NCBI GenBank assembly: GCA_003164045.1
Contig: PLRU01000059.1
Coordinates: 6,669-70,668, forward strand
DNA length: 64,000 bases
DNA from: Candidatus Lustribacter telmatis
GTDB lineage: Bacteria; Vulcanimicrobiota; Vulcanimicrobiia; Vulcanimicrobiales; Vulcanimicrobiaceae
Direction: 5' to 3'
In this document: in pieces, positions 1 through 64,000 of the stretch
How the letters are laid out: each line of letters starts with the position of its first letter
Position numbering within the stretch: position 1 is the first letter of the stretch
Notes under the pieces: generated by a model
The model's database searches: none
The model's input: only the letters and a program-made list of their open reading frames with translations
Told to the model about the DNA's origin: nothing
Position numbers and translations under genes: made by a program

Positions 1-522
1 GTGACGCTCGAACAGCTCGTGCCGCTGCCGCGTTCCGCGCCGCAGTTTTACCCGCTGCTGCTCGGCAACACGGTGCTCGGCGGCGGTTCGCTCGGCCCCG
101 AACAAAGCCGGCTCTTCCGCGACATCCGCCAAAATGCCGGCCTCGTCTACAGCATCGACTCCCAGTACGTCTCGGGCGGCGCGCGCTCGCGCTTCTCGGT
201 CGAGTTCGCGTGCGCGCAAGGCAACGAGGGGCGCATTGAATCGCTGGTCAACGATGAGATCGTGCAGCTGCGCAAAGAACCGATCGGCGATTTCGAACTT
301 GCGCTGATGAAAGCGTCCATGGTGCGCCGCGTCGTTTTGGGCGACGCGTCCGCATCACAGATCGGTGAGGGTTTGCTGAGCGATGCCGCGAGCGGCTTGC
401 CGCTCGATGAAGCGCACATCGACGCCCAGCACTTGCTGGCCACCGATGCGCATGCAATCCAAGAAGCCTTCGCCACATACATCCGCCCCGAAAACTTCGT
501 CCGCACCATCGAAGGCCCCTAA
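1..522 (+). CDS. M16 (insulinase-family) peptidase, C-terminal part, 5' truncated
   Basis: The reading frame is open from the first base, so the GTG at position 1 is probably an internal codon and the gene starts outside the window. The segment GGGSLGPEQSRLFRDIRQ followed by GLVYSI is the classic motif of the second, non-catalytic M16 domain. That half of the clamshell zinc protease closes over the peptide substrate. The HxxEH zinc site would lie in the missing N-terminal part, so activity cannot be judged. The gene ends in TAA 14 nt before the convergent lyase gene. Confidence 0.8.
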   Translation: MTLEQLVPLPRSAPQFYPLLLGNTVLGGGSLGPEQSRLFRDIRQNAGLVYSIDSQYVSGGARSRFSVEFACAQGNEGRIESLVNDEIVQLRKEPIGDFELALMKASMVRRVVLGDASASQIGEGLLSDAASGLPLDEAHIDAQHLLATDAHAIQEAFATYIRPENFVRTIEGP

Positions 523-535
523 CGGCCCCGGGGGG

Positions 536-1618
536 CTACGCGAGCAGTTGTTCTAGGACGGCTTGGGCGCGTTTGGGGCCGAGGGCGAGCGTGGCGTCGC
601 CGGCGCTGATTTCCCATTTGGTGATGCCGTCGATGGCGGTGGGTGCGGTGCGGAGGATCGTCCAGACGCCGTGTTTGCGGGCGACGGCGGTGACGCGCTG
701 GGCGAGCACGTCGGGCGGCACGCGCAGGTAGCAGTGGAACATATTGGTCGGCGGCGGTGCGGGCTGCACGCGTACCGTGCCGGGTTGGGCGGCGACGAGT
801 TCCGCCAGCCACTGCGCGGCGTCGCGGTACTTCGGCATGCGGCTGATGCGCGCGTCGAACGATTGCTCGGCGACATTTGCATAGGGATAGAGCGCCATCA
901 GGTTGCCGCCGTGACGGCGCTGCCAGATGCGCGCCTCATCGATGAGCGGTTGCGAGCCGCACAGCATCGCGCCGGCGATCGCGCCGATGCCCTTATAAAA
1001 CGACACATACACCGAATCGAAGAGCGCGGCAATCTGCGCGTACGAGCGCTTGTAGTACGGTGCGGATTCCCACAGGCGCGCGCCGTCGAGGTGCACGTGC
1101 CAGCCGCGTTCGCGCGCGAGGTTGGTCATCGCGAGCAACTCGTCCCAGGCGGGCAAAAGGCCGCCCAACTCGCGCTGCGGCAGTTCGATCAGCAGCGTCG
1201 CGACGGGTTCGGCGAGCCCCCGCACATCGGCCAGCGTGATCGGTGTGACGGCCGATGCCAGCGGTACGAGGTGCAGACCGTGCAGCCGCGTGATGCCGTC
1301 GCGTTCGTGCAGCGTGAGGTGGTTGGTCGGATGCGCCGCGAACGTGCGCAGGCCGTCGCGGTCGGCGACGATGCGCAGCGCGATTTGCTGCGCCATCGTG
1401 CCGCTGGGCATGAACACGCCCGCGTCTTTGCCGAGCAGCGCGGCGATGCGCGCTTCGAACGCGTTGAGCCGCGTGCCGGTGCCGTACAGGTCGACGTCGG
1501 CGCGTGGATCGCCGAACACCCCCGGTGCGGCGTAGATCGCGGCCGGGTCGGGCCGGCCGTGACCTGCGATCGCATCCGGGCAATCGAATTTGTCCGGATC
1601 CTTTTTTCTTAGTGCCAA
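536..1618 (-). CDS. threonine aldolase / beta-eliminating lyase family PLP enzyme
   Basis: This fold-type I PLP enzyme probably cleaves L-threonine or L-allo-threonine to glycine and acetaldehyde, or acts on a related beta-hydroxy amino acid. Visible landmarks are LYGTGTRLNAFE near the N-terminus, MPSGTMAQQ (phosphate cup), HLDGARLW (PLP-ring Asp) and VSFYKGIG with the Schiff-base Lys. The ORF-track start at 2119 runs deep into the upstream methionine-synthase-like gene. I prefer the TTG at 1618, which overlaps the end of that gene and gives about 360 residues, the usual family length. No in-frame ATG lies near the true N-terminus, so the exact start is uncertain. It is probably co-transcribed with the upstream gene. 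Confidence 0.82.
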   Translation of the reverse strand: MALRKKDPDKFDCPDAIAGHGRPDPAAIYAAPGVFGDPRADVDLYGTGTRLNAFEARIAALLGKDAGVFMPSGTMAQQIALRIVADRDGLRTFAAHPTNHLTLHERDGITRLHGLHLVPLASAVTPITLADVRGLAEPVATLLIELPQRELGGLLPAWDELLAMTNLARERGWHVHLDGARLWESAPYYKRSYAQIAALFDSVYVSFYKGIGAIAGAMLCGSQPLIDEARIWQRRHGGNLMALYPYANVAEQSFDARISRMPKYRDAAQWLAELVAAQPGTVRVQPAPPPTNMFHCYLRVPPDVLAQRVTAVARKHGVWTILRTAPTAIDGITKWEISAGDATLALGPKRAQAVLEQLLA

Positions 1619-2706
1619 ACGGTCCGCGCGGTGTCGACGACGAGCTTGATCTTCGCCCACTGCTGATCTTCGGTCATCTCGTTGCCTTCCATCACGGAGG
1701 CGAAGCCGCACTGCGGTGAGAGCGCGAGGTTTTCGAGCGGCACGAACTTCGAGGCTTCCTCGATGCGCTTGATCAGTTCGGCCTTGTCTTCCATCTGCGG
1801 CAGTTTGCTCGAAACGAGACCGAGCACCACGACTTTGCCTTTGGGCACGAACCGCAGCGGCTCGAACGACCCCGAACGTTCGTCTTCGTATTCGAGCAAG
1901 AACCGGTCGACGTCGAGCGTGGTGAACATCTTCTCGGCGATCGCGTCGTAGCCGCCCTCGGCATACCACTTGCTGCGGTTGTTGCCGCGGCACAGATGGA
2001 TCGCCAGTTCGATGCCGGGTTTGCGCGCCGCTTTGAAACAGGCGTTGTCGGCTGCAAGCGCTTCGTCGAGCAGTTTGTCCGGATCGCCGCCCATTTCGGC
2101 CCGCAGCCATTCGCGCCACTTCGGATCGAGGTAGTAGCTGTAGCGCGGCGCGTCGATTTGGATGTAGGGCACGCCGGCAGCGGCCAGCGCCGCCATCTCG
2201 CGCTTGATGATCTCGGTGATGTCTTTGAGCAAATCGGACGGCGTCGGGTACGCGTCCGTGCTCGTCCCTTTTTTCCAGGCGATCGCCGGGAACTGTGTCG
2301 CGCTCGGCAGCGTCATCTTATACGGGCCGTTCGCGTTTTTCTTGAGGAACGGCACTTCGTGTTCGGTAAGCTCACGTTTCTGCTTGAGTTTGCTCGTCAC
2401 GATGCCGCGTAGCGGCTGCGATGCGGCAGCGACGCCGCCGGCTTTCCACGCGCGCGGGATGCCCTCGCCGAAGTCGAATCCCTCGACGGCCGCGGTCAAG
2501 TCGCCCATGAATCCGTTGCGGCGAAATTCTCCGTCGCTGAGGACGTCGAGGCCGATTTCACGCTGCTTCGCGAGCACGCGCAGGATCGCGCGGTCTTCGA
2601 GCTCGTGCAGGTGGGCGCTGCCGTCGTCGCCCTGATGCCGGGCTTCGAGAATGTCGGCGGGCCGGAGGAAGCTGCCGATGTGATCGGCGCGAATCTTCGT
2701 ACTCAT
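1609..2706 (-). CDS. cobalamin-independent methionine synthase-like methyltransferase (YxjG/MetE C-terminal type)
   Basis: At 365 residues this is the catalytic half of a MetE-type enzyme without the N-terminal MetE domain. It starts MSTKIRADHIGSFLRP. It carries the zinc-ligand patches expected of the family: HLCRGNN (His and Cys) in the middle and LSPQCGF (Cys) near the C-terminus. Stand-alone proteins of this type use methyl donors other than the full MetE substrate to methylate homocysteine or similar thiols; the donor here cannot be told. It starts 49 bp from the divergent gene at 2756 and overlaps the downstream lyase gene. Confidence 0.85.
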   Translation of the reverse strand: MSTKIRADHIGSFLRPADILEARHQGDDGSAHLHELEDRAILRVLAKQREIGLDVLSDGEFRRNGFMGDLTAAVEGFDFGEGIPRAWKAGGVAAASQPLRGIVTSKLKQKRELTEHEVPFLKKNANGPYKMTLPSATQFPAIAWKKGTSTDAYPTPSDLLKDITEIIKREMAALAAAGVPYIQIDAPRYSYYLDPKWREWLRAEMGGDPDKLLDEALAADNACFKAARKPGIELAIHLCRGNNRSKWYAEGGYDAIAEKMFTTLDVDRFLLEYEDERSGSFEPLRFVPKGKVVVLGLVSSKLPQMEDKAELIKRIEEASKFVPLENLALSPQCGFASVMEGNEMTEDQQWAKIKLVVDTARTVWH

Positions 2707-2755
2707 GGGGTCCCTTTCAGAGGGCTTTCAGATTTCGGTGTGAGAGTGAGGAAAA

Positions 2756-3370
2756 ATGAAGAGATTGCTGATGGCTGGTTGCATGGCCGCCGGTCTGACG
2801 GCTGCGGCGTTCGCCCAGGGAGCTCCCCCCGTTCACGTCCGCGGCGTCATCGTCTCGCTCGACGGCAACGTGCTGACGGTCGGGGCGCCGATCGGCAGCG
2901 CGACGACGAAGGTGACGCTCGCGCCGAACGCGCGCGTGCAATATATCGTCAAGGCGAGCCTCAAGGACATTGTGGCCGGGAGCTACGTCGGTTCGGCCGC
3001 CAATCTCCAGACCGATGGTACGCTGCGCGCGATCGAAGTCCACATCTTCCCGCCCGGCCAGACGCCCGGCGCCGGCAGCCGCGACTACGATCTCGGTCCG
3101 GCGAGCAAGATGACCAACGGCAACGTCGATACGATCGGCACGACGAAGGTCGACAAAGTGGATGCGCGCACGATCACGGTGAAGTACGAGGGCGGTGAAA
3201 AGAGCATCATCGTTCCGGCCGACACCCCGATCGTGACCTATGCACCGGCCGACATGTCGGCGTTGGTGAAGGGCGCGCGCGTGAACATTCTCGCAACGCG
3301 GAACGCCGACGGATCGTTGTCGGCTCCATCCGTAAGCGTCGGCAAAGACGGCCTCATCCCGCCGATGTAA
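2756..3370 (+). CDS. secreted protein, DUF5666-like repeat
   Basis: This 204-residue protein has a clean Sec signal peptide (MKRLLMAGCMAAGLTAAAFAQG, quoted in part) and then a small beta-rich region. Stretches such as VRGVIVSLDGNVLTV and the later KVDKVDARTITVKYEG look like two copies of the OB-like DUF5666 unit found in periplasmic proteins of unknown role. A GAGG Shine-Dalgarno lies just upstream of the ATG. No enzyme motif is visible and I do not assign a function. It converges on the aldehyde dehydrogenase gene, with a strong hairpin between them. Confidence 0.75.
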   Translation: MKRLLMAGCMAAGLTAAAFAQGAPPVHVRGVIVSLDGNVLTVGAPIGSATTKVTLAPNARVQYIVKASLKDIVAGSYVGSAANLQTDGTLRAIEVHIFPPGQTPGAGSRDYDLGPASKMTNGNVDTIGTTKVDKVDARTITVKYEGGEKSIIVPADTPIVTYAPADMSALVKGARVNILATRNADGSLSAPSVSVGKDGLIPPM

Positions 3371-3391
3371 GCGCGTTCCTGTTGCCGTCGC

Positions 3392-3426
3392 CTCCGGTGC
3401 ACTCGCGCGAAGCGGGTGCACCGGAG
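3392..3426. terminator. bidirectional hairpin between convergent genes
   Basis: CTCCGGTGCAC and GTGCACCGGAG form a perfect 11-bp stem that can extend inward by about four more pairs (one G-T wobble), leaving a five-base loop. It lies between the stops of two convergent genes, where it would serve both. There is no clear T-tract on either side, so termination may depend on the hairpin alone or on Rho. Confidence 0.65.
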
Positions 3427-3438
3427 CGGGTGACGCCA

Positions 3439-4917
3439 TTAGAACGGGTACGGGTGGCCTTTGGCGCGGATCGTCATCCAGCGCCAGGTGGTGAACTCTT
3501 CGAGGTTCGAGACGGAGCCGAAGCGCCCGCCGTTGCCCGAAGCGCCCACGCCGCCGAACGGAACGCGCGGATCGTCATTGATCGTCTGATCGTTGATGTG
3601 CACGAGCCCGGTGTTGAGCCGTTCGGCCATCTTCACCGCGCGTTCGGTATCGTTGGAGAAGATCGCGGCCGAGAGCCCGTACTCGGTGCGGTTTGCGAGT
3701 TCGATCGCTTCTTCGTCGGTCTTGAACGTCGTGATCGGTGCGACCGGCCCGAAGATTTCCTCAGTGAACGCGGCCATGTCGGGGGTGACGCCGGTGAGCA
3801 CGGTCGGGCGGTAGAAGCGGCCTTCGTGCGTCGCGCCCGTTGACGCTTTCGCGCCGGCGGCCAGCGTGCGATCGACGATGCCGGTGACGCGTTCGAGTTG
3901 CTGATCGTTGATCAACGGTCCGAGATGCACATGTTCCGTCGCCGGATTGCCGATGCCGAGTTTCGCCGTGCGCTCGGTGAGTTTCGCCGTGTAGGCTGCG
4001 GCGATTTTCTCGTGTACGAGATGGCGGCTCGACGCCATGCAGATCTGGCCTTGGAAGAAGAACGAGCCGAATGCGCCGGCCGACGTTGCGAGTTCGAGAT
4101 CGGCATCGTCGAGCACGATGAACGGCGAGTTGCCGCCGAGTTCGAGCGCTACGCGCTTGAGCGTGCGGCCCGCCGCTTCGCCGACGAGCCGGCCGACTTG
4201 GGTCGAGCCGGTAAATGACACCATGTTGATGTTCGGATCGGTGCAGATCGCCGCACCCGGCTCGGCATCGCCGGGCAGCACGTGCAGCACACCATCGGGC
4301 AGCCCCGCGGCCGCAAGTGCGGCGGCGATGACGTAACCGCCGGAGACGGGCGTCTGCACGTCGGGCTTGAGCACCACGGTGCAGCCCACCGCGAGCGCCG
4401 GCGCGACCGAGCGCATCGAGAGGATCAGCGGCGCGTTCCAGGGCGAAATGACGCCGACGACGCCGATCGGCACGCGCACGGCGATGCTCTCGACCTCATC
4501 CGTTTTCTCGATGACGCGGCGCTCGCCGGAGTGCTCGGCCAGGCCCGCGGCTTCGCGCAGCTCGCCGACGGCGACGCTCACTTCGAAATCGCCCTTGGGC
4601 CGGATGCCGCCCGTTTCGCGGACGTCGAAGTTGGCGACTTCGTCATGCGCCGCTTCGAGCAGATCGGCGGCTTTGCGCAGGATCTCGGCGCGCTTGGCGG
4701 GCGGTGTCGCCATCCAGCCCGGAAGCGCGGCTTTGGCGCGCTTGGCGGCTTCGGCGATGTCGCTCTTGTTGGCGACGCCGGTGCTGCCGATCGCCTCCCC
4801 GGTTGATTTGTCCGTGACATCGGTGGTACCGCCGGCGGCGACGCGCCAGCCATTGCTGAAGATCTTACCCTGCCACGCGGCGGGGTCGAGCAGCGGTTTC
4901 GTTCGTTCCTCAATCAT
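3439..4917 (-). CDS. xylC: benzaldehyde dehydrogenase (NAD+), XylC-like
   Basis: This 492-residue aldehyde dehydrogenase would oxidise benzaldehyde to benzoate. The catalytic Glu lies in ALELGGNSPF and the catalytic Cys in QGQICMASSRH. The stretches ETGGIRPKGDFE, VPIGVVGVISPWN, MVSFTGSTQVGRL, FGPVAPITTF and the PYPF C-terminus closely recall Pseudomonas XylC-type enzymes rather than generic ALDHs. Its divergent neighbour 92 bp away is a benzoylformate decarboxylase, which makes benzaldehyde. The pair thus covers benzoylformate to benzoate. Substrate is inferred from family resemblance plus this pairing. Confidence 0.85.
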   Translation of the reverse strand: MIEERTKPLLDPAAWQGKIFSNGWRVAAGGTTDVTDKSTGEAIGSTGVANKSDIAEAAKRAKAALPGWMATPPAKRAEILRKAADLLEAAHDEVANFDVRETGGIRPKGDFEVSVAVGELREAAGLAEHSGERRVIEKTDEVESIAVRVPIGVVGVISPWNAPLILSMRSVAPALAVGCTVVLKPDVQTPVSGGYVIAAALAAAGLPDGVLHVLPGDAEPGAAICTDPNINMVSFTGSTQVGRLVGEAAGRTLKRVALELGGNSPFIVLDDADLELATSAGAFGSFFFQGQICMASSRHLVHEKIAAAYTAKLTERTAKLGIGNPATEHVHLGPLINDQQLERVTGIVDRTLAAGAKASTGATHEGRFYRPTVLTGVTPDMAAFTEEIFGPVAPITTFKTDEEAIELANRTEYGLSAAIFSNDTERAVKMAERLNTGLVHINDQTINDDPRVPFGGVGASGNGGRFGSVSNLEEFTTWRWMTIRAKGHPYPF

Positions 4918-5009
4918 CGGGGCGGCCTCCGGACTTCTGAGCTGGGGCTACGCGCCTTCTCCAGGGCCGCGGCAAGCCCATTCGGGCCCCGGCGGCGAAG
5001 GGGCCGGAC

Positions 5010-6617
5010 ATGACGACAATGGTGGAAGCGCTACCCCAGACGGCCACGGTTCGCGAAGTGACGATGAACCTGCTGCGCGACCTCGGCATGACGACGATGT
5101 TCGGCAATCCCGGTTCGACCGAATTGCGGTTCCTTAAAGATTGGCCCGAGGATTTCACCTACGTGATGGGGCTGCACGAGAGTTGCTCGGTCGCGATGGC
5201 CGATGCGTTCGCGCAGATTACCGGCAACGCCGCGTTCGTCAGTTTGCATTCGGCGGGCGGCCTCGGCAATGCGATGGGCACGATCTACACCGCGTATCGC
5301 AATTGCGCGCCGCTGGTGATCATGGCCGGTCAGCAGACGCGGGCGATGCTCGGCATGGATCCGTTTCTGTTCGCGCAGGATGCGGCGTCGATGCCGAAGC
5401 CGTACGTGAAGTGGAGCGTCGAGCCGGCGCGAGCGCAAGACGTTCCGGCGGCCATCGCGCGCGCTTACTATGTTGCGATGCAGCGGCCGTTCGGTCCGAC
5501 GTTCCTTTCGATTCCCGAAGACGATTGGGATACGGCCGTGCCGCAACTCGCGGTGCGCAAGATTTACGCCGACTTCGTGGCCGACCCGGCCGCGATCGAT
5601 GCACTCGCTGCGGCTTTTGATGCGAGCCGTGCACCGGCGATCGTCGTCGGTTCGGGCGTCGACCGCGACGGTGCGGCGAACCTGGCCGTGCGGCTAGCGG
5701 AACGGACCGGCGCGCACGTGTACTCGAGCGCGCTCGCGAGCCGCTGCAGCTTTCCCGAAGATCACGCCCAATTTGCGGGCGCCTTGCCGCGCATTCGCAC
5801 CGGCGTGGTGGAAAAATTGCGCGGGCACGATCTGGTCGTCGTTCTGGGCGCACCGGTGTTCAACTATCACATCCATGCCGAGGGTCCGTTCATTGAAGCG
5901 GGGACGACGCTGTTCCAACTGACCGACGATCCGAACGCCGCCGGGTGGGCCGTCACCGGAACGGCGATCATCACGAGCTTGCGCTACGGACTCGAAGCGC
6001 TGCTGCCGCGCGTGAAGGCGAGCCCGCCCGCACCGCTCGCCGTCTCGCACGCGCGCGCGCCGGTTGCGGCCGGCGATCCCATCACGATCGAGTACATCTT
6101 GCAGTCGCTCGGCGCAACGACGCCGCCCGATGCGATCATCGCCGAAGAGGCGCCCTCGACGCACACCGTGCTGCACGACTATTTGCCGATGCGCCCCGGC
6201 GGCTATTTTGCCGCGGCCAGCGGCAGCCTCGGCTACGGTTTACCGGCTGCGATCGGAGTAGCGCTAGCGGCGCCGGGTAAGCGCGTGGTGGCGATTATCG
6301 GCGACGGGTCGAGCTACTACGGGATTCAAGGCCTGTGGACGGCGGTCGAACACAACTTGCCGATCACGTTCGTGATCGTCAACAACGGCGGGTATGGCGC
6401 GATGAAATCGTTCAGCAAACTCTTCAACTCGAAGCGCTCGCCGAGCTTCGACATCGGGCACGTCGACTTCGTCGCGCTCGCAAAGGGTTTCGGCTGTGAG
6501 GGCCGCCGCGTCGAGCACGCGGCCGATCTCGTACCCGCGCTTGAAAACGCGCATCGCTCCGCCGGTCCGATCCTGATCGACGTCGTGGTCGAGTCGGCGA
6601 TCAAGACGCTCTTCTGA
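5010..6617 (+). CDS. mdlC: benzoylformate decarboxylase (ThDP enzyme)
   Basis: This 535-residue thiamine-diphosphate enzyme converts benzoylformate to benzaldehyde and CO2. The signature residues of Pseudomonas MdlC are present: Ser in FGNPGSTELRFLKD, His in SLHSAGG, the GQQTRAM segment, and the second catalytic His in APVFNYHIH. The ThDP/Mg motif starts at GDGSSYYGIQ and ends at NNGGYGAMK. It starts with an ATG after an AAGGGG Shine-Dalgarno. No mandelate racemase or mandelate dehydrogenase is seen in the window, so the supply of benzoylformate is unknown. Confidence 0.88.
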   Translation: MTTMVEALPQTATVREVTMNLLRDLGMTTMFGNPGSTELRFLKDWPEDFTYVMGLHESCSVAMADAFAQITGNAAFVSLHSAGGLGNAMGTIYTAYRNCAPLVIMAGQQTRAMLGMDPFLFAQDAASMPKPYVKWSVEPARAQDVPAAIARAYYVAMQRPFGPTFLSIPEDDWDTAVPQLAVRKIYADFVADPAAIDALAAAFDASRAPAIVVGSGVDRDGAANLAVRLAERTGAHVYSSALASRCSFPEDHAQFAGALPRIRTGVVEKLRGHDLVVVLGAPVFNYHIHAEGPFIEAGTTLFQLTDDPNAAGWAVTGTAIITSLRYGLEALLPRVKASPPAPLAVSHARAPVAAGDPITIEYILQSLGATTPPDAIIAEEAPSTHTVLHDYLPMRPGGYFAAASGSLGYGLPAAIGVALAAPGKRVVAIIGDGSSYYGIQGLWTAVEHNLPITFVIVNNGGYGAMKSFSKLFNSKRSPSFDIGHVDFVALAKGFGCEGRRVEHAADLVPALENAHRSAGPILIDVVVESAIKTLF

Positions 6618-6618
6618 C

Positions 6619-7269
6619 GTGCAGCGCCGCGCATTCGTCTTGGGCGCCGTGACGGTGCTGGCGCTCTCGCCGGCCGCACCGGCGTTCGCGCAAACGGCGC
6701 TCGCGCCGAGTCCGCTGCCGAGCCCGCAGTCGATTACGGATCTGGTCTCCGGCATGATCGAGGCGAGCCGGCTCGCGGCCGGTGACGTTTCGATCGTGCA
6801 CCAATATGGTGCGAACCTCGGCATGCCGAGTGCCGACATCGTCGCCTTCGAGATTCAGTACGAGCGGCTCTCCAGTTCGGCCAACGGATTGCTCGCGGCA
6901 CTCGCCTTCCAAATCGAAGGCAAGGACCCGGTGAACGAGGCGGCGCTGCGCGCGCAGGCCGCGACGATTCTGGCCAACACGAAAGCGCTCGATGATTCGC
7001 TCGCGGCGGTGCAAGCCGCCGCGCAAGCCCAGCGTCAGTCGACGGCGGGCACGCGCGGCGGATTCGATTTCGGCAAGTTTCTCTCGAGCGTCTTTCCGAT
7101 CATCAGCCCGATCGTGGCGATGCTCAGCAGCGGCGTCGACTTCAAGAAGAAGGTCGACGATATGGCCGTCTCCGACCGCACGTCACTGGCCACGCGCATT
7201 CGCGCGAACTACTGGCCGGATGTGAAGACCGCTACGGGGACGACGGGTGCGCAGCCTGCCGCAAAATAG
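6619..7269 (+). CDS. secreted protein of unknown function
   Basis: The gene begins with GTG one base after the mdlC stop and encodes 216 residues. It has an RR-containing signal peptide (QRRAFVLGAVTVLALSPAAPAFAQ, quoted in part), so Tat or Sec export is possible. The mature part is Ala-rich and helical, with a hydrophobic stretch (VFPIISPIVAMLSSGVDF) near the C-terminus. It recognisably matches no family I know. Its 3' end overlaps the caspase-TPR gene by 23 nt, suggesting translational coupling and a shared role. Confidence 0.6.
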   Translation: MQRRAFVLGAVTVLALSPAAPAFAQTALAPSPLPSPQSITDLVSGMIEASRLAAGDVSIVHQYGANLGMPSADIVAFEIQYERLSSSANGLLAALAFQIEGKDPVNEAALRAQAATILANTKALDDSLAAVQAAAQAQRQSTAGTRGGFDFGKFLSSVFPIISPIVAMLSSGVDFKKKVDDMAVSDRTSLATRIRANYWPDVKTATGTTGAQPAAK

Positions 7270-8884
7270 ACGCCGCATCGCTGCGGCGTTCGCAGCGCTG
7301 CTGCTGCTCTGTACCGCTCCGCTGCAGGTGCGCGCGCAGGCGTCGCGCTCGATCGCGCTCGTTATTGGCAACAGCAACTATCAGTATTGGGACCAGCTGC
7401 GCAACGCGCAGAACGACGCCCAACTCGTCGGCCAGACGCTGCAGAAACTCGGTTTCACGCTCGTCGGCGGCAAGGCTCTGCTCAATCTCGACCGGCCGGC
7501 GTTCGAGCGCGCGCTGCAAGATTTTGGCAAACAGAGTTCGGGCGCCGACGTAGCCGTGTTCTACTATGCCGGCCACGGCTTGCAAGTGAACGGTTCGAAT
7601 TATCTGGTCCCGACCGAAGCGAACCCGAGCAAGCCGTCGGACCTCGAAGTGCAGATGGTCTCGGCGTCGCTGGCGATTGCGGAGATGGAAGACGCCAACG
7701 TTCGCCTCAAGGTGATGATCCTCGATGCCTGCCGCGACAACCCCTACGCCCGCCGCGTCGGCGGCACGAACCGCGGCGGCAGTCTCGAAGGCTTGGCGCG
7801 GATGACGGCCCCCGAAGGCACGATCATCTCATTCGCAACGCAGCCCGACAACGTCGCGCAAGACGGTACCGGCGCCAACAGTCCCTATGCCGCCGCGCTC
7901 GCAGCGACGATCCCGGAATCGGGACTCGATATTTTCCAGATGTTCAACCGTGTCGGCGTGCGCGTGTCGCTGGACACGAAAAAAGCCCAGCAGCCGTGGT
8001 TCGATAGCTCGCCGATCGACGGCGACTTCTATTTCGCCGGTGCGGCCAAGGCGGCGCCCGGCGCCGATGCCCAAAACGCGGCCCTGCACGTAAAGAACGG
8101 CAACGACTTCTATAACGCCCACAACCTGGTCGACGCTGCCGTCGAGTATCACAAAGCGATGGACGCGAATCCGAATGATGCCGAAGCGCACTTCGGTTTG
8201 GGGCTCGTCTACGATGACGAGAACAGCACCGATGCGGCAATCGCACAATACAAACTGGCAATCGGGCTCGACCCGAAGTATGAGTACCCGCACTACAACT
8301 TGGGCCTCATCTACAAGAAGCATCAACAATATGACGCTGCGATCGTGGAATACAAAGCGGCGATAGCGCTCGATTCCAAGGATGCATCCGCGTACAACAA
8401 TATCGGAAACGCCTACGACGCGCTGCACAACGCGGATGCGGCTATCGACGCTTATCGCAAGGCAATCGCCGCCGACCCGAAGATGGCGTTGCCGCACAGC
8501 GGTCTCGCCGGTATGTACTACGATCAGCAGAAATACGATGCTGCCGAGGCGGAATACCGTGCCGCCATCGCCATCAACCCGTCGTACGGCGCCGCGCACA
8601 CGGGCCTCGGCAACATCTACTTAGTGCACGCGAAGTACGACGACGCCATCAACGAATACACGAAGGCTATCGGCTTCGATGCGAGCGACTCCCACGCGCA
8701 CAGCGGACTCGGTTACGTGTACTACGCGCAGAAGAGTTACGACGTTGCGGCCGCCGAACTGCGCACGGCAATCAGCCTCGAGCCCGGGTTTACCTCCGCC
8801 CACGCGAAGCTCGCCGCGACCTATCGCGCGCTCGGCAAGACGGACTTAGCCGCTGCGGAAGACCGTCTCGCGACCCAACCGTGA
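7247..8884 (+). CDS. secreted caspase-like (C14) peptidase with C-terminal TPR repeats
   Basis: This 545-residue protein has a GTG start, an Arg-rich signal peptide ending near VRAQA, and a caspase p20-type domain at about residues 33-260. The catalytic dyad is visible: His in FYYAGHGLQV and Cys in LDACRDNPYA. From about residue 275 to the end there are consecutive tetratricopeptide repeats of 34 residues (for example AEAHFGLGLVYDDE). These are protein-docking units. Bacterial secreted caspase-TPR proteins are known but their targets mostly are not. It overlaps the upstream secreted-protein gene and, by four bases, the downstream gntR gene. Confidence 0.88.
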   Translation: MRSLPQNRRRIAAAFAALLLLCTAPLQVRAQASRSIALVIGNSNYQYWDQLRNAQNDAQLVGQTLQKLGFTLVGGKALLNLDRPAFERALQDFGKQSSGADVAVFYYAGHGLQVNGSNYLVPTEANPSKPSDLEVQMVSASLAIAEMEDANVRLKVMILDACRDNPYARRVGGTNRGGSLEGLARMTAPEGTIISFATQPDNVAQDGTGANSPYAAALAATIPESGLDIFQMFNRVGVRVSLDTKKAQQPWFDSSPIDGDFYFAGAAKAAPGADAQNAALHVKNGNDFYNAHNLVDAAVEYHKAMDANPNDAEAHFGLGLVYDDENSTDAAIAQYKLAIGLDPKYEYPHYNLGLIYKKHQQYDAAIVEYKAAIALDSKDASAYNNIGNAYDALHNADAAIDAYRKAIAADPKMALPHSGLAGMYYDQQKYDAAEAEYRAAIAINPSYGAAHTGLGNIYLVHAKYDDAINEYTKAIGFDASDSHAHSGLGYVYYAQKSYDVAAAELRTAISLEPGFTSAHAKLAATYRALGKTDLAAAEDRLATQP

Positions 8885-9549
8885 GCAAACCGGTTCGTGA
8901 AGAGGGCCCATTTACTCGTCGCTCAACCAGCGAACGTGTCGGACAGCTCATTCGGGAGCGCCTTGCAACCGGGGCACTTCGGCCGGGCGATCGCGTCGTC
9001 GAAGTTGATATCGCGCGAATGCTGGGCGTGAGTCGCAGTCCGGTGCGGGAGGCGCTGAGCCGGCTTGAGTTTGAGGGCGTGCTCGTGAGCGAACCGAATC
9101 GCGGTCGCTATGTGGCTCCGTTGGCCTCGGAACGCCTTCAACAACTCGTCGACTTTCGGCTCGCGCTTGAAGAACTCGCGGTTCGGAGTTTCGCGCGCTA
9201 CGCCGGCGAGGGCGATTTTCTGCAACTCCTTGCCGCCGTGCGGACGCTTCGTGCGACTGCGACATCAGAACTCAACAGCGCGATCCAGGCCGATCTTACC
9301 TTTCACCGGCTCATCGTTGCGCTGGCGAGAAATCGACCGCTGCAGTCGGCATACGCGGCGTTACTGAGTGAATTCCAACTATCGATACGCCTTACGACTC
9401 AGCACTATAGTTCGGTGGAGGAACTCGCGCTCGAGCACGAACGGCTGATCGAGGCGCTCCGCGAGCGACGCACGGATGACGCGGTCGCGCTAATGCGAAG
9501 CCACATTCTCCACGGACACGATCAGTTGCTTGCCGAGCTCGGCGGTTAA
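8881..9549 (+). CDS. GntR-family transcriptional regulator, FCD type
   Basis: The 222-residue protein has an N-terminal winged helix (RVGQLIRERLATGALRPGD, then MLGVSRSPVREALSRLE as recognition helix) and a C-terminal all-helical FCD ligand-binding domain (FHRLIVALARN, HERLIEALRER) that usually binds a carboxylate via a metal. The GTG start overlaps the previous stop (GTGA), yet its position at the edge of the nucleobase cluster makes it the likely regulator of that cluster. Its stop codon overlaps that of the convergent dioxygenase gene. Confidence 0.88.
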   Translation: MSKPVREEGPFTRRSTSERVGQLIRERLATGALRPGDRVVEVDIARMLGVSRSPVREALSRLEFEGVLVSEPNRGRYVAPLASERLQQLVDFRLALEELAVRSFARYAGEGDFLQLLAAVRTLRATATSELNSAIQADLTFHRLIVALARNRPLQSAYAALLSEFQLSIRLTTQHYSSVEELALEHERLIEALRERRTDDAVALMRSHILHGHDQLLAELGG

Positions 9550-10517
9550 GATTTCTCAATCAAGGTACGATCGAGGCGAGCCGAGAGGTGCTCGCCTGCG
9601 ATGACGGGTGCGAAGAGTGGTTCGTTGCTGTTTTGCGCCGAGGGAAGACAGGTGACCTCGGTTTCGCTGTTCGGTTCGCAGAAGAACGCGATCGAATATC
9701 GCGAGCGCTGCGCGCGCGCTCCGCTCGGGACATCGACGCGATGAGGGGTCGAACGGAAATCACAATTCGTCCATTGCTGCATCAGGTCACCGATGTTGAT
9801 CAGCACAGTGCCTGGAATCCACGGCGCGGTTAACCAACGTCCACCGGCCGAAAGAACTTCGAGCCCGGCGGTTGGATCCTGGAAAAGCAGGGTCAGCGTT
9901 CCGAAATCCGTATGCGATCCAACTCGCATTTGACCCGCTAACACGGCGTCGGATACTGGTGGATAATGTAGAAGCCGCAAGATGTTGTTCTGGCCGTGGC
10001 GTTCGACGAAATACGACTCCGGCAGCCGGAAGTTTATCGCAAATGTGCGGAGCACGTCGTTTGCAACGGCCGCACAGCGGGCATGGAACGTGGCGAAGTC
10101 GTCTACTAGAGCCTGTACGGCCGGTGCAAATGTCGGTTCGTCGCTGCGCGCGGACGCAAAGGCGGCTCGGTAGTAACCGTCGCCGCGGAAAAGATCGAAG
10201 GCTTCCTTGATGTCGCTTGGCGTTGACGAGTCTTCGTGCTCGCGACCCCGCGGAACGTATCCGCAGCGGAGGTCGGCGTTTGCGCGGCGCGCGCGTACCA
10301 ACGGCTTCTTCGCCGCGGCGGGAAGATCGAAGAACGTGGCCATACTTGCCAAGAGGTGTTCGACGTCGGCTTGCTTGATTTCGATGCCGCGCAAATAGAC
10401 GAAACCCAGCGTTCGAGCGATGGCACAGATGCGCGCCGAGACCGCGACACGGCTCGTCTCATTCCCGTGAGTGAACGCCGCAAAATCGACAATTGGGATA
10501 TCCGATTGGACGTTCAT
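9546..10517 (-). CDS. 2-oxoglutarate/Fe(II) dioxygenase, thymine 7-hydroxylase-like (paralogue A)
   Basis: This is a 323-residue IPNS-family oxygenase. The iron triad is visible as HTD in VGSHTDFGTLTLLFQD and the distal His in STPHRV. The Arg that binds 2-oxoglutarate is in RYSIAFF. The stretches GYVPRGREHED, DIKEAFD and RLLHYPPV parallel, from memory, those of fungal thymine 7-hydroxylase, which oxidises the thymine methyl group stepwise. It is a close paralogue of the gene at 15949 in this cluster. It is transcribed away from the TonB receptor and convergent with gntR. The substrate is inferred from context, not proven. Confidence 0.85.
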   Translation of the reverse strand: MNVQSDIPIVDFAAFTHGNETSRVAVSARICAIARTLGFVYLRGIEIKQADVEHLLASMATFFDLPAAAKKPLVRARRANADLRCGYVPRGREHEDSSTPSDIKEAFDLFRGDGYYRAAFASARSDEPTFAPAVQALVDDFATFHARCAAVANDVLRTFAINFRLPESYFVERHGQNNILRLLHYPPVSDAVLAGQMRVGSHTDFGTLTLLFQDPTAGLEVLSAGGRWLTAPWIPGTVLINIGDLMQQWTNCDFRSTPHRVDVPSGARAQRSRYSIAFFCEPNSETEVTCLPSAQNSNEPLFAPVIAGEHLSARLDRTLIEKS

Positions 10518-10821
10518 GAGGATCCGGCCATCGGTCTACGTACGTGGCGCAGTCACGCCGTTCCCTCAAGAAATGCTGGACAAATGTCCACTACTCGCGT
10601 TACGCGCCGCCCGTTTTATCCAACGCGACGCATCGCGCGGCGCGCGACTTCGGGAATGTACTGATTTCGAACAAGTGCGGTAAATCTGCTGGTCGACCGT
10701 ACTTCCAAATGGCTAATGCGCCGGCAGACGGCGCGCCTTAACGTAGCAAGCACGGGTTGCTTGGCGTGCCACTCGCATGTGGCTTTTGGAGTTGTGCGTG
10801 TATTCGAACTGGCTTTCAGCC
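10518..10821. other. divergent regulatory region between dioxygenase A and the TonB receptor
   Basis: About 300 bp separate the divergent starts. I see no credible gene in it; the short ORFs in the track are shadows. It holds a 14-bp palindrome (annotated separately) and a small hairpin AGCAA...TTGCT around 10743-10760. I could not pick a convincing -35/-10 pair in either direction, but promoters for both the minus-strand dioxygenase and the plus-strand operon must lie here. Confidence 0.5.
10577..10590. promoter_or_regulatory. candidate operator palindrome TGGACA-aa-TGTCCA
   Basis: A perfect 6-2-6 inverted repeat sits 60 bp from the minus-strand dioxygenase start, in the divergent region that controls the cluster. 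The core GGACAA recurs twice in the other regulatory region of the cluster (19218 and 19260). It is a reasonable candidate site for the GntR regulator, but this is inference from position and symmetry only. Confidence 0.4.
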
Positions 10822-13602
10822 ATGCGAAATGGTTGTGGTGTGTTTGCTATTGGTCTCGGCTTGTATCTAGCCATGAGTAGTGCGCCGGTAGGTGCGGCGG
10901 AGGCTGGCGCGCCGGGCGACGGTGCAGCGACGTTGAGCGGCATCGTTCGCACGCAGGCAGGGGGAGTGGTCTCCGACGCTCGGGTCGATGCGAGCGGTCC
11001 GGTTCACGGCGCTGCGACGACCGATGGAGCCGGTGCATTTACGCTAACGCTCGCGCCGGGACTCTATCGTGTGGTTGTGTCCAAACCCGGATATCTGCCG
11101 GCAACATTGCGAGACGTTACGCTGGCCGCGGGCCAATCACAGGCGGTCTCGATCGCACTCGCGCAACCCGATCTGAGCTCGCTTCGGACGATCGGTCGGG
11201 TATCGGCGACCGGCCAGGCCGGTTCCTCGATCAACGTGGGTTCCGCGACCACGTCGTTTCTCGGCGCGCAGGCGTTCGCTTCGCTCGCAAATCCCCAAAT
11301 CAACGATGTCTTGCAGCACGTGCCGGACGTCAATATCGAACGTATGGGCAGCCAACCCGACACGGCAATTATCGTCGGGGGCGCTCAGCCGTATGAGACG
11401 CAATCCCTCATTGACGGCCATCCCGTTGCGCTCGGGCAATATGGCGTCTGGCTCAGTCAATATTTCCCGTCGTTCCTTGTCGGCGGCGCCGAGGTGCAGT
11501 CGGGGCCCGGGAACACGACGCCGTTTGCAAACATCGCCGTCGGCGGCACGGTCAATCTCCTCACACCGGCATTTACCAAACGGCAAACCGGCGAGTTGGT
11601 GGTCGGCACGGATAACTATGGCTCGCAGTACTCGAGCCTTTTGACGACCGGCTCGGTGGGCCGTGCGTCCTACGTCTTTGGCCTCGGTTACGGCAGCAAC
11701 AACGGTCCGTATTTCCAGAGCAATCACTGTTCCGTTACGCCGGACAATCCGGCCAATACGAATACGGCGGCTTCCGTCGGCATCATCCAATTTTGCGGCG
11801 ACGCGAGCGGATCGCTTTTCGAGCGCGGCGAGCTGTTCAAGGTGAAATACGATTTTTCCGATGCCACGTCATTTGAGGCGGGGTTCGTTGGTGCTCAAGG
11901 CGGCTACATTCCGCAGGGCATCTCGTACGGGGTCTATCAGGGTGTGACTACCGTAGTCGAATGTCTCCCCTCGCAACCGTTGGAATGCACGAACCCGGCC
12001 AACGCCGGATTGGTCGGCAAGTCCATCCCATCGTATGTGTGGTACCCCGGTGTGGCCGTGTACAATATGCAGCCGATCTTCGACGCACAGTTTCGCACGA
12101 CCATCGGCAACAACACATTGCTGCTTCGACCGTACGCCTCGAACATTCAGCCTGATTATATTGCGGGCGTCGGCGAGGGAGGCTATGCTCAATTCTATTC
12201 GCCCGTCGGTACGGTGCCATCGATATCGCCCGGCACGCCGATCCCCAACGGCGGAAATAGTCTGCCCGGCGGCGGGAATGCCTTCGAGCAGTTATGCACC
12301 GTCGGCTTCAACCCATACGGCTACCACCAGGTCAATAGTCCCATCAATACGATCGTCGTTACGAACGGGCAAGAAGAATGCTTTCAGGTGCCGTTCGTCC
12401 AGTACGAAATCGACAAGCTCTACGGGGGAACGGCGTCGTTCATTCATCCGATGGGCGACGGGTATCTCAACTTCACGTACGACACGCACGCGACCGACAC
12501 GTTCGCGTATTACAGCTCTCCGGCAAACATTGCGGTACCCGACACGACCGAACGCTATACGACGTTCTCGTTGACCGGCGAGGTCGCCGCGACGCGGAAT
12601 CTCTCGTTGAGCGCCGGCTTGTACAACACGATATGGAAACTGCTTGGGTCGCAAGCCGTGATCGACCAAACGACGCAACAGGCCTATTTGGTCGGCATTA
12701 CACGAACCCTGGCGCGCTTCGATCCGCATCTCGCGCTCGTGTTTCGCCCGGGCCGCAACGTGTCGTATCGGCTCTCGTACGGGACGTCGGAAACCTTCCC
12801 GTTTGCCGGACAGGTCAGCGGGCTGCCGTCGTATCAGCCGCCGGCCGCATCGTCGAACTATCAGGCATATCTGTTGCAGAAGAACCCGTACTTGAATCCC
12901 GAGCGCAGCGTCGCGTTCGACCTCGGCGCCGAAACACGGCTCCGTCGGGACATGACGGCCGGCCTCGATATCCAGGACACCACGATTCACGACGTCTTCG
13001 AACCGCTGACATTTGCTTCGGCTACTCCGAATACGACGGTCACGGAGCCCATCAACGTCGCGCAACTCCGTTTGCAATTGGCGACGCTGAAATTCGCGTA
13101 CGCGCCGCCCGTTGGGTTCGGGTTCAACCTCTCGGCCACGGCCGAACGGGCAATCGTCAACGGCATTCCGCCCTCTGTGTATGCGAATGGCCCGGCGCTG
13201 CCGGCCAATGCCGTTCAAATTTGCGGAAACGGCCAGGTGTATCCAGACAACCCGGTCTGCATTCCGTATCTCAAAGGGTACGGCCAGTTCAGCTATACCT
13301 GGCACAACGGGACGTTCGCGTCCCTCGGCGTCGACTACGAAGGCGTAAACAACAGTTACCTTCAGCCGCCGTTCGCACAGGTCGATGCCACCGTACGTAA
13401 GCCGATCACGCGATCGCTGGAGTTCCAAATCGCATTTCAGAACCTGCTCAATACGAATAACTTCTACAACCTGCCGTACTTCGGCCAGGGCGTGCCGTTG
13501 ATCGCCGGTTCGGGAAGTGGCTTAACCTCGGAACCGTCGACGTATGTCCCCGCGCCTCCACGTACCGTGCGAATTCAACTGCGTTACCATCTCGGACGCT
13601 GA
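10822..13602 (+). CDS. TonB-dependent outer-membrane receptor with N-terminal carboxypeptidase-regulatory-like domain
   Basis: This is the first gene of the five-gene operon and encodes about 926 residues. I chose the ATG at 10822 because it begins a good signal peptide (MRNGCGVFAIGLGLYLAMSS); the track start is 15 codons upstream. After the signal comes an Ig-like regulatory domain (SGIVRTQAGGVVSDARV), then a plug domain (PDVNIERMGSQPDTAIIVGG, VGGTVNLLTPAF), then a long beta-barrel ending in TVRIQLRYHLGR. Such receptors import scarce substrates across the outer membrane using TonB energy. Being tightly followed by permease, deaminase and dioxygenase genes, it probably takes up the same nucleobase-like compound. 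Confidence 0.85.
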   Translation: MRNGCGVFAIGLGLYLAMSSAPVGAAEAGAPGDGAATLSGIVRTQAGGVVSDARVDASGPVHGAATTDGAGAFTLTLAPGLYRVVVSKPGYLPATLRDVTLAAGQSQAVSIALAQPDLSSLRTIGRVSATGQAGSSINVGSATTSFLGAQAFASLANPQINDVLQHVPDVNIERMGSQPDTAIIVGGAQPYETQSLIDGHPVALGQYGVWLSQYFPSFLVGGAEVQSGPGNTTPFANIAVGGTVNLLTPAFTKRQTGELVVGTDNYGSQYSSLLTTGSVGRASYVFGLGYGSNNGPYFQSNHCSVTPDNPANTNTAASVGIIQFCGDASGSLFERGELFKVKYDFSDATSFEAGFVGAQGGYIPQGISYGVYQGVTTVVECLPSQPLECTNPANAGLVGKSIPSYVWYPGVAVYNMQPIFDAQFRTTIGNNTLLLRPYASNIQPDYIAGVGEGGYAQFYSPVGTVPSISPGTPIPNGGNSLPGGGNAFEQLCTVGFNPYGYHQVNSPINTIVVTNGQEECFQVPFVQYEIDKLYGGTASFIHPMGDGYLNFTYDTHATDTFAYYSSPANIAVPDTTERYTTFSLTGEVAATRNLSLSAGLYNTIWKLLGSQAVIDQTTQQAYLVGITRTLARFDPHLALVFRPGRNVSYRLSYGTSETFPFAGQVSGLPSYQPPAASSNYQAYLLQKNPYLNPERSVAFDLGAETRLRRDMTAGLDIQDTTIHDVFEPLTFASATPNTTVTEPINVAQLRLQLATLKFAYAPPVGFGFNLSATAERAIVNGIPPSVYANGPALPANAVQICGNGQVYPDNPVCIPYLKGYGQFSYTWHNGTFASLGVDYEGVNNSYLQPPFAQVDATVRKPITRSLEFQIAFQNLLNTNNFYNLPYFGQGVPLIAGSGSGLTSEPSTYVPAPPRTVRIQLRYHLGR

Positions 13603-13614
13603 GGGACGACCATC

Positions 13615-14595
13615 GTGCAGTCACACAGGTCTGAGATCCCGGTCATCGATCTCTCGCCGGCCCGGTGCGGATCGGCCGAGCTCGCGTCGCTCGCGCGTGA
13701 AATAGGAGCAGCCGCGCGGCAGATCGGGTTTTTCACGGTCGTCAATCATGGCATCCCGCCGGGCCTCTGCGCTGACGTGCTCCGCGTGTCCCGTGCGTTT
13801 TTCGCCTTGCCCGAAGCGGCGAAGGAGCGCATCTCATTCGAACACTCCCCGCAATTCTATGGTTTTTCACCGATGGGCGCCGAGCAGCTCCATCCCGACC
13901 GTCCGGGCGATCTCAAAGAATCCTATAACATGGGTCGCGACCTCGCACCCGACGATCCCGATGTGATTGCGGGTAAGCCATTCCATGGACTAAATCTTTG
14001 GCCCGATGCCGCGGAGTTCCGCGAAACGTTGCTGACGTACTTTACTGCTGCGCACGCCCTTTGCGTCGCGCTGCACCGCGCGGTTGCGATCGATCTTGGC
14101 GTCGAACCTAATTTCTTCGACGCGAAACTCGATCGCACGCTGGGCGTGCTGCGTCTGCTGCATTACCCGCCGCATCGGGGCCATTTCGATGACGTTCTTT
14201 ATGGAGCTGCGCCGCACACGGACTACGGCAACATCACACTGCTCATGCAAGACGACGCCGGCGGACTTGAAGTCCAATCGCGCGACGGTCACTGGGTCGC
14301 CGTTCCGCCGGTTACCGGCGCGCTCGTATGCAATATCGGCGATGCTTTGATGCGCTGGAGCAACGACACCTATATCTCGACCCCGCATCGTGTGGTAAAT
14401 AGATCCGGTCGCGAGCGTTACTCGGTGGCGTTCTTTGGAGATCCGAACGGTGACGCCACGATCGAGTGCCTGCCGCAATGCAGCTCGGTCGAGCGCCCGC
14501 CGAAGTATGCACCGATCGACTATGCCGACTACCTCGCGCGCAGATTGGCAGAAACCTACCAGAGGCCACTCGCGACCGGCGTCGAGACGGTGTAA
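13615..14595 (+). CDS. 2-oxoglutarate/Fe(II) dioxygenase (paralogue B)
   Basis: This 326-residue IPNS-family oxygenase starts at GTG 13615 with GAGGGA upstream, 12 bp after the receptor gene. Iron ligands are HTD in APHTDYGNITLL and His in STPHRV; the 2-oxoglutarate Arg is in RYSVAFF. It shares IGFFTVVNHGIP, LRLLHYPPH, CNIGDALMRWSNDTY with the gene at 18194, forming a second subfamily distinct from paralogues A and C. The RWSNDT segment also resembles fungal thymine 7-hydroxylase. It lies between receptor and permease, so a role in oxidising the imported substrate is likely. Confidence 0.85.
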   Translation: MQSHRSEIPVIDLSPARCGSAELASLAREIGAAARQIGFFTVVNHGIPPGLCADVLRVSRAFFALPEAAKERISFEHSPQFYGFSPMGAEQLHPDRPGDLKESYNMGRDLAPDDPDVIAGKPFHGLNLWPDAAEFRETLLTYFTAAHALCVALHRAVAIDLGVEPNFFDAKLDRTLGVLRLLHYPPHRGHFDDVLYGAAPHTDYGNITLLMQDDAGGLEVQSRDGHWVAVPPVTGALVCNIGDALMRWSNDTYISTPHRVVNRSGRERYSVAFFGDPNGDATIECLPQCSSVERPPKYAPIDYADYLARRLAETYQRPLATGVETV

Positions 14596-14602
14596 GGTGC
14601 CG

Positions 14603-15952
14603 ATGAAATTACGGGTTGAGGAGAGCGGAGCGTCCGTAGTCGCGCAGGGTGTCAGCGCAGAGCATCAGTCGATGCCGCTCGAGCATGTGTTCTGGAGCCA
14701 CTTCTCGCGGAACCTCGGCTCATCGGGTTGGGTGATCGGCGTCCTTGCCGCAGCGCTGGGTTTGGGCTTCTGGTGGGGGCTGGCAGCGATCCTAGTCGGA
14801 AATGTCCTGGGCTCGATCCCCGTTGCGTTCTGCGCGGTGATGGGTCCGAAGACCGGCCTGACGCAGATGGAGGACTCTCGCTTCGCGTTCGGCCAAGCGG
14901 GCACGCGGCTTCCGTCATTGATCAACTGGTTGTGTTGCGTGGGTTGGGACGCCGTCAACAACGTTCCATCGACCATTGCCTTAGTCGCGCTCGTCGCGAT
15001 GAGCGGATTCTCCGCGCCATTCTGGGCTGCGCTTGCGTTCTTAGCGACGCTCCAACTGATCGCTAGTATGTACGGACACGACGTCGTGCAACTGCTGCAG
15101 AAGTATTTGGGATATGCGCTCTTGGTGATTTTCGGAATCGTCGGGGCAATGGCCGTCGCGAAGGGCGGCAGCATATCGCCTCCGGCGCAGCCGGCAACAC
15201 TCGCGACTTTTCTACTCGCCGTCTCGCTGATCGCGAGCTACAACCTCGGCTGGGCGCCGTATGCCGCCGATTACACGCGATACCTACCGAAGGCGACGCC
15301 ATCGCACAAGATCTTCGGCTTGAGTTTCCTTGGGATGATCGTTTCGGGCATCGCGATCGAACTGTGCGGCTTTCTCACCGCCAGCAAGATTCCCGACACG
15401 TCTCCAACCGCACTCATCAAGAGTATCACCGACCTCACCGGCGGCTTTGCCCCGCTCGGCCTCTTCGCACTCGCGATCTCGTCCGTTGCCGTAAATTCGC
15501 AGAACGACAATACTGCCGCCTATAGTCTTATCTCGGCGGGCGTGAAGCTACCGCGGTGGGTTTCCGCCATCGTCACGGCCGGTCTCGGCTTTCTGCTTGC
15601 GGTCGTCGGCGCCGGACAATTTGCGAGCCTTTACTCAAACTATCTCGTCGTGCTCGTTTACTGGATTTCACCGTGGGTCGGAATCGTTCTCGCAGACTGG
15701 TGGCTTCACCGTAGCGGCGACACGCCATATGCTCGTGGCTGGGGAGCGGGTGCCACGATCTTCGTCGTCGTCACGTTACTGACGATCCTGCTATTTTCGT
15801 CGACATCGGCGTACACGGGTCCAGTGGCAAAGATGTTGGGCGGCACCGACATCGGCTATTTGGTCGGATTCTTTGCTGCGGCTGGAGCCTATCTCGTTTG
15901 GCGAATGCCGCGCGCCGCTTCGGCGACGATGGCCTATAAGGAGCTTCTATGA
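14603..15952 (+). CDS. codB: NCS1-family nucleobase permease (CodB-like)
   Basis: This integral membrane protein of about 449 residues has roughly twelve hydrophobic segments. It carries NCS1 marks seen in E. coli CodB: GPKTGLTQMEDSRFAFG after the second helix, LPSLINWLCCVGW, and NSQNDNTAAYS in the middle. NCS1 carriers import cytosine, uracil, thymine-like bases, allantoin or hydantoins with a cation. The start is ATG 14603 with AAGG upstream (GTG 14597 is possible). The stop overlaps the next start as ATGA. Pairing with codA mirrors the enteric codBA operon, supporting a cytosine-type substrate. Confidence 0.82.
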   Translation: MKLRVEESGASVVAQGVSAEHQSMPLEHVFWSHFSRNLGSSGWVIGVLAAALGLGFWWGLAAILVGNVLGSIPVAFCAVMGPKTGLTQMEDSRFAFGQAGTRLPSLINWLCCVGWDAVNNVPSTIALVALVAMSGFSAPFWAALAFLATLQLIASMYGHDVVQLLQKYLGYALLVIFGIVGAMAVAKGGSISPPAQPATLATFLLAVSLIASYNLGWAPYAADYTRYLPKATPSHKIFGLSFLGMIVSGIAIELCGFLTASKIPDTSPTALIKSITDLTGGFAPLGLFALAISSVAVNSQNDNTAAYSLISAGVKLPRWVSAIVTAGLGFLLAVVGAGQFASLYSNYLVVLVYWISPWVGIVLADWWLHRSGDTPYARGWGAGATIFVVVTLLTILLFSSTSAYTGPVAKMLGGTDIGYLVGFFAAAGAYLVWRMPRAASATMAYKELL

Positions 15953-16917
15953 GTGTGGAATCCGAAATTCCCGTTATCGATTTCGCCGGCTTTAGCGCTA
16001 AGAGTTCGAGCCGGAAAAGCGAAATCGCGCTCCGGATTCGCGACGTGAGCGCAAAGCTGGGCTTCATTTACTTGTCTGGGACCGGGATCTCGCAAGAGTA
16101 CGTCGATCGCATGTTCGCGCAATCGAGCGCATTCTTCAATCTTCCGGAAGCGCAGAAGGACGCGCTGTTTGAGGCGCACCGCGTAAACGCCGACTTGGAG
16201 TGCGGTTACGTGCCGCGGGGCCGGGAGCATGAAGACGCGCAGGCGCCGAGCGATATCAAGGAAGCATTCGACATTTTTCAGCGAGAGGGGTACATTCGCG
16301 TGGCCTTTCCTCGCACCACGGACGATGCGAGCGTACCGGAAACGATCATGCCGTTCGTTGAAGCTTTCGGCTCATTTCACACGCTCTGCGCGAGCGTCGC
16401 AAACGACGTACTCCGGGCTTTCGCTATCGGTTTCGAACTGCCGGAAACGTACTTTGTGACCCGCCATGGCAAAAACAGCACGCTGCGGTTGCTGCACTAT
16501 CCGCCGGTTACGACCGCCGCGCTCGACGGTCAAATGCGTGTCGGCTCGCACACGGATTTTGGCACCATGACCTTGCTCTTTCAGGATCCGAGCGGCGGAC
16601 TCGAGGTCCTCTCCGCGGATGGGCGGTGGTTGCGCGCTCCCTCGATTCCCGGCACGGTCCTGATCAACATCGGCGATTTGATGCAACAATGGACCAATCT
16701 CGAATTTCGTTCGACGCAGCATCGCGTTGCGATTCCGACCGACGCAAGCATCGGGCGCTCGCGCTTCTCGATCGCCTTTTTCTGCGAACCAAACAACGAG
16801 ACCGAAGTCGCGTGCCTGCGGGGCGCGAACAACAGCGAACGGCCACTATTCGAACCGGTATTTGCCGGCGATTATCTGCGCGGCCGGCTCAACAGCACCC
16901 TCATCGCGCGAGCATAG
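15949..16917 (+). CDS. 2-oxoglutarate/Fe(II) dioxygenase, thymine 7-hydroxylase-like (paralogue C)
   Basis: This 322-residue enzyme is a close paralogue of the minus-strand gene at 9546. They share CGYVPRGREHED, SDIKEAFD, RLLHYPPV, MRVGSHTDFGT, GDLMQQWTN and FFCEPN. The iron triad is HTD plus His in STQHRV, with Arg in RFSIAFF. It is translationally coupled to codB (ATGA overlap) and ends 2 bp before codA, so it is the dioxygenase most directly tied to the deaminase. Oxidation of the 5-methyl group of thymine or 5-methylcytosine is the working hypothesis. Confidence 0.87.
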   Translation: MSVESEIPVIDFAGFSAKSSSRKSEIALRIRDVSAKLGFIYLSGTGISQEYVDRMFAQSSAFFNLPEAQKDALFEAHRVNADLECGYVPRGREHEDAQAPSDIKEAFDIFQREGYIRVAFPRTTDDASVPETIMPFVEAFGSFHTLCASVANDVLRAFAIGFELPETYFVTRHGKNSTLRLLHYPPVTTAALDGQMRVGSHTDFGTMTLLFQDPSGGLEVLSADGRWLRAPSIPGTVLINIGDLMQQWTNLEFRSTQHRVAIPTDASIGRSRFSIAFFCEPNNETEVACLRGANNSERPLFEPVFAGDYLRGRLNSTLIARA

Positions 16918-16919
16918 CG

Positions 16920-18203
16920 ATGCTCGACTTGGTCGTGCGCGGAGCGAACCTTCCAGATGGGCGCAACGGGTATGACATCGGCGTCATCGGCGGGAAGATC
17001 GTCGAGATCGCTCCGCAACTCGCGGCACCCGCGGCTCGCGAAATCGACGCGCGCGGTCGGCTAGTGACGCCTCCGTTCGTCGATAGCCACTTTCACATGG
17101 ATGCGACGCTCAGCGTCGGCCGGCCGCGTTTCAATGAATCAGGTACGTTGCTCGAAGGCATCGCGATCTGGGCCGAACAGAAGCCGCTTTTGACGGCGGA
17201 AGACGTTCGCGAACGGGCGCTGGAGCTCTGCCGCTGGGCGATAGCGCGCGGAAACCTCGCGATTCGCACGCACGTCGATATTTGCGATGACCGGCTACTG
17301 GCGGTCGATGCGTTGCTCGACGTCCGGGAAACGATGGCGCCGTACATCGATCTGCAACTCGTCGCATTTCCACAAGACGGATTTCTGCGCGATGCCAGCG
17401 CGCGCGTCAATTTGTTGCGAGCGCTCGACCGCGGCGTAGACGTCGTCGGCGGAATTCCCCACTTCGAGCGTACGATGGCGGACGGCGCGGCGTCGGTCCG
17501 CGAACTGTGCGAAATCGCCGCGAAGCGTGGATTGCTCGTAGACATGCACTGCGACGAGACCGATGACCCCCTTTCCCGGCACGTTGAGACGCTGGCGGCC
17601 GAAACGATGCGGCTTGGCCTTCACGGGCGCGTAACGGGATCTCACCTCACCTCGATGCATAGTATGGACAACTATTATGTTAGCAAGCTGCTGCCGCTGA
17701 TGCTCGAGGCTGGTGTGCACGCCGTCGCCAACCCGCTGATCAACATCGTAATCCAAGGACGTCACGACACGTATCCGAAGCGTCGCGGGATGACACGCGT
17801 CAGCGAAATGGCGGCGATCGGTATCAACGTCTCATTCGGCCACGACTGCGTCATGGATCCATGGTACAGCTTGGGCTCTCACGATATGCTTGAGGTGGCC
17901 CACATGGCCGTGCACGTCGGCCAGTTGACCGGTCGCGAGGAGATGCGCGGAGCGTTTATGAGCGTGACTGCGAACGGAGCGCGCACGCTCGGTCTAGCCG
18001 GCTACGGGTTGGAAGTCGGAAAGAATGCCGATCTAGTCGTCTTGCAAGCGGCCGACCCGATCGAAGCGATTCGTTTGCGAGCCAACCGCCTATGTGTGAT
18101 TCGTCGCGGCAACGTCATCGCCGAGTCGCCCGCGGTTGAGTCGCAGATCTTTATCGGAGACCGCGCGCGGCGCGTGGACTTCGGCGCGGGCGCTCAGTCG
18201 TAG
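16920..18203 (+). CDS. codA: cytosine deaminase, CodA type, with the 5-position discriminating Asp replaced by Cys
   Basis: This is a 427-residue amidohydrolase starting at ATG 16920, two bases after the dioxygenase stop. It follows E. coli CodA through most of its length: DSHFHMDAT (metal His pair), GTLLEGIAIWAEQK, VAFPQDG (substrate Gln), DMHCDETDD (metal His and catalytic Glu), TGSHLTSMHS, QGRHDTYPKRRG and FGHDCVMDPWY. The metal Asp (D313) is present. The next residue, D314 in E. coli and known to limit activity on 5-substituted cytosines, is Cys here. CodA homologues lacking that Asp have been shown to deaminate 5-methylcytosine to thymine, so that is the predicted reaction. The last 10 bp overlap the convergent dioxygenase gene. 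Confidence 0.9.
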   Translation: MLDLVVRGANLPDGRNGYDIGVIGGKIVEIAPQLAAPAAREIDARGRLVTPPFVDSHFHMDATLSVGRPRFNESGTLLEGIAIWAEQKPLLTAEDVRERALELCRWAIARGNLAIRTHVDICDDRLLAVDALLDVRETMAPYIDLQLVAFPQDGFLRDASARVNLLRALDRGVDVVGGIPHFERTMADGAASVRELCEIAAKRGLLVDMHCDETDDPLSRHVETLAAETMRLGLHGRVTGSHLTSMHSMDNYYVSKLLPLMLEAGVHAVANPLINIVIQGRHDTYPKRRGMTRVSEMAAIGINVSFGHDCVMDPWYSLGSHDMLEVAHMAVHVGQLTGREEMRGAFMSVTANGARTLGLAGYGLEVGKNADLVVLQAADPIEAIRLRANRLCVIRRGNVIAESPAVESQIFIGDRARRVDFGAGAQS

Positions 18204-19114
18204 CCCGATTTGAAGCGCGAGCGAGCGAAATCCCCAAAGAGAATCGGCGCGTGTTTCGCCGGGCGGTCCGGACCTTCACACGACGGTAGGCACGATACGA
18301 CGGCATCGCCGTGGACATCTCCGAAGAGAGCGACCGAGTGCCGATCGCGCCCGGTGTCGTTGAACACGCGATGCGGCGTAGATACATAGGTATCGTTGCT
18401 CCACCGCATCAAGCAGTCTCCGATGTTGCACATCAATGCGTCCGCTCGCACTTCGGTTGGGATCCAGTTCCCTTCCCGGGTCCGTAACTCGAGGCCCTGG
18501 TTGTCCTGCGCCAACAGCGTGAGGTTTCCGAAATCGGTATGCGGCCGAATGCCCCAACCATCTCGTCCTTTGGGATGAGGCGGATAGTGCAGCATCCGCA
18601 GATTCACCATGCGGGGAAAGAACGGTTTGAAATAGTCGCTGTCGGCTCCGAGGTCGACCGCAATCGCCTGATGGAGTCGGATGATGAGTTCGGCGCCGCG
18701 GTCGTAGTACTCGGTCAAGCTCTCGCGAAAGCCCGCTAGATCGGGCCAGCGACGCGGCGCAAAGATCGACTTACCGGCGAGCAGATCCGGGTCGTCGGCC
18801 GAGATCTCCGGGCCGATGTCGAACGCTTCGTGCGGTTCGCCATTCTCCCGGTCAAGCCGCGTATAGCCGCAGAAATAGCTTTCTATCGCAACGCGCTCCT
18901 TCGCCTCGAGCGGCATCGCGAAAAAACGTTGGGCTTCGCGGATGACTTCCGCGACGTTCCGTTCGAGGCCGTGGTTTACGATCGAAAAGAATCCTATCGA
19001 TCGTGACGCAGCACCGATCTGACGACCGACGTCTTCGAGATCGGAGCGTTTGCCGGAGCTGAGACCGCCGACGTCGATGGTCGGAACCTGGTGGGCGGAG
19101 ACGAGGACATCCAC
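18194..19114 (-). CDS. 2-oxoglutarate/Fe(II) dioxygenase (paralogue D)
   Basis: This IPNS-family oxygenase of about 306 residues belongs to the same subfamily as paralogue B (IGFFSIVNHGLE, LRMLHYPPH, HTDFGNLTLLAQD, CNIGDCLMRWSNDTYVSTPHRV in part). The 2-oxoglutarate Arg is in RHSVALF. I place the start at GTG 19114, which has GGAGG seven bases upstream; the track start (19192) adds 26 residues with no family match. It converges on codA and is driven from its own promoter in the 19115-19298 region. Confidence 0.85.
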   Translation of the reverse strand: MDVLVSAHQVPTIDVGGLSSGKRSDLEDVGRQIGAASRSIGFFSIVNHGLERNVAEVIREAQRFFAMPLEAKERVAIESYFCGYTRLDRENGEPHEAFDIGPEISADDPDLLAGKSIFAPRRWPDLAGFRESLTEYYDRGAELIIRLHQAIAVDLGADSDYFKPFFPRMVNLRMLHYPPHPKGRDGWGIRPHTDFGNLTLLAQDNQGLELRTREGNWIPTEVRADALMCNIGDCLMRWSNDTYVSTPHRVFNDTGRDRHSVALFGDVHGDAVVSCLPSCEGPDRPAKHAPILFGDFARSRFKSGYD

Positions 19115-19162
19115 GTGGCTTCCTCCGGGTGAAAGCGCTTCTCGGCGACGCTCTTTTCCGCT

Positions 19163-19192
19163 ACTATAAGCGGCGCGTTGCACGCCGCGCAA
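19163..19192 (-). promoter_or_regulatory. putative promoter for dioxygenase D with embedded inverted repeat
   Basis: Reading the minus strand, TTGCGC (19192-19187) is followed after 18 bp by TATAGT (19168-19163), giving a transcript with a leader of about 40 nt and the GGAGG site. The spacer contains a perfect inverted repeat GCGGCG-n7-CGCCGC (19170-19188), a natural place for a repressor. The rest of the 184-bp intergenic region carries two GGACAA motifs at 19218 and 19260 but no gene. Confidence 0.45.
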
Positions 19193-19287
19193 GCACTTTC
19201 CGGGATGTTTTTCCGGCGGACAATTGCGGTGCAGCGGAAGCGAAACAACTTGTTCTTTTGGACAATGCTACAACGAGCTTCGCGGGC

Positions 19288-19293
19288 TATACT
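19288..19293 (+). promoter_or_regulatory. -10 element (TATACT) implying a leaderless transcript
   Basis: TATACT ends only five bases before the GTG start at 19299, so transcription should begin at or within a base or two of the start codon. There is no Shine-Dalgarno at a workable distance. A good -35 is not obvious, which would fit activator dependence. The gene at 22088 shows the same leaderless arrangement. Confidence 0.45.
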
Positions 19294-19298
19294 AGGGT

Positions 19299-20933
19299 GT
19301 GAACCTCGGTCGTCTGGGTATTGTGCTCGCAGCGCTGCTGCTTACATCGAGTTGCGCGAAAGCGGGACTGTCGGCCGAAACCGGACGCCATCCGTGGACG
19401 CAACCGCATGTACTGCGGATCGTCGACAGCGAAGAACCGGATTCGCTCAACCCGATCGTCGGATACGCGCAGACCGACGTGCACGTCTCGATGTTCTGGG
19501 CCGGATATCTGTTCAATTGGAGCGACGGCAACCGCTTCGTTCCCGAGCTTGCTACGGTTCTTCCGACGCTTGCCAACCACGGGGTGTCGGCAGATGGCAG
19601 AACGATCACCTACCATCTGCGCCGCGGCGTCAAGTGGCAAGACGGCGCGCCGTTCAGTGCTGACGACGTCATCTTTACGTACCGCGCCGTGATGAATCCA
19701 AAGAACGCGGTGCAATCGCGTAGCGGCTACGAGCTGATCACTCGCATCGATAAAATCGACGACGCGACGATCGTCATTCACTTGAAGCGCCCATGGGCGC
19801 CGTTCGTCGCGACGTTCTTCACGATGTCGGCCGAGACGTATCCCGTACTTCCCGCGCACCTGCTCGCTCGCTATCCGGATATCAATCGCATCGCATACAA
19901 CGAGCGGCCGATCGGTACGGGACCCTTCAAGTTCGTGAAATGGGATCATGGCCAACAGATCCGTTTCGTCGCCAATTCAAACTACTGGCGAGGCCGGCCG
20001 AAACTCGATGAAGTCGACTACCAGATCGTCCCGAACGAGAACACGATTCTGACGATGCTCCGGACACATGAGGCGGACCTAGAGTTAGGCGCGTCCCAGT
20101 CGCTGATCGCTTCGTATCAACGCATCGAAGGCGTCCGCGTCGAGCTCACGCCCGACAACCAGTACGTCTTTTACGACTTCAACTTGGCGAATCCGATCTT
20201 AGCCGATCTGCGGGTTCGGCAAGCGCTGGTCTTGGCGACCGATCGGCAAGCCCTAATCGCCAACGTGACGCATGGCGTGCAGATCGCGGGCGAAGGGGAT
20301 CAGGAGCCCTATCTTGGTTGGAGCGATGCGAAGATTCCGTTGACGCCCTACGATCCCGCCCGTGCGCGTGCGATCCTGGATGCCGATGGTTGGCGCGTGG
20401 CAGCCGACGGCATCCGCAGGAAGAACGGCCGACGCCTTGCGCTGACGATGGCCTATCAGACCGGGACCGTCGCCGCAGCCAGCAGCGTGCTCCTCACGCA
20501 GCGGTGGTGGTACGAAATCGGCGTCGATCTCATGATCAAGGACTATCTGGCGCCGGTCTTCGGCGGCAGCTACAATGCTGGCGGCATCCTGTTAACGGGT
20601 AAGTGGGACGTGGCCCTGACCCGCTGGTATAACGGCGTCGATCCGGACGACTCGATCCTCTATCGCTGCGATCAATTTCCGCCGCAGGGCTGGAACATTT
20701 CGCGTTTCTGCGATCCGCGTGTGGAAGCTGCCGAAGACGAGGCGATCGCTTCGAACGACGTCCGAACCCGAGCGCGGGCCTACGGCACGATCGCGTCGCT
20801 CCTGGTAGCCGAACGTCCGTTCGAGACGTTATGGTTCGTGCGGAACGTGAACGTTTACAACAGCGATTTGAAGAATTTTCGCCCCGCTCATGCAGTCACG
20901 GAAATCTGGAATCCCTGGCAGCTTGATATCTAA
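19299..20933 (+). CDS. ABC transporter solute-binding lipoprotein, SBP_bac_5 (DppA/OppA-like)
   Basis: This 544-residue extracytoplasmic binding protein has a signal peptide ending in the lipobox-like LLTSSC. Family-5 hallmarks are SEEPDSLNPIV, VFTYRAVMNP-type text (DDVIFTYRAV), GTGPFKFVKWDHG, and the late DDSILYRCDQFPP. Members bind peptides, nickel chelates, sugars or other solutes. There is no permease or ATPase beside it; a DppB/DppC pair without binding protein lies 33 kb away at 53144-55045 and could be its partner. Its placement beside the dioxygenase cluster suggests a possible link to the same substrate, but this is only positional. Confidence 0.8.
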   Translation: MNLGRLGIVLAALLLTSSCAKAGLSAETGRHPWTQPHVLRIVDSEEPDSLNPIVGYAQTDVHVSMFWAGYLFNWSDGNRFVPELATVLPTLANHGVSADGRTITYHLRRGVKWQDGAPFSADDVIFTYRAVMNPKNAVQSRSGYELITRIDKIDDATIVIHLKRPWAPFVATFFTMSAETYPVLPAHLLARYPDINRIAYNERPIGTGPFKFVKWDHGQQIRFVANSNYWRGRPKLDEVDYQIVPNENTILTMLRTHEADLELGASQSLIASYQRIEGVRVELTPDNQYVFYDFNLANPILADLRVRQALVLATDRQALIANVTHGVQIAGEGDQEPYLGWSDAKIPLTPYDPARARAILDADGWRVAADGIRRKNGRRLALTMAYQTGTVAAASSVLLTQRWWYEIGVDLMIKDYLAPVFGGSYNAGGILLTGKWDVALTRWYNGVDPDDSILYRCDQFPPQGWNISRFCDPRVEAAEDEAIASNDVRTRARAYGTIASLLVAERPFETLWFVRNVNVYNSDLKNFRPAHAVTEIWNPWQLDI

Positions 20934-20941
20934 TCCGCCGC

Positions 20942-21370
20942 CTAGCGTTCGTTAAGGAGAAAACGCGCCTGCGGGCCCTTGCCGTCGCTCGCCTGGGCGA
21001 CGACGACGACATCTTCCGGCGTCACCGTCCAAATCGTCAGCTTGATCGTGGCCTTGCCTTTGACACTGGCAACATCGTAGGCACTCGTGTCGACGCGCGC
21101 CACCGTATCCGGCTGGTCGGAGGCGGGGAACTCGCAGCCCTTGGTGATGCAGCGAAAGCGGATCTTGGTCTTGGCCGGGACGACGTCCACCACCAGCGCT
21201 TTGTCGAACTTCGTTTCATAGCGGTCCGCGCGGGCCGCAACCCACGCGCGTGCCGTCTGCGGCGTTCCGGAGCGGATCGTGAGCCGCACGAGTTCGCTCG
21301 CCGGCGCCGCCGTAAGCGAGCAGCCGGTGATGACGGCAGCGGCGAAGCACATCCGCGCATGAACGTTCAC
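20942..21370 (-). CDS. small predicted lipoprotein
   Basis: The long track ORF (20942-22045) merges antisense sequence with this short gene. Starting at GTG 21370 gives 142 residues with a short lipoprotein signal (MNVHARMCFAAAVITGC, lipobox ITGC); ATG 21352 is an alternative. The mature part has a Cys pair (RCITKGCEF) that could form a disulfide and otherwise shows no recognisable motif. It lies downstream of the GntR gene on the same strand, 37 bp away, and may be co-transcribed. Confidence 0.6.
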   Translation of the reverse strand: MNVHARMCFAAAVITGCSLTAAPASELVRLTIRSGTPQTARAWVAARADRYETKFDKALVVDVVPAKTKIRFRCITKGCEFPASDQPDTVARVDTSAYDVASVKGKATIKLTIWTVTPEDVVVVAQASDGKGPQARFLLNER

Positions 21371-21407
21371 TCGCAACGAAGTTGCACGCCGCCGGAGCCG
21401 CCCCCCG

Positions 21408-22064
21408 CTAATCCGGCTCGGACAGCCAAGCTCGAAAGATGTCATACTCTCGGGCAAGCGCGGACTGCGCCGCGACGCCGTCGTGGAGCTTACACGCGTG
21501 CAGCAACTGTTTGTGCACGGCCACCGTGCGCTGCAGGAAGTCGCTGAGGTGAGCGCCGCCCGGTTCATCGTAGCGCAGGCGCCATTTATTGACGGTCTCC
21601 AGCATGCGCGGGCGTCCGGCCGGGGCCAGGAGCAGTGTGTGAAAATGCAGGTGTAAACCGCGTACGTCATCACCCCGGCGCGCGCGGCCGATGGCTTCGA
21701 GCGTTTCGCTCGCGCGGCGAACGTCGTCGAGCGATTGTCGAGGAAGCGCATGATCGAGCAATCGCGATTCGATGCATTCGCGCATTTCGACGATCTCGAG
21801 CAAGTCCGACGACGGCAGCGCGAGTGCGACCGTTGCGCCCTTGTTCGGAAGATAGACGATATAGCCGTCGGCTTCGAGCGTGCGCAGCGCTTCACGTACG
21901 GGAATCCGGCTAAGGCCGAATTGAGCGGCGAGTTCCGCTTGAACGAGCGTGCTGCCGGGCGGCAGTTCACCGCACTCGATCTGCGAGCGCAGAACATCGG
22001 CGATCTGATTCGCCGTGCCTTTGATGACCGGGTGCCGCTTTGCACCCGTGCTTGACGGCGTCAC
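21408..22064 (-). CDS. GntR-family transcriptional regulator, FCD type (second)
   Basis: This protein of about 218 residues has an N-terminal winged helix (LRSQIECGELPPGSTL, LAAQFGLSRIPVREALRTLE) and an FCD effector domain (HLHFHTLLLAP with the metal-binding His cluster). I take GTG 22064 as start: the track ATG at 22100 would coincide with a predicted -35 box, while GTG 22064 sits exactly where a minus-strand promoter would start transcription. It is divergent from the aspartic protease gene, and both promoters overlap a palindrome it may bind itself. Confidence 0.82.
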   Translation of the reverse strand: MTPSSTGAKRHPVIKGTANQIADVLRSQIECGELPPGSTLVQAELAAQFGLSRIPVREALRTLEADGYIVYLPNKGATVALALPSSDLLEIVEMRECIESRLLDHALPRQSLDDVRRASETLEAIGRARRGDDVRGLHLHFHTLLLAPAGRPRMLETVNKWRLRYDEPGGAHLSDFLQRTVAVHKQLLHACKLHDGVAAQSALAREYDIFRAWLSEPD

Positions 22065-22100
22065 CGCTTGATTGTATACATGTTTACATGACACGGTCAA
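22052..22100. promoter_or_regulatory. overlapping divergent leaderless promoters sharing one palindromic -10
   Basis: Plus strand: TTGACG (22052-22057), 17 bp, TATACA (22075-22080), then ATG at 22088. Minus strand: TTGACC (22100-22095), 16 bp, TATACA (22078-22073), then GTG at 22064. The two -10 hexamers overlap inside the 8-bp palindrome TGTATACA (22073-22080). Both start codons lie 7-8 bases from the -10, so both mRNAs should be leaderless. Only one polymerase could occupy the site, and a GntR dimer bound there would shut off both genes. Confidence 0.65.
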
Positions 22101-22981
22101 TATGTCTGATGACGATTGCGGCGCTCGTGGCCTTCACTGCGGCCGGCGCAGGAGCTACCGACCGCGCTCCGCTGCCCATCGCCCATATTGCGTATCAACC
22201 GCGCGAACGGCTAATGGCGGTTTCCGTCCACATCACCGGGTATGAATCGCGCGCGCTTACGTTCGTCGTCGACACGGGTGCGCGGCACACCGTGATCGAT
22301 CGGGCGGTTGCGCACGCGCTGCGCGTGCGCGTCATTTCGGCCGACCGCATGGCCGGCGCCGGCAAAGGCACCGTGACAATGCAACATGCGGTTCCGCTAA
22401 CGTTCACGATCGGCAATGCGCGGCTCACCGTCACCGACCCGTGGATTCTCGATCTGAATCATCCGGAAATGGCCGGGCATCTCGACGGACTTCTCGGGGC
22501 GGACTTTTTCGCGAAGTACATCGTACGGATTGATCCGGTCGCACGGACGCTGGAGGTCTATCTTCCGGAAACAATTATCGACGATCGCGCAGGATCGGCA
22601 ATACCGCTCTACGATATCGACAACCGGCTCTTCGTCGATGCGAAACTCACCGTCGGCTCGACGATTCAAACCCATCGGGTACGCATCGATACGGGATCGG
22701 GCGATGCTCTCTCCGACGACATCGTCCGTTTGGCAAAATATCAAGTGCGGGCACGTCAGGGCGTCGGCCTTGGGCAATCGTACGTCGATGTGTCGGGACT
22801 GATCGATCGCGTGCAGCTCGGGCCGTACGAAATTTTCCGCTCCTGGGGCGCGTCGAACAGCCGCCCCGCGATGGGCATGGAATTACTGCGCCGGTTCACG
22901 TGCACCGTCGATGTGCCGCACGGCCTCTTACGCCTTCGCCCGAATGCTCGCTACCGCGATTCCGTGCCCGCCCCCCGATGA
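22088..22981 (+). CDS. secreted retropepsin-like aspartic protease
   Basis: This protein of about 297 residues starts at ATG 22088 (not the track start 22040) with a signal peptide MTRSICLMTIAALVAFTAAG. The first catalytic motif is VVDTGARHTVID. A second, RIDTGSGDALSDD, occurs in the C-terminal half, so a single chain could form a two-lobed, pepsin-like active site rather than needing a dimer. LLGADFFAKY and MGMELLRRF are family-like elements following each lobe. The natural substrate is unknown. The stop overlaps the next start (ATGA). Confidence 0.75.
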   Translation: MTRSICLMTIAALVAFTAAGAGATDRAPLPIAHIAYQPRERLMAVSVHITGYESRALTFVVDTGARHTVIDRAVAHALRVRVISADRMAGAGKGTVTMQHAVPLTFTIGNARLTVTDPWILDLNHPEMAGHLDGLLGADFFAKYIVRIDPVARTLEVYLPETIIDDRAGSAIPLYDIDNRLFVDAKLTVGSTIQTHRVRIDTGSGDALSDDIVRLAKYQVRARQGVGLGQSYVDVSGLIDRVQLGPYEIFRSWGASNSRPAMGMELLRRFTCTVDVPHGLLRLRPNARYRDSVPAPR

Positions 22982-23469
22982 GCACCTTCACCGAACGTGA
23001 CGCTACGCCTGACGATGCCGCTTGGATCGTGGCGCTCCATGCCGCCCCGCACGCGCGCCCGTTCTTGCAGCAGCCCACGGAGCAGGGGGTCCGAGCATCA
23101 CTGGGCCGCGAGAACTACGCCGAGCGCATCGTGCTCGACGACGCGGGCGAGCGGGTGGCGCTGTGGCGGGCAAGCCTCGACGAGGCGTGGATTGCGGAGC
23201 TGCGCACGCTCGCTGTCGCGTTGCCCGGCAAAGGTGCCGGAACGTGGGCATTGCGGCGTGCGCTCGCGTGGGCGTTCGGCGAGCGCGGCGTCCATCGCGT
23301 TTTCTTGTACGTGACCGCAGCCAATGCGCGCGCGCGGGCGTTGTACGAACGGTACGGACTGACGTTGGAAGGCACGGAGCGAGACGGCTTCCGGTCCCCG
23401 GACGGCACGTTCGAAGACCTCTGTCATTACGGCATACTCGAAGACGAGTGGAGAGACACACGACGATGA
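22978..23469 (+). CDS. GNAT-family N-acetyltransferase
   Basis: This 163-residue protein starts at ATG 22978, which overlaps the protease stop. The acetyl-CoA binding region is recognisable as TLAVALPGKGAGTWALRRAL, followed by GVHRVFLYVTAANARARALYERYGL typical of the RimI-like C-terminal half. The acceptor is unknown. It is coupled by ATGA overlap to the aldo/keto reductase downstream, within a run of five overlapping genes on the plus strand. Confidence 0.82.
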   Translation: MSTFTERDATPDDAAWIVALHAAPHARPFLQQPTEQGVRASLGRENYAERIVLDDAGERVALWRASLDEAWIAELRTLAVALPGKGAGTWALRRALAWAFGERGVHRVFLYVTAANARARALYERYGLTLEGTERDGFRSPDGTFEDLCHYGILEDEWRDTRR

Positions 23470-24338
23470 GCACCCCATCCACCAGCGCCGCCGCGGCGGC
23501 CGGCACCCTGACCATCGGGGGCGATCTTACCGTGAACCGGATGGGCTTCGGTGCGATGCGCATCACCGGCACGGGCATCTGGGGTCCGCCTGCCGATCGT
23601 GACGTTGCGAAGAACGTGCTGCGCCATGCGGTCGCGAGCGGCGTGAACTTCATCGACACTGCCGATTCGTACGGACCGGACGTGAGCGAAGAGCTGATCG
23701 GCGAAGCGCTCGCGCCCTATGCGGCGGGACTCGTCATTGCGACGAAGGGCGGCCTCACGCGGTCGGGTCCGAACGAATGGGACAACGATGCCCGGCCCGT
23801 GCATTTGAAGCAGGCGCTCGAAGGCAGCTTGAAACGCCTGCGCCTCGATTGCATCGATCTCTATCAGTTGCACCGGCACGATCCGAAGGTGCCGTATGCG
23901 GAATCGGTCGGCGCGCTGGCCGAGATGCAGCGCGCCGGGAAGATCCGTCACATCGGCGTCTCGAACGTCAGTCTCGAGCAGTTGGCGCAAGCGCGCACCA
24001 TCGTCACCGTCGTCTCCGTGCAGAACCGCTACAACTACGAAGACCGCTCGTCTGAAGACGTGCTCGACGTGTGCACCAAGGACGGACTCGCGTTTCTCCC
24101 CTGGGCACCCGTCGGCGGCCCGAATCCGATGAACGTGCAACGGCTCGAGAAACTCGCTCGCGATCATAGCGCGACGCCGCTGCAAATCGCGCTTGCGTGG
24201 CTGCTCAAACGCTCGCCCGCGATGCTGCCGATTCCGGGTACCGGCTCGATCGCGCATCTCGATGAAAATATTGCCGCCGCGGCGCTCCACCTCAGCGACG
24301 AGGAATTCCATCTGCTAGGCGACGCGCATGCTGTTTGA
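23466..24338 (+). CDS. aldo/keto reductase
   Basis: This NADPH-dependent (beta/alpha)8 oxidoreductase of 290 residues starts at ATG 23466; the longer track ORF reads out of the acetyltransferase frame. The catalytic tetrad is present: Asp and Tyr in FIDTADSYGP, Lys in VIATKGGL, His in QLHRHDPK. The fingerprint SLKRLRLDCIDLY is also present. The IGVSNVS and late IPGTGSIAHLDEN segments bind the cofactor. It overlaps the following flavin reductase gene by 11 nt, suggesting joint action on carbonyl or enone compounds. Confidence 0.87.
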   Translation: MSTPSTSAAAAAGTLTIGGDLTVNRMGFGAMRITGTGIWGPPADRDVAKNVLRHAVASGVNFIDTADSYGPDVSEELIGEALAPYAAGLVIATKGGLTRSGPNEWDNDARPVHLKQALEGSLKRLRLDCIDLYQLHRHDPKVPYAESVGALAEMQRAGKIRHIGVSNVSLEQLAQARTIVTVVSVQNRYNYEDRSSEDVLDVCTKDGLAFLPWAPVGGPNPMNVQRLEKLARDHSATPLQIALAWLLKRSPAMLPIPGTGSIAHLDENIAAAALHLSDEEFHLLGDAHAV

Positions 24339-25404
24339 TCCGTTCGACCTGGGTCCGCTGCACCTCAAAAACCGGATGGTGATGTCGCCGATGACGCGCA
24401 GCCGCGCGCTCGAAGCCAATACACCTAACGAGCTCATGGCGGAGTACTACGCGCAGCGTGCGTCGGCCGGTCTGATCGTCACCGAAGGGACGTCGCCATC
24501 GCCCAACGGGATCGGCTATCCGCGTATCCCCGGCCTCTACAACCAAGAACAAGTACGCGGCTGGAAAGGCGTCACCGATGCGGTCCACGCGCTGGGCGGT
24601 ACGATCTTCGTGCAGTTCATGCATACCGGACGCGTCGGCCAGATCGCGAACCTGCCCGCCGGCGCGGAAGTCGTAGCACCAAGCGCCGAACTCTTGGCCG
24701 GCGAGATGTATACCGACGCGAACGGCATGCAGCCCTACACGCCGGCGCGCATGATGACCGGGCGCGATATCGAAGCGGCGATCGCCGAGCACGTGCATGC
24801 AGCCCGTTTGGCGCGCGAAGCGGGCTTCGACGGGGTTGAATTGCACGGAGCGAACGGGTATTTGATCGAGCAGTTCCTGAACGCAAACGTGAATCACCGC
24901 GACGACGCGTACGGCGGCAGCAGCGAGCGTCGCAATCGTTTCGCGCTCGACGTCGCCCGCGCTACGGCCGACGCCATCGGCGCCGATCGCGTCGGCATCC
25001 GGCTCTCGCCGTACGGCGTCTTCAACGGCACCGGTCACTACCCCGAACAAGATGCGCAATATCTCGCGCTCGCCCGGGAACTCTCGAACATCGGCCTGCT
25101 GTACATGCACGTGCTCGATCACTCGGCCATGGGCGCGCCGCCCGTTCCAGCGGAGTTCAAGCTCCAAATGCGCGAGACGTTTACCGGCGCGTTCGTGCTC
25201 GCCGGCGGTTTCGAACTCGAGACCGCGGAGGCCGCGTTGCGCGAGAAGCGCGCCGACCTCATCGCGTTCGGACGACCGTTCCTCGCCAATCCCGATCTTG
25301 TAGCGCGGCTGCGTTCGGGGGAGCCGCTCAATGCGCCGGATATGGCGACGTTCTACACGCCCGGCCCGAAAGGTTACACCGACTACCCGACGATCGCGGC
25401 CTAG
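24328..25404 (+). CDS. old yellow enzyme family NADH:flavin oxidoreductase (alkene reductase)
   Basis: This 358-residue FMN enzyme reduces activated C=C bonds (enones, nitro-alkenes). Family motifs are PLHLKNRMVMSPMTR at the N-terminus, FVQFMHTGR, and VELHGANGYLIEQFL containing the His/Asn pair that holds the substrate carbonyl. RDDAYGGS carries the proton-donor Tyr, and DLIAFGRPFLANPDL binds FMN phosphate. It is coupled to the aldo/keto reductase before it and to tag after it. Confidence 0.88.
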   Translation: MLFDPFDLGPLHLKNRMVMSPMTRSRALEANTPNELMAEYYAQRASAGLIVTEGTSPSPNGIGYPRIPGLYNQEQVRGWKGVTDAVHALGGTIFVQFMHTGRVGQIANLPAGAEVVAPSAELLAGEMYTDANGMQPYTPARMMTGRDIEAAIAEHVHAARLAREAGFDGVELHGANGYLIEQFLNANVNHRDDAYGGSSERRNRFALDVARATADAIGADRVGIRLSPYGVFNGTGHYPEQDAQYLALARELSNIGLLYMHVLDHSAMGAPPVPAEFKLQMRETFTGAFVLAGGFELETAEAALREKRADLIAFGRPFLANPDLVARLRSGEPLNAPDMATFYTPGPKGYTDYPTIAA

Positions 25405-25964
25405 TGGCAGAACCGGCGCGCTGCGGCTGGGCGCTCGGCTCGCCGGCAATGACCGTCTATCACGACAAGGAGTGGGGCGTACCCGTGCACGACGACGCGG
25501 TGCTCTTCGAGTTCATCACGCTCGAAGGCGCGCAAGCCGGCTTGAGTTGGCAAACCGTGTTGAACAAGCGGGAACGTTATCGCACGGTGTTTGCCGGCTT
25601 CGATCCCGCACGCGTGGCGCGCTTCACGCCCAAGAAGATCGAGACGATCCTCGCCGACGCGGGCGTTATCCGGCATCGCGGCAAGATCGAATCGACCGTC
25701 TCGAACGCGCGGGCGATTCTGGCCATCGCCAAAGAGTTCGGTTCGTTCGATGCGTACCTGTGGAGCTTCATCGGCGGCAAGCCGCTGGTGGAACGGCCGA
25801 AGACGATGGCACAGGTTCCGGCTTCGACCCCGCTCGCCGAAGCGCTCAGCAAAGATTTGCGCAAACGCGGGCTGCGCTTCGTCGGTCCGACGATCGTCTA
25901 TTCGTTCATGCAAGCGGTCGGGCTCGTAAACGATCACCTAACAAGCTGTTTTCGCGCGCGCTAG
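25404..25964 (+). CDS. tag: DNA-3-methyladenine glycosylase I
   Basis: This 186-residue base-excision enzyme removes 3-methyladenine from alkylated DNA. It parallels E. coli Tag: the zinc ligands are Cys in RCGWAL, His in VYHDKEWGVP, and His and Cys in NDHLTSCF. The active-site Glu is in TLEGAQAGLSW, and VIRHRGKIE and KRGLRFVGPTIVYSFMQA match strongly. The start is GTG 25404, whose G is the last base of the previous TAG stop. Confidence 0.93.
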   Translation: MAEPARCGWALGSPAMTVYHDKEWGVPVHDDAVLFEFITLEGAQAGLSWQTVLNKRERYRTVFAGFDPARVARFTPKKIETILADAGVIRHRGKIESTVSNARAILAIAKEFGSFDAYLWSFIGGKPLVERPKTMAQVPASTPLAEALSKDLRKRGLRFVGPTIVYSFMQAVGLVNDHLTSCFRAR

Positions 25965-26000
25965 CCAGGAGTTCAGCTTCCCCCGGTCCTATGGGACGGC

Positions 26001-27017
26001 ATGGCACGCGTCTGTACGGTAATCGCCGCATCGCACTCCCCGTTTTTGTTCACACCCTCGGAACAATGGGAACCGGGCCGAGCGACGCGACTCGCGCGCG
26101 GCGGGCTCTCGCCCGAGACGACGGTCGATACGGTGGCTGAGAACGCCGTGAAGGAAGCGCGCATCAAAGCCGCGTTCGGCGTGTTACGCGAACGCCTGAC
26201 CGCTTCCAAGCCCGACGTCTTGCTGATTTTCGGCGACGATCAGCTCGAGCAATTCGACTTCAAAAATTTTCCCGCGCTCTCGCTGTTTACCGGCGAATCG
26301 TATTCCGGCTACAAGATTTCACGGTGGGTCGGTTTACCGGTTGGTCCCAAGCGCCCGGAACGCGAGAAGACGCCCGAGAACTGGGTAACGGTGCAAAGCC
26401 ATCCCAAATTTTCGCACGCGCTCATGCGCGAGTTGATGGTCGACGGCTTCGATCTCGCGTTCACCAATGAACTGCCCGATCCCGACGAGGGGATGGGCCA
26501 TGCGTTCATGCGGCCGTCGTACTACATCGATCCCGAATACAAGATTCCGAGCGTGCCGTTTTTCGTGAACTGCTACTACGGTCCGCAGCCGACGGCAAAA
26601 CGCTGTTATCAACTCGGCCGCGCGGTGCGGGCGGCGATCGAACGGATTCCGCTCGACCTCAACGTCGCGGTGATCGGTTCGGGCGGCTTGTGGCATCTGC
26701 CGAATTATCCGAATTCGTGGCTGGACGAAACGTTCGATGCCAACATCCTTGCGGGCATTAAAGCCGGCGATGCGCGCAAGACGGCGGAGTATTTCGACAG
26801 CGTCGTGCCGCCGTTCGATCCGGCGAATAAAGCCAGCGTCAACCTCGCCAGCGGCGGGACCGGCATGGTGCTCGGTTACGGCGGCGGCACGGGTGAAACG
26901 CGCAACTGGATCGTTGCTAGCGCCGTCGCCGACGGCAAACCCGGCACGGTCGTCGATTACATTCCCGTGTATGCATCGCCCATCGGCGCGGGCTTCGCGT
27001 ACTGGGATAATCCGTGA
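26001..27017 (+). CDS. class III extradiol ring-cleavage dioxygenase, LigB-type subunit
   Basis: The 338-residue protein belongs to the LigB superfamily, which cleaves catecholic rings (protocatechuate, gallate and similar) with Fe(II). The first iron His is in IAASHSPFLF. The acid/base His sits in SGGLWHLPNYPNSWLDETFD. The usual second iron His (NDH in LigB) is replaced in FGDDQLEQF by Gln. Other features are GMGHAFMRPSY and the C-terminal IGAGFAYW. The true substrate may differ from classic catechols. It is a single-subunit gene with no LigA partner beside it. Confidence 0.8.
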   Translation: MARVCTVIAASHSPFLFTPSEQWEPGRATRLARGGLSPETTVDTVAENAVKEARIKAAFGVLRERLTASKPDVLLIFGDDQLEQFDFKNFPALSLFTGESYSGYKISRWVGLPVGPKRPEREKTPENWVTVQSHPKFSHALMRELMVDGFDLAFTNELPDPDEGMGHAFMRPSYYIDPEYKIPSVPFFVNCYYGPQPTAKRCYQLGRAVRAAIERIPLDLNVAVIGSGGLWHLPNYPNSWLDETFDANILAGIKAGDARKTAEYFDSVVPPFDPANKASVNLASGGTGMVLGYGGGTGETRNWIVASAVADGKPGTVVDYIPVYASPIGAGFAYWDNP

Positions 27018-27021
27018 TCGT

Positions 27022-27888
27022 CTAGCCGAGCAAACGTTTGAGGAAGGCGTCGTGTTTGTACGACGCCGACTGGCCGAACTTCACCACGATCGCCGCGGCC
27101 GACGGAATGACGTACATCGCTTGGCCGCCCGAACCGCTGGCGTGCACGATATCCGGCGGCGTGGCAATGGGACGTAACCACCAGCCGAGGCCATAGCGCG
27201 GGTTCGCGCTCGAACCTTCGAAGCACGGTGCGAGCGAGGCCTCGCGCACCAGCGGCTTCTCCTGCCACGCGCCGCGCGCGAGTACGAGCCGGCCGAATTT
27301 CAGCCATTCGCGCGCGGTGAGAAACGCACCGGTCGGGAGCGGCTGCGTACCGTCTTTGAGCGAGCGCCACGCACCGACGTGCAGCCCGATCGGGTCGAGC
27401 AAACGTTCCCGCAAGTACGCGTGCGGCGTCAGCCCGCGGGGCTCGAGTTTGCGCGCCAGCACCGCGCCGAATACCTGAAGCGGAATGCCGCCGTAGGTGA
27501 AGCGTTCGCCCGGCTCGTCTTTGATCGGCGTGGCGATGGCTTTCTCGTACAGCGGCACCGCCGCGCCCAAGCCGCCGAAGCCGATGCCGCTCGTCAGCGC
27601 GAGCAGTTCGCGCAGCGTGACGCGCGCGTGGCGTTCGTCGGCCGTCCATTCCGGTATCGTCTGCGCGACGCGTTCATCGAGATCGAGCAGTCCGTCGTCG
27701 TGCGCCGCCGCAGCGGTGACACCCCAGAAGCTCTTCGTGCCGCTGTAGAGCGCATGCGGCTTCGCCGCGTCGTAGCCGTTCGCGTAGTGCTCGAGGACGG
27801 TCGCGCCGCCTACCTCGATCAGGAGAGCGTGGAGGGCGTGCCGTTCGGCATACGCGAGCGCTGCGTCCGCATCCATCCCGGCAGGCAT
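27022..27888 (-). CDS. serine hydrolase, beta-lactamase/class C (EstB-like) family
   Basis: This cytoplasmic-looking serine hydrolase of about 288 residues has the SxxK nucleophile motif in YSGTKSFWG, a Tyr motif in FTYGGIP, and a C-terminal ASGSGGQAM in place of the KTG/HxG box. The LTSGIGFGG and YGLGWWLRP stretches are typical of esterase-type members. No signal peptide is seen. ATG 27888 avoids overlap with the divergent gene; ATG 27918 (MYRNYR) is the alternative and would interlock start codons. It converges on the LigB-type gene with a four-base gap. Confidence 0.78.
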   Translation of the reverse strand: MPAGMDADAALAYAERHALHALLIEVGGATVLEHYANGYDAAKPHALYSGTKSFWGVTAAAAHDDGLLDLDERVAQTIPEWTADERHARVTLRELLALTSGIGFGGLGAAVPLYEKAIATPIKDEPGERFTYGGIPLQVFGAVLARKLEPRGLTPHAYLRERLLDPIGLHVGAWRSLKDGTQPLPTGAFLTAREWLKFGRLVLARGAWQEKPLVREASLAPCFEGSSANPRYGLGWWLRPIATPPDIVHASGSGGQAMYVIPSAAAIVVKFGQSASYKHDAFLKRLLG

Positions 27889-27916
27889 GCGACGAACGAT
27901 GCGATAGTTCCGGTAC

Positions 27917-28813
27917 ATGATCGACGGATTCAGCGAACGGCGCATCGCCACGGGCGAGGTGGAACTCAACGTCGCGATCGGCGGCGCGGGTCCGCCGCTC
28001 GTCTGCCTGCACGGCTATCCGCAGTCACACCTCACGTGGCGTAAGGTCGCGCCGGCGCTCGCCGAACGTTACACCGTCGTCCTGCCCGACCTGCGCGGTT
28101 ACGGCGCAAGCGAAATCGTCGCATCGGACGACGCCCACTTCAACTACAGCAAGCGCGTGATGGCGCGCGATGTCGTTGCGCTGATGGCCGCGCTCGGTTA
28201 CGGCCGCTTCTTTCTCGCCGGCCACGATCGCGGCGGCCGCGTTGCTTACCGCCTCGCACTCGATGCGCCCGAACGCGTCGCGGCGATCGCAACGCTCGAC
28301 ATCGTTCCCACGCTCGAGAACTGGGAAGCGATGGATTACCGGCGCGCCTACAGCGCGTATCACTGGCAATTTCTCGCGCAGCCGGCGCCGCTGCCGGAAC
28401 GCTTGATCGGCAGCGATCCCGAGTGGTACTGCGCCCAGCAAATCGGCGCGTGGCTCGAAGATCGCAGCGCCACGGATGAGGCGGCGCTCGACGCGTATTG
28501 CAAAGCTTTCGCGCGGCCCGGCGCCGTGCACGCGGCGTGCGAAGACTATCGTGCCGGATACACGTGCGATCTCGAAGCCGACCGCGCCGATCGCGACGGC
28601 GGGAAAAAGATCGAAGCGCCGCTGCTCGTGCTCTGGGGCGCCGGGCACGACGGCAAGCGTTCTCCGCATTTTCCGAAACTATGGGAGCGTTGGGCCACCG
28701 ATCTCACCACGATGCCGATTCGCAGCGGGCATTTCCTGATGGAAGAAGCGCCGGTTGAGACCGCCGCGGCGCTACGCGGGTTCTTCGACGCCCGCGCGGG
28801 CGTCTTTCACTGA
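27917..28813 (+). CDS. alpha/beta hydrolase, haloacetate (fluoroacetate) dehalogenase-like
   Basis: The 298-residue protein has an aspartate nucleophile in AGHDRGGRVAYR instead of Ser, as in haloalkane and haloacetate dehalogenases and epoxide hydrolases. The paired Arg for carboxylate binding follow the Asp. AYHWQFLAQPAPLPERLIG and DYRAGYTCDLEAD match the fluoroacetate-dehalogenase cap, including the His-Trp and Tyr of the halide pocket, and SGHFLMEEAP holds the catalytic His. Reaction predicted: haloacetate to glycolate and halide. Its last 42 bp overlap the convergent SpoIIE gene. Confidence 0.78.
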   Translation: MIDGFSERRIATGEVELNVAIGGAGPPLVCLHGYPQSHLTWRKVAPALAERYTVVLPDLRGYGASEIVASDDAHFNYSKRVMARDVVALMAALGYGRFFLAGHDRGGRVAYRLALDAPERVAAIATLDIVPTLENWEAMDYRRAYSAYHWQFLAQPAPLPERLIGSDPEWYCAQQIGAWLEDRSATDEAALDAYCKAFARPGAVHAACEDYRAGYTCDLEADRADRDGGKKIEAPLLVLWGAGHDGKRSPHFPKLWERWATDLTTMPIRSGHFLMEEAPVETAAALRGFFDARAGVFH

Positions 28814-31096
28814 CGCGCGGTTCGCTTGAAGTTCGACGCGCGTACCGAACGGCGTGCGTTCGACTTCCACTGCGTCGGCAAACGCGCGCATCAGGGGTAA
28901 GCCGAAGCCGCGGCCCTCAACGGCAACGTCGCTGTGCCACGAACCGAAGTCCCGGATCTCTACGGTCACCGCATCGATCGTCGCCCGCCCGCGCACGCGC
29001 AGCGCGCCGGGTGCGCCCTGGTAGGCGTGTTCGATCGCGTTTCCGATCGCCTCGCCCGCCGCAACGAGGAGATCGCCGACGCGGTCGGCCATGCCGGCGC
29101 CGTTGAGAAACCGGGCGATCGCCGTGCGCGCGCGGCCGGCGTTAGCCGGTTCGGCCGGCAGCGTGAGATCCAAGCGATCCAGCGTTGCGGATGCCGTAAC
29201 GGCGAGGAGTGCGACGTCGTCGAGCGGGGCTTCATCCCCGAGCAGCATGCGGTAGACGGCGCCCGCAACATCGTCACCGGCAGAGGCCGATGCAAGCAGT
29301 GCGGCTTCCAAACGCGCCGGCGCCGTACCGGTGTCGCCGCTTTTGAGCAAACCGTTGGTGTAGAGCAGCATCGACGAACCGGGTTCGAGCCGGAACTCGA
29401 CGTCTGCATACTGCGCGTTCGCGTCCGCGCCGAGGAGGCAGCCGGTGACGGCGGGATGTGTGATTTCCCCACGCGGATCGGCAATTGCCGGCCCGGCGTG
29501 GCCCGCCGATGCGAGCGTCACGTCGAGCGAGAGCGGTTCGAGTATGGCCACGAGTGCAGAGGCCAAACCTTCGTTGTGCGCGCGGGCCAGTACGCCGTTC
29601 ACGCGCGTGAGGATCGCACTCGGGCGCGGATCGTCACGTGCCGACGAGCGGATTGCGGCGCGCAATGCCGACATCGCGACCGACGCATCGAGGCCGTGGC
29701 CGACGACATCGCCGATCGAGAGCAAGATGCGTCCGTCGGGCAGCGCCATGGCGTCATACCAATCGCCGCCGATCTGTTCTTCGCGGGCGGCCGGCGCATA
29801 GGCGACCGAAAGCGTGAGCCCCTCGACGGCCGGCAGCGATCCCGGTAAGAGCGCGCGCTGCAATCCGCTCGTTACGCTGGGTTCGCGTTCGGCGAGCGCC
29901 GCGGCGTGATACGCCATCGCCGCGCGATCGATGATGCGCTCTAAGACGGCGACGTCGGCGGACTGCAGATGCGGTCGCGTTTCCGCACCCAGGACCAGAA
30001 TCGCACCGCGAACATCGCCGGCGATGACGAACGGAATGACGGCCGCCGAACGGAATTGCAGCGCGTCGAGAATGGCCATGTGGCGCGGTGCGCAGGCGAA
30101 CGATGCGATCAGGGCGGGCGTAATCTCCGGCACATACTCGGTTTCGCCGGTCGCGATCGCGCGCGCGATCGGTGAGCCGTCACTCATTGAGTGCGGATAT
30201 TCGCGCTCGAGCATCCAGGCGAAATCGCGCTTCGCCGGTTGACGATGTACGACGCTCTTGAGTTGGATCGCATCGCCGTCGCGGAAGTAGGCCAAGTACC
30301 AATCGCCGAGCGCGGGCACGATGATGTCGCCGAGCGCGTCGAGCGTACGGCCCGGTCGCGTGATCCCGACAAAACGTTCTGCCGCAGCGGCGAGCAGACG
30401 CCACGTACGCACGTCGGCGCTCGCCACCGCGTCGGCCGTTTCGCGAAACGCCGAGCGCCGCCGCGCGAGCGCGTCGACGCGCGCGATCAGTTCGGCAACC
30501 GTGAACGGTTTGACGAGATAGTCATCGATGCCGACGTCGATGGCGGCATCTGCGGCCTCGTCGCCGCCCTTGCCTGAAAGTAAGACGATCGGAATGTCCG
30601 CCGTGCGCGGGTCTTCTCGCAACATGCGCGCCGCTTCGAAGCCGTCGATAAACGGCATCCGCGCATCGCTCACGATCACGTCGGGCCGGTGCGTGCGGGC
30701 CGCGGCGACGAGCGCGGCGCCGTCGCTGACCGTGTCGACCGCATACTTCGCCGCCAGCATCGTAGCGAGATACGCACGCAAGTCGGCGTTGTCGTCGGCG
30801 ATCAGCACCCGCAGGCGGGTACCGGCTTCCGGCGCATCGCCGGTCACGGCCGATCCGGACGCCGGCGCGTCGGGGACGGTGGTGCCGGCAAAAAACGCCT
30901 CCGCAACCTGCTGCAAGCGCAACGCGGTGCGGCGCGCAAGCTCGATCGCGGCGCGGCCATCCACGTCGACGATCGTTCCGGCAAGTTCGTCGAGAGCCGC
31001 CGTCAGCAGCGTCCACGGCGTGCGAAGCTCGTCTTCAACCGCTTGCAAACGATCGTGGAGCGAGGACGCGATGCCGTCGCCGGAATCAGCGGTCAT
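28772..31096 (-). CDS. receiver-GAF-SpoIIE phosphatase-HATPase multidomain signalling protein
   Basis: This protein of about 774 residues starts at ATG 31096. Domain order: a short helical N-terminus, a receiver domain (LIADDNADLRAYL, phospho-acceptor Asp in VSDARMPFIDG, Lys in LVKPFT), a GAF-like region (about 270-420), and a PP2C-type SpoIIE phosphatase. The phosphatase shows GGDWYDAMALPDGR and SIGDVVGHG with metal-binding Asp residues, and LASAGHAGP. The C-terminal anti-sigma-type ATPase domain has GEAIGNAIEHAY and GRGFGLPLM. It likely both dephosphorylates an anti-anti-sigma factor and acts as the switch kinase, under control of phosphorylation. No partner STAS gene is adjacent. Confidence 0.87.
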   Translation of the reverse strand: MTADSGDGIASSLHDRLQAVEDELRTPWTLLTAALDELAGTIVDVDGRAAIELARRTALRLQQVAEAFFAGTTVPDAPASGSAVTGDAPEAGTRLRVLIADDNADLRAYLATMLAAKYAVDTVSDGAALVAAARTHRPDVIVSDARMPFIDGFEAARMLREDPRTADIPIVLLSGKGGDEAADAAIDVGIDDYLVKPFTVAELIARVDALARRRSAFRETADAVASADVRTWRLLAAAAERFVGITRPGRTLDALGDIIVPALGDWYLAYFRDGDAIQLKSVVHRQPAKRDFAWMLEREYPHSMSDGSPIARAIATGETEYVPEITPALIASFACAPRHMAILDALQFRSAAVIPFVIAGDVRGAILVLGAETRPHLQSADVAVLERIIDRAAMAYHAAALAEREPSVTSGLQRALLPGSLPAVEGLTLSVAYAPAAREEQIGGDWYDAMALPDGRILLSIGDVVGHGLDASVAMSALRAAIRSSARDDPRPSAILTRVNGVLARAHNEGLASALVAILEPLSLDVTLASAGHAGPAIADPRGEITHPAVTGCLLGADANAQYADVEFRLEPGSSMLLYTNGLLKSGDTGTAPARLEAALLASASAGDDVAGAVYRMLLGDEAPLDDVALLAVTASATLDRLDLTLPAEPANAGRARTAIARFLNGAGMADRVGDLLVAAGEAIGNAIEHAYQGAPGALRVRGRATIDAVTVEIRDFGSWHSDVAVEGRGFGLPLMRAFADAVEVERTPFGTRVELQANRASVKDARAGVEEPA

Positions 31097-31177
31097 GCAA
31101 CAAAGAGACTCCCGGGAAACGGAAAGCGAGCGGACCTGCCGGACCGCCGCATCGCCCGTTCCCAATTGGCGGAAAGC

Positions 31178-31621
31178 CTAAACGTAGGGCGGCGACTTCA
31201 CCATATGCTGGTCGAGGTGCTCGTAACCGTTGCTCTCATAGAACTGCGGGGCGGGTTCGTGGGTACCGCCGCTGGTGACTTCGATTTGGCTGCAGCGGCG
31301 CTGCGCGGCGAACGACTCGGCTGCAGCGAGCAGCAGTTTACCCACGCCTTTACGGCGGTGATGTGCGCCGACCACGAGCGAGGTGATGCGCCCAATCCAC
31401 ACGTCGGCGTGGAAGCCGGGGAAAACGTGCACGCTGACGACGCCGATGACGTCCTCGGCCGACTCCGCGACGAACACGGCATCGTCGGGGCGCCCACCCA
31501 CCAACTGCAGGCGGCTGAGAATGAAGCTCGGATGGGTTGAGTACCCGAGCTCGCCCAGCAGATCGGCGATTTTCGGGGCATCGGAGTCGACGGCGCGGCG
31601 GACAACAGGGGCGCTAATCAC
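31178..31621 (-). CDS. GNAT-family N-acetyltransferase
   Basis: The 147-residue protein (GTG start) shows the GNAT acetyl-CoA site as SLVVGAHHRRKGVGKLLL and the C-terminal APQFYESNGYEHLDQHM. The N-terminus VVRRAVDSDAPKIADLL is typical of small amino-group acetylating enzymes. The acceptor is unknown. It lies 81 bp upstream of the signalling gene in the same orientation. Confidence 0.85.
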   Translation of the reverse strand: MISAPVVRRAVDSDAPKIADLLGELGYSTHPSFILSRLQLVGGRPDDAVFVAESAEDVIGVVSVHVFPGFHADVWIGRITSLVVGAHHRRKGVGKLLLAAAESFAAQRRCSQIEVTSGGTHEPAPQFYESNGYEHLDQHMVKSPPYV

Positions 31622-31720
31622 GAGGCATCCCCTTCGCGCGCCACAGGAGCGAGCCTGTCCTGAACCGGGTCGAAGGCAAGGCCGGGATCAAGGGGGCGCG
31701 GTGGCTAACAGAAGACGCCG
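31622..31720. other. intergenic region with REP-like remnant
   Basis: The 99 bp hold no gene. The text GCCTGTCCTGAACCGGGTCGA (near 31651) resembles dispersed REP-type palindromes with a CCTGTCGAAGG core that occur in many bacterial genomes, but it lacks a second arm here. It may be a decayed copy. The promoter for the gene at 31721 should also lie here. Confidence 0.3.
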
Positions 31721-32122
31721 ATGGATCAGCCGCCGCGTCACTTTCATGCCAATGAACGCTTCTTCATCGAGATCGCCTTCGAAGAGCCGTTACCCGAAGG
31801 AGCGATCCCGCTCGCCGAATTCGCCGGTCCGTTGGGTCCCGGCGGACCCGCGCTGACGTTCTGGACATCGACGGCCGGTCCGGCCGACAACGACGCGGGG
31901 CAGCGCCGCCAGGTGCGGCTGGTCGGCAAAATTCCCGAGGAAGCGCCGCCGGGCATGTATCGCGTCACGCACCTCGAGGTCCGCTGGGCGGCCGAAATGC
32001 CGCTGTCATGGGAAGCCGTGGGCGTGCCGATCAAGCACCTCGGCGGCGACGTCCTCATCTCGGTCGACGTCGCGACGGCGCGGTCGCAGCCGGCCATCCC
32101 GCGGGTCGTGGCCGCAGGCTAA
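31721..32122 (+). CDS. hypothetical protein
   Basis: This 133-residue protein has no signal peptide, membrane segment or known motif. It contains a His-Phe-His start (PPRHFHANERFF) and an Ig-like beta pattern ending in VRLVGKIPEEAPPGMYRV, suggesting a beta-sandwich. Codon use matches neighbours. It is followed 18 bp later by a secreted-protein gene in the same direction. I do not recognise it. Confidence 0.55.
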   Translation: MDQPPRHFHANERFFIEIAFEEPLPEGAIPLAEFAGPLGPGGPALTFWTSTAGPADNDAGQRRQVRLVGKIPEEAPPGMYRVTHLEVRWAAEMPLSWEAVGVPIKHLGGDVLISVDVATARSQPAIPRVVAAG

Positions 32123-32140
32123 GCGAAACGGCGTCGTGGT

Positions 32141-32584
32141 ATGGAAATGAGATCGCTTCTTCAGCGCACCATGGCGTGCGCGTTCGTCCTCGGTGCGGCA
32201 CTCGCGCTGGCGCCCGCGCCGGCCCGGGCCGATATCTCGCTCGAAGGCGGCGCCGCCGTCTCCGGCGGTAAGGCCGGCGCCGCCGGCGCGCTCTCGCTCG
32301 GACTCCTCAATTTGCCGCTCGTGCCGCTCGCGGGCGAGCTGACCGTTGCGGTGCCGTTCAACGGCGGCTACGCCACCACGTTTGACGCTCGGCTCTCGTT
32401 CGCCGGGACGGCCATCGGCGCCGGGGCGGGCTTTGGCACCCTCGGCGCGACGAATCGCACCGGCGCGATCTACGACGTGCTACTGGCCCACGGGATCGCC
32501 CCCCACACGGCGCTCGAAGCGCGCCTCTACTTCGGACCGTCGCGACCGTCCACGCTCTTCGCCGGCGTCCGCTTCTCGCTCTGA
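32141..32584 (+). CDS. small secreted or outer-membrane protein
   Basis: The 147-residue protein has a signal peptide (MRSLLQRTMACAFVLGAALA, from ATG 32147; ATG 32141 also possible) cleaved near ARADI. The mature part is Gly/Ala-rich with alternating hydrophobic residues and ends TLFAGVRFSL, a pattern of a small beta-barrel ending near a Phe. It may be an outer-membrane protein. Function unknown. Confidence 0.55.
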   Translation: MEMRSLLQRTMACAFVLGAALALAPAPARADISLEGGAAVSGGKAGAAGALSLGLLNLPLVPLAGELTVAVPFNGGYATTFDARLSFAGTAIGAGAGFGTLGATNRTGAIYDVLLAHGIAPHTALEARLYFGPSRPSTLFAGVRFSL

Positions 32585-32632
32585 ACCCGGAAGTACAGGG
32601 AACCAAGCGCTCGAGAGCGATTGGTTAGAACG

Positions 32633-32821
32633 ATGTTCCCATATGACTCGGGGAATTTGATCCGGTGCGATTGCGGCCACGCCGTCTCCCAACACTCGGA
32701 GGCGGGCTGCTCGGCCGGGCCGCAGCCCTGCCGTTGCCAAAAGTCCCCCGCCGCGATCGTGCTCGACGAGATCGCCCTCCTACGCCCGGAATGGCTCTCC
32801 GCTAAGCCCAACCAGAGCTAA
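32633..32821 (+). CDS. small Cys/His-rich protein (possible zinc-binding)
   Basis: This 62-residue protein has a run of metal-ligand residues, RCDCGHAVSQHSEAGC then PCRCQKS, arranged as CxCxH...H...C...CxC. That is enough for one or two zinc sites. I prefer ATG 32633 over the track TTG at 32621. Its stop overlaps by four bases that of the convergent lipoprotein gene. It could be a small regulatory or DNA-binding ribbon; nothing more can be said. Confidence 0.55.
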   Translation: MFPYDSGNLIRCDCGHAVSQHSEAGCSAGPQPCRCQKSPAAIVLDEIALLRPEWLSAKPNQS

Positions 32822-33276
32822 GTAGAGAAGCGCGGGTTGCCGGCGATCCGGACGTAGGGCGAGCAGCCGTTCTGGGCGACGTCGTCGAGCGCGACGGTGT
32901 AGTGGCGGTTCGCGCGCAGGCCGACGGCGCTCGCGCGATAGTAGACCGGCGCGGGGAACGGCGCCCGGGCGGCGTGCGCCGGTGCTGCGGTGCGTTCGAG
33001 CGCAGCCGCGTGGCTAACGCCCTTGTCGCCGGTGGCGACGACCGAGACGGACTTCGGCAGTTCGCGCGATGCGACCACGAGCACCGGGGTGCCGGCCGAA
33101 ACGCCGGCGCTGCCGGGTGCGGGCGAGACGAGTGCGACGTGCGTGCCGTAGGGCAGCGAGCACGGCAGGTTGGCGGTAACGATGGGCGCTGCCGGCATCG
33201 TCGTCGACGCCTCGACGGCGCCGCAGCCGGTGAGAAGCAGCACGGTCAAAGCGAGGGCGGCGAGCGGGCGGAACAT
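32818..33276 (-). CDS. predicted lipoprotein
   Basis: This 152-residue protein starts at ATG 33276, well inside the longer track ORF. It has a strong lipoprotein signal (MFRPLAALALTVLLLTGCG, lipobox LTGC). The mature part shows an Ig-like pattern (HVALVSPAPGSAGVSAGTPVLVV) and two Cys (LPCSLP and NGCSPY) that may pair. No enzymatic motif is visible. It stands 62 bp downstream of the HD phosphohydrolase gene. Confidence 0.68.
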   Translation of the reverse strand: MFRPLAALALTVLLLTGCGAVEASTTMPAAPIVTANLPCSLPYGTHVALVSPAPGSAGVSAGTPVLVVASRELPKSVSVVATGDKGVSHAAALERTAAPAHAARAPFPAPVYYRASAVGLRANRHYTVALDDVAQNGCSPYVRIAGNPRFST

Positions 33277-33338
33277 GGTATCTAGGAAACGCCGCCGGGC
33301 TGAGAGCAGTGCCGTTCTCAGCAACTTTTCAGCCGCCG

Positions 33339-34586
33339 TTAATCGGCCGCTCCGAGGTCGAACAGCGAGGGCATGCCGCCGGTGGCGATGATGGCCGAGC
33401 AACGTAACCGAGCCTCCGCCAACGGCACGCGATCCTTGCGCACGAAGAGTTTGCGCCAATAGGCCTTGCCGCTGAGCTTTCCGATCAGATCGGAGGCTTG
33501 CCGTGCATCGACGATGCGCCCGGTGACGTGCACGCGTACGGTGGGTTTGCTCTCGTCGCCGCCGAGCGGCAGACGATGCAGCAACTGCTCCTGCGAATCG
33601 CTCCACACCGCGTCGCCGTAGGCAGCGCGCAATTCGCGCTCGCAGGCTTCGTAGGTGACGAGATCTCGCTCGGCGTTGAATTCCGCCGCGAGTCCATAGA
33701 CGGTGACGCGCTCGCGCAAGCCGCGCGCCGCTTCGGACTGCGACGTGCGCATCGCATCGACCACGCGGAAGTCGTCCCAGGCGAGAAATTCATCGATCGG
33801 ATCGAGGACGCGCGGATCGGGCCAGAGTTCTTCGAGCCCTTCGCGCAGCACGCGCTCGAATGCGCGTGTGGTGTGGTGGAAATAGATCGTCGCGAACATC
33901 CAATAGCGCGCGAGGACGAAGCTCTCGAGCGCAACCACACCGCGGCCATCGACGCCAAGTTCTTGGTGGCCGTCGTGATCGAAGACGCGCAGCGATGCGA
34001 TCAGTTGTTCTACGTCGTAGCGTCCGTTCACCACGCCGGTAAAGTAGGCGTCGCGCAGCAAGTAGTCCATCCGGTCGGCGTCGAGGTTCGGTCCCGAGAC
34101 GAGTTCGCGCAACACCGGATAGCGCGTCGATGTGCCGGTGATGAGCGCGAGCACTTCGGCGGCATCGACGTCGATCGCGGCGAGGTGCTGGGCGATTTCA
34201 GCGCGCGCAAGAATGTCTTCGGTGCGCTGCTCGTGGCGGATGCCGAGCACCGATTCGCAGGCGTGGCTGAACGGTCCGTGCCCGATGTCGTGCAGCAGCA
34301 AGCTCGCGCGCAGCAAGCGCCGCTGATCCGTATAGTCGCGCTCCGATGCGAACGCTTGCGGCGAATACGTGCGGATCGCTTCGAGTGCGCGCGTGCCGAT
34401 CGCGAGGGCCCCGAGGGCGTGCGTGAAGCGTGAATGCTCCGCCGACGGAAACGCCAAGTAGGCCAGGCCGAGCTGGCGCAGCCGCCGCAGGCGCTGCACG
34501 GCCGGCGCCTCGAGCAGCGCGACTTCGCCCGCGTCGAGCTCGATGAACCGGTGGATCGGATCGAAGATCCGCTTGCCCTTGGCCAC
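33339..34586 (-). CDS. HD-domain phosphohydrolase (dGTPase/SAMHD1-like)
   Basis: The 415-residue protein begins KRIFDPIHRFIELD and has the HD signature split as SRFTHALGA and LLHDIGHGPFSHACE, with DADRMDYLLRD downstream carrying the last metal Asp. These are the marks of the YwfO/SAMHD1-type deoxynucleotide triphosphohydrolases. It lies divergent to dnaG with 57 bp between starts, fitting a role in dNTP balance or replication, but activity is inferred from family only. Confidence 0.85.
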   Translation of the reverse strand: MAKGKRIFDPIHRFIELDAGEVALLEAPAVQRLRRLRQLGLAYLAFPSAEHSRFTHALGALAIGTRALEAIRTYSPQAFASERDYTDQRRLLRASLLLHDIGHGPFSHACESVLGIRHEQRTEDILARAEIAQHLAAIDVDAAEVLALITGTSTRYPVLRELVSGPNLDADRMDYLLRDAYFTGVVNGRYDVEQLIASLRVFDHDGHQELGVDGRGVVALESFVLARYWMFATIYFHHTTRAFERVLREGLEELWPDPRVLDPIDEFLAWDDFRVVDAMRTSQSEAARGLRERVTVYGLAAEFNAERDLVTYEACERELRAAYGDAVWSDSQEQLLHRLPLGGDESKPTVRVHVTGRIVDARQASDLIGKLSGKAYWRKLFVRKDRVPLAEARLRCSAIIATGGMPSLFDLGAAD

Positions 34587-34643
34587 GCCGGAGCACTTCG
34601 GCGCCGAGAGAGGGTCCCATGCGGCGCGTCGAACGGGTGTACG

Positions 34644-36458
34644 ATGCGGATCGACGACGGCGTGAAGCGGGACATCCTCGCGCGCACCGACATCGGCGAA
34701 TATATCGGCGCGGTCGTTTCCTTGCGCAAACGCGGCAACGACCTGGTCGGCCTATGCCCGTTTCACGGTGAGAAGACGCCGTCGTTTCACGTTCACCCCG
34801 ATCGCGGGTTCTTCAAGTGCTTCGGCTGCGATGCGGCCGGCGACGTGATTCGTTTCGTCCAACTGCACGACAACCTCGGCTTCGTCGATGCGATGCGCAT
34901 GCTCGCGAAACGCGCCGGCATCCAACTCGAAGACGAGGATCCGGCGACGGCGCGCGTGCGCAGCGAAAAAGAAGCGATCTATCACGCGAACGACGTAGCA
35001 GCGAAGTTCTTCCACCGCGTGCTCACCCACGATCCCGAAGGCGAGATTGCTCGCCGGTATTGCGCGGACCGTGGCATCAGTTCCGAATCGATCACCCAAT
35101 TCAAGCTCGGGTACGCCCCGGACCGATGGGACGGACTCACGACGGAACTCCAGCGTGAGGGCGTGGATCTTGGACTTGCGGAGAAAGCTGGTCTCGTAAA
35201 AAAAGGGCAGCGCGGCTTCTACGATTTTTATCGTGGTCGCTTGATGATTCCGACGCATGCAATAACCGGGGAAGTGATCGCATTCGGCGGCCGCCTCATC
35301 GGCGAGGGCGAACCGAAGTACCTCAACACAACCACGACGCCGGTCTACACCAAAGGCCGATTTCTCTACGCGCTTGGTGTCGCGCGGCGCGCGGCGCAGC
35401 GTGAAGGCAACATCGTGATCGTCGAGGGCTATCTCGACTGCGTTGCGTTGCACCAAGGCGGCGTCACCAATGCCGTAGCGTCCCTCGGCACGGCATTCAC
35501 GGCAGATCAGGCCCGCGAATTGCGGAAGGCGACCGACAACGTCGTCCTCTGCTTTGATGGCGACGCTGCCGGGCAAGCCGCGACGTCAAAATCGGTAGAC
35601 CTTCTAGTTGCCGAGGGCCTGGCCGTTAAAATTCTTCCGCTGCCGACCGGCGAAGACCCCGACAGCTTCGTGCACTCAAAGGGCGGCGACCTATTCAAGG
35701 AGCGGTTGTCGAAAATCGAGCGTCGGGACACCGACGCGATTCCCTGGATCCAATTCAAGATCGACCGCCGGATCGGTGAAATTCGCGCCGGCTTCAAGAG
35801 CCGCGCCCAGATCGCCCGGGAGGCCGAGGTCCTCGTGCGCACCCTGCCGCGCGCGGAATGGGATCATTGGCGGACGTACGCCGCGCCGCAGTTGGGCGTG
35901 GACGTCGAGGACCTGCGCAAGGCTCGCCTCCAGATCACCGACGGCGCGCGGCTCGAATACGGTGAAGGCCAGCTGATCGACGTCCGCCGCTCGGACAAGA
36001 TTCGGCCGGGCTCGGTCGCGTCGCCGTCATGGGAAACGGCGTGCCTTGCGATTTTTGTCTCAGAACCGGTGCTGGTGGGCGAATACGGCAGCCGTATCGC
36101 CCCGGAGCGCTTCGGCGAGCCGTCCCTGCGCCGCATTTACGCTCGCATTCGCGACCAAGCGCATGCGCTCGTGCAACCAGGTGATGTGTTTGCCCTGTTT
36201 AGTGATGACGGTGACGTATCGGCGACGCTCGCGTCAATTGCCGGTGCCGAGCGCTCTCGGATCATCCAATTTGCCGACACCGAAGCCCGCCGCGCGTATC
36301 TCGATCGGACGATCGAGCGTTTCGCTGCGGACGATCGGCAGCGGCGATTCCGTGAGCTCGACGCGCAAATGACCGCCCTGTTTGAAGCCGGCGAGCCGGT
36401 ACCTGCGGAATTGCGGGAAGAGCACAGCGCGCTGCACGCCGCCAGAACCAAAGGATGA
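34644..36458 (+). CDS. dnaG: DNA primase
   Basis: This 604-residue primase makes RNA primers for replication. The ATG at 34644 starts [21 protein letters not shown]; the track start 70 codons upstream is antisense to the HD gene. The CHC2 zinc finger is [13 protein letters not shown] then [11 protein letters not shown]. The TOPRIM core shows [13 protein letters not shown] and [14 protein letters not shown]. The C-terminal helicase-binding part is present. It precedes rpoD by 64 bp, echoing the macromolecular-synthesis operon order. Confidence 0.95.
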
Positions 36459-36522
36459 CCCCGACACCGGGCCACCGAAACGGCGAGGTCCAGCATTATT
36501 AGGAAAGGGGGTGAGGAAAAAT

Positions 36523-37683
36523 ATGGCACGCAAAAAAGCAGCGACCGCAACGGTTGACGCGCCGCAGATTCCGCTTGAAGAGCAGATCAAGAAGCTGCTT
36601 GAAAAAGGGAAGAAGCGCGGCTCGCTGACCTATGAAGAAGTGAATGCCGTTTTCGACAACGTCGAAGACGTCACGCCCGAACGCGTCGACGAACTGTTCG
36701 AAGAGATTGCGACGCTCGGAATCGAGGTCGTGGAAGAGCTGGCGAAAGAAGAGAAGCCGGAGACCGAGGCCGAGGAGGTCCCGATGCCGGCCGGTCTCGC
36801 GCTCGATGACCCGGTCCGGATGTATCTTAAGGAGATCGGCCGCGTCCCGCTCTTGTCGATGGACGACGAGAAGCGTCTGGCGATGGCGATTGAAGCCGGC
36901 GAAAAGGAAGCGCTCAAGAACGGCACCGCCGATAACGCGGTCGTGTTCCACGGCGAAGACGCAAAGCGGCGCCTGACCGAAGCAAATTTACGTCTCGTCG
37001 TGTCGATCGCGAAGAAGTACGTCGGCCGCGGCATGCTTTTCCTCGACCTCATCCAGGAAGGCAACCTGGGCCTGATCCGGGCCGTTGAAAAATTCGACTA
37101 CCGCAAGGGCTACAAATTTTCGACCTACGCCACGTGGTGGATCCGTCAAGCGATCACCCGCGCGCTGGCCGATCAAGCGCGTACCATCCGCATCCCGGTG
37201 CACATGGTCGAAACGATCAACCGGCTGATCAAGATCTCGCGCCAGCTGCTGCAAGAACTCGGTCGCGACCCGACGGTCGAAGAGATCGCCGGCGAGATGG
37301 GCCTTACCCCCGAGAAGGTTCGCGAAGTCATCAAGATCTCGCAAGAACCGATCTCGCTCGAAACGCCGATCGGCGAAGAAGAAGACTCGCATCTCGGCGA
37401 CTTCATCGAAGATCAGGAAGCGATTGCCCCGGCTGAGGCCGCGAGCGTCATGCTGCTCAAAGAGAAGATGCAGGACGTGCTCAAAAACCTCACCGAGCGC
37501 GAACGCAAGGTTTTGGTTTTACGCTTCGGCCTCGAAGACGGCCACCAGCGCACGCTCGAAGAAGTCGGCCAGGAGTTCGGCGTCACGCGCGAACGCATCC
37601 GCCAAATCGAGGCGAAGGCGCTGCGCAAGCTACGTCATCCGAGCCGCGGTAAAGCCCTCAAAGACTACTGGTCGAACGAGTAG
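36523..37683 (+). CDS. rpoD: primary RNA polymerase sigma factor (sigma-70/SigA)
   Basis: The 386-residue protein starts at ATG 36523 after GAGGAAAA. It has a short acidic region 1.1, region 1.2 ([20 protein letters not shown]), region 2 for -10 recognition ([32 protein letters not shown] in part), region 3, and region 4 for -35 binding ([24 protein letters not shown]). The near-perfect match to housekeeping sigma factors means that TTGACA/TATAAT-like promoters should be valid in this genome, which supports the promoters called here. Confidence 0.96.
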
Positions 37684-37708
37684 GCTTCGGGCTCGCCGCT
37701 CCGCGGGC

Positions 37709-37768
37709 TTAGAAGTGCGCTCCTTGGCCTTGAAGGCCGCCCGTCGGTGGGCGGAAGTTGAGGTTGGG
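37709..37768 (-). pseudogene. relic of the 3' end of a TonB-like gene (duplicate of the neighbour's C-terminus)
   Basis: On the minus strand this stretch reads RPNLNFRPPTGGLQGQGAHF and a stop. The intact gene just upstream (37830) ends RNQDFRPATGGQMGPGGHI and a stop. The two share the FRPxTGG...GxGxH tail although the sequence before it does not match. It looks like what is left of a tandem duplication, or a separate short ORF keeping that tail. The track ORF 37709-37903 has no credible start of its own. Confidence 0.45.
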
Positions 37769-37829
37769 CCGATCACCCGCGATTATACGCCTGCCCTGTG
37801 ATGCTGGCAAATGCGCGGTGCGGCCGGGC

Positions 37830-38738
37830 TTAAATGTGGCCGCCGGGCCCCATCTGTCCGCCCGTCGCCGGCCGGAAGTCCTGGTTGCGCTGTTCGGTCT
37901 CATACGGCGAGAACTTCACGGCGAGGTAGTAGTCGGTGGTGACTGGTTTGCAGCGGTAGATTTGCGGCGCAAATTTTGACTTGCCCACCGTAACCGCGGC
38001 CGCAAGCTCGAAGGCCTTGTCGGATAACGGGTGGTCGATGCGCATCGCGTCGACCTTTCCGTCGTTCGCCAGTGCGAGCTTGACGATGATGTCGCCGTTG
38101 AAGTCCAACTTGCTTTTGTCGGGATAGACCGGCGGAACGTAGTTGGCCGTCGACGCATCGACGTTCGGCTTCGCACAGGTGAGTTTTTCTTCCGGAACCG
38201 GCGCCGGTGCGGGCAGCGGTGTCATCGCCGCGGACTGCGCGAGAAACGCCGGCCAGTCTTTCGCGCGATCGGGGAAGACGAAGACCTTCGTGTCTTCGAT
38301 GAGTCCCGCCGTCATCAGCGGCTTGCGCACGAACGGCGCGTGAACGGCGCAATCGCCGCCCTCGAGCGAACCGACGTACGCACTTTCGAACTGGGCCGGC
38401 GCGTCGAACTTGACGACAATCGGTTTTGGTAACGATTTGCCGTCGCGTTCGTCAACGGCGGTTAGGTCCTTGAACGGGATCGTATAACGCCCGCCGTTCA
38501 CGTATGCGGTAATGCTGCCGCTGGCAGCGCCGGCGACGTCGTCGGACCACACCGTGAACGCAAGTTCGTCAGCCAGCCCGGGCAGCGCATAGACGCGCAC
38601 GTGAAGCGGACAGTAGTCGGTCGCCGTTGTCTCGGAGGCGGGCGCGGTCTGCGCAAGGACCGGCGCGCCCAGCATGCCGGAGAAAGCTAGAGCACTAATC
38701 GCGCCGGCAGCCATTGTAACCGCTTGTCTTACGCCCAT
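37830..38738 (-). CDS. secreted protein with TonB-like C-terminal domain
   Basis: This protein of about 302 residues starts at ATG 38738 with a signal peptide (MGVRQAVTMAAGAISALAFSG) cleaved near VLAQT. The N-terminal half contains four scattered Cys. The C-terminal 90 residues (ANYVPPVYPDKSKLDFNGDIIVKLALANDGKVDAMRI in part) follow the TonB_C fold that contacts TonB boxes of receptors. No membrane anchor typical of TonB is seen, so it is not a classic energy transducer. It may be a periplasmic adaptor. Confidence 0.72.
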   Translation of the reverse strand: MGVRQAVTMAAGAISALAFSGMLGAPVLAQTAPASETTATDYCPLHVRVYALPGLADELAFTVWSDDVAGAASGSITAYVNGGRYTIPFKDLTAVDERDGKSLPKPIVVKFDAPAQFESAYVGSLEGGDCAVHAPFVRKPLMTAGLIEDTKVFVFPDRAKDWPAFLAQSAAMTPLPAPAPVPEEKLTCAKPNVDASTANYVPPVYPDKSKLDFNGDIIVKLALANDGKVDAMRIDHPLSDKAFELAAAVTVGKSKFAPQIYRCKPVTTDYYLAVKFSPYETEQRNQDFRPATGGQMGPGGHI

Positions 38739-38905
38739 GTGGGCGCGCTTTCTGCGCAAAACGGGGTGACTCCCGGGCCATCTGTTCGGCGTTGTCATTA
38801 CTCTCGTTCGGTTTCATTGTTGCGTGAATTCAACGACGAAGAAACAATCGGATCGAATGGTCGCCCACACGCGACGACCTTTGGTGGCCGTCGCGTATGC
38901 TTCAG
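38739..38905. other. intergenic region
   Basis: These 167 bp lie between the start of the TonB-like gene and the stop of the downstream-facing paralogue pair. They contain no ORF with coding character. The promoter for the minus-strand TonB-like gene is expected here, but I see no confident -35/-10 pair and no strong hairpin. Confidence 0.4.
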
Positions 38906-39622
38906 TTATTTTTGCGAAGGGGTGACGTTCGGGTTGGCGTCGGCCCATGCACCGTCGGGATTCGGGAGCACCCAGGCGATGAGGTCCCACATGGCGGGGT
39001 GGAGGAAGACGAACTTCACCTGATCGGGGCTGGTGAGTCCGGGCAGGCCCGTCTTGACCAGTGCCGCTTTGTTCGCCGGAATATCGGGCACGTTTTCGCT
39101 TGGATCGCCGCCCGCATCGGTAAAGCGCGCCACCGGCATCGCGCCGAGTTTCAGCGTGCCGTCGGCGGCGGTGAAGCCCCAGTGCATGTGCGCGCTGCGG
39201 CGCGTCCAGCGCGATGGATCGATCGCATAGCCGAACAGCGTTGCGGGCACGGCCGGCGATTGCGCCATGAGCACGGTGTAGTCGACGCCGAGCAGACGGC
39301 CGTTGACGTCGTACCAAAGCTGGTTGGGCATGTCGAGGTCGATCGAGTTCCACACCTTGAGATTGACGTAACTGATCGCGCCGGTTTTATCTTCCCCGGT
39401 GTACTGGAAGAAGCCGGCTTTGGTAGCTGCGGCGACCGTTGCGAAACGCGCCGGAATTTCGCGCTGGATGCGCGCGATGAACGGCGCTTCCGCCGCGGTC
39501 GGCATGGGCGACATCTTGGGCGCCGTCATGGGCGGCGTCGCCATCGGCATCGCTTGCGCGAGGGCACCCGATGGCGCGAACGCTCCGGCGGCAATGAGCG
39601 TGAGAACGGTGTGTCGATTCAT
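38906..39622 (-). CDS. secreted protein, tandem paralogue 2 (unknown family)
   Basis: This 238-residue protein has a signal peptide cleaved near ALAQAMP and a Met/Pro-rich linker (MPMATPPMTAPKMSPMP) that could bind copper. The rest shares with its neighbour at 39636 the segments GAISYxNxK, QLWYDVNGxLLG, HxHxG, LTSPDQVxFVF and LPNPxGxxADxNPNVxPS. The conserved AHMHW His pair is the only likely metal site. It is second in the two-gene operon, 13 bp after its paralogue. Function unknown. Confidence 0.65.
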   Translation of the reverse strand: MNRHTVLTLIAAGAFAPSGALAQAMPMATPPMTAPKMSPMPTAAEAPFIARIQREIPARFATVAAATKAGFFQYTGEDKTGAISYVNLKVWNSIDLDMPNQLWYDVNGRLLGVDYTVLMAQSPAVPATLFGYAIDPSRWTRRSAHMHWGFTAADGTLKLGAMPVARFTDAGGDPSENVPDIPANKAALVKTGLPGLTSPDQVKFVFLHPAMWDLIAWVLPNPDGAWADANPNVTPSQK

Positions 39623-39635
39623 GTACGGCTCCCGG

Positions 39636-40343
39636 TTAGGTCTGACGTTCGACGGGTGCTTTGCCTTGGTTCGGTGACGGTTTGACGTTCGGGTTGAGAT
39701 CGGCGAATTGGCCGCTCGGATTCGGGATCAGCCACATCTGGGCGTCCCAATTGCTGAGCAGCGCGAAGACGAACGCCACTTGGTCCGGCGACGTCGCTTT
39801 CCCGAGCTTCACCAGATCCGCGGCGGTCGGATGGAGCGGATCGAGACCGGCGGCCGTGAAGTCGGACGCGCGCACGAACAAGCCGTAGTCGATCGAACCG
39901 TCGGCACGTTTGATGCCGTAGTGAACGTGCAGCGGAATTTTGTGAAAACGTGCGGCTTGTAAGCCGAAAAGCGTGGGTGCATCCGGATGCGCTGCGACCG
40001 TTTGCGAGAAATCGCCGCCTAGCAGTTTGCCGTTTACGTCGTACCACAGCTGCTGCGGATGCGCGACGTCGGGCGTTTCAAAATATTTCGGATTTTCGTA
40101 ACTGATCGCGCCGCTGCGATCCTCGTTGTTGAAGCGGTAATAGCCGGCCTTGGCCGCCGCGGCGGGATTGGGGTAGAGCTTCTGCAGCGTCGCCGACGCT
40201 TGATCGTAGAAGCTCTGCTCGGCGGGCGTCATCGGTGCTTGGGGCGGCGGAGGCGGAGCCATCGGCATCGTCATTTGCGCGGCGGCGATCGACGGTACGA
40301 GGGCGAGGGCGGCACAAAATAGCAGGGCGCGACATCGTTTCAT
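39636..40343 (-). CDS. secreted protein, tandem paralogue 1 (unknown family)
   Basis: At 235 residues (ATG 40343, GAAGG upstream), this is the first gene of a duplicated pair. A signal peptide ends near IAAAQM, followed by a Met/Pro stretch (MTMPMAPPPPPQAPM). The conserved body has GYYRFNNEDRSGAISYEN, QLWYDVNGKLLGGD, LHVHYG and WLIPNPSGQFADLNPNV. No known enzyme family is recognised. The Met-rich linker and His pair make a metal-binding role possible. Confidence 0.65.
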   Translation of the reverse strand: MKRCRALLFCAALALVPSIAAAQMTMPMAPPPPPQAPMTPAEQSFYDQASATLQKLYPNPAAAAKAGYYRFNNEDRSGAISYENPKYFETPDVAHPQQLWYDVNGKLLGGDFSQTVAAHPDAPTLFGLQAARFHKIPLHVHYGIKRADGSIDYGLFVRASDFTAAGLDPLHPTAADLVKLGKATSPDQVAFVFALLSNWDAQMWLIPNPSGQFADLNPNVKPSPNQGKAPVERQT

Positions 40344-40393
40344 GCCGCGGCCTTCGGCGTAGCGCGTCCGGCGCCCGCAAGAATCTTTCAGAC

Positions 40394-41872
40394 TCAGACG
40401 ACCGCGTCGCTCGGTAGTGTTGCGGCCCGGGGGGCGTAGGCATTCCACGCCGCGCCCAGCCGTTCGACGCCCGCCAACAGCACGTCAGGATCGAGGACGA
40501 AGGGTAGCCGCAGGCGCCGCGCATGCCGTTCCGCCGAAGAAAATACGGGACCCGGCGCGAGCGTCACGCCGAAGCGCGCGGCCTCGACTGCAAAGCTGGC
40601 CGAATCGCCGTGCGGCAGCTCGATCCACAGTGACGATCCGCCGCAGGGTTCGTTCCGGCTCCACGACGGCAACTCGCTCTCGAGCGCACCGACCAGCGTG
40701 CGATAACGCAAGGTGAGCTGCTCGCGCCGTTCCGCTCGAACGCGATCTCGCAACGGCAGCAGTTCGGCGCACAGGGCTTGGCCGACGAGCGAAGTGCCGA
40801 GGTCGGCCACGATTTTGAGTGGCGCGATCCGGCTGATCATGTGCGCCTCACCGCGCACCCAGCCGATGCGCAGGCCGCCCCAAAAGAGCTTGCAAGCCGA
40901 TCCGATCGTGAGCACCGTGGCGCCGGTTGCGAGCGCAGCGATCGGCGGCGGTGGCTCGATATCGTGGATCGAGATGTCGCACAGCGTCTCGTCCTCGACG
41001 ATCGTCCAGCCCGCGCGTTCGGCCATTTCCGCGACGTGCCGGCGGCGCTCGGCCGAGAGCACCGTTCCGGTGGGGTTGTTGTACGTGGTCGCGATGTAGA
41101 CGGCGGCCGGCACCCGCGCGGCCGGCAGCCGCTCGAGTTCCTCGACATTGGCGCCGTCGGCATCGACGCCGATCGCCACGATGTCGGCACCGGCGGCGCG
41201 GAACGCGTCGAGCGAGGCGGGGTTGGTCGGATCTTCCATCGCGACGCGGTCGCCGCGGAAGAGTTGAGCGACCAGTGCGATCGCCTGTTGGGCGCCGCTG
41301 GTGACGATGATCTGCTCGGCTTGCGTCGGCAGACCGCGCGCCGTGTAGCCGCGGGCGATCTCGCGGCGCAGCGCGGGCAGGCCGAGCGGCAGATAGCCGG
41401 GCGTTTCGCGCGAGAGCCGCTGGAGCTGCTTAGCGAGCCGCTCGCCGGCGGGCGCGAGTTCGCGCGATCCCGGCAACGCGGCGATCGTGAACTCGACCAT
41501 TTGGCGCGGACCGTCGTGGTTGTCGACGATCGAGACGAGGTGGCCTGGTGAGAATCGGCCCCCACGAGCCAGCGGCCCGGGCGGTCCAGCGTAGGTGCCG
41601 CTACCCCGCTGCGTGTGCGCGCGGCCCTCGGTCTTGAGCCGGTCGTACGCGGCCACGACGGTACTGCGGCTGATCCCGAGCCGCTGCGCGAGATCGCGCT
41701 CCGAGGGCAGACGGGTGCCGGCGGCAATCGTGCCGCGCAGCACGGCCGACTCGAGTGCCGTGGCCAGCCGGGCCAGCATTGGACCGGACCCGCGGGTCCA
41801 ATCCGTGAGCGCCGCGGCGACGTCGGCGACCTGCGCGTGCGGCGTGGACCCGGCGCTGCGTTCGAGTGGCAT
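40394..41872 (-). CDS. MocR-type regulator (GntR winged helix plus aminotransferase-like domain)
   Basis: The 492-residue protein starts at ATG 41872. Residues about 25-95 form a GntR winged helix (LRGTIAAGTRLPSERDLAQ, LGISRSTVVAAYDRLK). The remainder is a fold-type I aminotransferase domain that keeps the PLP Lys in IGSACKLFWGGLRIGW and the NNPTG motif (YNNPTGTVLS). MocR proteins sense PLP or amine ligands and usually control the divergent gene. Here that is the flavoprotein/ABC/UbiD operon starting 61 bp away, which it very likely regulates. Confidence 0.87.
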   Translation of the reverse strand: MPLERSAGSTPHAQVADVAAALTDWTRGSGPMLARLATALESAVLRGTIAAGTRLPSERDLAQRLGISRSTVVAAYDRLKTEGRAHTQRGSGTYAGPPGPLARGGRFSPGHLVSIVDNHDGPRQMVEFTIAALPGSRELAPAGERLAKQLQRLSRETPGYLPLGLPALRREIARGYTARGLPTQAEQIIVTSGAQQAIALVAQLFRGDRVAMEDPTNPASLDAFRAAGADIVAIGVDADGANVEELERLPAARVPAAVYIATTYNNPTGTVLSAERRRHVAEMAERAGWTIVEDETLCDISIHDIEPPPPIAALATGATVLTIGSACKLFWGGLRIGWVRGEAHMISRIAPLKIVADLGTSLVGQALCAELLPLRDRVRAERREQLTLRYRTLVGALESELPSWSRNEPCGGSSLWIELPHGDSASFAVEAARFGVTLAPGPVFSSAERHARRLRLPFVLDPDVLLAGVERLGAAWNAYAPRAATLPSDAVV

Positions 41873-41933
41873 GGTGCGTGGCTTCGCTGGCGTCCTCAAC
41901 CATTCCATCGTACGCGCACATATGGTGGGGGTC

Positions 41934-43616
41934 ATGGTATTGGAGACGGATGTTCTGATCGTCGGCGCCGGCGCGGCGGGTTTGATGGCGGCACGAGCCG
42001 CGAGTGCGGCCGGCGCATCGGTCGTGATCGTGGACAAGAGCATCATCGGGCGCGGCGGGGCCACGATCATGGCGCAGATGACGACCGCGGTCGCTCTCGG
42101 TGCCGCGGAACCCGACTCAACCGAACTGCACGCCGAGGATACGTGGATCGGCAGCCGCGATCTCGGCGACCGGGCGATCATCGACGTGATCTGCGCGCGC
42201 GGACCCGAAGTGATCCGCGAAGTGGAAGGCTACGGCGCGAATTGGGCGCGCACGCCCGACGGCGCATACAGTCAGGTATTTGCGCCGGGCCATTCGCGCA
42301 AGCGCTGCGTCTACGTCGACGTGCTGCGCACGGGCGATGCGGTCTCGCAAGCGCTGCGCAGCGTCGTGCGGCGCGACGGCAACGTGGTGCGGCTCTCCAA
42401 CGTCATGCTGACCAAACTTGCGAAAGAGGGCGACCGGGTTACCGGCGCGCTCGGCTTCGCGATCGAAGCGCTCGAACCGGTCGGCATCTCGGCGAAGACC
42501 ACGATCGTGGCCACCGGCGGTCTCACGTTTCTCTACGCCCGCAACAGCGCATCGTCGAACATGACGGGCGACGGATTTCTGCTCGCCGCCGAAGCGGGCG
42601 CGACGCTGCGCGACATGGAGATGGTGCAGTTCTTCCCGATCGCCCATCTCTATCCGCCGCTCGTGCAGCTCGATCCGATCATGTGGGATCCGTTCCGCTA
42701 CAAACTCGGCGGCCGGCTGCTCAACGGCAAGGGTGAAGAATTTCTCGGCGAGAGCGGCGATGCGTCCGGCGCGTACACCACGCCGCGCGACACTGCCACC
42801 TACAAGATTTTCCAAGAAGTCGAAGAGGGCCGCGGTTCGCCGCACGGCGGCGCGTATCTCGATTTCCGCATGGTGCCGGCGGAGGATCTCAAAGCGGGCT
42901 TCGGTCCGGTGATCGATATCTTGGCACGCCAGGGCATCGATCTCACGCGCGACATGGTCGAAGTGGCGCCGATGGCGCACTTCATGCTCGGCGGCATCGC
43001 GGTCGATGTGGCGATGCAGACCGGAGTCGATGGATTGCTCGCCTGCGGCGAGGCGATCGGGGGCATGCACGGTGCGAACCGTCTCTCCGGGAACGCCATC
43101 ACCGAAGCCCTCGTCACCGGCCGCATCGCCGGCGAGACGGCCGTCACGCGCCGCGACGTCGCGCGCGCGCCGATCGATGCCGCGCTCGCACGCGAGTGGG
43201 CGGAACTGCAAGCGTTCTGGCATCCGCGCGCGGTGGCGCGCGACGAAGCGCCGATCGACGAACTCAAAGCGCGCCTGCAGCGCACGATGTGGGAAAATGC
43301 CGGACCGTTGCGTACCGGCGAGAAACTCGCCCAGGCGCTCACCGACGTGCGCGCCCTGGCGGCCGAGAGCGCGGACATCGCGCTCGCACCGGTGGAGGCG
43401 TTCGCGCTGACGCTGCAAGAGAAAGTGGAATTGCGCATCATGCTCGCGGTGGCGGAATCGATCGTGCTGCCGGCGATCGAGCGGCGCGAGTCGCGCGGCG
43501 CACACGTGCGGCTCGATTTTCCGGAGCAAGACGCGGTGGCCGTCGCGCGATTTCTCACCCGCAGCGGAGACGGCTGGTCGGTGACGTCGCGCGAGACGAC
43601 GGCGGTGACGGCATGA
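41934..43616 (+). CDS. FAD-binding flavoprotein, fumarate reductase/succinate dehydrogenase A-like
   Basis: This protein of about 560 residues starts at ATG 41934 after a G-rich Shine-Dalgarno. The Rossmann FAD motif is LIVGAGAAGLMAARAA. IVDKSIIGRGGATIMAQ, TIVATGGLTFLYA, MVQFFPIAHLYP and the C-terminal GGMHGANRLSGNAITEALVTGR (quoted in parts) match the family. It is the first gene of a six- to seven-gene operon and is coupled to a 2Fe-2S gene. It probably oxidises or reduces a C-C bond of an organic acid, with the ferredoxin subunit passing electrons. It is not the respiratory SdhA, as no membrane anchor genes are near. Confidence 0.83.
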   Translation: MVLETDVLIVGAGAAGLMAARAASAAGASVVIVDKSIIGRGGATIMAQMTTAVALGAAEPDSTELHAEDTWIGSRDLGDRAIIDVICARGPEVIREVEGYGANWARTPDGAYSQVFAPGHSRKRCVYVDVLRTGDAVSQALRSVVRRDGNVVRLSNVMLTKLAKEGDRVTGALGFAIEALEPVGISAKTTIVATGGLTFLYARNSASSNMTGDGFLLAAEAGATLRDMEMVQFFPIAHLYPPLVQLDPIMWDPFRYKLGGRLLNGKGEEFLGESGDASGAYTTPRDTATYKIFQEVEEGRGSPHGGAYLDFRMVPAEDLKAGFGPVIDILARQGIDLTRDMVEVAPMAHFMLGGIAVDVAMQTGVDGLLACGEAIGGMHGANRLSGNAITEALVTGRIAGETAVTRRDVARAPIDAALAREWAELQAFWHPRAVARDEAPIDELKARLQRTMWENAGPLRTGEKLAQALTDVRALAAESADIALAPVEAFALTLQEKVELRIMLAVAESIVLPAIERRESRGAHVRLDFPEQDAVAVARFLTRSGDGWSVTSRETTAVTA

Positions 43617-43927
43617 GCGAACAAACGACGACGCTCGCAATCACGCGCGCGGTCCCCGGCGGCGAAGCGCGCGTGGAAGAACACACGATTCCTTATCACG
43701 ACGGCCTAACGCTGCTCGACGCCATCATCTGGATTCGCCGCCATCAAGACCCCTCGCTCGCAGTGCGTTTTTCGTGCAAGGCCAACGCGTGCAAGGAATG
43801 CTCCGCGACGATCGACGGCAAGCCCGGATTTCTCTGCGCGCAGCGCGCCGTTCCCGAGGCGACGACGCGGATCGAACCGCTGAAGAAGCCGCGCTTGATC
43901 CGCGATCTCGTGACCGAGCTCTATTGA
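43613..43927 (+). CDS. 2Fe-2S protein equal to the N-terminal half of SdhB/FrdB
   Basis: This 104-residue protein has its ATG overlapping the flavoprotein stop. The cluster ligands are FSCKANACKECSATIDG then FLC, the Cx4Cx2C...C order of the SdhB plant-type domain. The C-terminal half of SdhB with its 4Fe-4S and 3Fe-4S clusters is absent. It would carry single electrons between the flavoprotein and an unknown redox partner. The next gene starts with TTG overlapping its stop. Confidence 0.82.
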   Translation: MSEQTTTLAITRAVPGGEARVEEHTIPYHDGLTLLDAIIWIRRHQDPSLAVRFSCKANACKECSATIDGKPGFLCAQRAVPEATTRIEPLKKPRLIRDLVTELY

Positions 43928-44691
43928 ACGCAACCACGGCCGATGCCGTGACGATCCGCGACTTGCGAATCGTCTATTCATCCGGCCGGCAGCAAACGTT
44001 GGCCGTCGACGGCGCGACCCTCTCGGTCGGTGAGGGCGAATTCGTCGCGCTGGTCGGCCCGAGCGGTTGCGGCAAATCGACGATCCTCAAAGTCGTAGCG
44101 GGTCTGATCGCGGCGAGCGCGGGCAGCGTGCTCGTCGGCGACGAACCGGTGCGCGGCGTTCCCGACGGCGTCGGCATGGTGTTTCAGAACGACGCGCTGC
44201 TGCCGTGGAAGACCGTGCGCGACAACGTGCGGTTACCGCTCGCTCTGCGCGGCCTGACGAACCGCGAACAAGACGCCGAGATCGCGCGTTTGCTCGAGCT
44301 CGTGCAGCTCACCGGCTTCGAGGACTTCTACCCGCGCGCGCTCTCCGGCGGCATGCGCAAACGGGTTGCGCTCGCGCGTACGCTGGCCTACGATCCGCGG
44401 CTCTTCCTGATGGACGAACCGTTCGGGCCGCTCGACGCGCAGACGCGCATCTTGATCGGCCGCGAATTTCTCGCCATCTGGGAGCGGCTTGGCAAGAGCG
44501 TGCTGTTCGTGACGCACGATGTTGAAGAAGCGATCGCCCTCGCCGACCGCGTGCTCGTGATGTCGCCGCGTCCGGGCCGGATCGTAGCGGAGTTTCCGAT
44601 CGATCTGCCGCGCCCGCGCGATTACGAAGAGATTCGCTTCGAGCCCCAATTCCGCGACCTGCAGCGCGCGATCTGGCATGCGCTCACGTGA
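43924..44691 (+). CDS. ABC transporter ATPase, NitT/TauT family
   Basis: The 255-residue ATPase starts at TTG 43924, overlapping the previous stop as TTGA; the track start lies inside the 2Fe-2S gene. Walker A is GPSGCGKST, signature ALSGGMRKRVALAR, Walker B LFLMDEPFGPLD, H-loop VTHDVEEA. It belongs to the SsuB/TauB group that powers import of sulfonates, nitrate, riboflavin or aromatic acids. Together with the next two genes it makes one complete importer. Confidence 0.9.
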   Translation: MNATTADAVTIRDLRIVYSSGRQQTLAVDGATLSVGEGEFVALVGPSGCGKSTILKVVAGLIAASAGSVLVGDEPVRGVPDGVGMVFQNDALLPWKTVRDNVRLPLALRGLTNREQDAEIARLLELVQLTGFEDFYPRALSGGMRKRVALARTLAYDPRLFLMDEPFGPLDAQTRILIGREFLAIWERLGKSVLFVTHDVEEAIALADRVLVMSPRPGRIVAEFPIDLPRPRDYEEIRFEPQFRDLQRAIWHALT

Positions 44692-45449
44692 GGGAAACGA
44701 AGCAATCGCCGCTCGCGCTCTGGCTCGGACGGTTGATCGTCGGCGTCGTCGTGCTCGGGTTCTGGGAGTTCACGTCGGGCCGCTGGTACAACGATTTCTG
44801 GGTCAGCCGGCCCTCGGCGATTGCCGGGCGCGTGTGGCTGCTGCTCGTCAACGGCGATCTGTGGTTCCATTTGCAGGCGACGCTCGAGGAGACGATCGCG
44901 GGGCTTTTGCTCGGCATCGTCGCCGGCACGATCCTCGGCGTGGGCCTCGCCTCGAGCGGCCGGCTCGCCGGCTGGGTCCATCCCTACGTGATGGCGGTCT
45001 ACAGCTTGCCGAAGGTCGCGCTAGCGCCGCTCTTCGTCGTCTGGTTCGGCATCGGGCTTCCGTCCAAGATCGTCATGGTGACCTCGCTCGTGATCTTCGT
45101 CGCGTTCTACAACGCCTACGAAGGCGTGCGCAACATCGATCCGGATCTGCTCGACATGATGAAGACCTACAAGGCGCAACGGCTGCCGACGCTGGAATGG
45201 GTCATTCTGCCCTCGATCGCCGTCTGGTTCTTCACCAGCTTGCGCCTAGGGATCGGTCTCGCGCTGATCGGCTCGGTTATTGCCGAGCTCGAGGGCTCGA
45301 ACCGCGGAATCGGCTACTACATCACGAAATCAGGGAATTCGCTCGACACCACCGGCATCTTCGCCGGCCTCTTCATCATCATGCTCGTGGCGCTGGCCCT
45401 CGAAGCTTTCGTCGGGGCGGCCGAACGCCGCATCCTCCGCTACCGCTGA
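44688..45449 (+). CDS. ABC transporter permease, NitT/TauT family
   Basis: The 253-residue permease starts at GTG 44688, overlapping the ATPase stop as GTGA. About six membrane segments are seen. The EAA-type loop that docks with the ATPase is around PDLLDMMKTYKAQRLPTLEWVILP. LPKVALAPLFVVWFGIG is the typical SsuC/TauC mid-section. It forms a homodimeric channel with the ATPase before it and the binding protein after it. Confidence 0.9.
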   Translation: MRETKQSPLALWLGRLIVGVVVLGFWEFTSGRWYNDFWVSRPSAIAGRVWLLLVNGDLWFHLQATLEETIAGLLLGIVAGTILGVGLASSGRLAGWVHPYVMAVYSLPKVALAPLFVVWFGIGLPSKIVMVTSLVIFVAFYNAYEGVRNIDPDLLDMMKTYKAQRLPTLEWVILPSIAVWFFTSLRLGIGLALIGSVIAELEGSNRGIGYYITKSGNSLDTTGIFAGLFIIMLVALALEAFVGAAERRILRYR

Positions 45450-45476
45450 CCGTCGTTCTCTCGAAAGGAAACTCCG

Positions 45477-46442
45477 CTGAACACCCCGCTCCGTTTTCTC
45501 GCCGCCGCCGTAAGCGCGGCTCTGCTGCTCCCGGCCGTGCCGGGCGAAAGCGCCGACCTGCCGACGGTGCGCGTCGGTTTGATTTGCGGCGGCATGACGC
45601 CGATGGTCGCGCAAGTCGCGCTCAACGACGGCAGCTTCGAGAAGGCCGGCGTTCACGTTGAGAAAGATTGTTTCACCGGCGGACCGCAAGCCGTGCAAGC
45701 GCTGGTCGGAAAGAGCATCGATGCGTTCATCGGCTCGTACGATCACGTGCTGCGCCAGCGCGCGCGCAGCATCGACGTAAAGGTGTACGCGGAACTCTAC
45801 AACGGCTATAGCTACGAGCTCATAGCCAAGTCGTCGGTCGCGATGACCTCGCTCGCGCAGGCGAAGGGCCAAACGTTTGCCGTGACGGCCGCCGGCGCGC
45901 TCTCCGACGACGCGCTGCGTCTCGGCCTCACCGCGGCGGGCCTCAATCCGGATCGCGATGTGACGATCGTCGCGACCGGCAGCGGCGCCCCAATGGTCGC
46001 GGCACTCGATACGGATCGCGTCGCCGCCGGCATGCTCGCCGAACCCACGATCACGCAGTTGACGGACGGCGGAAAATACAAGGTCGTGTTCGATCCAACG
46101 CAGCCGTTCGCCGGGAACGTGATCATGGCCCAAACGGCGTTCGTTGCGGCGAACCGGCGGGCGTTCGTTGCGATGCTGCGCGCGTTGCGCACGACGGCGG
46201 CGCGAATCGCGTCCGACCCCCAAAGCGCCGTCGAACCGATGCGCAAGGATTTCCCGGCCGTTTCGCCCGCCGTCATGCTGGCGGCGATCAAGCGCACGAT
46301 TCCGCACGTGCCCAAAGGTTTGCTCGCCGACCGGCGTTCGACCGATCCGGTCGTCGCCGCAACCTTGAAAAAGGGCGACATCACGACCGCGATCCCGTTC
46401 GAGGCCGCAGTCGACAACTCGGTCCTCGAAAGTATTAGATAA
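45477..46442 (+). CDS. ABC transporter periplasmic binding protein (NMT1/THI5-like), CTG start
   Basis: This binding protein of about 321 residues contains VRVGLICGGMTPMVAQVAL and IDAFIGSYDHVLRQ, and is co-transcribed with its ATPase and permease. The track starts at GTG 45537, which would cut off the signal peptide. Between the previous stop and there the only workable initiator is CTG 45477, seven bases after AAAGGAA. It yields a textbook signal peptide (MNTPLRFLAAAVSAALLLPA). No ATG, GTG or TTG is available in frame. NMT1-type proteins bind small aromatic or heterocyclic ligands; the ligand here is unknown. Confidence 0.8.
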   Translation: MNTPLRFLAAAVSAALLLPAVPGESADLPTVRVGLICGGMTPMVAQVALNDGSFEKAGVHVEKDCFTGGPQAVQALVGKSIDAFIGSYDHVLRQRARSIDVKVYAELYNGYSYELIAKSSVAMTSLAQAKGQTFAVTAAGALSDDALRLGLTAAGLNPDRDVTIVATGSGAPMVAALDTDRVAAGMLAEPTITQLTDGGKYKVVFDPTQPFAGNVIMAQTAFVAANRRAFVAMLRALRTTAARIASDPQSAVEPMRKDFPAVSPAVMLAAIKRTIPHVPKGLLADRRSTDPVVAATLKKGDITTAIPFEAAVDNSVLESIR

Positions 46443-46453
46443 GGAAGTCAATC

Positions 46454-47899
46454 GTGTCGAAAAATTTGCGAACCTTCATGCGTGACGCCGTCGCGCGGTT
46501 CCCCGGCTCCATCAAGACGATCGACGTGCCGGTCGAGCGGCGGTTCGGCATCACGGCGTACGCCGCGAAGCTGGCGCAGAACGGCGAGTACAAAGGGCTG
46601 CTCTTCAACAACGTCATCGGATCGCGGTTTCCGGTCGTCACCAACCTGATGTCGAGTTACGACCGCATGGCGATGGCGATGAACTGCCAGATTGAGGAGC
46701 TGCCGCAAGTCTACGGCACGCGCGTGAACAAGCCGATCGCGCCGGTTACGGTCTCGCGCGAAAAGGCGCCCGTGAAAGACGTCGTGATTCGGGAGGCCGA
46801 CATCGACCTGAGCACGATCCCGATCCCGGTTCACAACGCGCTCGACGGCGGCCCGTATCTCACTGCCGCGGCGACCGTAATGCGCGATCCGGAAACCGGC
46901 GCGCAAAACGTCGGCATCTATCGCCACCACGTGTTCACCACCAAAGAGATGGGCGTATGGTTTTTCGGCAGCCACCATGGCGGCCACATCGTTGATGCCT
47001 ACGAGCGCCGCGGCGAACGCGCGCCGTTTGCGATCGCAATCGGTCACCATCCGGCATTCCTGATGGGCGCGGCTGCGCGGTTGCCGGGCATCGGCGGCGA
47101 GTACGAAGCGGCGGGTGCATTGCTTGGCGAGCCGGTCGAACTCGTCGAGGCCGAGACCTCGGATCTGATGGTGCCGGCGCAAGCCGAGTTCATCATCGAA
47201 GGCTATATCACGCCGGGACAGCTTCATCATGAAGGTCCGTTCGGCGAGTGGCCCGGCCACTATCTCAACGAAGAAGAAGTGCCGATCATGACCGTCACGG
47301 CGATCACGCACCGCCGCGATGCGATTTTCCAAGATATCATCGGCGCGGGCCGCGAACATCTGCTGATGGGCGGCATCCCGCGCGCCGGCAGCATCTATCG
47401 CAGCGTCAAGGAAGTCGTGCCGGACGTCGTCGCGGTCAACGTGCCGCCGCACAGCCGGATGCACTGTTACGTGTCGATCAAGCGCCGTCGCAACGTCGAT
47501 GCCAAGCGCGCCGCATTCGCCGCGCTCAACACGGAGCCCGAGAACTTGCGGGCGGTGATCGTCGTCGATGACGACATCAACGTGTACGACGACGGCGACG
47601 TCCTGTGGGCGGTCGGAACGCGCTTCGACGCAACGCGCGATCTTACGGTCGTGCAGGGCTGGAGCGGCCCCGGCGGCTTGCTGCCGACGAACTGGGAATA
47701 CTTTGCCGACGGCACCAAAACGGCGCGCGCCTCGAGCGCGATCATCATCGATGCAACGAAGCCGCCGCCGCCGGTGCCCTATCCGCCGCGCACGCAAGTG
47801 CCGGATGACGAGGTGAACCGCGTGGACCTCGGTACGATGAGCGACATGACCGCAGCGAACCCGTATCTCGCCGATCCGGCGACGCTCGTTACGCGATGA
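46454..47899 (+). CDS. UbiD-family prenylated-FMN-dependent decarboxylase
   Basis: This 481-residue enzyme starts at GTG 46454. The catalytic triad of the family is recognisable: Arg in NVGIYRHHV and the two Glu of HHEGPFGEWPG. The N-terminal FMRDAVARFPGS and the LLFNNVIGSRFPVV segment are typical. It reversibly decarboxylates aromatic or alpha,beta-unsaturated acids using prenyl-FMN, which needs UbiX elsewhere in the genome, as no ubiX lies in this window. Sitting after an importer, it is likely the entry step for the imported acid. Confidence 0.88.
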   Translation: MSKNLRTFMRDAVARFPGSIKTIDVPVERRFGITAYAAKLAQNGEYKGLLFNNVIGSRFPVVTNLMSSYDRMAMAMNCQIEELPQVYGTRVNKPIAPVTVSREKAPVKDVVIREADIDLSTIPIPVHNALDGGPYLTAAATVMRDPETGAQNVGIYRHHVFTTKEMGVWFFGSHHGGHIVDAYERRGERAPFAIAIGHHPAFLMGAAARLPGIGGEYEAAGALLGEPVELVEAETSDLMVPAQAEFIIEGYITPGQLHHEGPFGEWPGHYLNEEEVPIMTVTAITHRRDAIFQDIIGAGREHLLMGGIPRAGSIYRSVKEVVPDVVAVNVPPHSRMHCYVSIKRRRNVDAKRAAFAALNTEPENLRAVIVVDDDINVYDDGDVLWAVGTRFDATRDLTVVQGWSGPGGLLPTNWEYFADGTKTARASSAIIIDATKPPPPVPYPPRTQVPDDEVNRVDLGTMSDMTAANPYLADPATLVTR

Positions 47900-48558
47900 A
47901 TCTCTGGGCGGATTTTCACGGGAACACTGACGGCCCCGTCATCCACAAGTGGAAACACTATTTCCCGGTCTACGAGCGGCACTTTGCGCCGTTCGTGAAC
48001 CGGTCGGTGACGCTGCTCGAGATCGGCTGCGGCGACGGCGGCTCGCTCCAGATGTGGAAGCGCTTCTTCGGACCGCACGCGCAGATCGTGGGCATCGACA
48101 TCGAACCGCGGGCGAAAGAGTTCGAGGACGATCAGATCTCGGTGCGCATCGGTTCGCAAGACGACCTCGCATTTCTCGACACCGTCGTTGACGAGTTCGG
48201 TCCGTTCGACATCGTGATCGACGACGGCAGCCACATTCAAGCGCACGTTGCGGCGTCGTTCGCGCACCTCTATGCCGGCCTATCGAAGAACGGCGTCTAT
48301 CTGGTCGAAGATCTGCATACCGCATACTGGCCGGATTTCGGCGGCGGTCAGGGTAAGCCCGATACGTTCATCGAGATCGCCAAAGGGCTCGTCGACGAGC
48401 TCAACGCCGACCATTCGCGCGATGGATTGCTCGCGACGGAATTCACCCGCATGACGCACTCGATGTGCTTCTACGACAGCGTCATCGTGTTCGAGCGCGG
48501 AATCTACACCAAGAAATGGGCGCCGCGCATCGGCCGCGAGGAAAAGAAGAAACGCTAA
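47896..48558 (+). CDS. class I SAM-dependent methyltransferase (MycE/macrocin-O-methyltransferase-like)
   Basis: The 220-residue protein starts at ATG 47896, overlapping the UbiD stop, so it belongs to the same operon. It has the SAM glycine loop LLEIGCGDGGSLQMW, the acidic ribose site IVGIDIEPR, and the IDDGSHIQAHV and LVEDLHTAYWPDF segments. These recall the MycE/TylF-like enzymes that methylate sugar or phenolic hydroxyls with Mg2+. The role in an acid-catabolic operon is not obvious; it may modify or demodify the substrate. Confidence 0.8.
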   Translation: MNLWADFHGNTDGPVIHKWKHYFPVYERHFAPFVNRSVTLLEIGCGDGGSLQMWKRFFGPHAQIVGIDIEPRAKEFEDDQISVRIGSQDDLAFLDTVVDEFGPFDIVIDDGSHIQAHVAASFAHLYAGLSKNGVYLVEDLHTAYWPDFGGGQGKPDTFIEIAKGLVDELNADHSRDGLLATEFTRMTHSMCFYDSVIVFERGIYTKKWAPRIGREEKKKR

Positions 48559-49157
48559 TCCGGTGAGGGGGCGTCGTCGGGTGGATTGAACGTGGTCGGC
48601 AGCGGCGTCGGCGATGCGCCGCGGCGCGGTACCGGGCGCAGCGGCCGCGGCGTCAGCACGGGGATGGGAGAGTAGGCCGCGTTCGGCGGATTGGTCGAAA
48701 GCGGAACCGGCACGGGAACGCTGATCACCACGCGATCGGCGATGCGTTCCACGCTGCCGTTGGTCAGCGCGGAAATGGTCATGCCGGCGGTCACGGCGGA
48801 CACGCCGGGGGTGACCGGTGTCAACGGCAGTTCGCCTTGACGCAAGTGGAACTCAGCAAGCGCGACGCGCAGTTCGGTGCTTCCGTCTGCGCGGCGAATT
48901 TTTTCCGTGACAATCAAGCGCGCGGTCGTCCCGGCCGCAGCCAGGGGCGTGCCGTCGAGGACGAGTGCGCGTGCGAGACGTACGCGATATTGGCCGCCGG
49001 CGCGGACCGCCTCGACGTTAATGGTGTCGTCGGCGACGAAGTCGAGCCGGGTTCCGGGTGGGAGGGAGTGTTCGGAAGGGGTTTGAGCGAGAGCAAGACC
49101 GCTGGGGATGCACAGCGCCGCGACCAAGATGGCAGCGGCACGTTGCAGTTCGGTCAG
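48555..49157 (-). CDS. secreted protein of unknown function, probable CTG start
   Basis: The track begins at TTG 49127, giving a signal peptide with no positive charge. Extending to CTG 49157, whose last two bases begin the upstream TGA stop, gives MTELQRAAAILVAALCIPSGLALAQ, a better signal peptide with AAAAAGG-like text upstream. The mature protein is about 175 residues, beta-rich, with a Pro/Arg-rich tail (RPLRPVPRRGASPTPLP). It follows the KGG gene and the two are probably co-transcribed. No known domain. It converges on the methyltransferase gene with a four-base overlap. Confidence 0.6.
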   Translation of the reverse strand: MTELQRAAAILVAALCIPSGLALAQTPSEHSLPPGTRLDFVADDTINVEAVRAGGQYRVRLARALVLDGTPLAAAGTTARLIVTEKIRRADGSTELRVALAEFHLRQGELPLTPVTPGVSAVTAGMTISALTNGSVERIADRVVISVPVPVPLSTNPPNAAYSPIPVLTPRPLRPVPRRGASPTPLPTTFNPPDDAPSPD

Positions 49158-49489
49158 GACGCCTTTTTCTCGGCAGCTGCAGCGTCGGCTGCGGCTTTCT
49201 TGCCCTGTTCGATCAAGGCTTTGACCTTCTGGCCGCCTTTTTGACCGATCTCTTCGTAAAAAGCCGGGCCGTAGCGGTCGCGAGTTGCCTCGCCGCCTTT
49301 TTTGCCGCCCTTTTTACCGATGGCTTCGTAGAATGCGTGGCCATGGGCTTTTTTCGTAGCCTGACCGCCCTTACGGCCGATCATCTCGTAAAATTCGGGA
49401 CCGTACTTTTTCTTGACGGTCTCGCCGCCTTTTTGGCCGGCTTCGCGGACGCTCATGCCGGGTTTGCGTTCTGGAGTGGGGGTGGACAT
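49154..49489 (-). CDS. KGG-repeat stress-type protein (GsiB/Em-like)
   Basis: This 111-residue protein starts at ATG 49489 with GAGG upstream. It has three to four units of the KGG motif (AGQKGGETVKKKYGPEFYEMIG, quoted in part; then IGRKGGQATKK, IGKKGGKKGGEATRDRYG, IGQKGGQKVK). It is hydrophilic, Gly/Lys-rich and probably disordered. Such proteins accumulate under desiccation, osmotic or general stress and resemble plant group-1 LEA proteins. The C-terminus is an Ala/Lys helix. Confidence 0.85.
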   Translation of the reverse strand: MSTPTPERKPGMSVREAGQKGGETVKKKYGPEFYEMIGRKGGQATKKAHGHAFYEAIGKKGGKKGGEATRDRYGPAFYEEIGQKGGQKVKALIEQGKKAAADAAAAEKKAS

Positions 49490-49709
49490 GACGGGAACCT
49501 CGTTCTGTTCTAGATTCGTACCTACCGGAGTAACGTAAGCGGTCACTCGAAAGTTGTGCCAGGGGGCGGCCAGTTTGCAAAGCTTGCGCCTGGGATGCCT
49601 GGGGGATCGACCTTCGGCGGCGTGACCGTCCGGCTACCAATTGCTTAAGTAGCAGTCCGACTGTACCCAATAATTCTGGGCTGAACTACTGCTTTTCGGA
49701 CAGTTTGTG
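49490..49709. other. long 5' region of the KGG gene / downstream of the SCO gene
   Basis: About 220 bp without a coding ORF. On the minus strand it could form a leader of up to about 200 nt for the KGG mRNA, with several short G/C-rich complementary blocks (GGCGGCC/GGCCGCC around 49567). I compared it by eye with c-di-GMP, TPP and cobalamin riboswitch cores and found no match. A stress promoter or thermo-responsive leader remains possible. Confidence 0.35.
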
Positions 49710-50822
49710 TCAACGGCGGGCGAGACGGGTCCAAATCCGCCGCCGGCCGGCGAAAAGCAGCGCTCCAGCTGCTAGGATTGCCCCCACGAGCGAGAGCAGC
49801 AGAATCGGGGAGAAGCCGCGGGCGGAGGCGGCCCCGCACATTTCGACGACGCCGCCCACGAGACGCAGGCCGAAACGGGCCAGCGGGTCGGCCGGCAGCT
49901 GTTCGATCGACCGGGATTCGGCGGCCACCTCGGCCGCGGTCCAATCGTTCCCGGCGATGTTACGCTCGAGGATGCCGTCGCGGGCGATCAGGACCGCTTC
50001 CGTATGAAGCACGAGGCCCGGCCGCGGCCGGTCGATCGCGAGGCCGGCGCGCTCGGCGAACGCGGCGATTGCACCCGGCTCGCCCGTTGCCAGGGTCCAG
50101 CGGACGCCGTCGGCCCCGGCGGCGCGGCCATAGGCGCGCAGAACCGCGGGGGTATCGAACGTGGGATCGAGGGTGATTTCCACCAGCCGTACCGGCGTGC
50201 CGGCGAGGAGCCGGGCCATGCGGGCGAACTTCGCCGTTACCAGCGGGCACATGCGCGGGTCGGGGCAGCGCGTGTAAATGAAGGCCAGCACCGAGACGCC
50301 GCTTTGCAGGTCGACGCTCTCGCCGTTCATGTCGACGAGCGGGGGTGCCCCGAGGGTGGCCGTCGCGCGCGCTGCGGCGTTGAAGGCCGATGCCGGCCGG
50401 CGCCCGCTCAAGCGGAACGGAACGTCGATTTGACGGGACTCGCCGGCGGTATTGCGGGCGATGATGTGGAGGATATACGTCCGAACCATCGCGCCCGGGA
50501 TGTCGACGAGCCGGAACGTGAAGTGGAAATGTCCCGGTTGCGAGCGCGGGGCGCTGAAGTTGAACAGGTTGGTCGCGAATTCCAAGCTGGCCGTGTTCGT
50601 GCTGGTGACGACGTCGCCGTCCCAGGTTGTCCCCGGCCGGGCATCGAGGCTCGAAAGGCGGACGGCCTGGATCTCGGGCGGTGCGGCGACGGTTGCCGCG
50701 TGCGGTTGGGGCCAATTCGCGGGCAGCGCCGCGGCGACGAAGACCGACTTCGGGGCGTCCGGCAGGGCTTGCACGCATCCGGCGAGGACGAGACTTCCAA
50801 TGAGCGCGGTGATCAGCCTCAC
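49710..50822 (-). CDS. SCO1/SenC-type copper chaperone, membrane-anchored lipoprotein with extra N-terminal domain
   Basis: This protein of about 370 residues starts at GTG 50822 with lipobox LVLAGC. An Ig-like N-terminal domain (about 30-150, FHFTFRLVDIPGAM) precedes a thioredoxin-fold SCO domain. The copper motif is YTRCPDPRMCPL, a CxxxxxC spacing wider than the classic CxxxC, with the partner His in VLHTEAVLI. A transmembrane helix closes the C-terminus. It would deliver copper to cytochrome oxidase. Its start overlaps by 23 bp that of the divergent membrane-protein gene. Confidence 0.78.
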   Translation of the reverse strand: MRLITALIGSLVLAGCVQALPDAPKSVFVAAALPANWPQPHAATVAAPPEIQAVRLSSLDARPGTTWDGDVVTSTNTASLEFATNLFNFSAPRSQPGHFHFTFRLVDIPGAMVRTYILHIIARNTAGESRQIDVPFRLSGRRPASAFNAAARATATLGAPPLVDMNGESVDLQSGVSVLAFIYTRCPDPRMCPLVTAKFARMARLLAGTPVRLVEITLDPTFDTPAVLRAYGRAAGADGVRWTLATGEPGAIAAFAERAGLAIDRPRPGLVLHTEAVLIARDGILERNIAGNDWTAAEVAAESRSIEQLPADPLARFGLRLVGGVVEMCGAASARGFSPILLLSLVGAILAAGALLFAGRRRIWTRLARR

Positions 50823-51897
50823 GGAAGCACCGGCCGCCCGGCTCGAAGCGCAGCGCGGACCGGCGCCGCCTGACGCGACGCTCGACCTGCTTGTGGGGGT
50901 CGTCGGTCTATGGCTGGCGGCGGGATTCTTGTGGGACAGTTGGGCCCATCTCCACGTCGCGATCGAAACGTTCTTCACCCCATACCACGCGATTTTCTAC
51001 AGCGCGATGGTCGCCGGTGCGGTCATCCTCGCGGTGTTCGCACGACGTAACTTTCGGCTCGGTTACACCGGCTTCGACGTCTTGCCTGCCGCCTACCAGT
51101 CCGCGCTGTGGGGCGTGCCGATTTTTTTTGCCGGCGGCGTCGGCGATTTGATCTGGCATACGTTCTTCGGCGTCGAGGACCGCGTCGAGGCGGTAACCAG
51201 CCCGACGCACTTGATCATCGGTCTGGGCGTGCTCTTAGTTGCCGGCGCACCGATCCGCTCCGCGCTGCAACAGCGTGCGGTTCTGACGACACTGCGCGCA
51301 CAATTGCCGTTGATCTTCGCACTGGCCACGTGGCTCGAATTCATTCATCTCGGCACCGCCTACGCGTTCGATCCCGGCGCCGCGCAGATGTATGCGCCGC
51401 CCGATGCCGTGGCTTACGGTCCGGATTACTTCACCAACGCAACGATGCTGCTTTTCAAGACGGGCTCGGGGATCGTGATCGTCATCTTGCAGTCGATCAT
51501 CTTGATGGGCATTTGCGTATGGACCGTAGCGCGCTTTCAGCTGCGCCCGGGAGCGCTGACGATCCTCTTCGTGCTGGGCAACGGCATGATCGCGGCGGCG
51601 CTTGGCAACGACACGCCGATGCTCGCAACATACCTGGCGATGAGCCTAGTGGCCGGAGTAATAGGCGATGTTATTGTGGCCCGCCGCCGGCCCTCACCCG
51701 CGCGTCCGGTTGCGTTCGGCCTGTTCGGCGCGCTCGTGCCGGGAGCGTACTTCGGCACGTATTTTATTGTGACGGCGCTCAGCGGCGGCGTCTGGTGGAG
51801 TTGGACCCTCACGCTCGGCGCGATCGTATGGTCGATGCTCTGCGGGTTGGCCCTGACGCTGCTAGCGGGCGCCCGTAATGAATCCCTTACCAGGTGA
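50800..51897 (+). CDS. polytopic membrane protein of unknown function
   Basis: The 365-residue protein starts at ATG 50800; the longer track ORF runs antisense through the SCO gene. About nine to ten hydrophobic helices are seen, with His-containing segments (WDSWAHLHVAIETFFTPYHAIFY in part, GVGDLIWHTFFG, LEFIHLGTAYAF). Such His near helix ends could bind metal or heme. Divergent overlap with a copper chaperone hints at a role in copper or oxidase assembly, but the family is not recognised. Confidence 0.65.
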   Translation: MSAVISLTEAPAARLEAQRGPAPPDATLDLLVGVVGLWLAAGFLWDSWAHLHVAIETFFTPYHAIFYSAMVAGAVILAVFARRNFRLGYTGFDVLPAAYQSALWGVPIFFAGGVGDLIWHTFFGVEDRVEAVTSPTHLIIGLGVLLVAGAPIRSALQQRAVLTTLRAQLPLIFALATWLEFIHLGTAYAFDPGAAQMYAPPDAVAYGPDYFTNATMLLFKTGSGIVIVILQSIILMGICVWTVARFQLRPGALTILFVLGNGMIAAALGNDTPMLATYLAMSLVAGVIGDVIVARRRPSPARPVAFGLFGALVPGAYFGTYFIVTALSGGVWWSWTLTLGAIVWSMLCGLALTLLAGARNESLTR

Positions 51898-51980
51898 AGG
51901 CGCGAAGGTAACGCAGCCTTTACAACTTCTCTCGCCTCCTTGTAGGCCCCCATCGCTTGCACTCGAACGTGGAGGTCCGT

Positions 51981-52541
51981 ATGGCCTGGCGGGTGCTGGT
52001 CGCAGATGACGACCCCGAGATTTGCACGCTCATCAAAACGATCTTACGGAACGCATCGTTTGAGGTCTCGGTCTGCCCCGATGCAGAGAGCGCGCTCGTC
52101 CACCTGCAACGTGACAAACCCTACGACATCCTGATCAGCGACTTCATGCTGCCCGGCATATCCGGCATCGAACTGATCACGATGGTGCGCGCAAACCCGC
52201 AGACGGCGCGGTTGCCGATCTTAATGATCAGCGGACACAGCAACTACGCGATGGATGCGCGCGCAAAAAGTGCCGGCGCCGATCATTTTCTCAACAAGCC
52301 GTTTACGTTAACGCAACTGCGTTCGACGGTCACGGCGTTGGCTTCAAAATATCGTCCGCTCACAGCCGCCGAAGAAGCGAAGATCGCCGCGAGCAAACCT
52401 GCCGGCGCTCCAACGGCCGCGCCGCCCGCAGCGCCGCCATCGTCGACGACCATCAAAGTCGTCGGGCATCCCGATTCGATCAAAGTGACCTCGAGCGCCC
52501 CGCTCGCCGACGTAAAAAACAGCGGAACCGAGTCGCACTGA
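51981..52541 (+). CDS. single-domain response regulator with Ala/Pro-rich tail
   Basis: This 186-residue protein starts at ATG 51981 with GGAGG six bases upstream; the track start is a TTG 24 bases earlier. The receiver domain shows the acidic pair ADDDPEI, phospho-acceptor Asp in LISDFMLPGISG, Ser/Thr switch in LMISGHS and Lys in LNKPFT. After residue 125 comes an Ala/Pro linker and a short conserved-looking end (IKVVGHPDSIKVTSS). There is no DNA-binding domain. No sensor kinase is next to it. Confidence 0.85.
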   Translation: MAWRVLVADDDPEICTLIKTILRNASFEVSVCPDAESALVHLQRDKPYDILISDFMLPGISGIELITMVRANPQTARLPILMISGHSNYAMDARAKSAGADHFLNKPFTLTQLRSTVTALASKYRPLTAAEEAKIAASKPAGAPTAAPPAAPPSSTTIKVVGHPDSIKVTSSAPLADVKNSGTESH

Positions 52542-52562
52542 TCCGAACCGGCATTCCCTAAC

Positions 52563-53132
52563 GTGAGCGTCGCGGCGTTTTTTAAAGTCGTCCTCGTCGC
52601 GATGTCGCTCGGGCTCGACGTCTTCGCGGTGTCGGTTGGTGTCGGCATGCGCGGAATGCCGGTAGCCGTAAAATGGCGGATCGGCATCGCGTTCACCACG
52701 GCCGAGGTGACGATGACGCTGCTCGGCGTGGGCCTGGGCAAGCTGGCCGGCGAGCTACTGGGGGAAGTCGCCGGGTATATCGGCTTTGCCGCCCTCATCG
52801 GCGTCGGCATCTATATGGTGATCGAGTCGTTGCGCGAAACCGAAGCCGGCGGCTTCGATCTCTCGCGCGGCTGGGGGCTGCTGCTCGGCGCCCTCTCGAT
52901 CAGCCTCGATTCGCTCGGCATCGGGTTTTCGATCCTCTATATCGGCGTGCCGCTAGCGGTCTCGCTGAGCTGCATCGCGGTCGTGGCGGCGGCTTCGACC
53001 GCGCTCGGCTTGACGCTTGGCCGAGTGCTCGGCTCGCGCGCGGAAGAGAGCGCGGCCACGTGGGGCGGCATCATTCTGATCGCCACCGGCCTCGTATTCG
53101 CGGTGCTGAAGTTGTTCTTCGCCGAACTGTAG
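52563..53132 (+). CDS. mntP: MntP-family manganese efflux pump
   Basis: The 189-residue protein starts at GTG 52563. It has six helices arranged as an inverted repeat, with the characteristic Asp-containing motifs MSLGLDVFAVSVGVG in helix 1 and ALSISLDSLGIGFS in helix 4. Length and motif match E. coli MntP, which exports Mn2+. No yybP-ykoY riboswitch is visible in the 21-bp upstream gap. It is followed 11 bp later by the permease genes. Confidence 0.8.
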   Translation: MSVAAFFKVVLVAMSLGLDVFAVSVGVGMRGMPVAVKWRIGIAFTTAEVTMTLLGVGLGKLAGELLGEVAGYIGFAALIGVGIYMVIESLRETEAGGFDLSRGWGLLLGALSISLDSLGIGFSILYIGVPLAVSLSCIAVVAAASTALGLTLGRVLGSRAEESAATWGGIILIATGLVFAVLKLFFAEL

Positions 53133-53143
53133 AAACGGCTCGC

Positions 53144-54115
53144 GTGCTCACGTTCGTCATCCGGCGTGTCCTGCAAAGCATCCCGCTGCTGCTCTTGATC
53201 TCGATGATTCTCTTCGGGATCATCAGCGAGGCGCCGGGGGGACCGCTCACGCCGTATTTGCAGAACCCGCACATCACCGAGGCCGACATCACCCGGCTCA
53301 AGCACAATCTGGGCTTGGACCAGCCGATCCCAATCCAGTATCTGCACTGGCTCGGCCAAGTCGTGCGCGGCGACTTCGGCTATTCGACCTCGAACTCCGA
53401 AACGGCGATCGCCGCGATCGGGGATCGCGTGCCGGTAACGCTGGAACTGATGGGCTCTGCCATCGGTCTCGCCATCGTCGTCGGCGTCATCTTCGGCATC
53501 CTTTCGGCGATCAAGCAGTACTCGTGGGTTGATTTTTCGATCACCACGCTGGCGTTCTTCGGCCAGTCGATGCCGGTGTTCTGGTTTGCCCTCATGATGC
53601 AGCTGGCGTTTTCGGTGAACGGCTTTACCTGTTGCGGTTATCACATCGCGTTGCCCTCGGCGGGCAGTTACTCGAGCGATACGTTCGACCTCGGCGATCG
53701 CATCGAGCATTTGATCTTACCGACGATCGTGCTGTCGCTGCTCTACCTTGCTTTGATCAGCCGCTTCATGCGCTCCTCGATGCTCGAGGTGATCCACTCC
53801 GATTATATTCGAACGGCGTCGGCCAAAGGCTTGACCCGTTTTAACGTCGTGATGCGGCACGCGTTCCGGAACGCTCTGATTCCGCTCGTGACGATCATCG
53901 CGCTAACGCTGCCCGACCTCGTCGGCGGCGCGGTGGTAACGGAGAAGATCTTTGCGTGGCCCGGAATGGGCAGCCTGTTCATCAACGCTCTCGGTCAATT
54001 CGATTTCGCCGTTTTGATGGCGTTCATGTGTCTCACCGCCGTGTTCGTCGTGTTTTCGAACTTGCTCGCCGACGTGTGCTATGCGTGGCTCGACCCGCGC
54101 GTGAAGTATAACTGA
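53144..54115 (+). CDS. peptide/nickel-type ABC transporter permease, DppB-like
   Basis: The 323-residue permease starts at GTG 53144; the longer track ORF is a shadow of mntP. It has an N-terminal helix (VIRRVLQSIPLLLLISMILF, quoted whole), PGGPLTPYL, LGLDQPIPIQYLHWLGQ typical of DppB, and the EAA loop SDYIRTASAKGLTRFNVVMRHAFRNAL in part. No ATPase (DppD/F) or binding protein is adjacent; the binding protein at 19299 could be its partner. Confidence 0.88.
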   Translation: MLTFVIRRVLQSIPLLLLISMILFGIISEAPGGPLTPYLQNPHITEADITRLKHNLGLDQPIPIQYLHWLGQVVRGDFGYSTSNSETAIAAIGDRVPVTLELMGSAIGLAIVVGVIFGILSAIKQYSWVDFSITTLAFFGQSMPVFWFALMMQLAFSVNGFTCCGYHIALPSAGSYSSDTFDLGDRIEHLILPTIVLSLLYLALISRFMRSSMLEVIHSDYIRTASAKGLTRFNVVMRHAFRNALIPLVTIIALTLPDLVGGAVVTEKIFAWPGMGSLFINALGQFDFAVLMAFMCLTAVFVVFSNLLADVCYAWLDPRVKYN

Positions 54116-55045
54116 GTGGACGTTCCAAGCATGCCGGGCCAGGCGCTGCTGGTCGCCGACGAGCAGCAAGTCTTCGAAGTTGCGCGCAACAAAGTCTGGC
54201 GACGCTTCCGGCGGCATAAAGTTGCGCTCGCCGGTGCGATCGTGCTCGTTTTCATGGCGCTCTTCGCCGTGTTCGGGCACCTCGTCTATCAGGTCGATCC
54301 CAACGCCATCGATCAGGTGAACTGGCAAGGCTATCCGCTCGCCATGGGGGTCGGCGGCCACCCGCTCGGTACGGATGAGAACGGCCGGGATCTGCTCGCG
54401 CGCTTGATTTCGGGTGCGCAGATCTCGCTCACCGTTGCGGTGAGCGCGGTGGTGATGCAGATCGTGATCGGGTCGATCCTCGGCGCGATCTCCGGCTTCT
54501 ACGGAGGTTGGATCGATTTTTGGATCATGCGTTTCACCGACGTCGTGCTCTCGATTCCGCTGCTGCCGCTGCTGTTGGTCTTGACCGCAATCGTTTCTGC
54601 GACGTCGAATAAGGCGTCGCTGAGTTTCGTCGTCATCGTCGTGCTCATCGGCGGCCTGACCTGGCCCGCCACGGCGCGCCTCGTGCGCGCATCGTTCTTG
54701 AGCCTGCGGGAGCGCGAATTCGCTGAGGCCGCGCGCGCGATCGGCAGCAGCGACCTGCGGATCATCTTCTTGCACCTGCTACCGAACGCCGTCGCACCGA
54801 TCATCGTGCAGGGCACGCTGTCGGTGGCGAACGTGATCCTGACGGAATCGGTGCTCTCGTTCCTGGGCTTCGGCATTCAACCGCCGCAGGCGTCGTGGGG
54901 CAACATGTTGGCCAACGCGCAATCGAACATTACGATCGCACCGTGGGTCGCAATCTTCCCCGGCCTCTGCATCCTTATGGTCTCGCTGTCGATCAACTAT
55001 CTAGGTGACGGACTCCGCGACGCAATCGATCCCAATCAGCGCTAA
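54116..55045 (+). CDS. peptide/nickel-type ABC transporter permease, DppC-like
   Basis: The 309-residue permease starts at GTG 54116, directly abutting the DppB stop. The cytoplasmic N-terminus (VWRRFRRHKVALAGAIVLV) and HPLGTDENGRDLLARLISGAQISL are diagnostic for DppC. The ATPase-docking loop is REREFAEAARAIGSSDLRI. It forms the channel with the previous protein. Its last 41 bases overlap the MFS start. Confidence 0.88.
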   Translation: MDVPSMPGQALLVADEQQVFEVARNKVWRRFRRHKVALAGAIVLVFMALFAVFGHLVYQVDPNAIDQVNWQGYPLAMGVGGHPLGTDENGRDLLARLISGAQISLTVAVSAVVMQIVIGSILGAISGFYGGWIDFWIMRFTDVVLSIPLLPLLLVLTAIVSATSNKASLSFVVIVVLIGGLTWPATARLVRASFLSLREREFAEAARAIGSSDLRIIFLHLLPNAVAPIIVQGTLSVANVILTESVLSFLGFGIQPPQASWGNMLANAQSNITIAPWVAIFPGLCILMVSLSINYLGDGLRDAIDPNQR

Positions 55046-56252
55046 TCCCCCGATCGTCAAGATGGACCGGCGAGCGATCGGATTGCTCGCTCTCGGACAC
55101 TTCGCCGACGACATCAATCAAAGTTTTCTGCCCGGTCTCTTGCCGCTGCTGGTCATTTCGCGTCATCTCTCGTATGAGGCGGCCGGCACGATCGTGCTTG
55201 CGCAAGCATTCAGCTCGTCGTTCATACAGCCGCTGATCGGCTACATCGCCGACAAGCGGCCGATGCCGTGGCTCGCGGGAGTTGGAATGCTTTTGGCCGG
55301 ACTTGGGATCGCCGGCATCGGCTTCATGCCGACCTATGCGCTGATTCTCGTCTGCGCGCTCGTCAGCGGTTTAGGCGTCGCGATCTTTCACCCCGAAGCG
55401 GCGCGTTTCGCGAACCTGGTGTCGGGATCGCGCAAGGCATCGGGCATGCGCTGGTTCGCGGTGGGTGGAAACGTCGGCTTCGCGGCGGGACCGGCGTTTG
55501 CCGCAGTCGCCATCACGACCTTCGGAATCAGCGGCACGTTCCTGACCGCTATTCCGGTGGCGATCATGTCGGTGCTGCTCCTGCGCGAAACGACGCGCTT
55601 GCATACGTTCGTTCCGAAACGCAATCTGTCGCCACGCGAAGGCGGCATGCCGGATGATTGGTCGGGCTTCGCGCGACTCACCGCGTTCCTGACCATTCGC
55701 TCGACCGTCTATCTCGGATATGTCTCGTTCATCCCGCTGTTCTTCACCGGCGTCGTGCACGCGTCACACGAAGTGGCGAACATGATCTCGACGACGTTCT
55801 TACTCTTCGGCATTGCCGGAACGATCGCGGGCGGCTCGCTCGCCGACACCTACGGCCGGCGCACGGTGATCTGGGGCGGATTGGCGGCGTCCGTCGTCTT
55901 CGCCGTACTCTTCGCAATGTTCACGAATTACGCCGGTACCGGCGCGATCGTCGCGGGCTTCTTACTCGCGATCCCGCTCGGCATCGCAGTATCGGGCTCG
56001 CAAGCCGCAACGATCGTGCTCGGCCAGGAATATCTGCCGAACCGCCTCGGCATCGCATCGGGCATCACGCTCGGCGTGGGCGTCTCCATCGGCGGCGCGT
56101 TCACGCCTGTCCTCGGCCGCATCGCCGATCAATTCGGCCTCCACGCCTCACTCCTGACCATCGCCGCCCTAACCGCAATCGCCATGCTCCTAAGCTTCAC
56201 ACTTCCCGACCCCGCAAAACGCCGCGCACTGCTTCTGTCATCCCGAGCGTAG
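55005..56252 (+). CDS. MFS transporter, fosmidomycin-resistance (Fsr) family
   Basis: This 415-residue protein has twelve predicted helices. The N-terminal ALGHFADDINQSFLPGLLPLL and IGYIADKRPMPW, and the mid FHPEAARFANLVSG, are typical of Fsr-like exporters. GTG 55005 gives a usual-length N-terminus; ATG 55062 is an alternative. The last codons (CTG TCA TCC CGA GCG TAG) lie within the inverted repeat at 56235, so its C-terminus appears to have been rewritten by that element. Substrate unknown. Confidence 0.82.
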   Translation: MTDSATQSIPISANPPIVKMDRRAIGLLALGHFADDINQSFLPGLLPLLVISRHLSYEAAGTIVLAQAFSSSFIQPLIGYIADKRPMPWLAGVGMLLAGLGIAGIGFMPTYALILVCALVSGLGVAIFHPEAARFANLVSGSRKASGMRWFAVGGNVGFAAGPAFAAVAITTFGISGTFLTAIPVAIMSVLLLRETTRLHTFVPKRNLSPREGGMPDDWSGFARLTAFLTIRSTVYLGYVSFIPLFFTGVVHASHEVANMISTTFLLFGIAGTIAGGSLADTYGRRTVIWGGLAASVVFAVLFAMFTNYAGTGAIVAGFLLAIPLGIAVSGSQAATIVLGQEYLPNRLGIASGITLGVGVSIGGAFTPVLGRIADQFGLHASLLTIAALTAIAMLLSFTLPDPAKRRALLLSSRA

Positions 56253-56314
56253 TCGAGGGACCGCCGCGATTGCGCACTTGGGTGGCTGTCCCTCGACTAC
56301 GCTCGGGATGACAG
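56235..56314. repeat. perfect 27-bp inverted repeat (REP/MITE-like element)
   Basis: TGTCATCCCGAGCGTAGTCG... at 56236 is matched exactly by its reverse complement ending at 56313, with a further C-G pair outside and a 26-bp loop. REP-like elements with the core CCCGAGCGTAGTCGAGGGA are seen scattered in many bacterial genomes. The left arm supplies the stop codon of the MFS gene. As RNA it would form a very stable hairpin and could also act as a terminator. Confidence 0.85.
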
Positions 56315-56340
56315 GGGACGGGCGGCGAAGCTCGCGCTTT

Positions 56341-56520
56341 ATGCGGATGTCTAAGGCCACGGTTCAGCGCGTTTCGATCGCGTTTCTCGTGTTGGCGATT
56401 ATCGATATCGTCATCGGGCAGAAGACGCTCGGGATGGTGTTCGCGGGCTTGGCGATCGCGCTTAGCCTTGGGGCGGGATATCTCTCTCGCGACTCGAGCA
56501 AGTCCGGCAAAGACCGGTAA
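56341..56520 (+). CDS. small two-helix membrane protein
   Basis: This 59-residue protein starts at ATG 56341 (or 56347). Two hydrophobic stretches (VSIAFLVLAIIDIVIG and GMVFAGLAIALSLGAGYL) are joined by a short loop, with a charged tail (RDSSKSGKDR). Its last 59 bases overlap the 3' end of the convergent Fur-family gene. Function unknown; the overlap makes it a less secure call. Confidence 0.5.
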   Translation: MRMSKATVQRVSIAFLVLAIIDIVIGQKTLGMVFAGLAIALSLGAGYLSRDSSKSGKDR

Positions 56521-56887
56521 ACGTGATCGACTCGCTGCGGATCGCGAGGCCATGGCGCGCCTCGATGGAGGACCGGGTCGCCGCGTCCGAGGCGTAATCG
56601 ACGTCGGCCACCGAGCCGCAGGCGGTGCAGCGGAAGTGCGCATGGGCCTCGGCGGCCGGTTCGTACAGCGCCGAACCCTCGCCCGTAATGTCGAGTTTGA
56701 GGACGTACCCGAGCTCGTGGAGCCGGGCCAGACCCCGGTGAACCGTCGTAAAACCGATCCCCGGCCGCAGCTCACGGGCCCGCATGAAGACATCCTGAGC
56801 CGTCGCGTGGCGACCAGCGCCGTACTCGTTCACGACGTCGAGGATCATGCGATAATTGGCCGGGAGTTGGGGGGTTGACGCGTTCAT
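56462..56887 (-). CDS. Fur/PerR-family metalloregulator
   Basis: The 141-residue protein has the winged-helix N-terminus (RHATAQDVFMRARELRPGIGFTTVHRGLARL, in part), the His-rich hinge EAHAHFRCTACGSV and the paired CxxC zinc site (CTAC and CRTC). It is divergent from a peroxiredoxin gene with a palindrome between, so a peroxide-sensing PerR-like role is more likely than iron uptake control. The sequence alone does not decide Fur versus PerR. Confidence 0.85.
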   Translation of the reverse strand: MNASTPQLPANYRMILDVVNEYGAGRHATAQDVFMRARELRPGIGFTTVHRGLARLHELGYVLKLDITGEGSALYEPAAEAHAHFRCTACGSVADVDYASDAATRSSIEARHGLAIRSESITFTGLCRTCSSRERDIPPQG

Positions 56888-56918
56888 CCGAACGGAGTAA
56901 CCTTCTAAAACGATGTGG

Positions 56919-56933
56919 AAGTGATTTTCACTT
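56919..56933. promoter_or_regulatory. Fur/PerR-box-like palindrome AAGTGA-ttt-TCACTT
   Basis: A perfect 6-3-6 inverted repeat sits between the divergent fur-type and peroxiredoxin genes, about 32 bp from one start and 36 bp from the other. The core TGAtttTCA resembles the TGATAATCA centre of Fur-family boxes. A dimer bound here could repress both genes. Confidence 0.55.
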
Positions 56934-56969
56934 TCAGTCTACACGAAAAGCAACTGGAGGACAAGTACT

Positions 56970-57524
56970 GTGCTAGCGAAGGTCGGCCAACCCGCACCCG
57001 CATTCAAACTCAAGAGCACCAAGGGCGCAACGAGCGCGAAGAACCTTGGGGCCGAAATCAGCCTGTCGGATTACAAGGGCAAGTGGCTGATTTTCTTCTT
57101 CTATCCGCTGGATTTCACGTTCGTCTGCCCGACCGAGATCCGCGCCCTCTCGGACCGTCTCCCGGAACTCAAGGACCTCGACACCGAGGTCCTCGGCTGC
57201 TCGACGGACTCGGTCTTCAGTCACTTTGCCTGGTTGAGCACCCCGGTTGCCAAGAACGGCATCGAGGGCGTGAAGTACCCCCTCGTCTCGGACTTCACCA
57301 AGGAAATCTCGCGGGCGTACGGCGTGCTCGATGAAACCTCGGGCGCTGCCCAGCGCGGCCTCTTCATCATCGATCCCCAAGGCGTGCTGAAGTACGCCGT
57401 CGTCACCTCCGACAACGTCGGCCGCAGCGTCGACGAAACGGTCCGCGTGCTCCAGGCGCTCCAGACCGGCGGGCTGTGCCCGGCCGAGTGGGAACCCGGC
57501 AAAGCGCTGCTGACGGTCGGTTAG
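56970..57524 (+). CDS. typical 2-Cys peroxiredoxin (AhpC/TSA family)
   Basis: The 184-residue protein starts at GTG 56970 with TGGAGG upstream. The peroxidatic Cys is in DFTFVCPTE and the resolving Cys in GGLCPAEW. FYPLDFTFVCP and RGLFIIDPQGVLKY are family signatures. It reduces H2O2 and alkyl peroxides using a thiol donor; the thioredoxin-like gene 9 bp downstream may serve it. Expression is probably controlled by the divergent Fur-family protein. Confidence 0.93.
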   Translation: MLAKVGQPAPAFKLKSTKGATSAKNLGAEISLSDYKGKWLIFFFYPLDFTFVCPTEIRALSDRLPELKDLDTEVLGCSTDSVFSHFAWLSTPVAKNGIEGVKYPLVSDFTKEISRAYGVLDETSGAAQRGLFIIDPQGVLKYAVVTSDNVGRSVDETVRVLQALQTGGLCPAEWEPGKALLTVG

Positions 57525-57533
57525 CTCGTTCAC

Positions 57534-58004
57534 ATGCCCTTACGTACACACTCCCCGCTGCCGTCGCTCGACGGCATCGCGGATTGGGAAAATGGCGGCA
57601 AGCCCTCAGCCGAGGAGCTTGCCGGCCATCCCGTCCTCGTCCACTTCTGGTCGGTCAGTTGCTATATTTGCCACAACGTGGCCGACGTAGTCTCGGGCTG
57701 GCGGGATAAATACGAGCCCCGCGGGCTCAAGGTGATTGCGATCCACCAGCCCCGGGGACCCGAGGAACTGGATATCGCGAAAGTGACCGAGGACGCCCAC
57801 GGCGAGATGGGGATCACCCAGCCTCTGGGGATCGACAACACGCACGCGGTCGTGAAGGCGTTCGAAAACGAGTTCGTCCCGGCGTACTACCTCTTCGATA
57901 GCAATCACGAGCTGGTTCACCGCCAGGCGGGCGACCGCGGCTTCGAACGCCTCGAGACCAAGATCGAAGAGGTCCTCTCCGGCGAACCTCAACCCGCATC
58001 GTAG
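57534..58004 (+). CDS. thioredoxin/TlpA-like redoxin
   Basis: This 156-residue cytoplasmic protein (ATG 57534) has a thioredoxin fold with the redox motif SCYICH inside VLVHFWSVSCYICHNVAD, and FVPAYYLFDSNHELVHR with the cis-Pro region. It lacks a signal peptide. Its position 9 bp after a peroxiredoxin suggests it recycles that enzyme or shares its peroxide response. Confidence 0.8.
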   Translation: MPLRTHSPLPSLDGIADWENGGKPSAEELAGHPVLVHFWSVSCYICHNVADVVSGWRDKYEPRGLKVIAIHQPRGPEELDIAKVTEDAHGEMGITQPLGIDNTHAVVKAFENEFVPAYYLFDSNHELVHRQAGDRGFERLETKIEEVLSGEPQPAS

Positions 58005-58014
58005 CCCAATCCTC

Positions 58015-58043
58015 TTGCCGGAGACCGCGTGGCAGTGTATGCT
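58015..58043 (+). promoter_or_regulatory. promoter of the tRNA-Leu gene
   Basis: TTGCCG (58015-58020) and TATGCT (58038-58043) are separated by exactly 17 bp. Transcription would start near 58050, ten bases before the mature tRNA. This fits the SigA-type factor encoded at 36523. Confidence 0.6.
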
Positions 58044-58059
58044 TACGCGCGGTCCCCGT

Positions 58060-58146
58060 GCGCGAGTGGCGGAATTGGTAGACGCACTAGCTTGAGGGGC
58101 TAGCGGGAGCAATCTCGTGCTGGTTCGAGTCCAGTCTCGCGCACCA
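58060..58146 (+). tRNA. tRNA-Leu (anticodon GAG), CCA encoded
   Basis: This 87-nt class II tRNA has acceptor arms GCGCGAG and CTCGCGC, D-loop text GGCGGAATTGGTAGACGC, anticodon stem CTAGC/GCTAG with loop TTGAGGG (anticodon GAG, reads CUC/CUU), a long variable arm, and T-arm GGTTCGAGTCC. The discriminator is A, followed by an encoded CCA. Confidence 0.96.
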
Positions 58147-58156
58147 TTTGGTTTTG

Positions 58157-58184
58157 AACGGCCTGCCTTCACCGGCGGGCCGTT
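58157..58184 (+). terminator. hairpin terminator after tRNA-Leu
   Basis: AACGGCCTGCC and GGCGGGCCGTT form an 11-bp stem with one G-T wobble and a six-base loop (TTCACC), beginning 10 bp after the tRNA. Only a weak T-run follows, so it may be an imperfect intrinsic terminator. Confidence 0.6.
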
Positions 58185-58256
58185 CTGATTCTCCGAAACA
58201 AGCGTGGCGGCCGGGGCGTATAGCGAACAACTGGCCCCGAGGGAGAGTCGTTCCGT

Positions 58257-61200
58257 ATGTGGTTGACCCGGTTTTCTATCCAGCGGCCGATCATCGTAGC
58301 CATGCTGTTCATCGCGCTGGCGGTCTACGGTCTGTTTGCGTTTTTCTCGATCGGGCGCAGCCTCAACCCGAACGTCAACTTCCCGATCGTCGTGGTTTCC
58401 GCGAGCTATCCCGGCGCATCGCCCTCCGAGATGGAACGGCTGGTCATCAAGCCGATCGAAGATCAGATCGACGGCATCGATAACCTCGATCAAATGTCGG
58501 CCACGGCGCAAGACGGCATCGCCTCCGTCGTCGTGCAGTTCAAACTCGATACCAACCTCGACTTTGCCGCGATCGACGTGCAGCGCCGCGTCGATACCGC
58601 GCGCGTCTACATGCCGACCGATCTCGATCCGCCGACCGTCGACAAGAGCGCCGGTTCCTCGCAAGCGCCGATCCTCACGCTGGCGCTGAGTTCGAAGGTG
58701 CTCGCGGCGACGGCGCTCTCCGACCTCGTCGCGCAACGCATCGTACCGGACATCCGGCACGTCGACAACGTGCAGAGCATCGACACGAGCGGCGATGTGA
58801 AGCGCGAGTTCCACGTGCTGCCCGATCCGCTGCGCCTCATGGGCACCGGCGCGACGGTTGCCGACATCTTCCAAGCGATCAATTCGAACAACGCGAACGT
58901 GCCGGGCGGCCGCATGACGGCGCCCAACGCGGAGACCGACGTTTCCGTGCACTCCGACATCATCAAAGCGAGCGACATGCTCGCGATCCCGTTACCGATC
59001 GCAACCGCGCTGCTCGCCAACGGCTTCGCACCTTCGGCTGCCACCGGGCTGCGCATCGGCGATGTTGCCACGACCGACGACGGTCACGTCGAGCAGCGCA
59101 CGATCTCGAAGTTCAATGGAAACCCGTCGGTGGTGCTCGACGTCAATCGGGTGATCACGTCGGATGAGATCACGTCCACCAAGATCCTGCGCGATAAACT
59201 GAAGACGATCGAAGCGCGCTACCCGGCGGTGCACTTCGAGGAAGTCGACGCCGCCGCGGACTACACGCAGAAATCGCTCGACGGCGTGCTGCAAAGCCTT
59301 TTCGAGGGCATCGTGCTCACGGCCGTCGTGCTGATGCTCTTCCTGCACGCTTGGCGCAACGCGCTGGTCGTCATGATCGCGATCCCGTGCTCGCTGCTCT
59401 CCACGTTTATCGTGATGAAGCAGATGCACTTCACGCTCGACATCATCTCGTTGATGGGCGTCTCGCTGATCATCGGCATCCTCGTCGACGATTCGATCGT
59501 CGTGCTCGAGAACATCACAAGGCATCGAGACCTCGGGCAGACGCCGGTCGACGCCGCGCTCGCCGGCCGCGGCGAAATCGGCAGCGCGGCGGTCGCGATT
59601 ACGCTGGTCGACGTGGTCGTGTTCTTACCGATCGCGTTTCTCTCGGGCATCGTGGGCAAGTACATGGTCGAGTTCGGCGTGGTGGTCGTCGTCGCGACGC
59701 TGTTCTCACTGCTCGTCTCGTTCACGCTCACGCCGATGCTGGCGGCGCGCTGGTCGATCGTGAAACGCAGCACGGCGCCACCGCGCTCGCTGCAGTGGTT
59801 CCAAACCGGTTTCGACCGCCTGACCGCGTGGTACCGCGACCGCGCCCTGCCGTGGGCGCTGAACCATCGCTGGGCTACGGTCGGCATCTGCGCGTTCTTG
59901 ATGATCAGCTCGCTCGCGCTGCCGGCCCTGGGGCTCGTGCAATCGGAGTTCATTCCGAACTCCGACACGGGTTCGATCTCGATGACGCTCACCTATCACG
60001 CCGGAACCCCGATCGGGAAAACGTCGGCCGCCGTCGATCGGCTCACCGACGCGATCACAAACCTGAAGTACGTGCACGCCACGCTTTCGACGGTCGGCCG
60101 GAAGCCGTCCGGTTACGGACAGACGACCGGCGGTTTCGTTGCGCGCATGACGGTGGAACTCGACAAGGATCATCGCTCGGCCACGAACGACGTCATCAAG
60201 CAAATTCGCAAGCTGAACACGCTGGTTCCCGGCGGCGTGCTGACCGTTGCGAACGAGGGCAACAGCGATCCGATCTTCTACACGCTCTCGGGACCCGAGG
60301 ACCAAATTCAAGCCGGCGCCGACAAACTGGCCGCGTTCATCCGTCAGATTCCGGGCACCGTCAACGTCCAGACCGGCACGGAGTCGGAAGCCGATCGTCT
60401 CAACATCAACATCGATCGTGCGAAGTGCGCGATGCTCGGCGTGAATCCGGGTGCCGCTGCCACCGCGGCGCGCATCGCGATCGGCGGCGCCGTCGCGACG
60501 CGGGTGCGTACCGAAGCGGGCCTGGTCGACGTGCGCGTGCAGTTGCCGGCGGATTATCGCAACCGGCTTGCGGACGTCGAGAAGATCCAGGTCCGCGCCA
60601 ACGACGGCATCAGCCTCTACCGCTTGAGCGATCTTGCATCGTTCACGTTCGCGCCGGCGCCGACCAAGATCGAACGCGTCGACAAGCAGCGCATCGTGCG
60701 CGTCAACGCGGGCTTCGATCCGACCGTGACGACGCTCGGTGCGGTGACCGGGAAGATCAATAAAGCGGTCAATGCGGACGGCTTCTTTCCCGGCGGCGTC
60801 GCGCTCGCCACCGACGGCGACACGAAGTTCTTCGCCGAGACGTTCAGCAGCATGGGTCTCGCGATGCTGACGTCGTTCGCCCTCGTGTACGTCTTGATGG
60901 TGATCCTCTACAGTTCGTTCCTCACGCCGTTCGTGATCATGTTCTCGGTGCCGCTCGCACTCGTCGGCGCGCTCTACGGCCTGGCGATCACGCATCAAAC
61001 GCTGAACCTGTTTTCGCTGATCGGCATCATCATGCTCTTCGGTCTCGTGGCGAAGAACGGCATCCTGCTGGTCGATTATGCGAACACGCAGCGACATCGT
61101 GGCTTGCGCGTCCTCGAGGCGATGCGTACGGCGGCCGGTATCCGCTTGCGCCCGATCGTCATGACGACGGCGTCGATGGTCTTCGGCATGCTGCCGCTTG

Positions 61201-61418
61201 CGCTCGGGCTTGCCGAGGGCGCAGAATTCCGCCGCTCGATGGGCACCGTGCTGATCGGCGGACTCTTGAGTTCGCTGATCCTGACGCTCTTTCTCGTCCC
61301 GGTCGTCTACGCGTGGGTCGCCGGCGGCATCGAGAAGCGGGCCGATAAGCGCGCGCGCATCGCCGAACACACGGCCGGTGAAGAGCGGTTGTTCGTGCCG
61401 CATACAAGCGGCGACTGA
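58257..61418 (+). CDS. RND-family (HAE1/AcrB-like) efflux transporter
   Basis: This 1053-residue inner-membrane pump has twelve helices and two large periplasmic loops. Marks include RFSIQRPIIVAMLF at the start, PGASPSEMERLVIKPIED, DDSIVVLENITRHRDLG, and GLVAKNGILLVDYANTQRHRG with proton-relay region in helix 4/10. It exports drugs, dyes or solvents using the proton gradient. No membrane-fusion or outer-membrane factor gene is adjacent (a tRNA lies upstream), so it must borrow partners from elsewhere. Confidence 0.92.
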   Translation: MWLTRFSIQRPIIVAMLFIALAVYGLFAFFSIGRSLNPNVNFPIVVVSASYPGASPSEMERLVIKPIEDQIDGIDNLDQMSATAQDGIASVVVQFKLDTNLDFAAIDVQRRVDTARVYMPTDLDPPTVDKSAGSSQAPILTLALSSKVLAATALSDLVAQRIVPDIRHVDNVQSIDTSGDVKREFHVLPDPLRLMGTGATVADIFQAINSNNANVPGGRMTAPNAETDVSVHSDIIKASDMLAIPLPIATALLANGFAPSAATGLRIGDVATTDDGHVEQRTISKFNGNPSVVLDVNRVITSDEITSTKILRDKLKTIEARYPAVHFEEVDAAADYTQKSLDGVLQSLFEGIVLTAVVLMLFLHAWRNALVVMIAIPCSLLSTFIVMKQMHFTLDIISLMGVSLIIGILVDDSIVVLENITRHRDLGQTPVDAALAGRGEIGSAAVAITLVDVVVFLPIAFLSGIVGKYMVEFGVVVVVATLFSLLVSFTLTPMLAARWSIVKRSTAPPRSLQWFQTGFDRLTAWYRDRALPWALNHRWATVGICAFLMISSLALPALGLVQSEFIPNSDTGSISMTLTYHAGTPIGKTSAAVDRLTDAITNLKYVHATLSTVGRKPSGYGQTTGGFVARMTVELDKDHRSATNDVIKQIRKLNTLVPGGVLTVANEGNSDPIFYTLSGPEDQIQAGADKLAAFIRQIPGTVNVQTGTESEADRLNINIDRAKCAMLGVNPGAAATAARIAIGGAVATRVRTEAGLVDVRVQLPADYRNRLADVEKIQVRANDGISLYRLSDLASFTFAPAPTKIERVDKQRIVRVNAGFDPTVTTLGAVTGKINKAVNADGFFPGGVALATDGDTKFFAETFSSMGLAMLTSFALVYVLMVILYSSFLTPFVIMFSVPLALVGALYGLAITHQTLNLFSLIGIIMLFGLVAKNGILLVDYANTQRHRGLRVLEAMRTAAGIRLRPIVMTTASMVFGMLPLALGLAEGAEFRRSMGTVLIGGLLSSLILTLFLVPVVYAWVAGGIEKRADKRARIAEHTAGEERLFVPHTSGD

Positions 61419-61491
61419 ACGCTCGGTTGCGTGTGTTCTCACGCGCATCTAACATACTAATGTCTGAAGGAAGCGCGATCGGGTAAGAGAT

Positions 61492-61514
61492 CCTCCGAAC
61501 TTATCAGCCGGAGG
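61492..61514 (+). promoter_or_regulatory. hairpin masking the Shine-Dalgarno of the stalk-domain gene
   Basis: CCTCCG (61492-61497) is the exact complement of CGGAGG (61509-61514), the Shine-Dalgarno eight bases before the TTG start at 61523. A six-bp stem with an 11-nt loop would sequester the ribosome site, so translation may be switched by structure. The rest of the 104-bp gap (61419-61522) contains AT-rich TAACATACTAATG that may hold the -10. Confidence 0.4.
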
Positions 61515-61522
61515 TCTCCCCC

Positions 61523-62650
61523 TTGTTTCATATTACCAAGTCAGCCCGCGCGGTCGCGGCAGCTGCCGGTGCGGTTGCTCTTTGTACCAGTATCGCGCTC
61601 GCCCAAGCCGACGTCTCGGTGACGCTTAACGGCGCGCCGCTCAATCTCAATCCCGCACCGCAAGAACGGGCCGGCCGCGTGTTCGTACCGTTGCGCGGCG
61701 TGTTCGAACAACTCGGCGCTTCCGTCGTGTACGAAAACGGCACGATCAATGCGCAAGGCCGAGGCAATCGGTCGGTGTCGCTGCACATCGGTTCGACGCA
61801 AGCCACCGTCGACGGCCAGCCGCAGACCATGGACGTCGCACCGTTCATCATCGGCGCCAGCACGTACGTTCCGCTGCGCTTCGTCTCGCAGGCGCTCGGC
61901 GCGAGCGTGAACTACGACGCATCGAACCGCATCGTTGCGCTCGGCAACGGCGGCGGTGGTCCGCCGCAGGCTCCGCCGCCGCGTGCCATGCAGCCCCCGC
62001 CGCCGCAGGCACAACCGCAACGTAGCCCGCTGACGTTGGCTGCAGTGCAACCGGCCCGTGACGAAGCCGTTGCCGCGCGCCGTCCGACGATCGAAGCCCA
62101 ATTCGGCGCAGCGATGGCAAATCCGAATTCGATTCGCATCGAACTCGATGGTCTCAACGTCACCGATCAAGCGTCGCGTTCGCCGCGCGGCGTCGTGTTC
62201 TCGCCGCCGTCCGACCTGCAGTCGGGCAAACACGAAGTGCGCATCGTCGGCACCGACGTGGACGGACGTCCGTTCGATGGCCGCTGGACCTTTGCATCGG
62301 GCACGAGTACGGTGAGCAACTCGATCACGGATGTGCGTCCCGGTAACGGCGCGAGCGTCCACGATCAGTTCACCGTCTCGGGTCATACGATGCCGGGTGC
62401 GCGCGTCGTCGTGCAAGTCGGCACCGTCGATCGGCCGCGCACCGAAATGGTCATCGGCCAGCTCTTCGGAGGCGGCGCCGGCAACGACAACGTGCGCAGT
62501 GAAGTAACCGCCGATGGAAGCGGCAACTTCCAAGCGCCGATCACGATCCCGGCGCACGCCGGTCAGGGTTTGACGCTCGTCGTCGATTCGACCGACGCGC
62601 AAACCAAGTCGGCCGCCCCGCGCGTCGTCCGCAACCTGACGGTCGAGTAA
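61523..62650 (+). CDS. secreted protein with copper-amine-oxidase N-terminal-like (stalk) domain and Ig-like domain
   Basis: The 375-residue protein has a TTG start and signal peptide (ITKSARAVAAAAGAVALC in part, cleaved near ALAQA). Residues about 30-145 carry the paired RxxVPLRxVFExLGA motif (RVFVPLRGVFEQLGA and STYVPLRFVSQALGA) typical of stalk domains. A Pro/Gln linker (PPPPQAQPQ) and about 200 residues of Ig-like fold follow (DVRPGNGASVHDQFTVSGH in part). It is likely anchored outside the cytoplasm and binds wall or matrix components. No catalytic site is visible. Confidence 0.8.
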   Translation: MFHITKSARAVAAAAGAVALCTSIALAQADVSVTLNGAPLNLNPAPQERAGRVFVPLRGVFEQLGASVVYENGTINAQGRGNRSVSLHIGSTQATVDGQPQTMDVAPFIIGASTYVPLRFVSQALGASVNYDASNRIVALGNGGGGPPQAPPPRAMQPPPPQAQPQRSPLTLAAVQPARDEAVAARRPTIEAQFGAAMANPNSIRIELDGLNVTDQASRSPRGVVFSPPSDLQSGKHEVRIVGTDVDGRPFDGRWTFASGTSTVSNSITDVRPGNGASVHDQFTVSGHTMPGARVVVQVGTVDRPRTEMVIGQLFGGGAGNDNVRSEVTADGSGNFQAPITIPAHAGQGLTLVVDSTDAQTKSAAPRVVRNLTVE

Positions 62651-62654
62651 GAGA

Positions 62655-63356
62655 CTAGATCGTCCGCTCGATCCAGGCGATCGAGCGGGCGACGGTTTCG
62701 GGCTGGCGTTCATCCCAGAGTTGAATGCCGGTCAAGGCACTGCCCTGGAATGCTTCGCACTCGGCGGGAAACACCGCTGAGGCTGCGAGGCCCAGGGCAG
62801 AGTCGTTTCCGACCGGGTCGAGCGCGCCGTACATCAGATAGATCCCGCGCGGCGCAAACGCGCCCGGTCCGGCGAAAGCGCGGGCCCGTGCTTCGTCCGG
62901 ACTCACGCACACCACGCTCGCGGCGCCCCAGCCCCGGGCGGCCGCAGCGTAGGCGAGATCGCCGCCGAGGCCGATGCCCACGATCGCGCGTTTGGCCGGG
63001 TCGGCCTTCGGCTGACGAGCGGCAAAAGCGAGCGCGGCTTTGAGGTCCAGCGGCCAGCCGGCCTCCCACGGCGTCTCCGGAGTACCGGGCGGTTGCAGGG
63101 CGGTGCGCGCTTCTTGCCTTACGGATTCGCCGTGGCCCCGCAGATCGAACGACAGCACATTCCAGCCCCGCGAAAGATAGAAGCGGACGTATTGATCCCA
63201 CACGCTGCGGTCGGCGCTGCGATCGTGGACCAGCAGCAGCGAGATCGCCCCGTCGTTTTTCGCTTCCCAGTACGAACCGCGCAACTGAAACGCGTCCTCA
63301 GCCAGGAACATCACCGGCCGCATGCGCGAGCTCGCGTTTTGTGGAGCCGCCATCAC
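62655..63356 (-). CDS. alpha/beta hydrolase-fold protein lacking the usual nucleophile
   Basis: The 233-residue protein (GTG 63356, or ATG 63353) has LLLVHDRSADRSVWDQY, VLSFDLRGHGES and a strand-turn where the nucleophile elbow should be. That elbow reads VGIGLGGDLAY, with Gly instead of Ser, Cys or Asp. The family resemblance is to dienelactone-hydrolase/serine-esterase folds. It may be non-catalytic or use another residue. It is divergent from the SDR gene, starts 27 bp apart. Confidence 0.72.
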   Translation of the reverse strand: MMAAPQNASSRMRPVMFLAEDAFQLRGSYWEAKNDGAISLLLVHDRSADRSVWDQYVRFYLSRGWNVLSFDLRGHGESVRQEARTALQPPGTPETPWEAGWPLDLKAALAFAARQPKADPAKRAIVGIGLGGDLAYAAAARGWGAASVVCVSPDEARARAFAGPGAFAPRGIYLMYGALDPVGNDSALGLAASAVFPAECEAFQGSALTGIQLWDERQPETVARSIAWIERTI

Positions 63357-63382
63357 GTCGCAGGTACGAAGGCACCCGGCGC

Positions 63383-64000
63383 TTGTCCTCTCGCGTAGCG
63401 CTTGTTACCGGCGCGGCGTCGGGTCTCGGCGCGGGCATCGCGCGTGCGCTTGCAGCGGCCGGGTACCGCATGGCGTTCACGTGCCGGCCCGCCGGCACGC
63501 TGCCGCACGCCACGCGCGCTGCGCTCGCCGAGCACGATCCGGATGCGCTCGCGATTGCAAACGATCTTAGCAGTTTTGCTGCCGCCGCGGAACTTGTTGC
63601 CGCGGTGGAGTTGCAGCGCGGTCCGCTCGATATCGTCGTGCATGCCGTCGGCCCCATCGTCGTGCGCTCGTTTGCCGCGTCGTCGGAGGCCGACTATCGC
63701 GCGATGATCGACGGTAACCTCGGTTCGGCCGTCGCTTTGGCGGCCGCCGTTTTGCCGGGCATGCGGGCCCGCGGCTTCGGCCGCCTGGTGTTCTTCGGCA
63801 TGAACGGCACGCACGTGACGCAGCCCGGGCGGCTGATGTCGCTCTATGGCGCAGCGAAAGCCGGCGTGGTGGCGTTTGCGCGCACGCTCGCACTCGAAGA
63901 AGCGCGGTACGGCATCACGGTCAACGTGATCGAGCCGGGCGACATTCGCGATAAGACGGCGACGCGCGACGAAGCGCGGCTCATCAAAGCGGACAATCCT
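63383..64000 (+). CDS. SDR-family oxidoreductase, 3' truncated by window end
   Basis: This reading frame is absent from the ORF track because it has no stop before the window ends. TTG 63383 starts SSRVALVTGAASGLGAGIARAL, with the NAD(P) motif TGxxxGxG. A NAG-like motif (HAVG) and YGAAKAGVVAF carrying Tyr and Lys of the catalytic triad follow. The usual catalytic Ser region reads FFGMNGTHVT, where Thr may substitute. At least 206 residues are encoded in the window. It resembles FabG-like or pteridine-reductase-like SDRs; the substrate is unknown. Confidence 0.82.
   Translation, partial: MSSRVALVTGAASGLGAGIARALAAAGYRMAFTCRPAGTLPHATRAALAEHDPDALAIANDLSSFAAAAELVAAVELQRGPLDIVVHAVGPIVVRSFAASSEADYRAMIDGNLGSAVALAAAVLPGMRARGFGRLVFFGMNGTHVTQPGRLMSLYGAAKAGVVAFARTLALEEARYGITVNVIEPGDIRDKTATRDEARLIKADNP

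Follow-up and report, generated by a model that had tools for sequence, protein, structure and literature searches.

A gene at positions 16920–18203 (+) of the window, the 64,000-nucleotide stretch of Candidatus Lustribacter telmatis DNA analyzed here, encodes a CodA-type deaminase of the PRK07572 subfamily in which a cysteine, the consensus residue of that subfamily, stands at the place of Asp314 of E. coli CodA. Taken as a whole, the explanation we consider probable is that this enzyme is a metal-dependent free-base deaminase that would convert cytosine to uracil and 5-methylcytosine to thymine, although we infer its substrate range, the direction of flux, and the role of the cysteine. In the CodA mechanism, a His/Asp-bound metal would act with the Glu217-equivalent as proton shuttle and the Gln156-equivalent reading the base, while Cys at 314, by replacing a charged Asp that leaves little space around the pyrimidine 5-position, would open the C5 pocket and make room for a methyl group. 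The gene would be last in an operon for nucleobase uptake, and the bases that the enzyme releases could feed the reductive uracil and thymine pathway encoded elsewhere in the host genome.

A CodA-type deaminase with cysteine at position 314

The open reading frame is intact, running from an ATG at 16920 to a stop codon at 18201–18203 and encoding 427 aa. In profile searches, the best model was NCBIfam PRK07572/NF005748, which scored 762.7 bits against a cut-off of 438 and covered residues 1–422 of 427, and the score for the CodA subfamily PRK09230 was below its cut-off (445.1 vs 483 bits). Among solved structures, phmmer ranked E. coli CodA (1K6W) first (E 1.3e-113), then Klebsiella 4R7W, and then AtzC; identity to E. 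coli CodA was 45%. The top fold matches of an AlphaFold model (mean pLDDT 87, built from 22 sequences) were CodA (TM 0.92) and the Klebsiella 5-methylcytosine deaminase (TM 0.88–0.89), and this model bears on the fold only, which it confirms. The original prediction that the gene is CodA-like thus agrees with its best solved relative in both sequence and fold. Judged by sequence, the protein is a member of the known PRK07572 subfamily and not a canonical CodA, resembling that family in its full-length score, its Cys at 314, and its GHDCVMDPWY signature.

The phmmer alignment of the query SFGHDCVMDPWY over CodA CFGHDDVFDPWY is gap-free nearby and, with the column comparison, places Cys310 (codon TGC, 17847–17849, +) at CodA Asp314, directly beside Asp309, the counterpart of the CodA metal ligand Asp313. 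Column by column, CodA residues H61, H63, F154, Q156, H214, E217, H246, D313, D317, and W319 are identical in the window protein, and the only differences among the positions checked fall at T66, E157, H281, L282, D314, and F316. The protein therefore keeps all metal and catalytic residues of E. coli CodA, but has Cys for Asp314, Met for F316, Ala for T66, and Asp for E157. Conservation extends to all 88 subfamily members for H61, H63, H214, E217, H246, D313, and the base-reading Q156. It had been proposed that the Cys occupies the D314 position and that the other active-site elements are kept, and both points held, the first in the gap-free alignment and the second in the identity of the metal, catalytic, and base-reading residues. 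The PDB matches, by their fold-search names, include the engineered CodA variants 1R9X (D314G), 1R9Y (D314A), and 1R9Z (D314S).

To place this residue among relatives, we gathered sequences from plasmid records, a scan of GTDB genomes, and the window's own phylum, and counted the column on an alignment of 99 sequences. Position 314 was Cys in 87, Asp in six, Ser in four, and Gly and Ala in one each; in the window's own clade (n = 88) it was Cys in 85, Ser, Gly, and Ala once each, and Asp in none. All Asp314 sequences belonged to the CodA part of the tree. In a quick tree search with SH-aLRT support, the window gene lay inside the Cys clade, paired with its sister (98) and adjacent to a sequence from an alphaproteobacterium (96); the residue at 314 required five changes over the whole tree set. 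Two distant relatives from the phylum, at 36–40% identity and with a GQDC motif, also have Cys, as do 85 of the 88 clade members, so the residue is a subfamily trait. The notion of a precise specificity switch in a canonical CodA accordingly finds no support in that form: the protein is only 45% identical to CodA and belongs to a different subfamily, in which Cys is the consensus. An isolated mutation arising by chance or from sequencing error was likewise rejected, as the same Cys occurs in 85/88 relatives. In both L005 and L006, loci of distant CodA-like amidohydrolases with the GQDC motif, the neighbors include a cyclase-like protein and a large conserved protein.

5-Methylcytosine and pyrimidine catabolism

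According to its abstract, the 2014 Hitchcock study identified three natural 5-methylcytosine deaminases by their loss of Asp314, the other two besides the Klebsiella enzyme reportedly being Rsp0341 and NCgl0075. The window protein also has a residue other than Asp there, Cys310, and by residue it joins the published class of CodA homologs lacking Asp314. As described in the part of PMC6186785 that cites Hitchcock 2014, the Klebsiella deaminase has Ser at this site (numbered 315 there); CodA has essentially no activity on 5-methylcytosine with its Asp but gains it when the Asp is mutated to Ala, which bears out the earlier claim that the D314 site governs tolerance of the 5-substituent. CodA D314A also serves as a marker with improved activation of 5-fluorocytosine (PMC4283509). 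We saw the Ser directly in a 4R7W-like Klebsiella plasmid gene, in which FAQDS aligns at this site.

The Klebsiella enzyme, Kpn00632 (PDB 4R7W/4R85/4R88; Hitchcock et al. 2014), has the CodA fold and catalytic residues in common with the window protein, and both have a small residue for Asp314, Ser in the former and Cys in the latter. Both are also linked to base permeases, on the Kpn00632 side in related plasmid loci. However, the two are 42% identical and belong to separate clades, that of Kpn00632 having Gln at H312 and Gln at F316, and close relatives of Kpn00632 adjoin a PucR-type regulator, whereas the window gene adjoins 2OG oxygenases. Our literature search found no Cys-314 enzyme with a measured 5-methylcytosine rate or specificity. 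From the residue, it is plausible that Cys at 314 could relax the C5 pocket, and it need not exclude cytosine; the slight variability of the site within the subfamily (Cys, Ser, Gly, Ala) counts against the explanation we favor.

Gene neighborhoods support pyrimidine bases as substrates of the subfamily, without separating cytosine from 5-methylcytosine. In 86 clade loci, the deaminase adjoins a BMP-type nucleobase ABC transporter in 45, URC1/URC4 in 11, a dihydropyrimidinase or M20 amidohydrolase in 15, and a RutR-like regulator in 10. At least one pyrimidine-catabolic marker was present in 27 of these loci, and the remaining 59/86 had no pyrimidine-catabolism gene of the query set within the locus DNA examined. 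In Azospirillum, a GTP cyclohydrolase II-like gene (URC1), URC4, and the genes for uracil phosphoribosyltransferase and a BMP-type ABC transporter precede the deaminase gene. In Thiomonas, it is preceded by a dihydropyrimidinase that scores over its cut-off, an M20 amidohydrolase, an ABC transporter of the NMT1 type, and a regulator that is RutR-like but scores below the RutR cut-off. Whereas PRK07572 relatives have BMP-type ABC transporter or URC neighbors, the window gene has an NCS1 permease, a TonB receptor, and 2OG oxygenases.

In the host genome, contig C102 carries PreA (658.6 bits vs a cut-off of 335) and dihydropyrimidinase (610.5 vs 393) side by side, together with a PreT-like protein and an NCS1 permease. 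The same contig encodes an aminotransferase, a nitrilase-family amidase at the place expected of beta-ureidopropionase, and a 2OG oxygenase a few kb from the PreA/dihydropyrimidinase cluster. A uracil phosphoribosyltransferase is also present in the genome, so that uracil and thymine from the deaminase could be used. URC4 was searched for in the host genome and was not found, which makes the reductive route the supported one. Amidohydro_2 had 41 matches in the host genome, a count that has no bearing on the iso-orotate decarboxylase sought.

These neighborhoods would fit equally well a plain cytosine deaminase, for which exchanging Asp314 for Cys would be neutral and 5-methylcytosine a side substrate at best: the relatives' neighbors are those of general uracil catabolism, and the wider family varies at 314 (Asp, Cys, Ser, Gly, Ala). 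Yet Asp is found in 0/88 subfamily members, so the site is not freely variable, and according to the same part of PMC6186785, 5-methylcytosine is accepted both by variants that lack the Asp and by natural enzymes with Ser. We consider a plain cytosine deaminase unlikely.

The operon and its oxygenases

The deaminase is preceded on the same strand by genes for a TonB-dependent receptor with a CarboxypepD_reg domain (10777–13602, +; Pfam), a DIOX_N/2OG-Fe(II) oxygenase that we call OxA (13615–14595, +; Pfam), a CytX/CodB-like NCS1 nucleobase permease (14603–15952, +; PF02133 E 6e-32, TIGR00800 E 1e-32 and below cut-off), and a second DIOX_N/2OG-Fe(II) oxygenase, OxB (15949–16917, +; PF14226 and PF03171). 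Since the five genes share a strand and are spaced 12, 7, −4, and 2 nt apart, they are very likely co-transcribed. Two further 2OG-Fe(II) oxygenases, both found with Pfam, flank this set: OxC (18194–19192, −), convergent with the deaminase and 44% identical to OxA, and OxD (9546–10517, −), divergent from the TonB gene and 60% identical to OxB. In all, four DIOX_N-type 2OG-Fe(II) oxygenases occur within 10 kb around one nucleobase permease. A GntR/FCD regulator (8881–9549, +) possibly controls the deaminase locus. Promoter and terminator scans at the locus gave results near chance level, and Rfam had no matches within window positions 8000–24000. Slightly upstream of the locus is a caspase-domain (Peptidase_C14) protein with TPR repeats (7247–8884), and in the adjoining region (536–6617) genes for a beta-eliminating lyase, a MetE-like C-terminal domain protein, an aldehyde dehydrogenase, and a TPP enzyme are clustered.

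Oxidation of the thymine methyl group by thymine 7-hydroxylase (T7H) is a known fungal route, and T7H is the best solved relative of both OxB (5C3P, E 4e-45) and OxD (E 4e-48). Using the residue roles listed in PMC4787775, which include the thymine-contacting Asn87 and Glu122, we found that OxB keeps the Fe and 2OG ligands H214, D216, H271, R286, and R190 as well as the stacking Phe292, and has an allowed Phe at Tyr217. OxB and OxD are thus like the fungal enzyme in fold family, Fe and 2OG residues, Arg190, and Phe292, but differ from it in the replacement of Asn87 and Asn294 and the change of Glu122 to Asp: the thymine-contacting residues are not kept in OxB, where Asn87 and Asn294 are both replaced by Glu and Glu122 by Asp, and OxD has Arg at Asn87 and Asp at Glu122. 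Nearly all bacterial oxygenases compared keep the same core, so thymine is not proven as the OxB substrate. The operon is the most unusual feature of the locus. It gives a hint that the 5-methyl group may be handled oxidatively, but OxB lacks key thymine-reading residues, and we think it quite unlikely that the operon as a whole serves uptake of 5-methylcytosine, its deamination to thymine, and oxidation of the methyl group by T7H-like oxygenases.

A genome of the same genus without the deaminase (G001; locus L117, G001:C129:24000-42000) has the same order of TonB receptor, oxygenase, NCS1 permease, and oxygenase, adjoining adenosine deaminase, the allantoinase PuuE, and an allantoate-amidohydrolase-like enzyme. 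This module is a purine counterpart of the window operon, and with the same order found beside purine hydrolases, it has the look of a set for acquiring nucleobases in general, in which the hydrolases can be exchanged. On an Acinetobacter sp. ACNIH2 plasmid (L096, 186-20942), a nucleobase symporter, the urate hydroxylase HpxO, allantoicase, and formaldehyde-detoxification genes occur together with two Rieske oxygenases and three related 2OG oxygenases, which suggests that widespread Acinetobacter plasmids encode the oxidative removal of methyl groups from methylated purines.

The deaminase might instead act on another 4-aminopyrimidine or ring substrate, such as a 5-hydroxymethylated or N-methylated pyrimidine produced by the adjacent 2OG oxygenases. 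Two such oxygenases share its operon, the Acinetobacter plasmid relatives of these oxygenases adjoin a nucleobase symporter and urate hydroxylase, allantoicase, and formaldehyde-detoxification genes, and the permease is similar to CytX, a transporter of hydroxymethylpyrimidine, as well; but the base-reading residues of the deaminase match CodA and most of its relatives have no such oxygenase nearby, and we give this substrate class only a slim chance. An AtzC-like amidohydrolase of s-triazines or other xenobiotics is highly improbable, for while AtzC is the next solved family after CodA and the Klebsiella enzyme, it scores 200 bits below CodA and reaches TM 0.80–0.83 vs 0.92.

Distribution and significance

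The nearest relative of the window gene is in a genome of the same family-level group (G029), 80% identical and with Ser at 314. It has an NCS1 permease directly upstream, a TonB receptor directly downstream, and a divergent 2OG oxygenase, and this shared synteny speaks against contamination as the source of the window gene, although contamination of the window assembly is estimated at 6.8%. Further along the sister locus (L094:13331-15436) are an ABC transporter of the NMT1 type, a protein of the creatininase family, and a RutB/biuret-hydrolase-like protein. Only these two among 149 phylum genomes examined have a close copy of the deaminase, a distribution that suggests transfer of the gene, presumably as a gain. 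The Ser of the sister might mark a recent specificity shift, a reading for which this single pair is too little.

The Asp-to-Cys replacement marks a broad, mainly proteobacterial subfamily that is annotated plainly as cytosine deaminase or amidohydrolase, and knowing the specificity of one Cys member would re-annotate many genes. The operon with its 2OG oxygenases offers a concrete place to seek a bacterial equivalent of the thymine 7-hydroxylase route of fungi. Should 5-methylcytosine be a substrate of the Cys enzymes, soil bacteria would commonly recycle this modified base.
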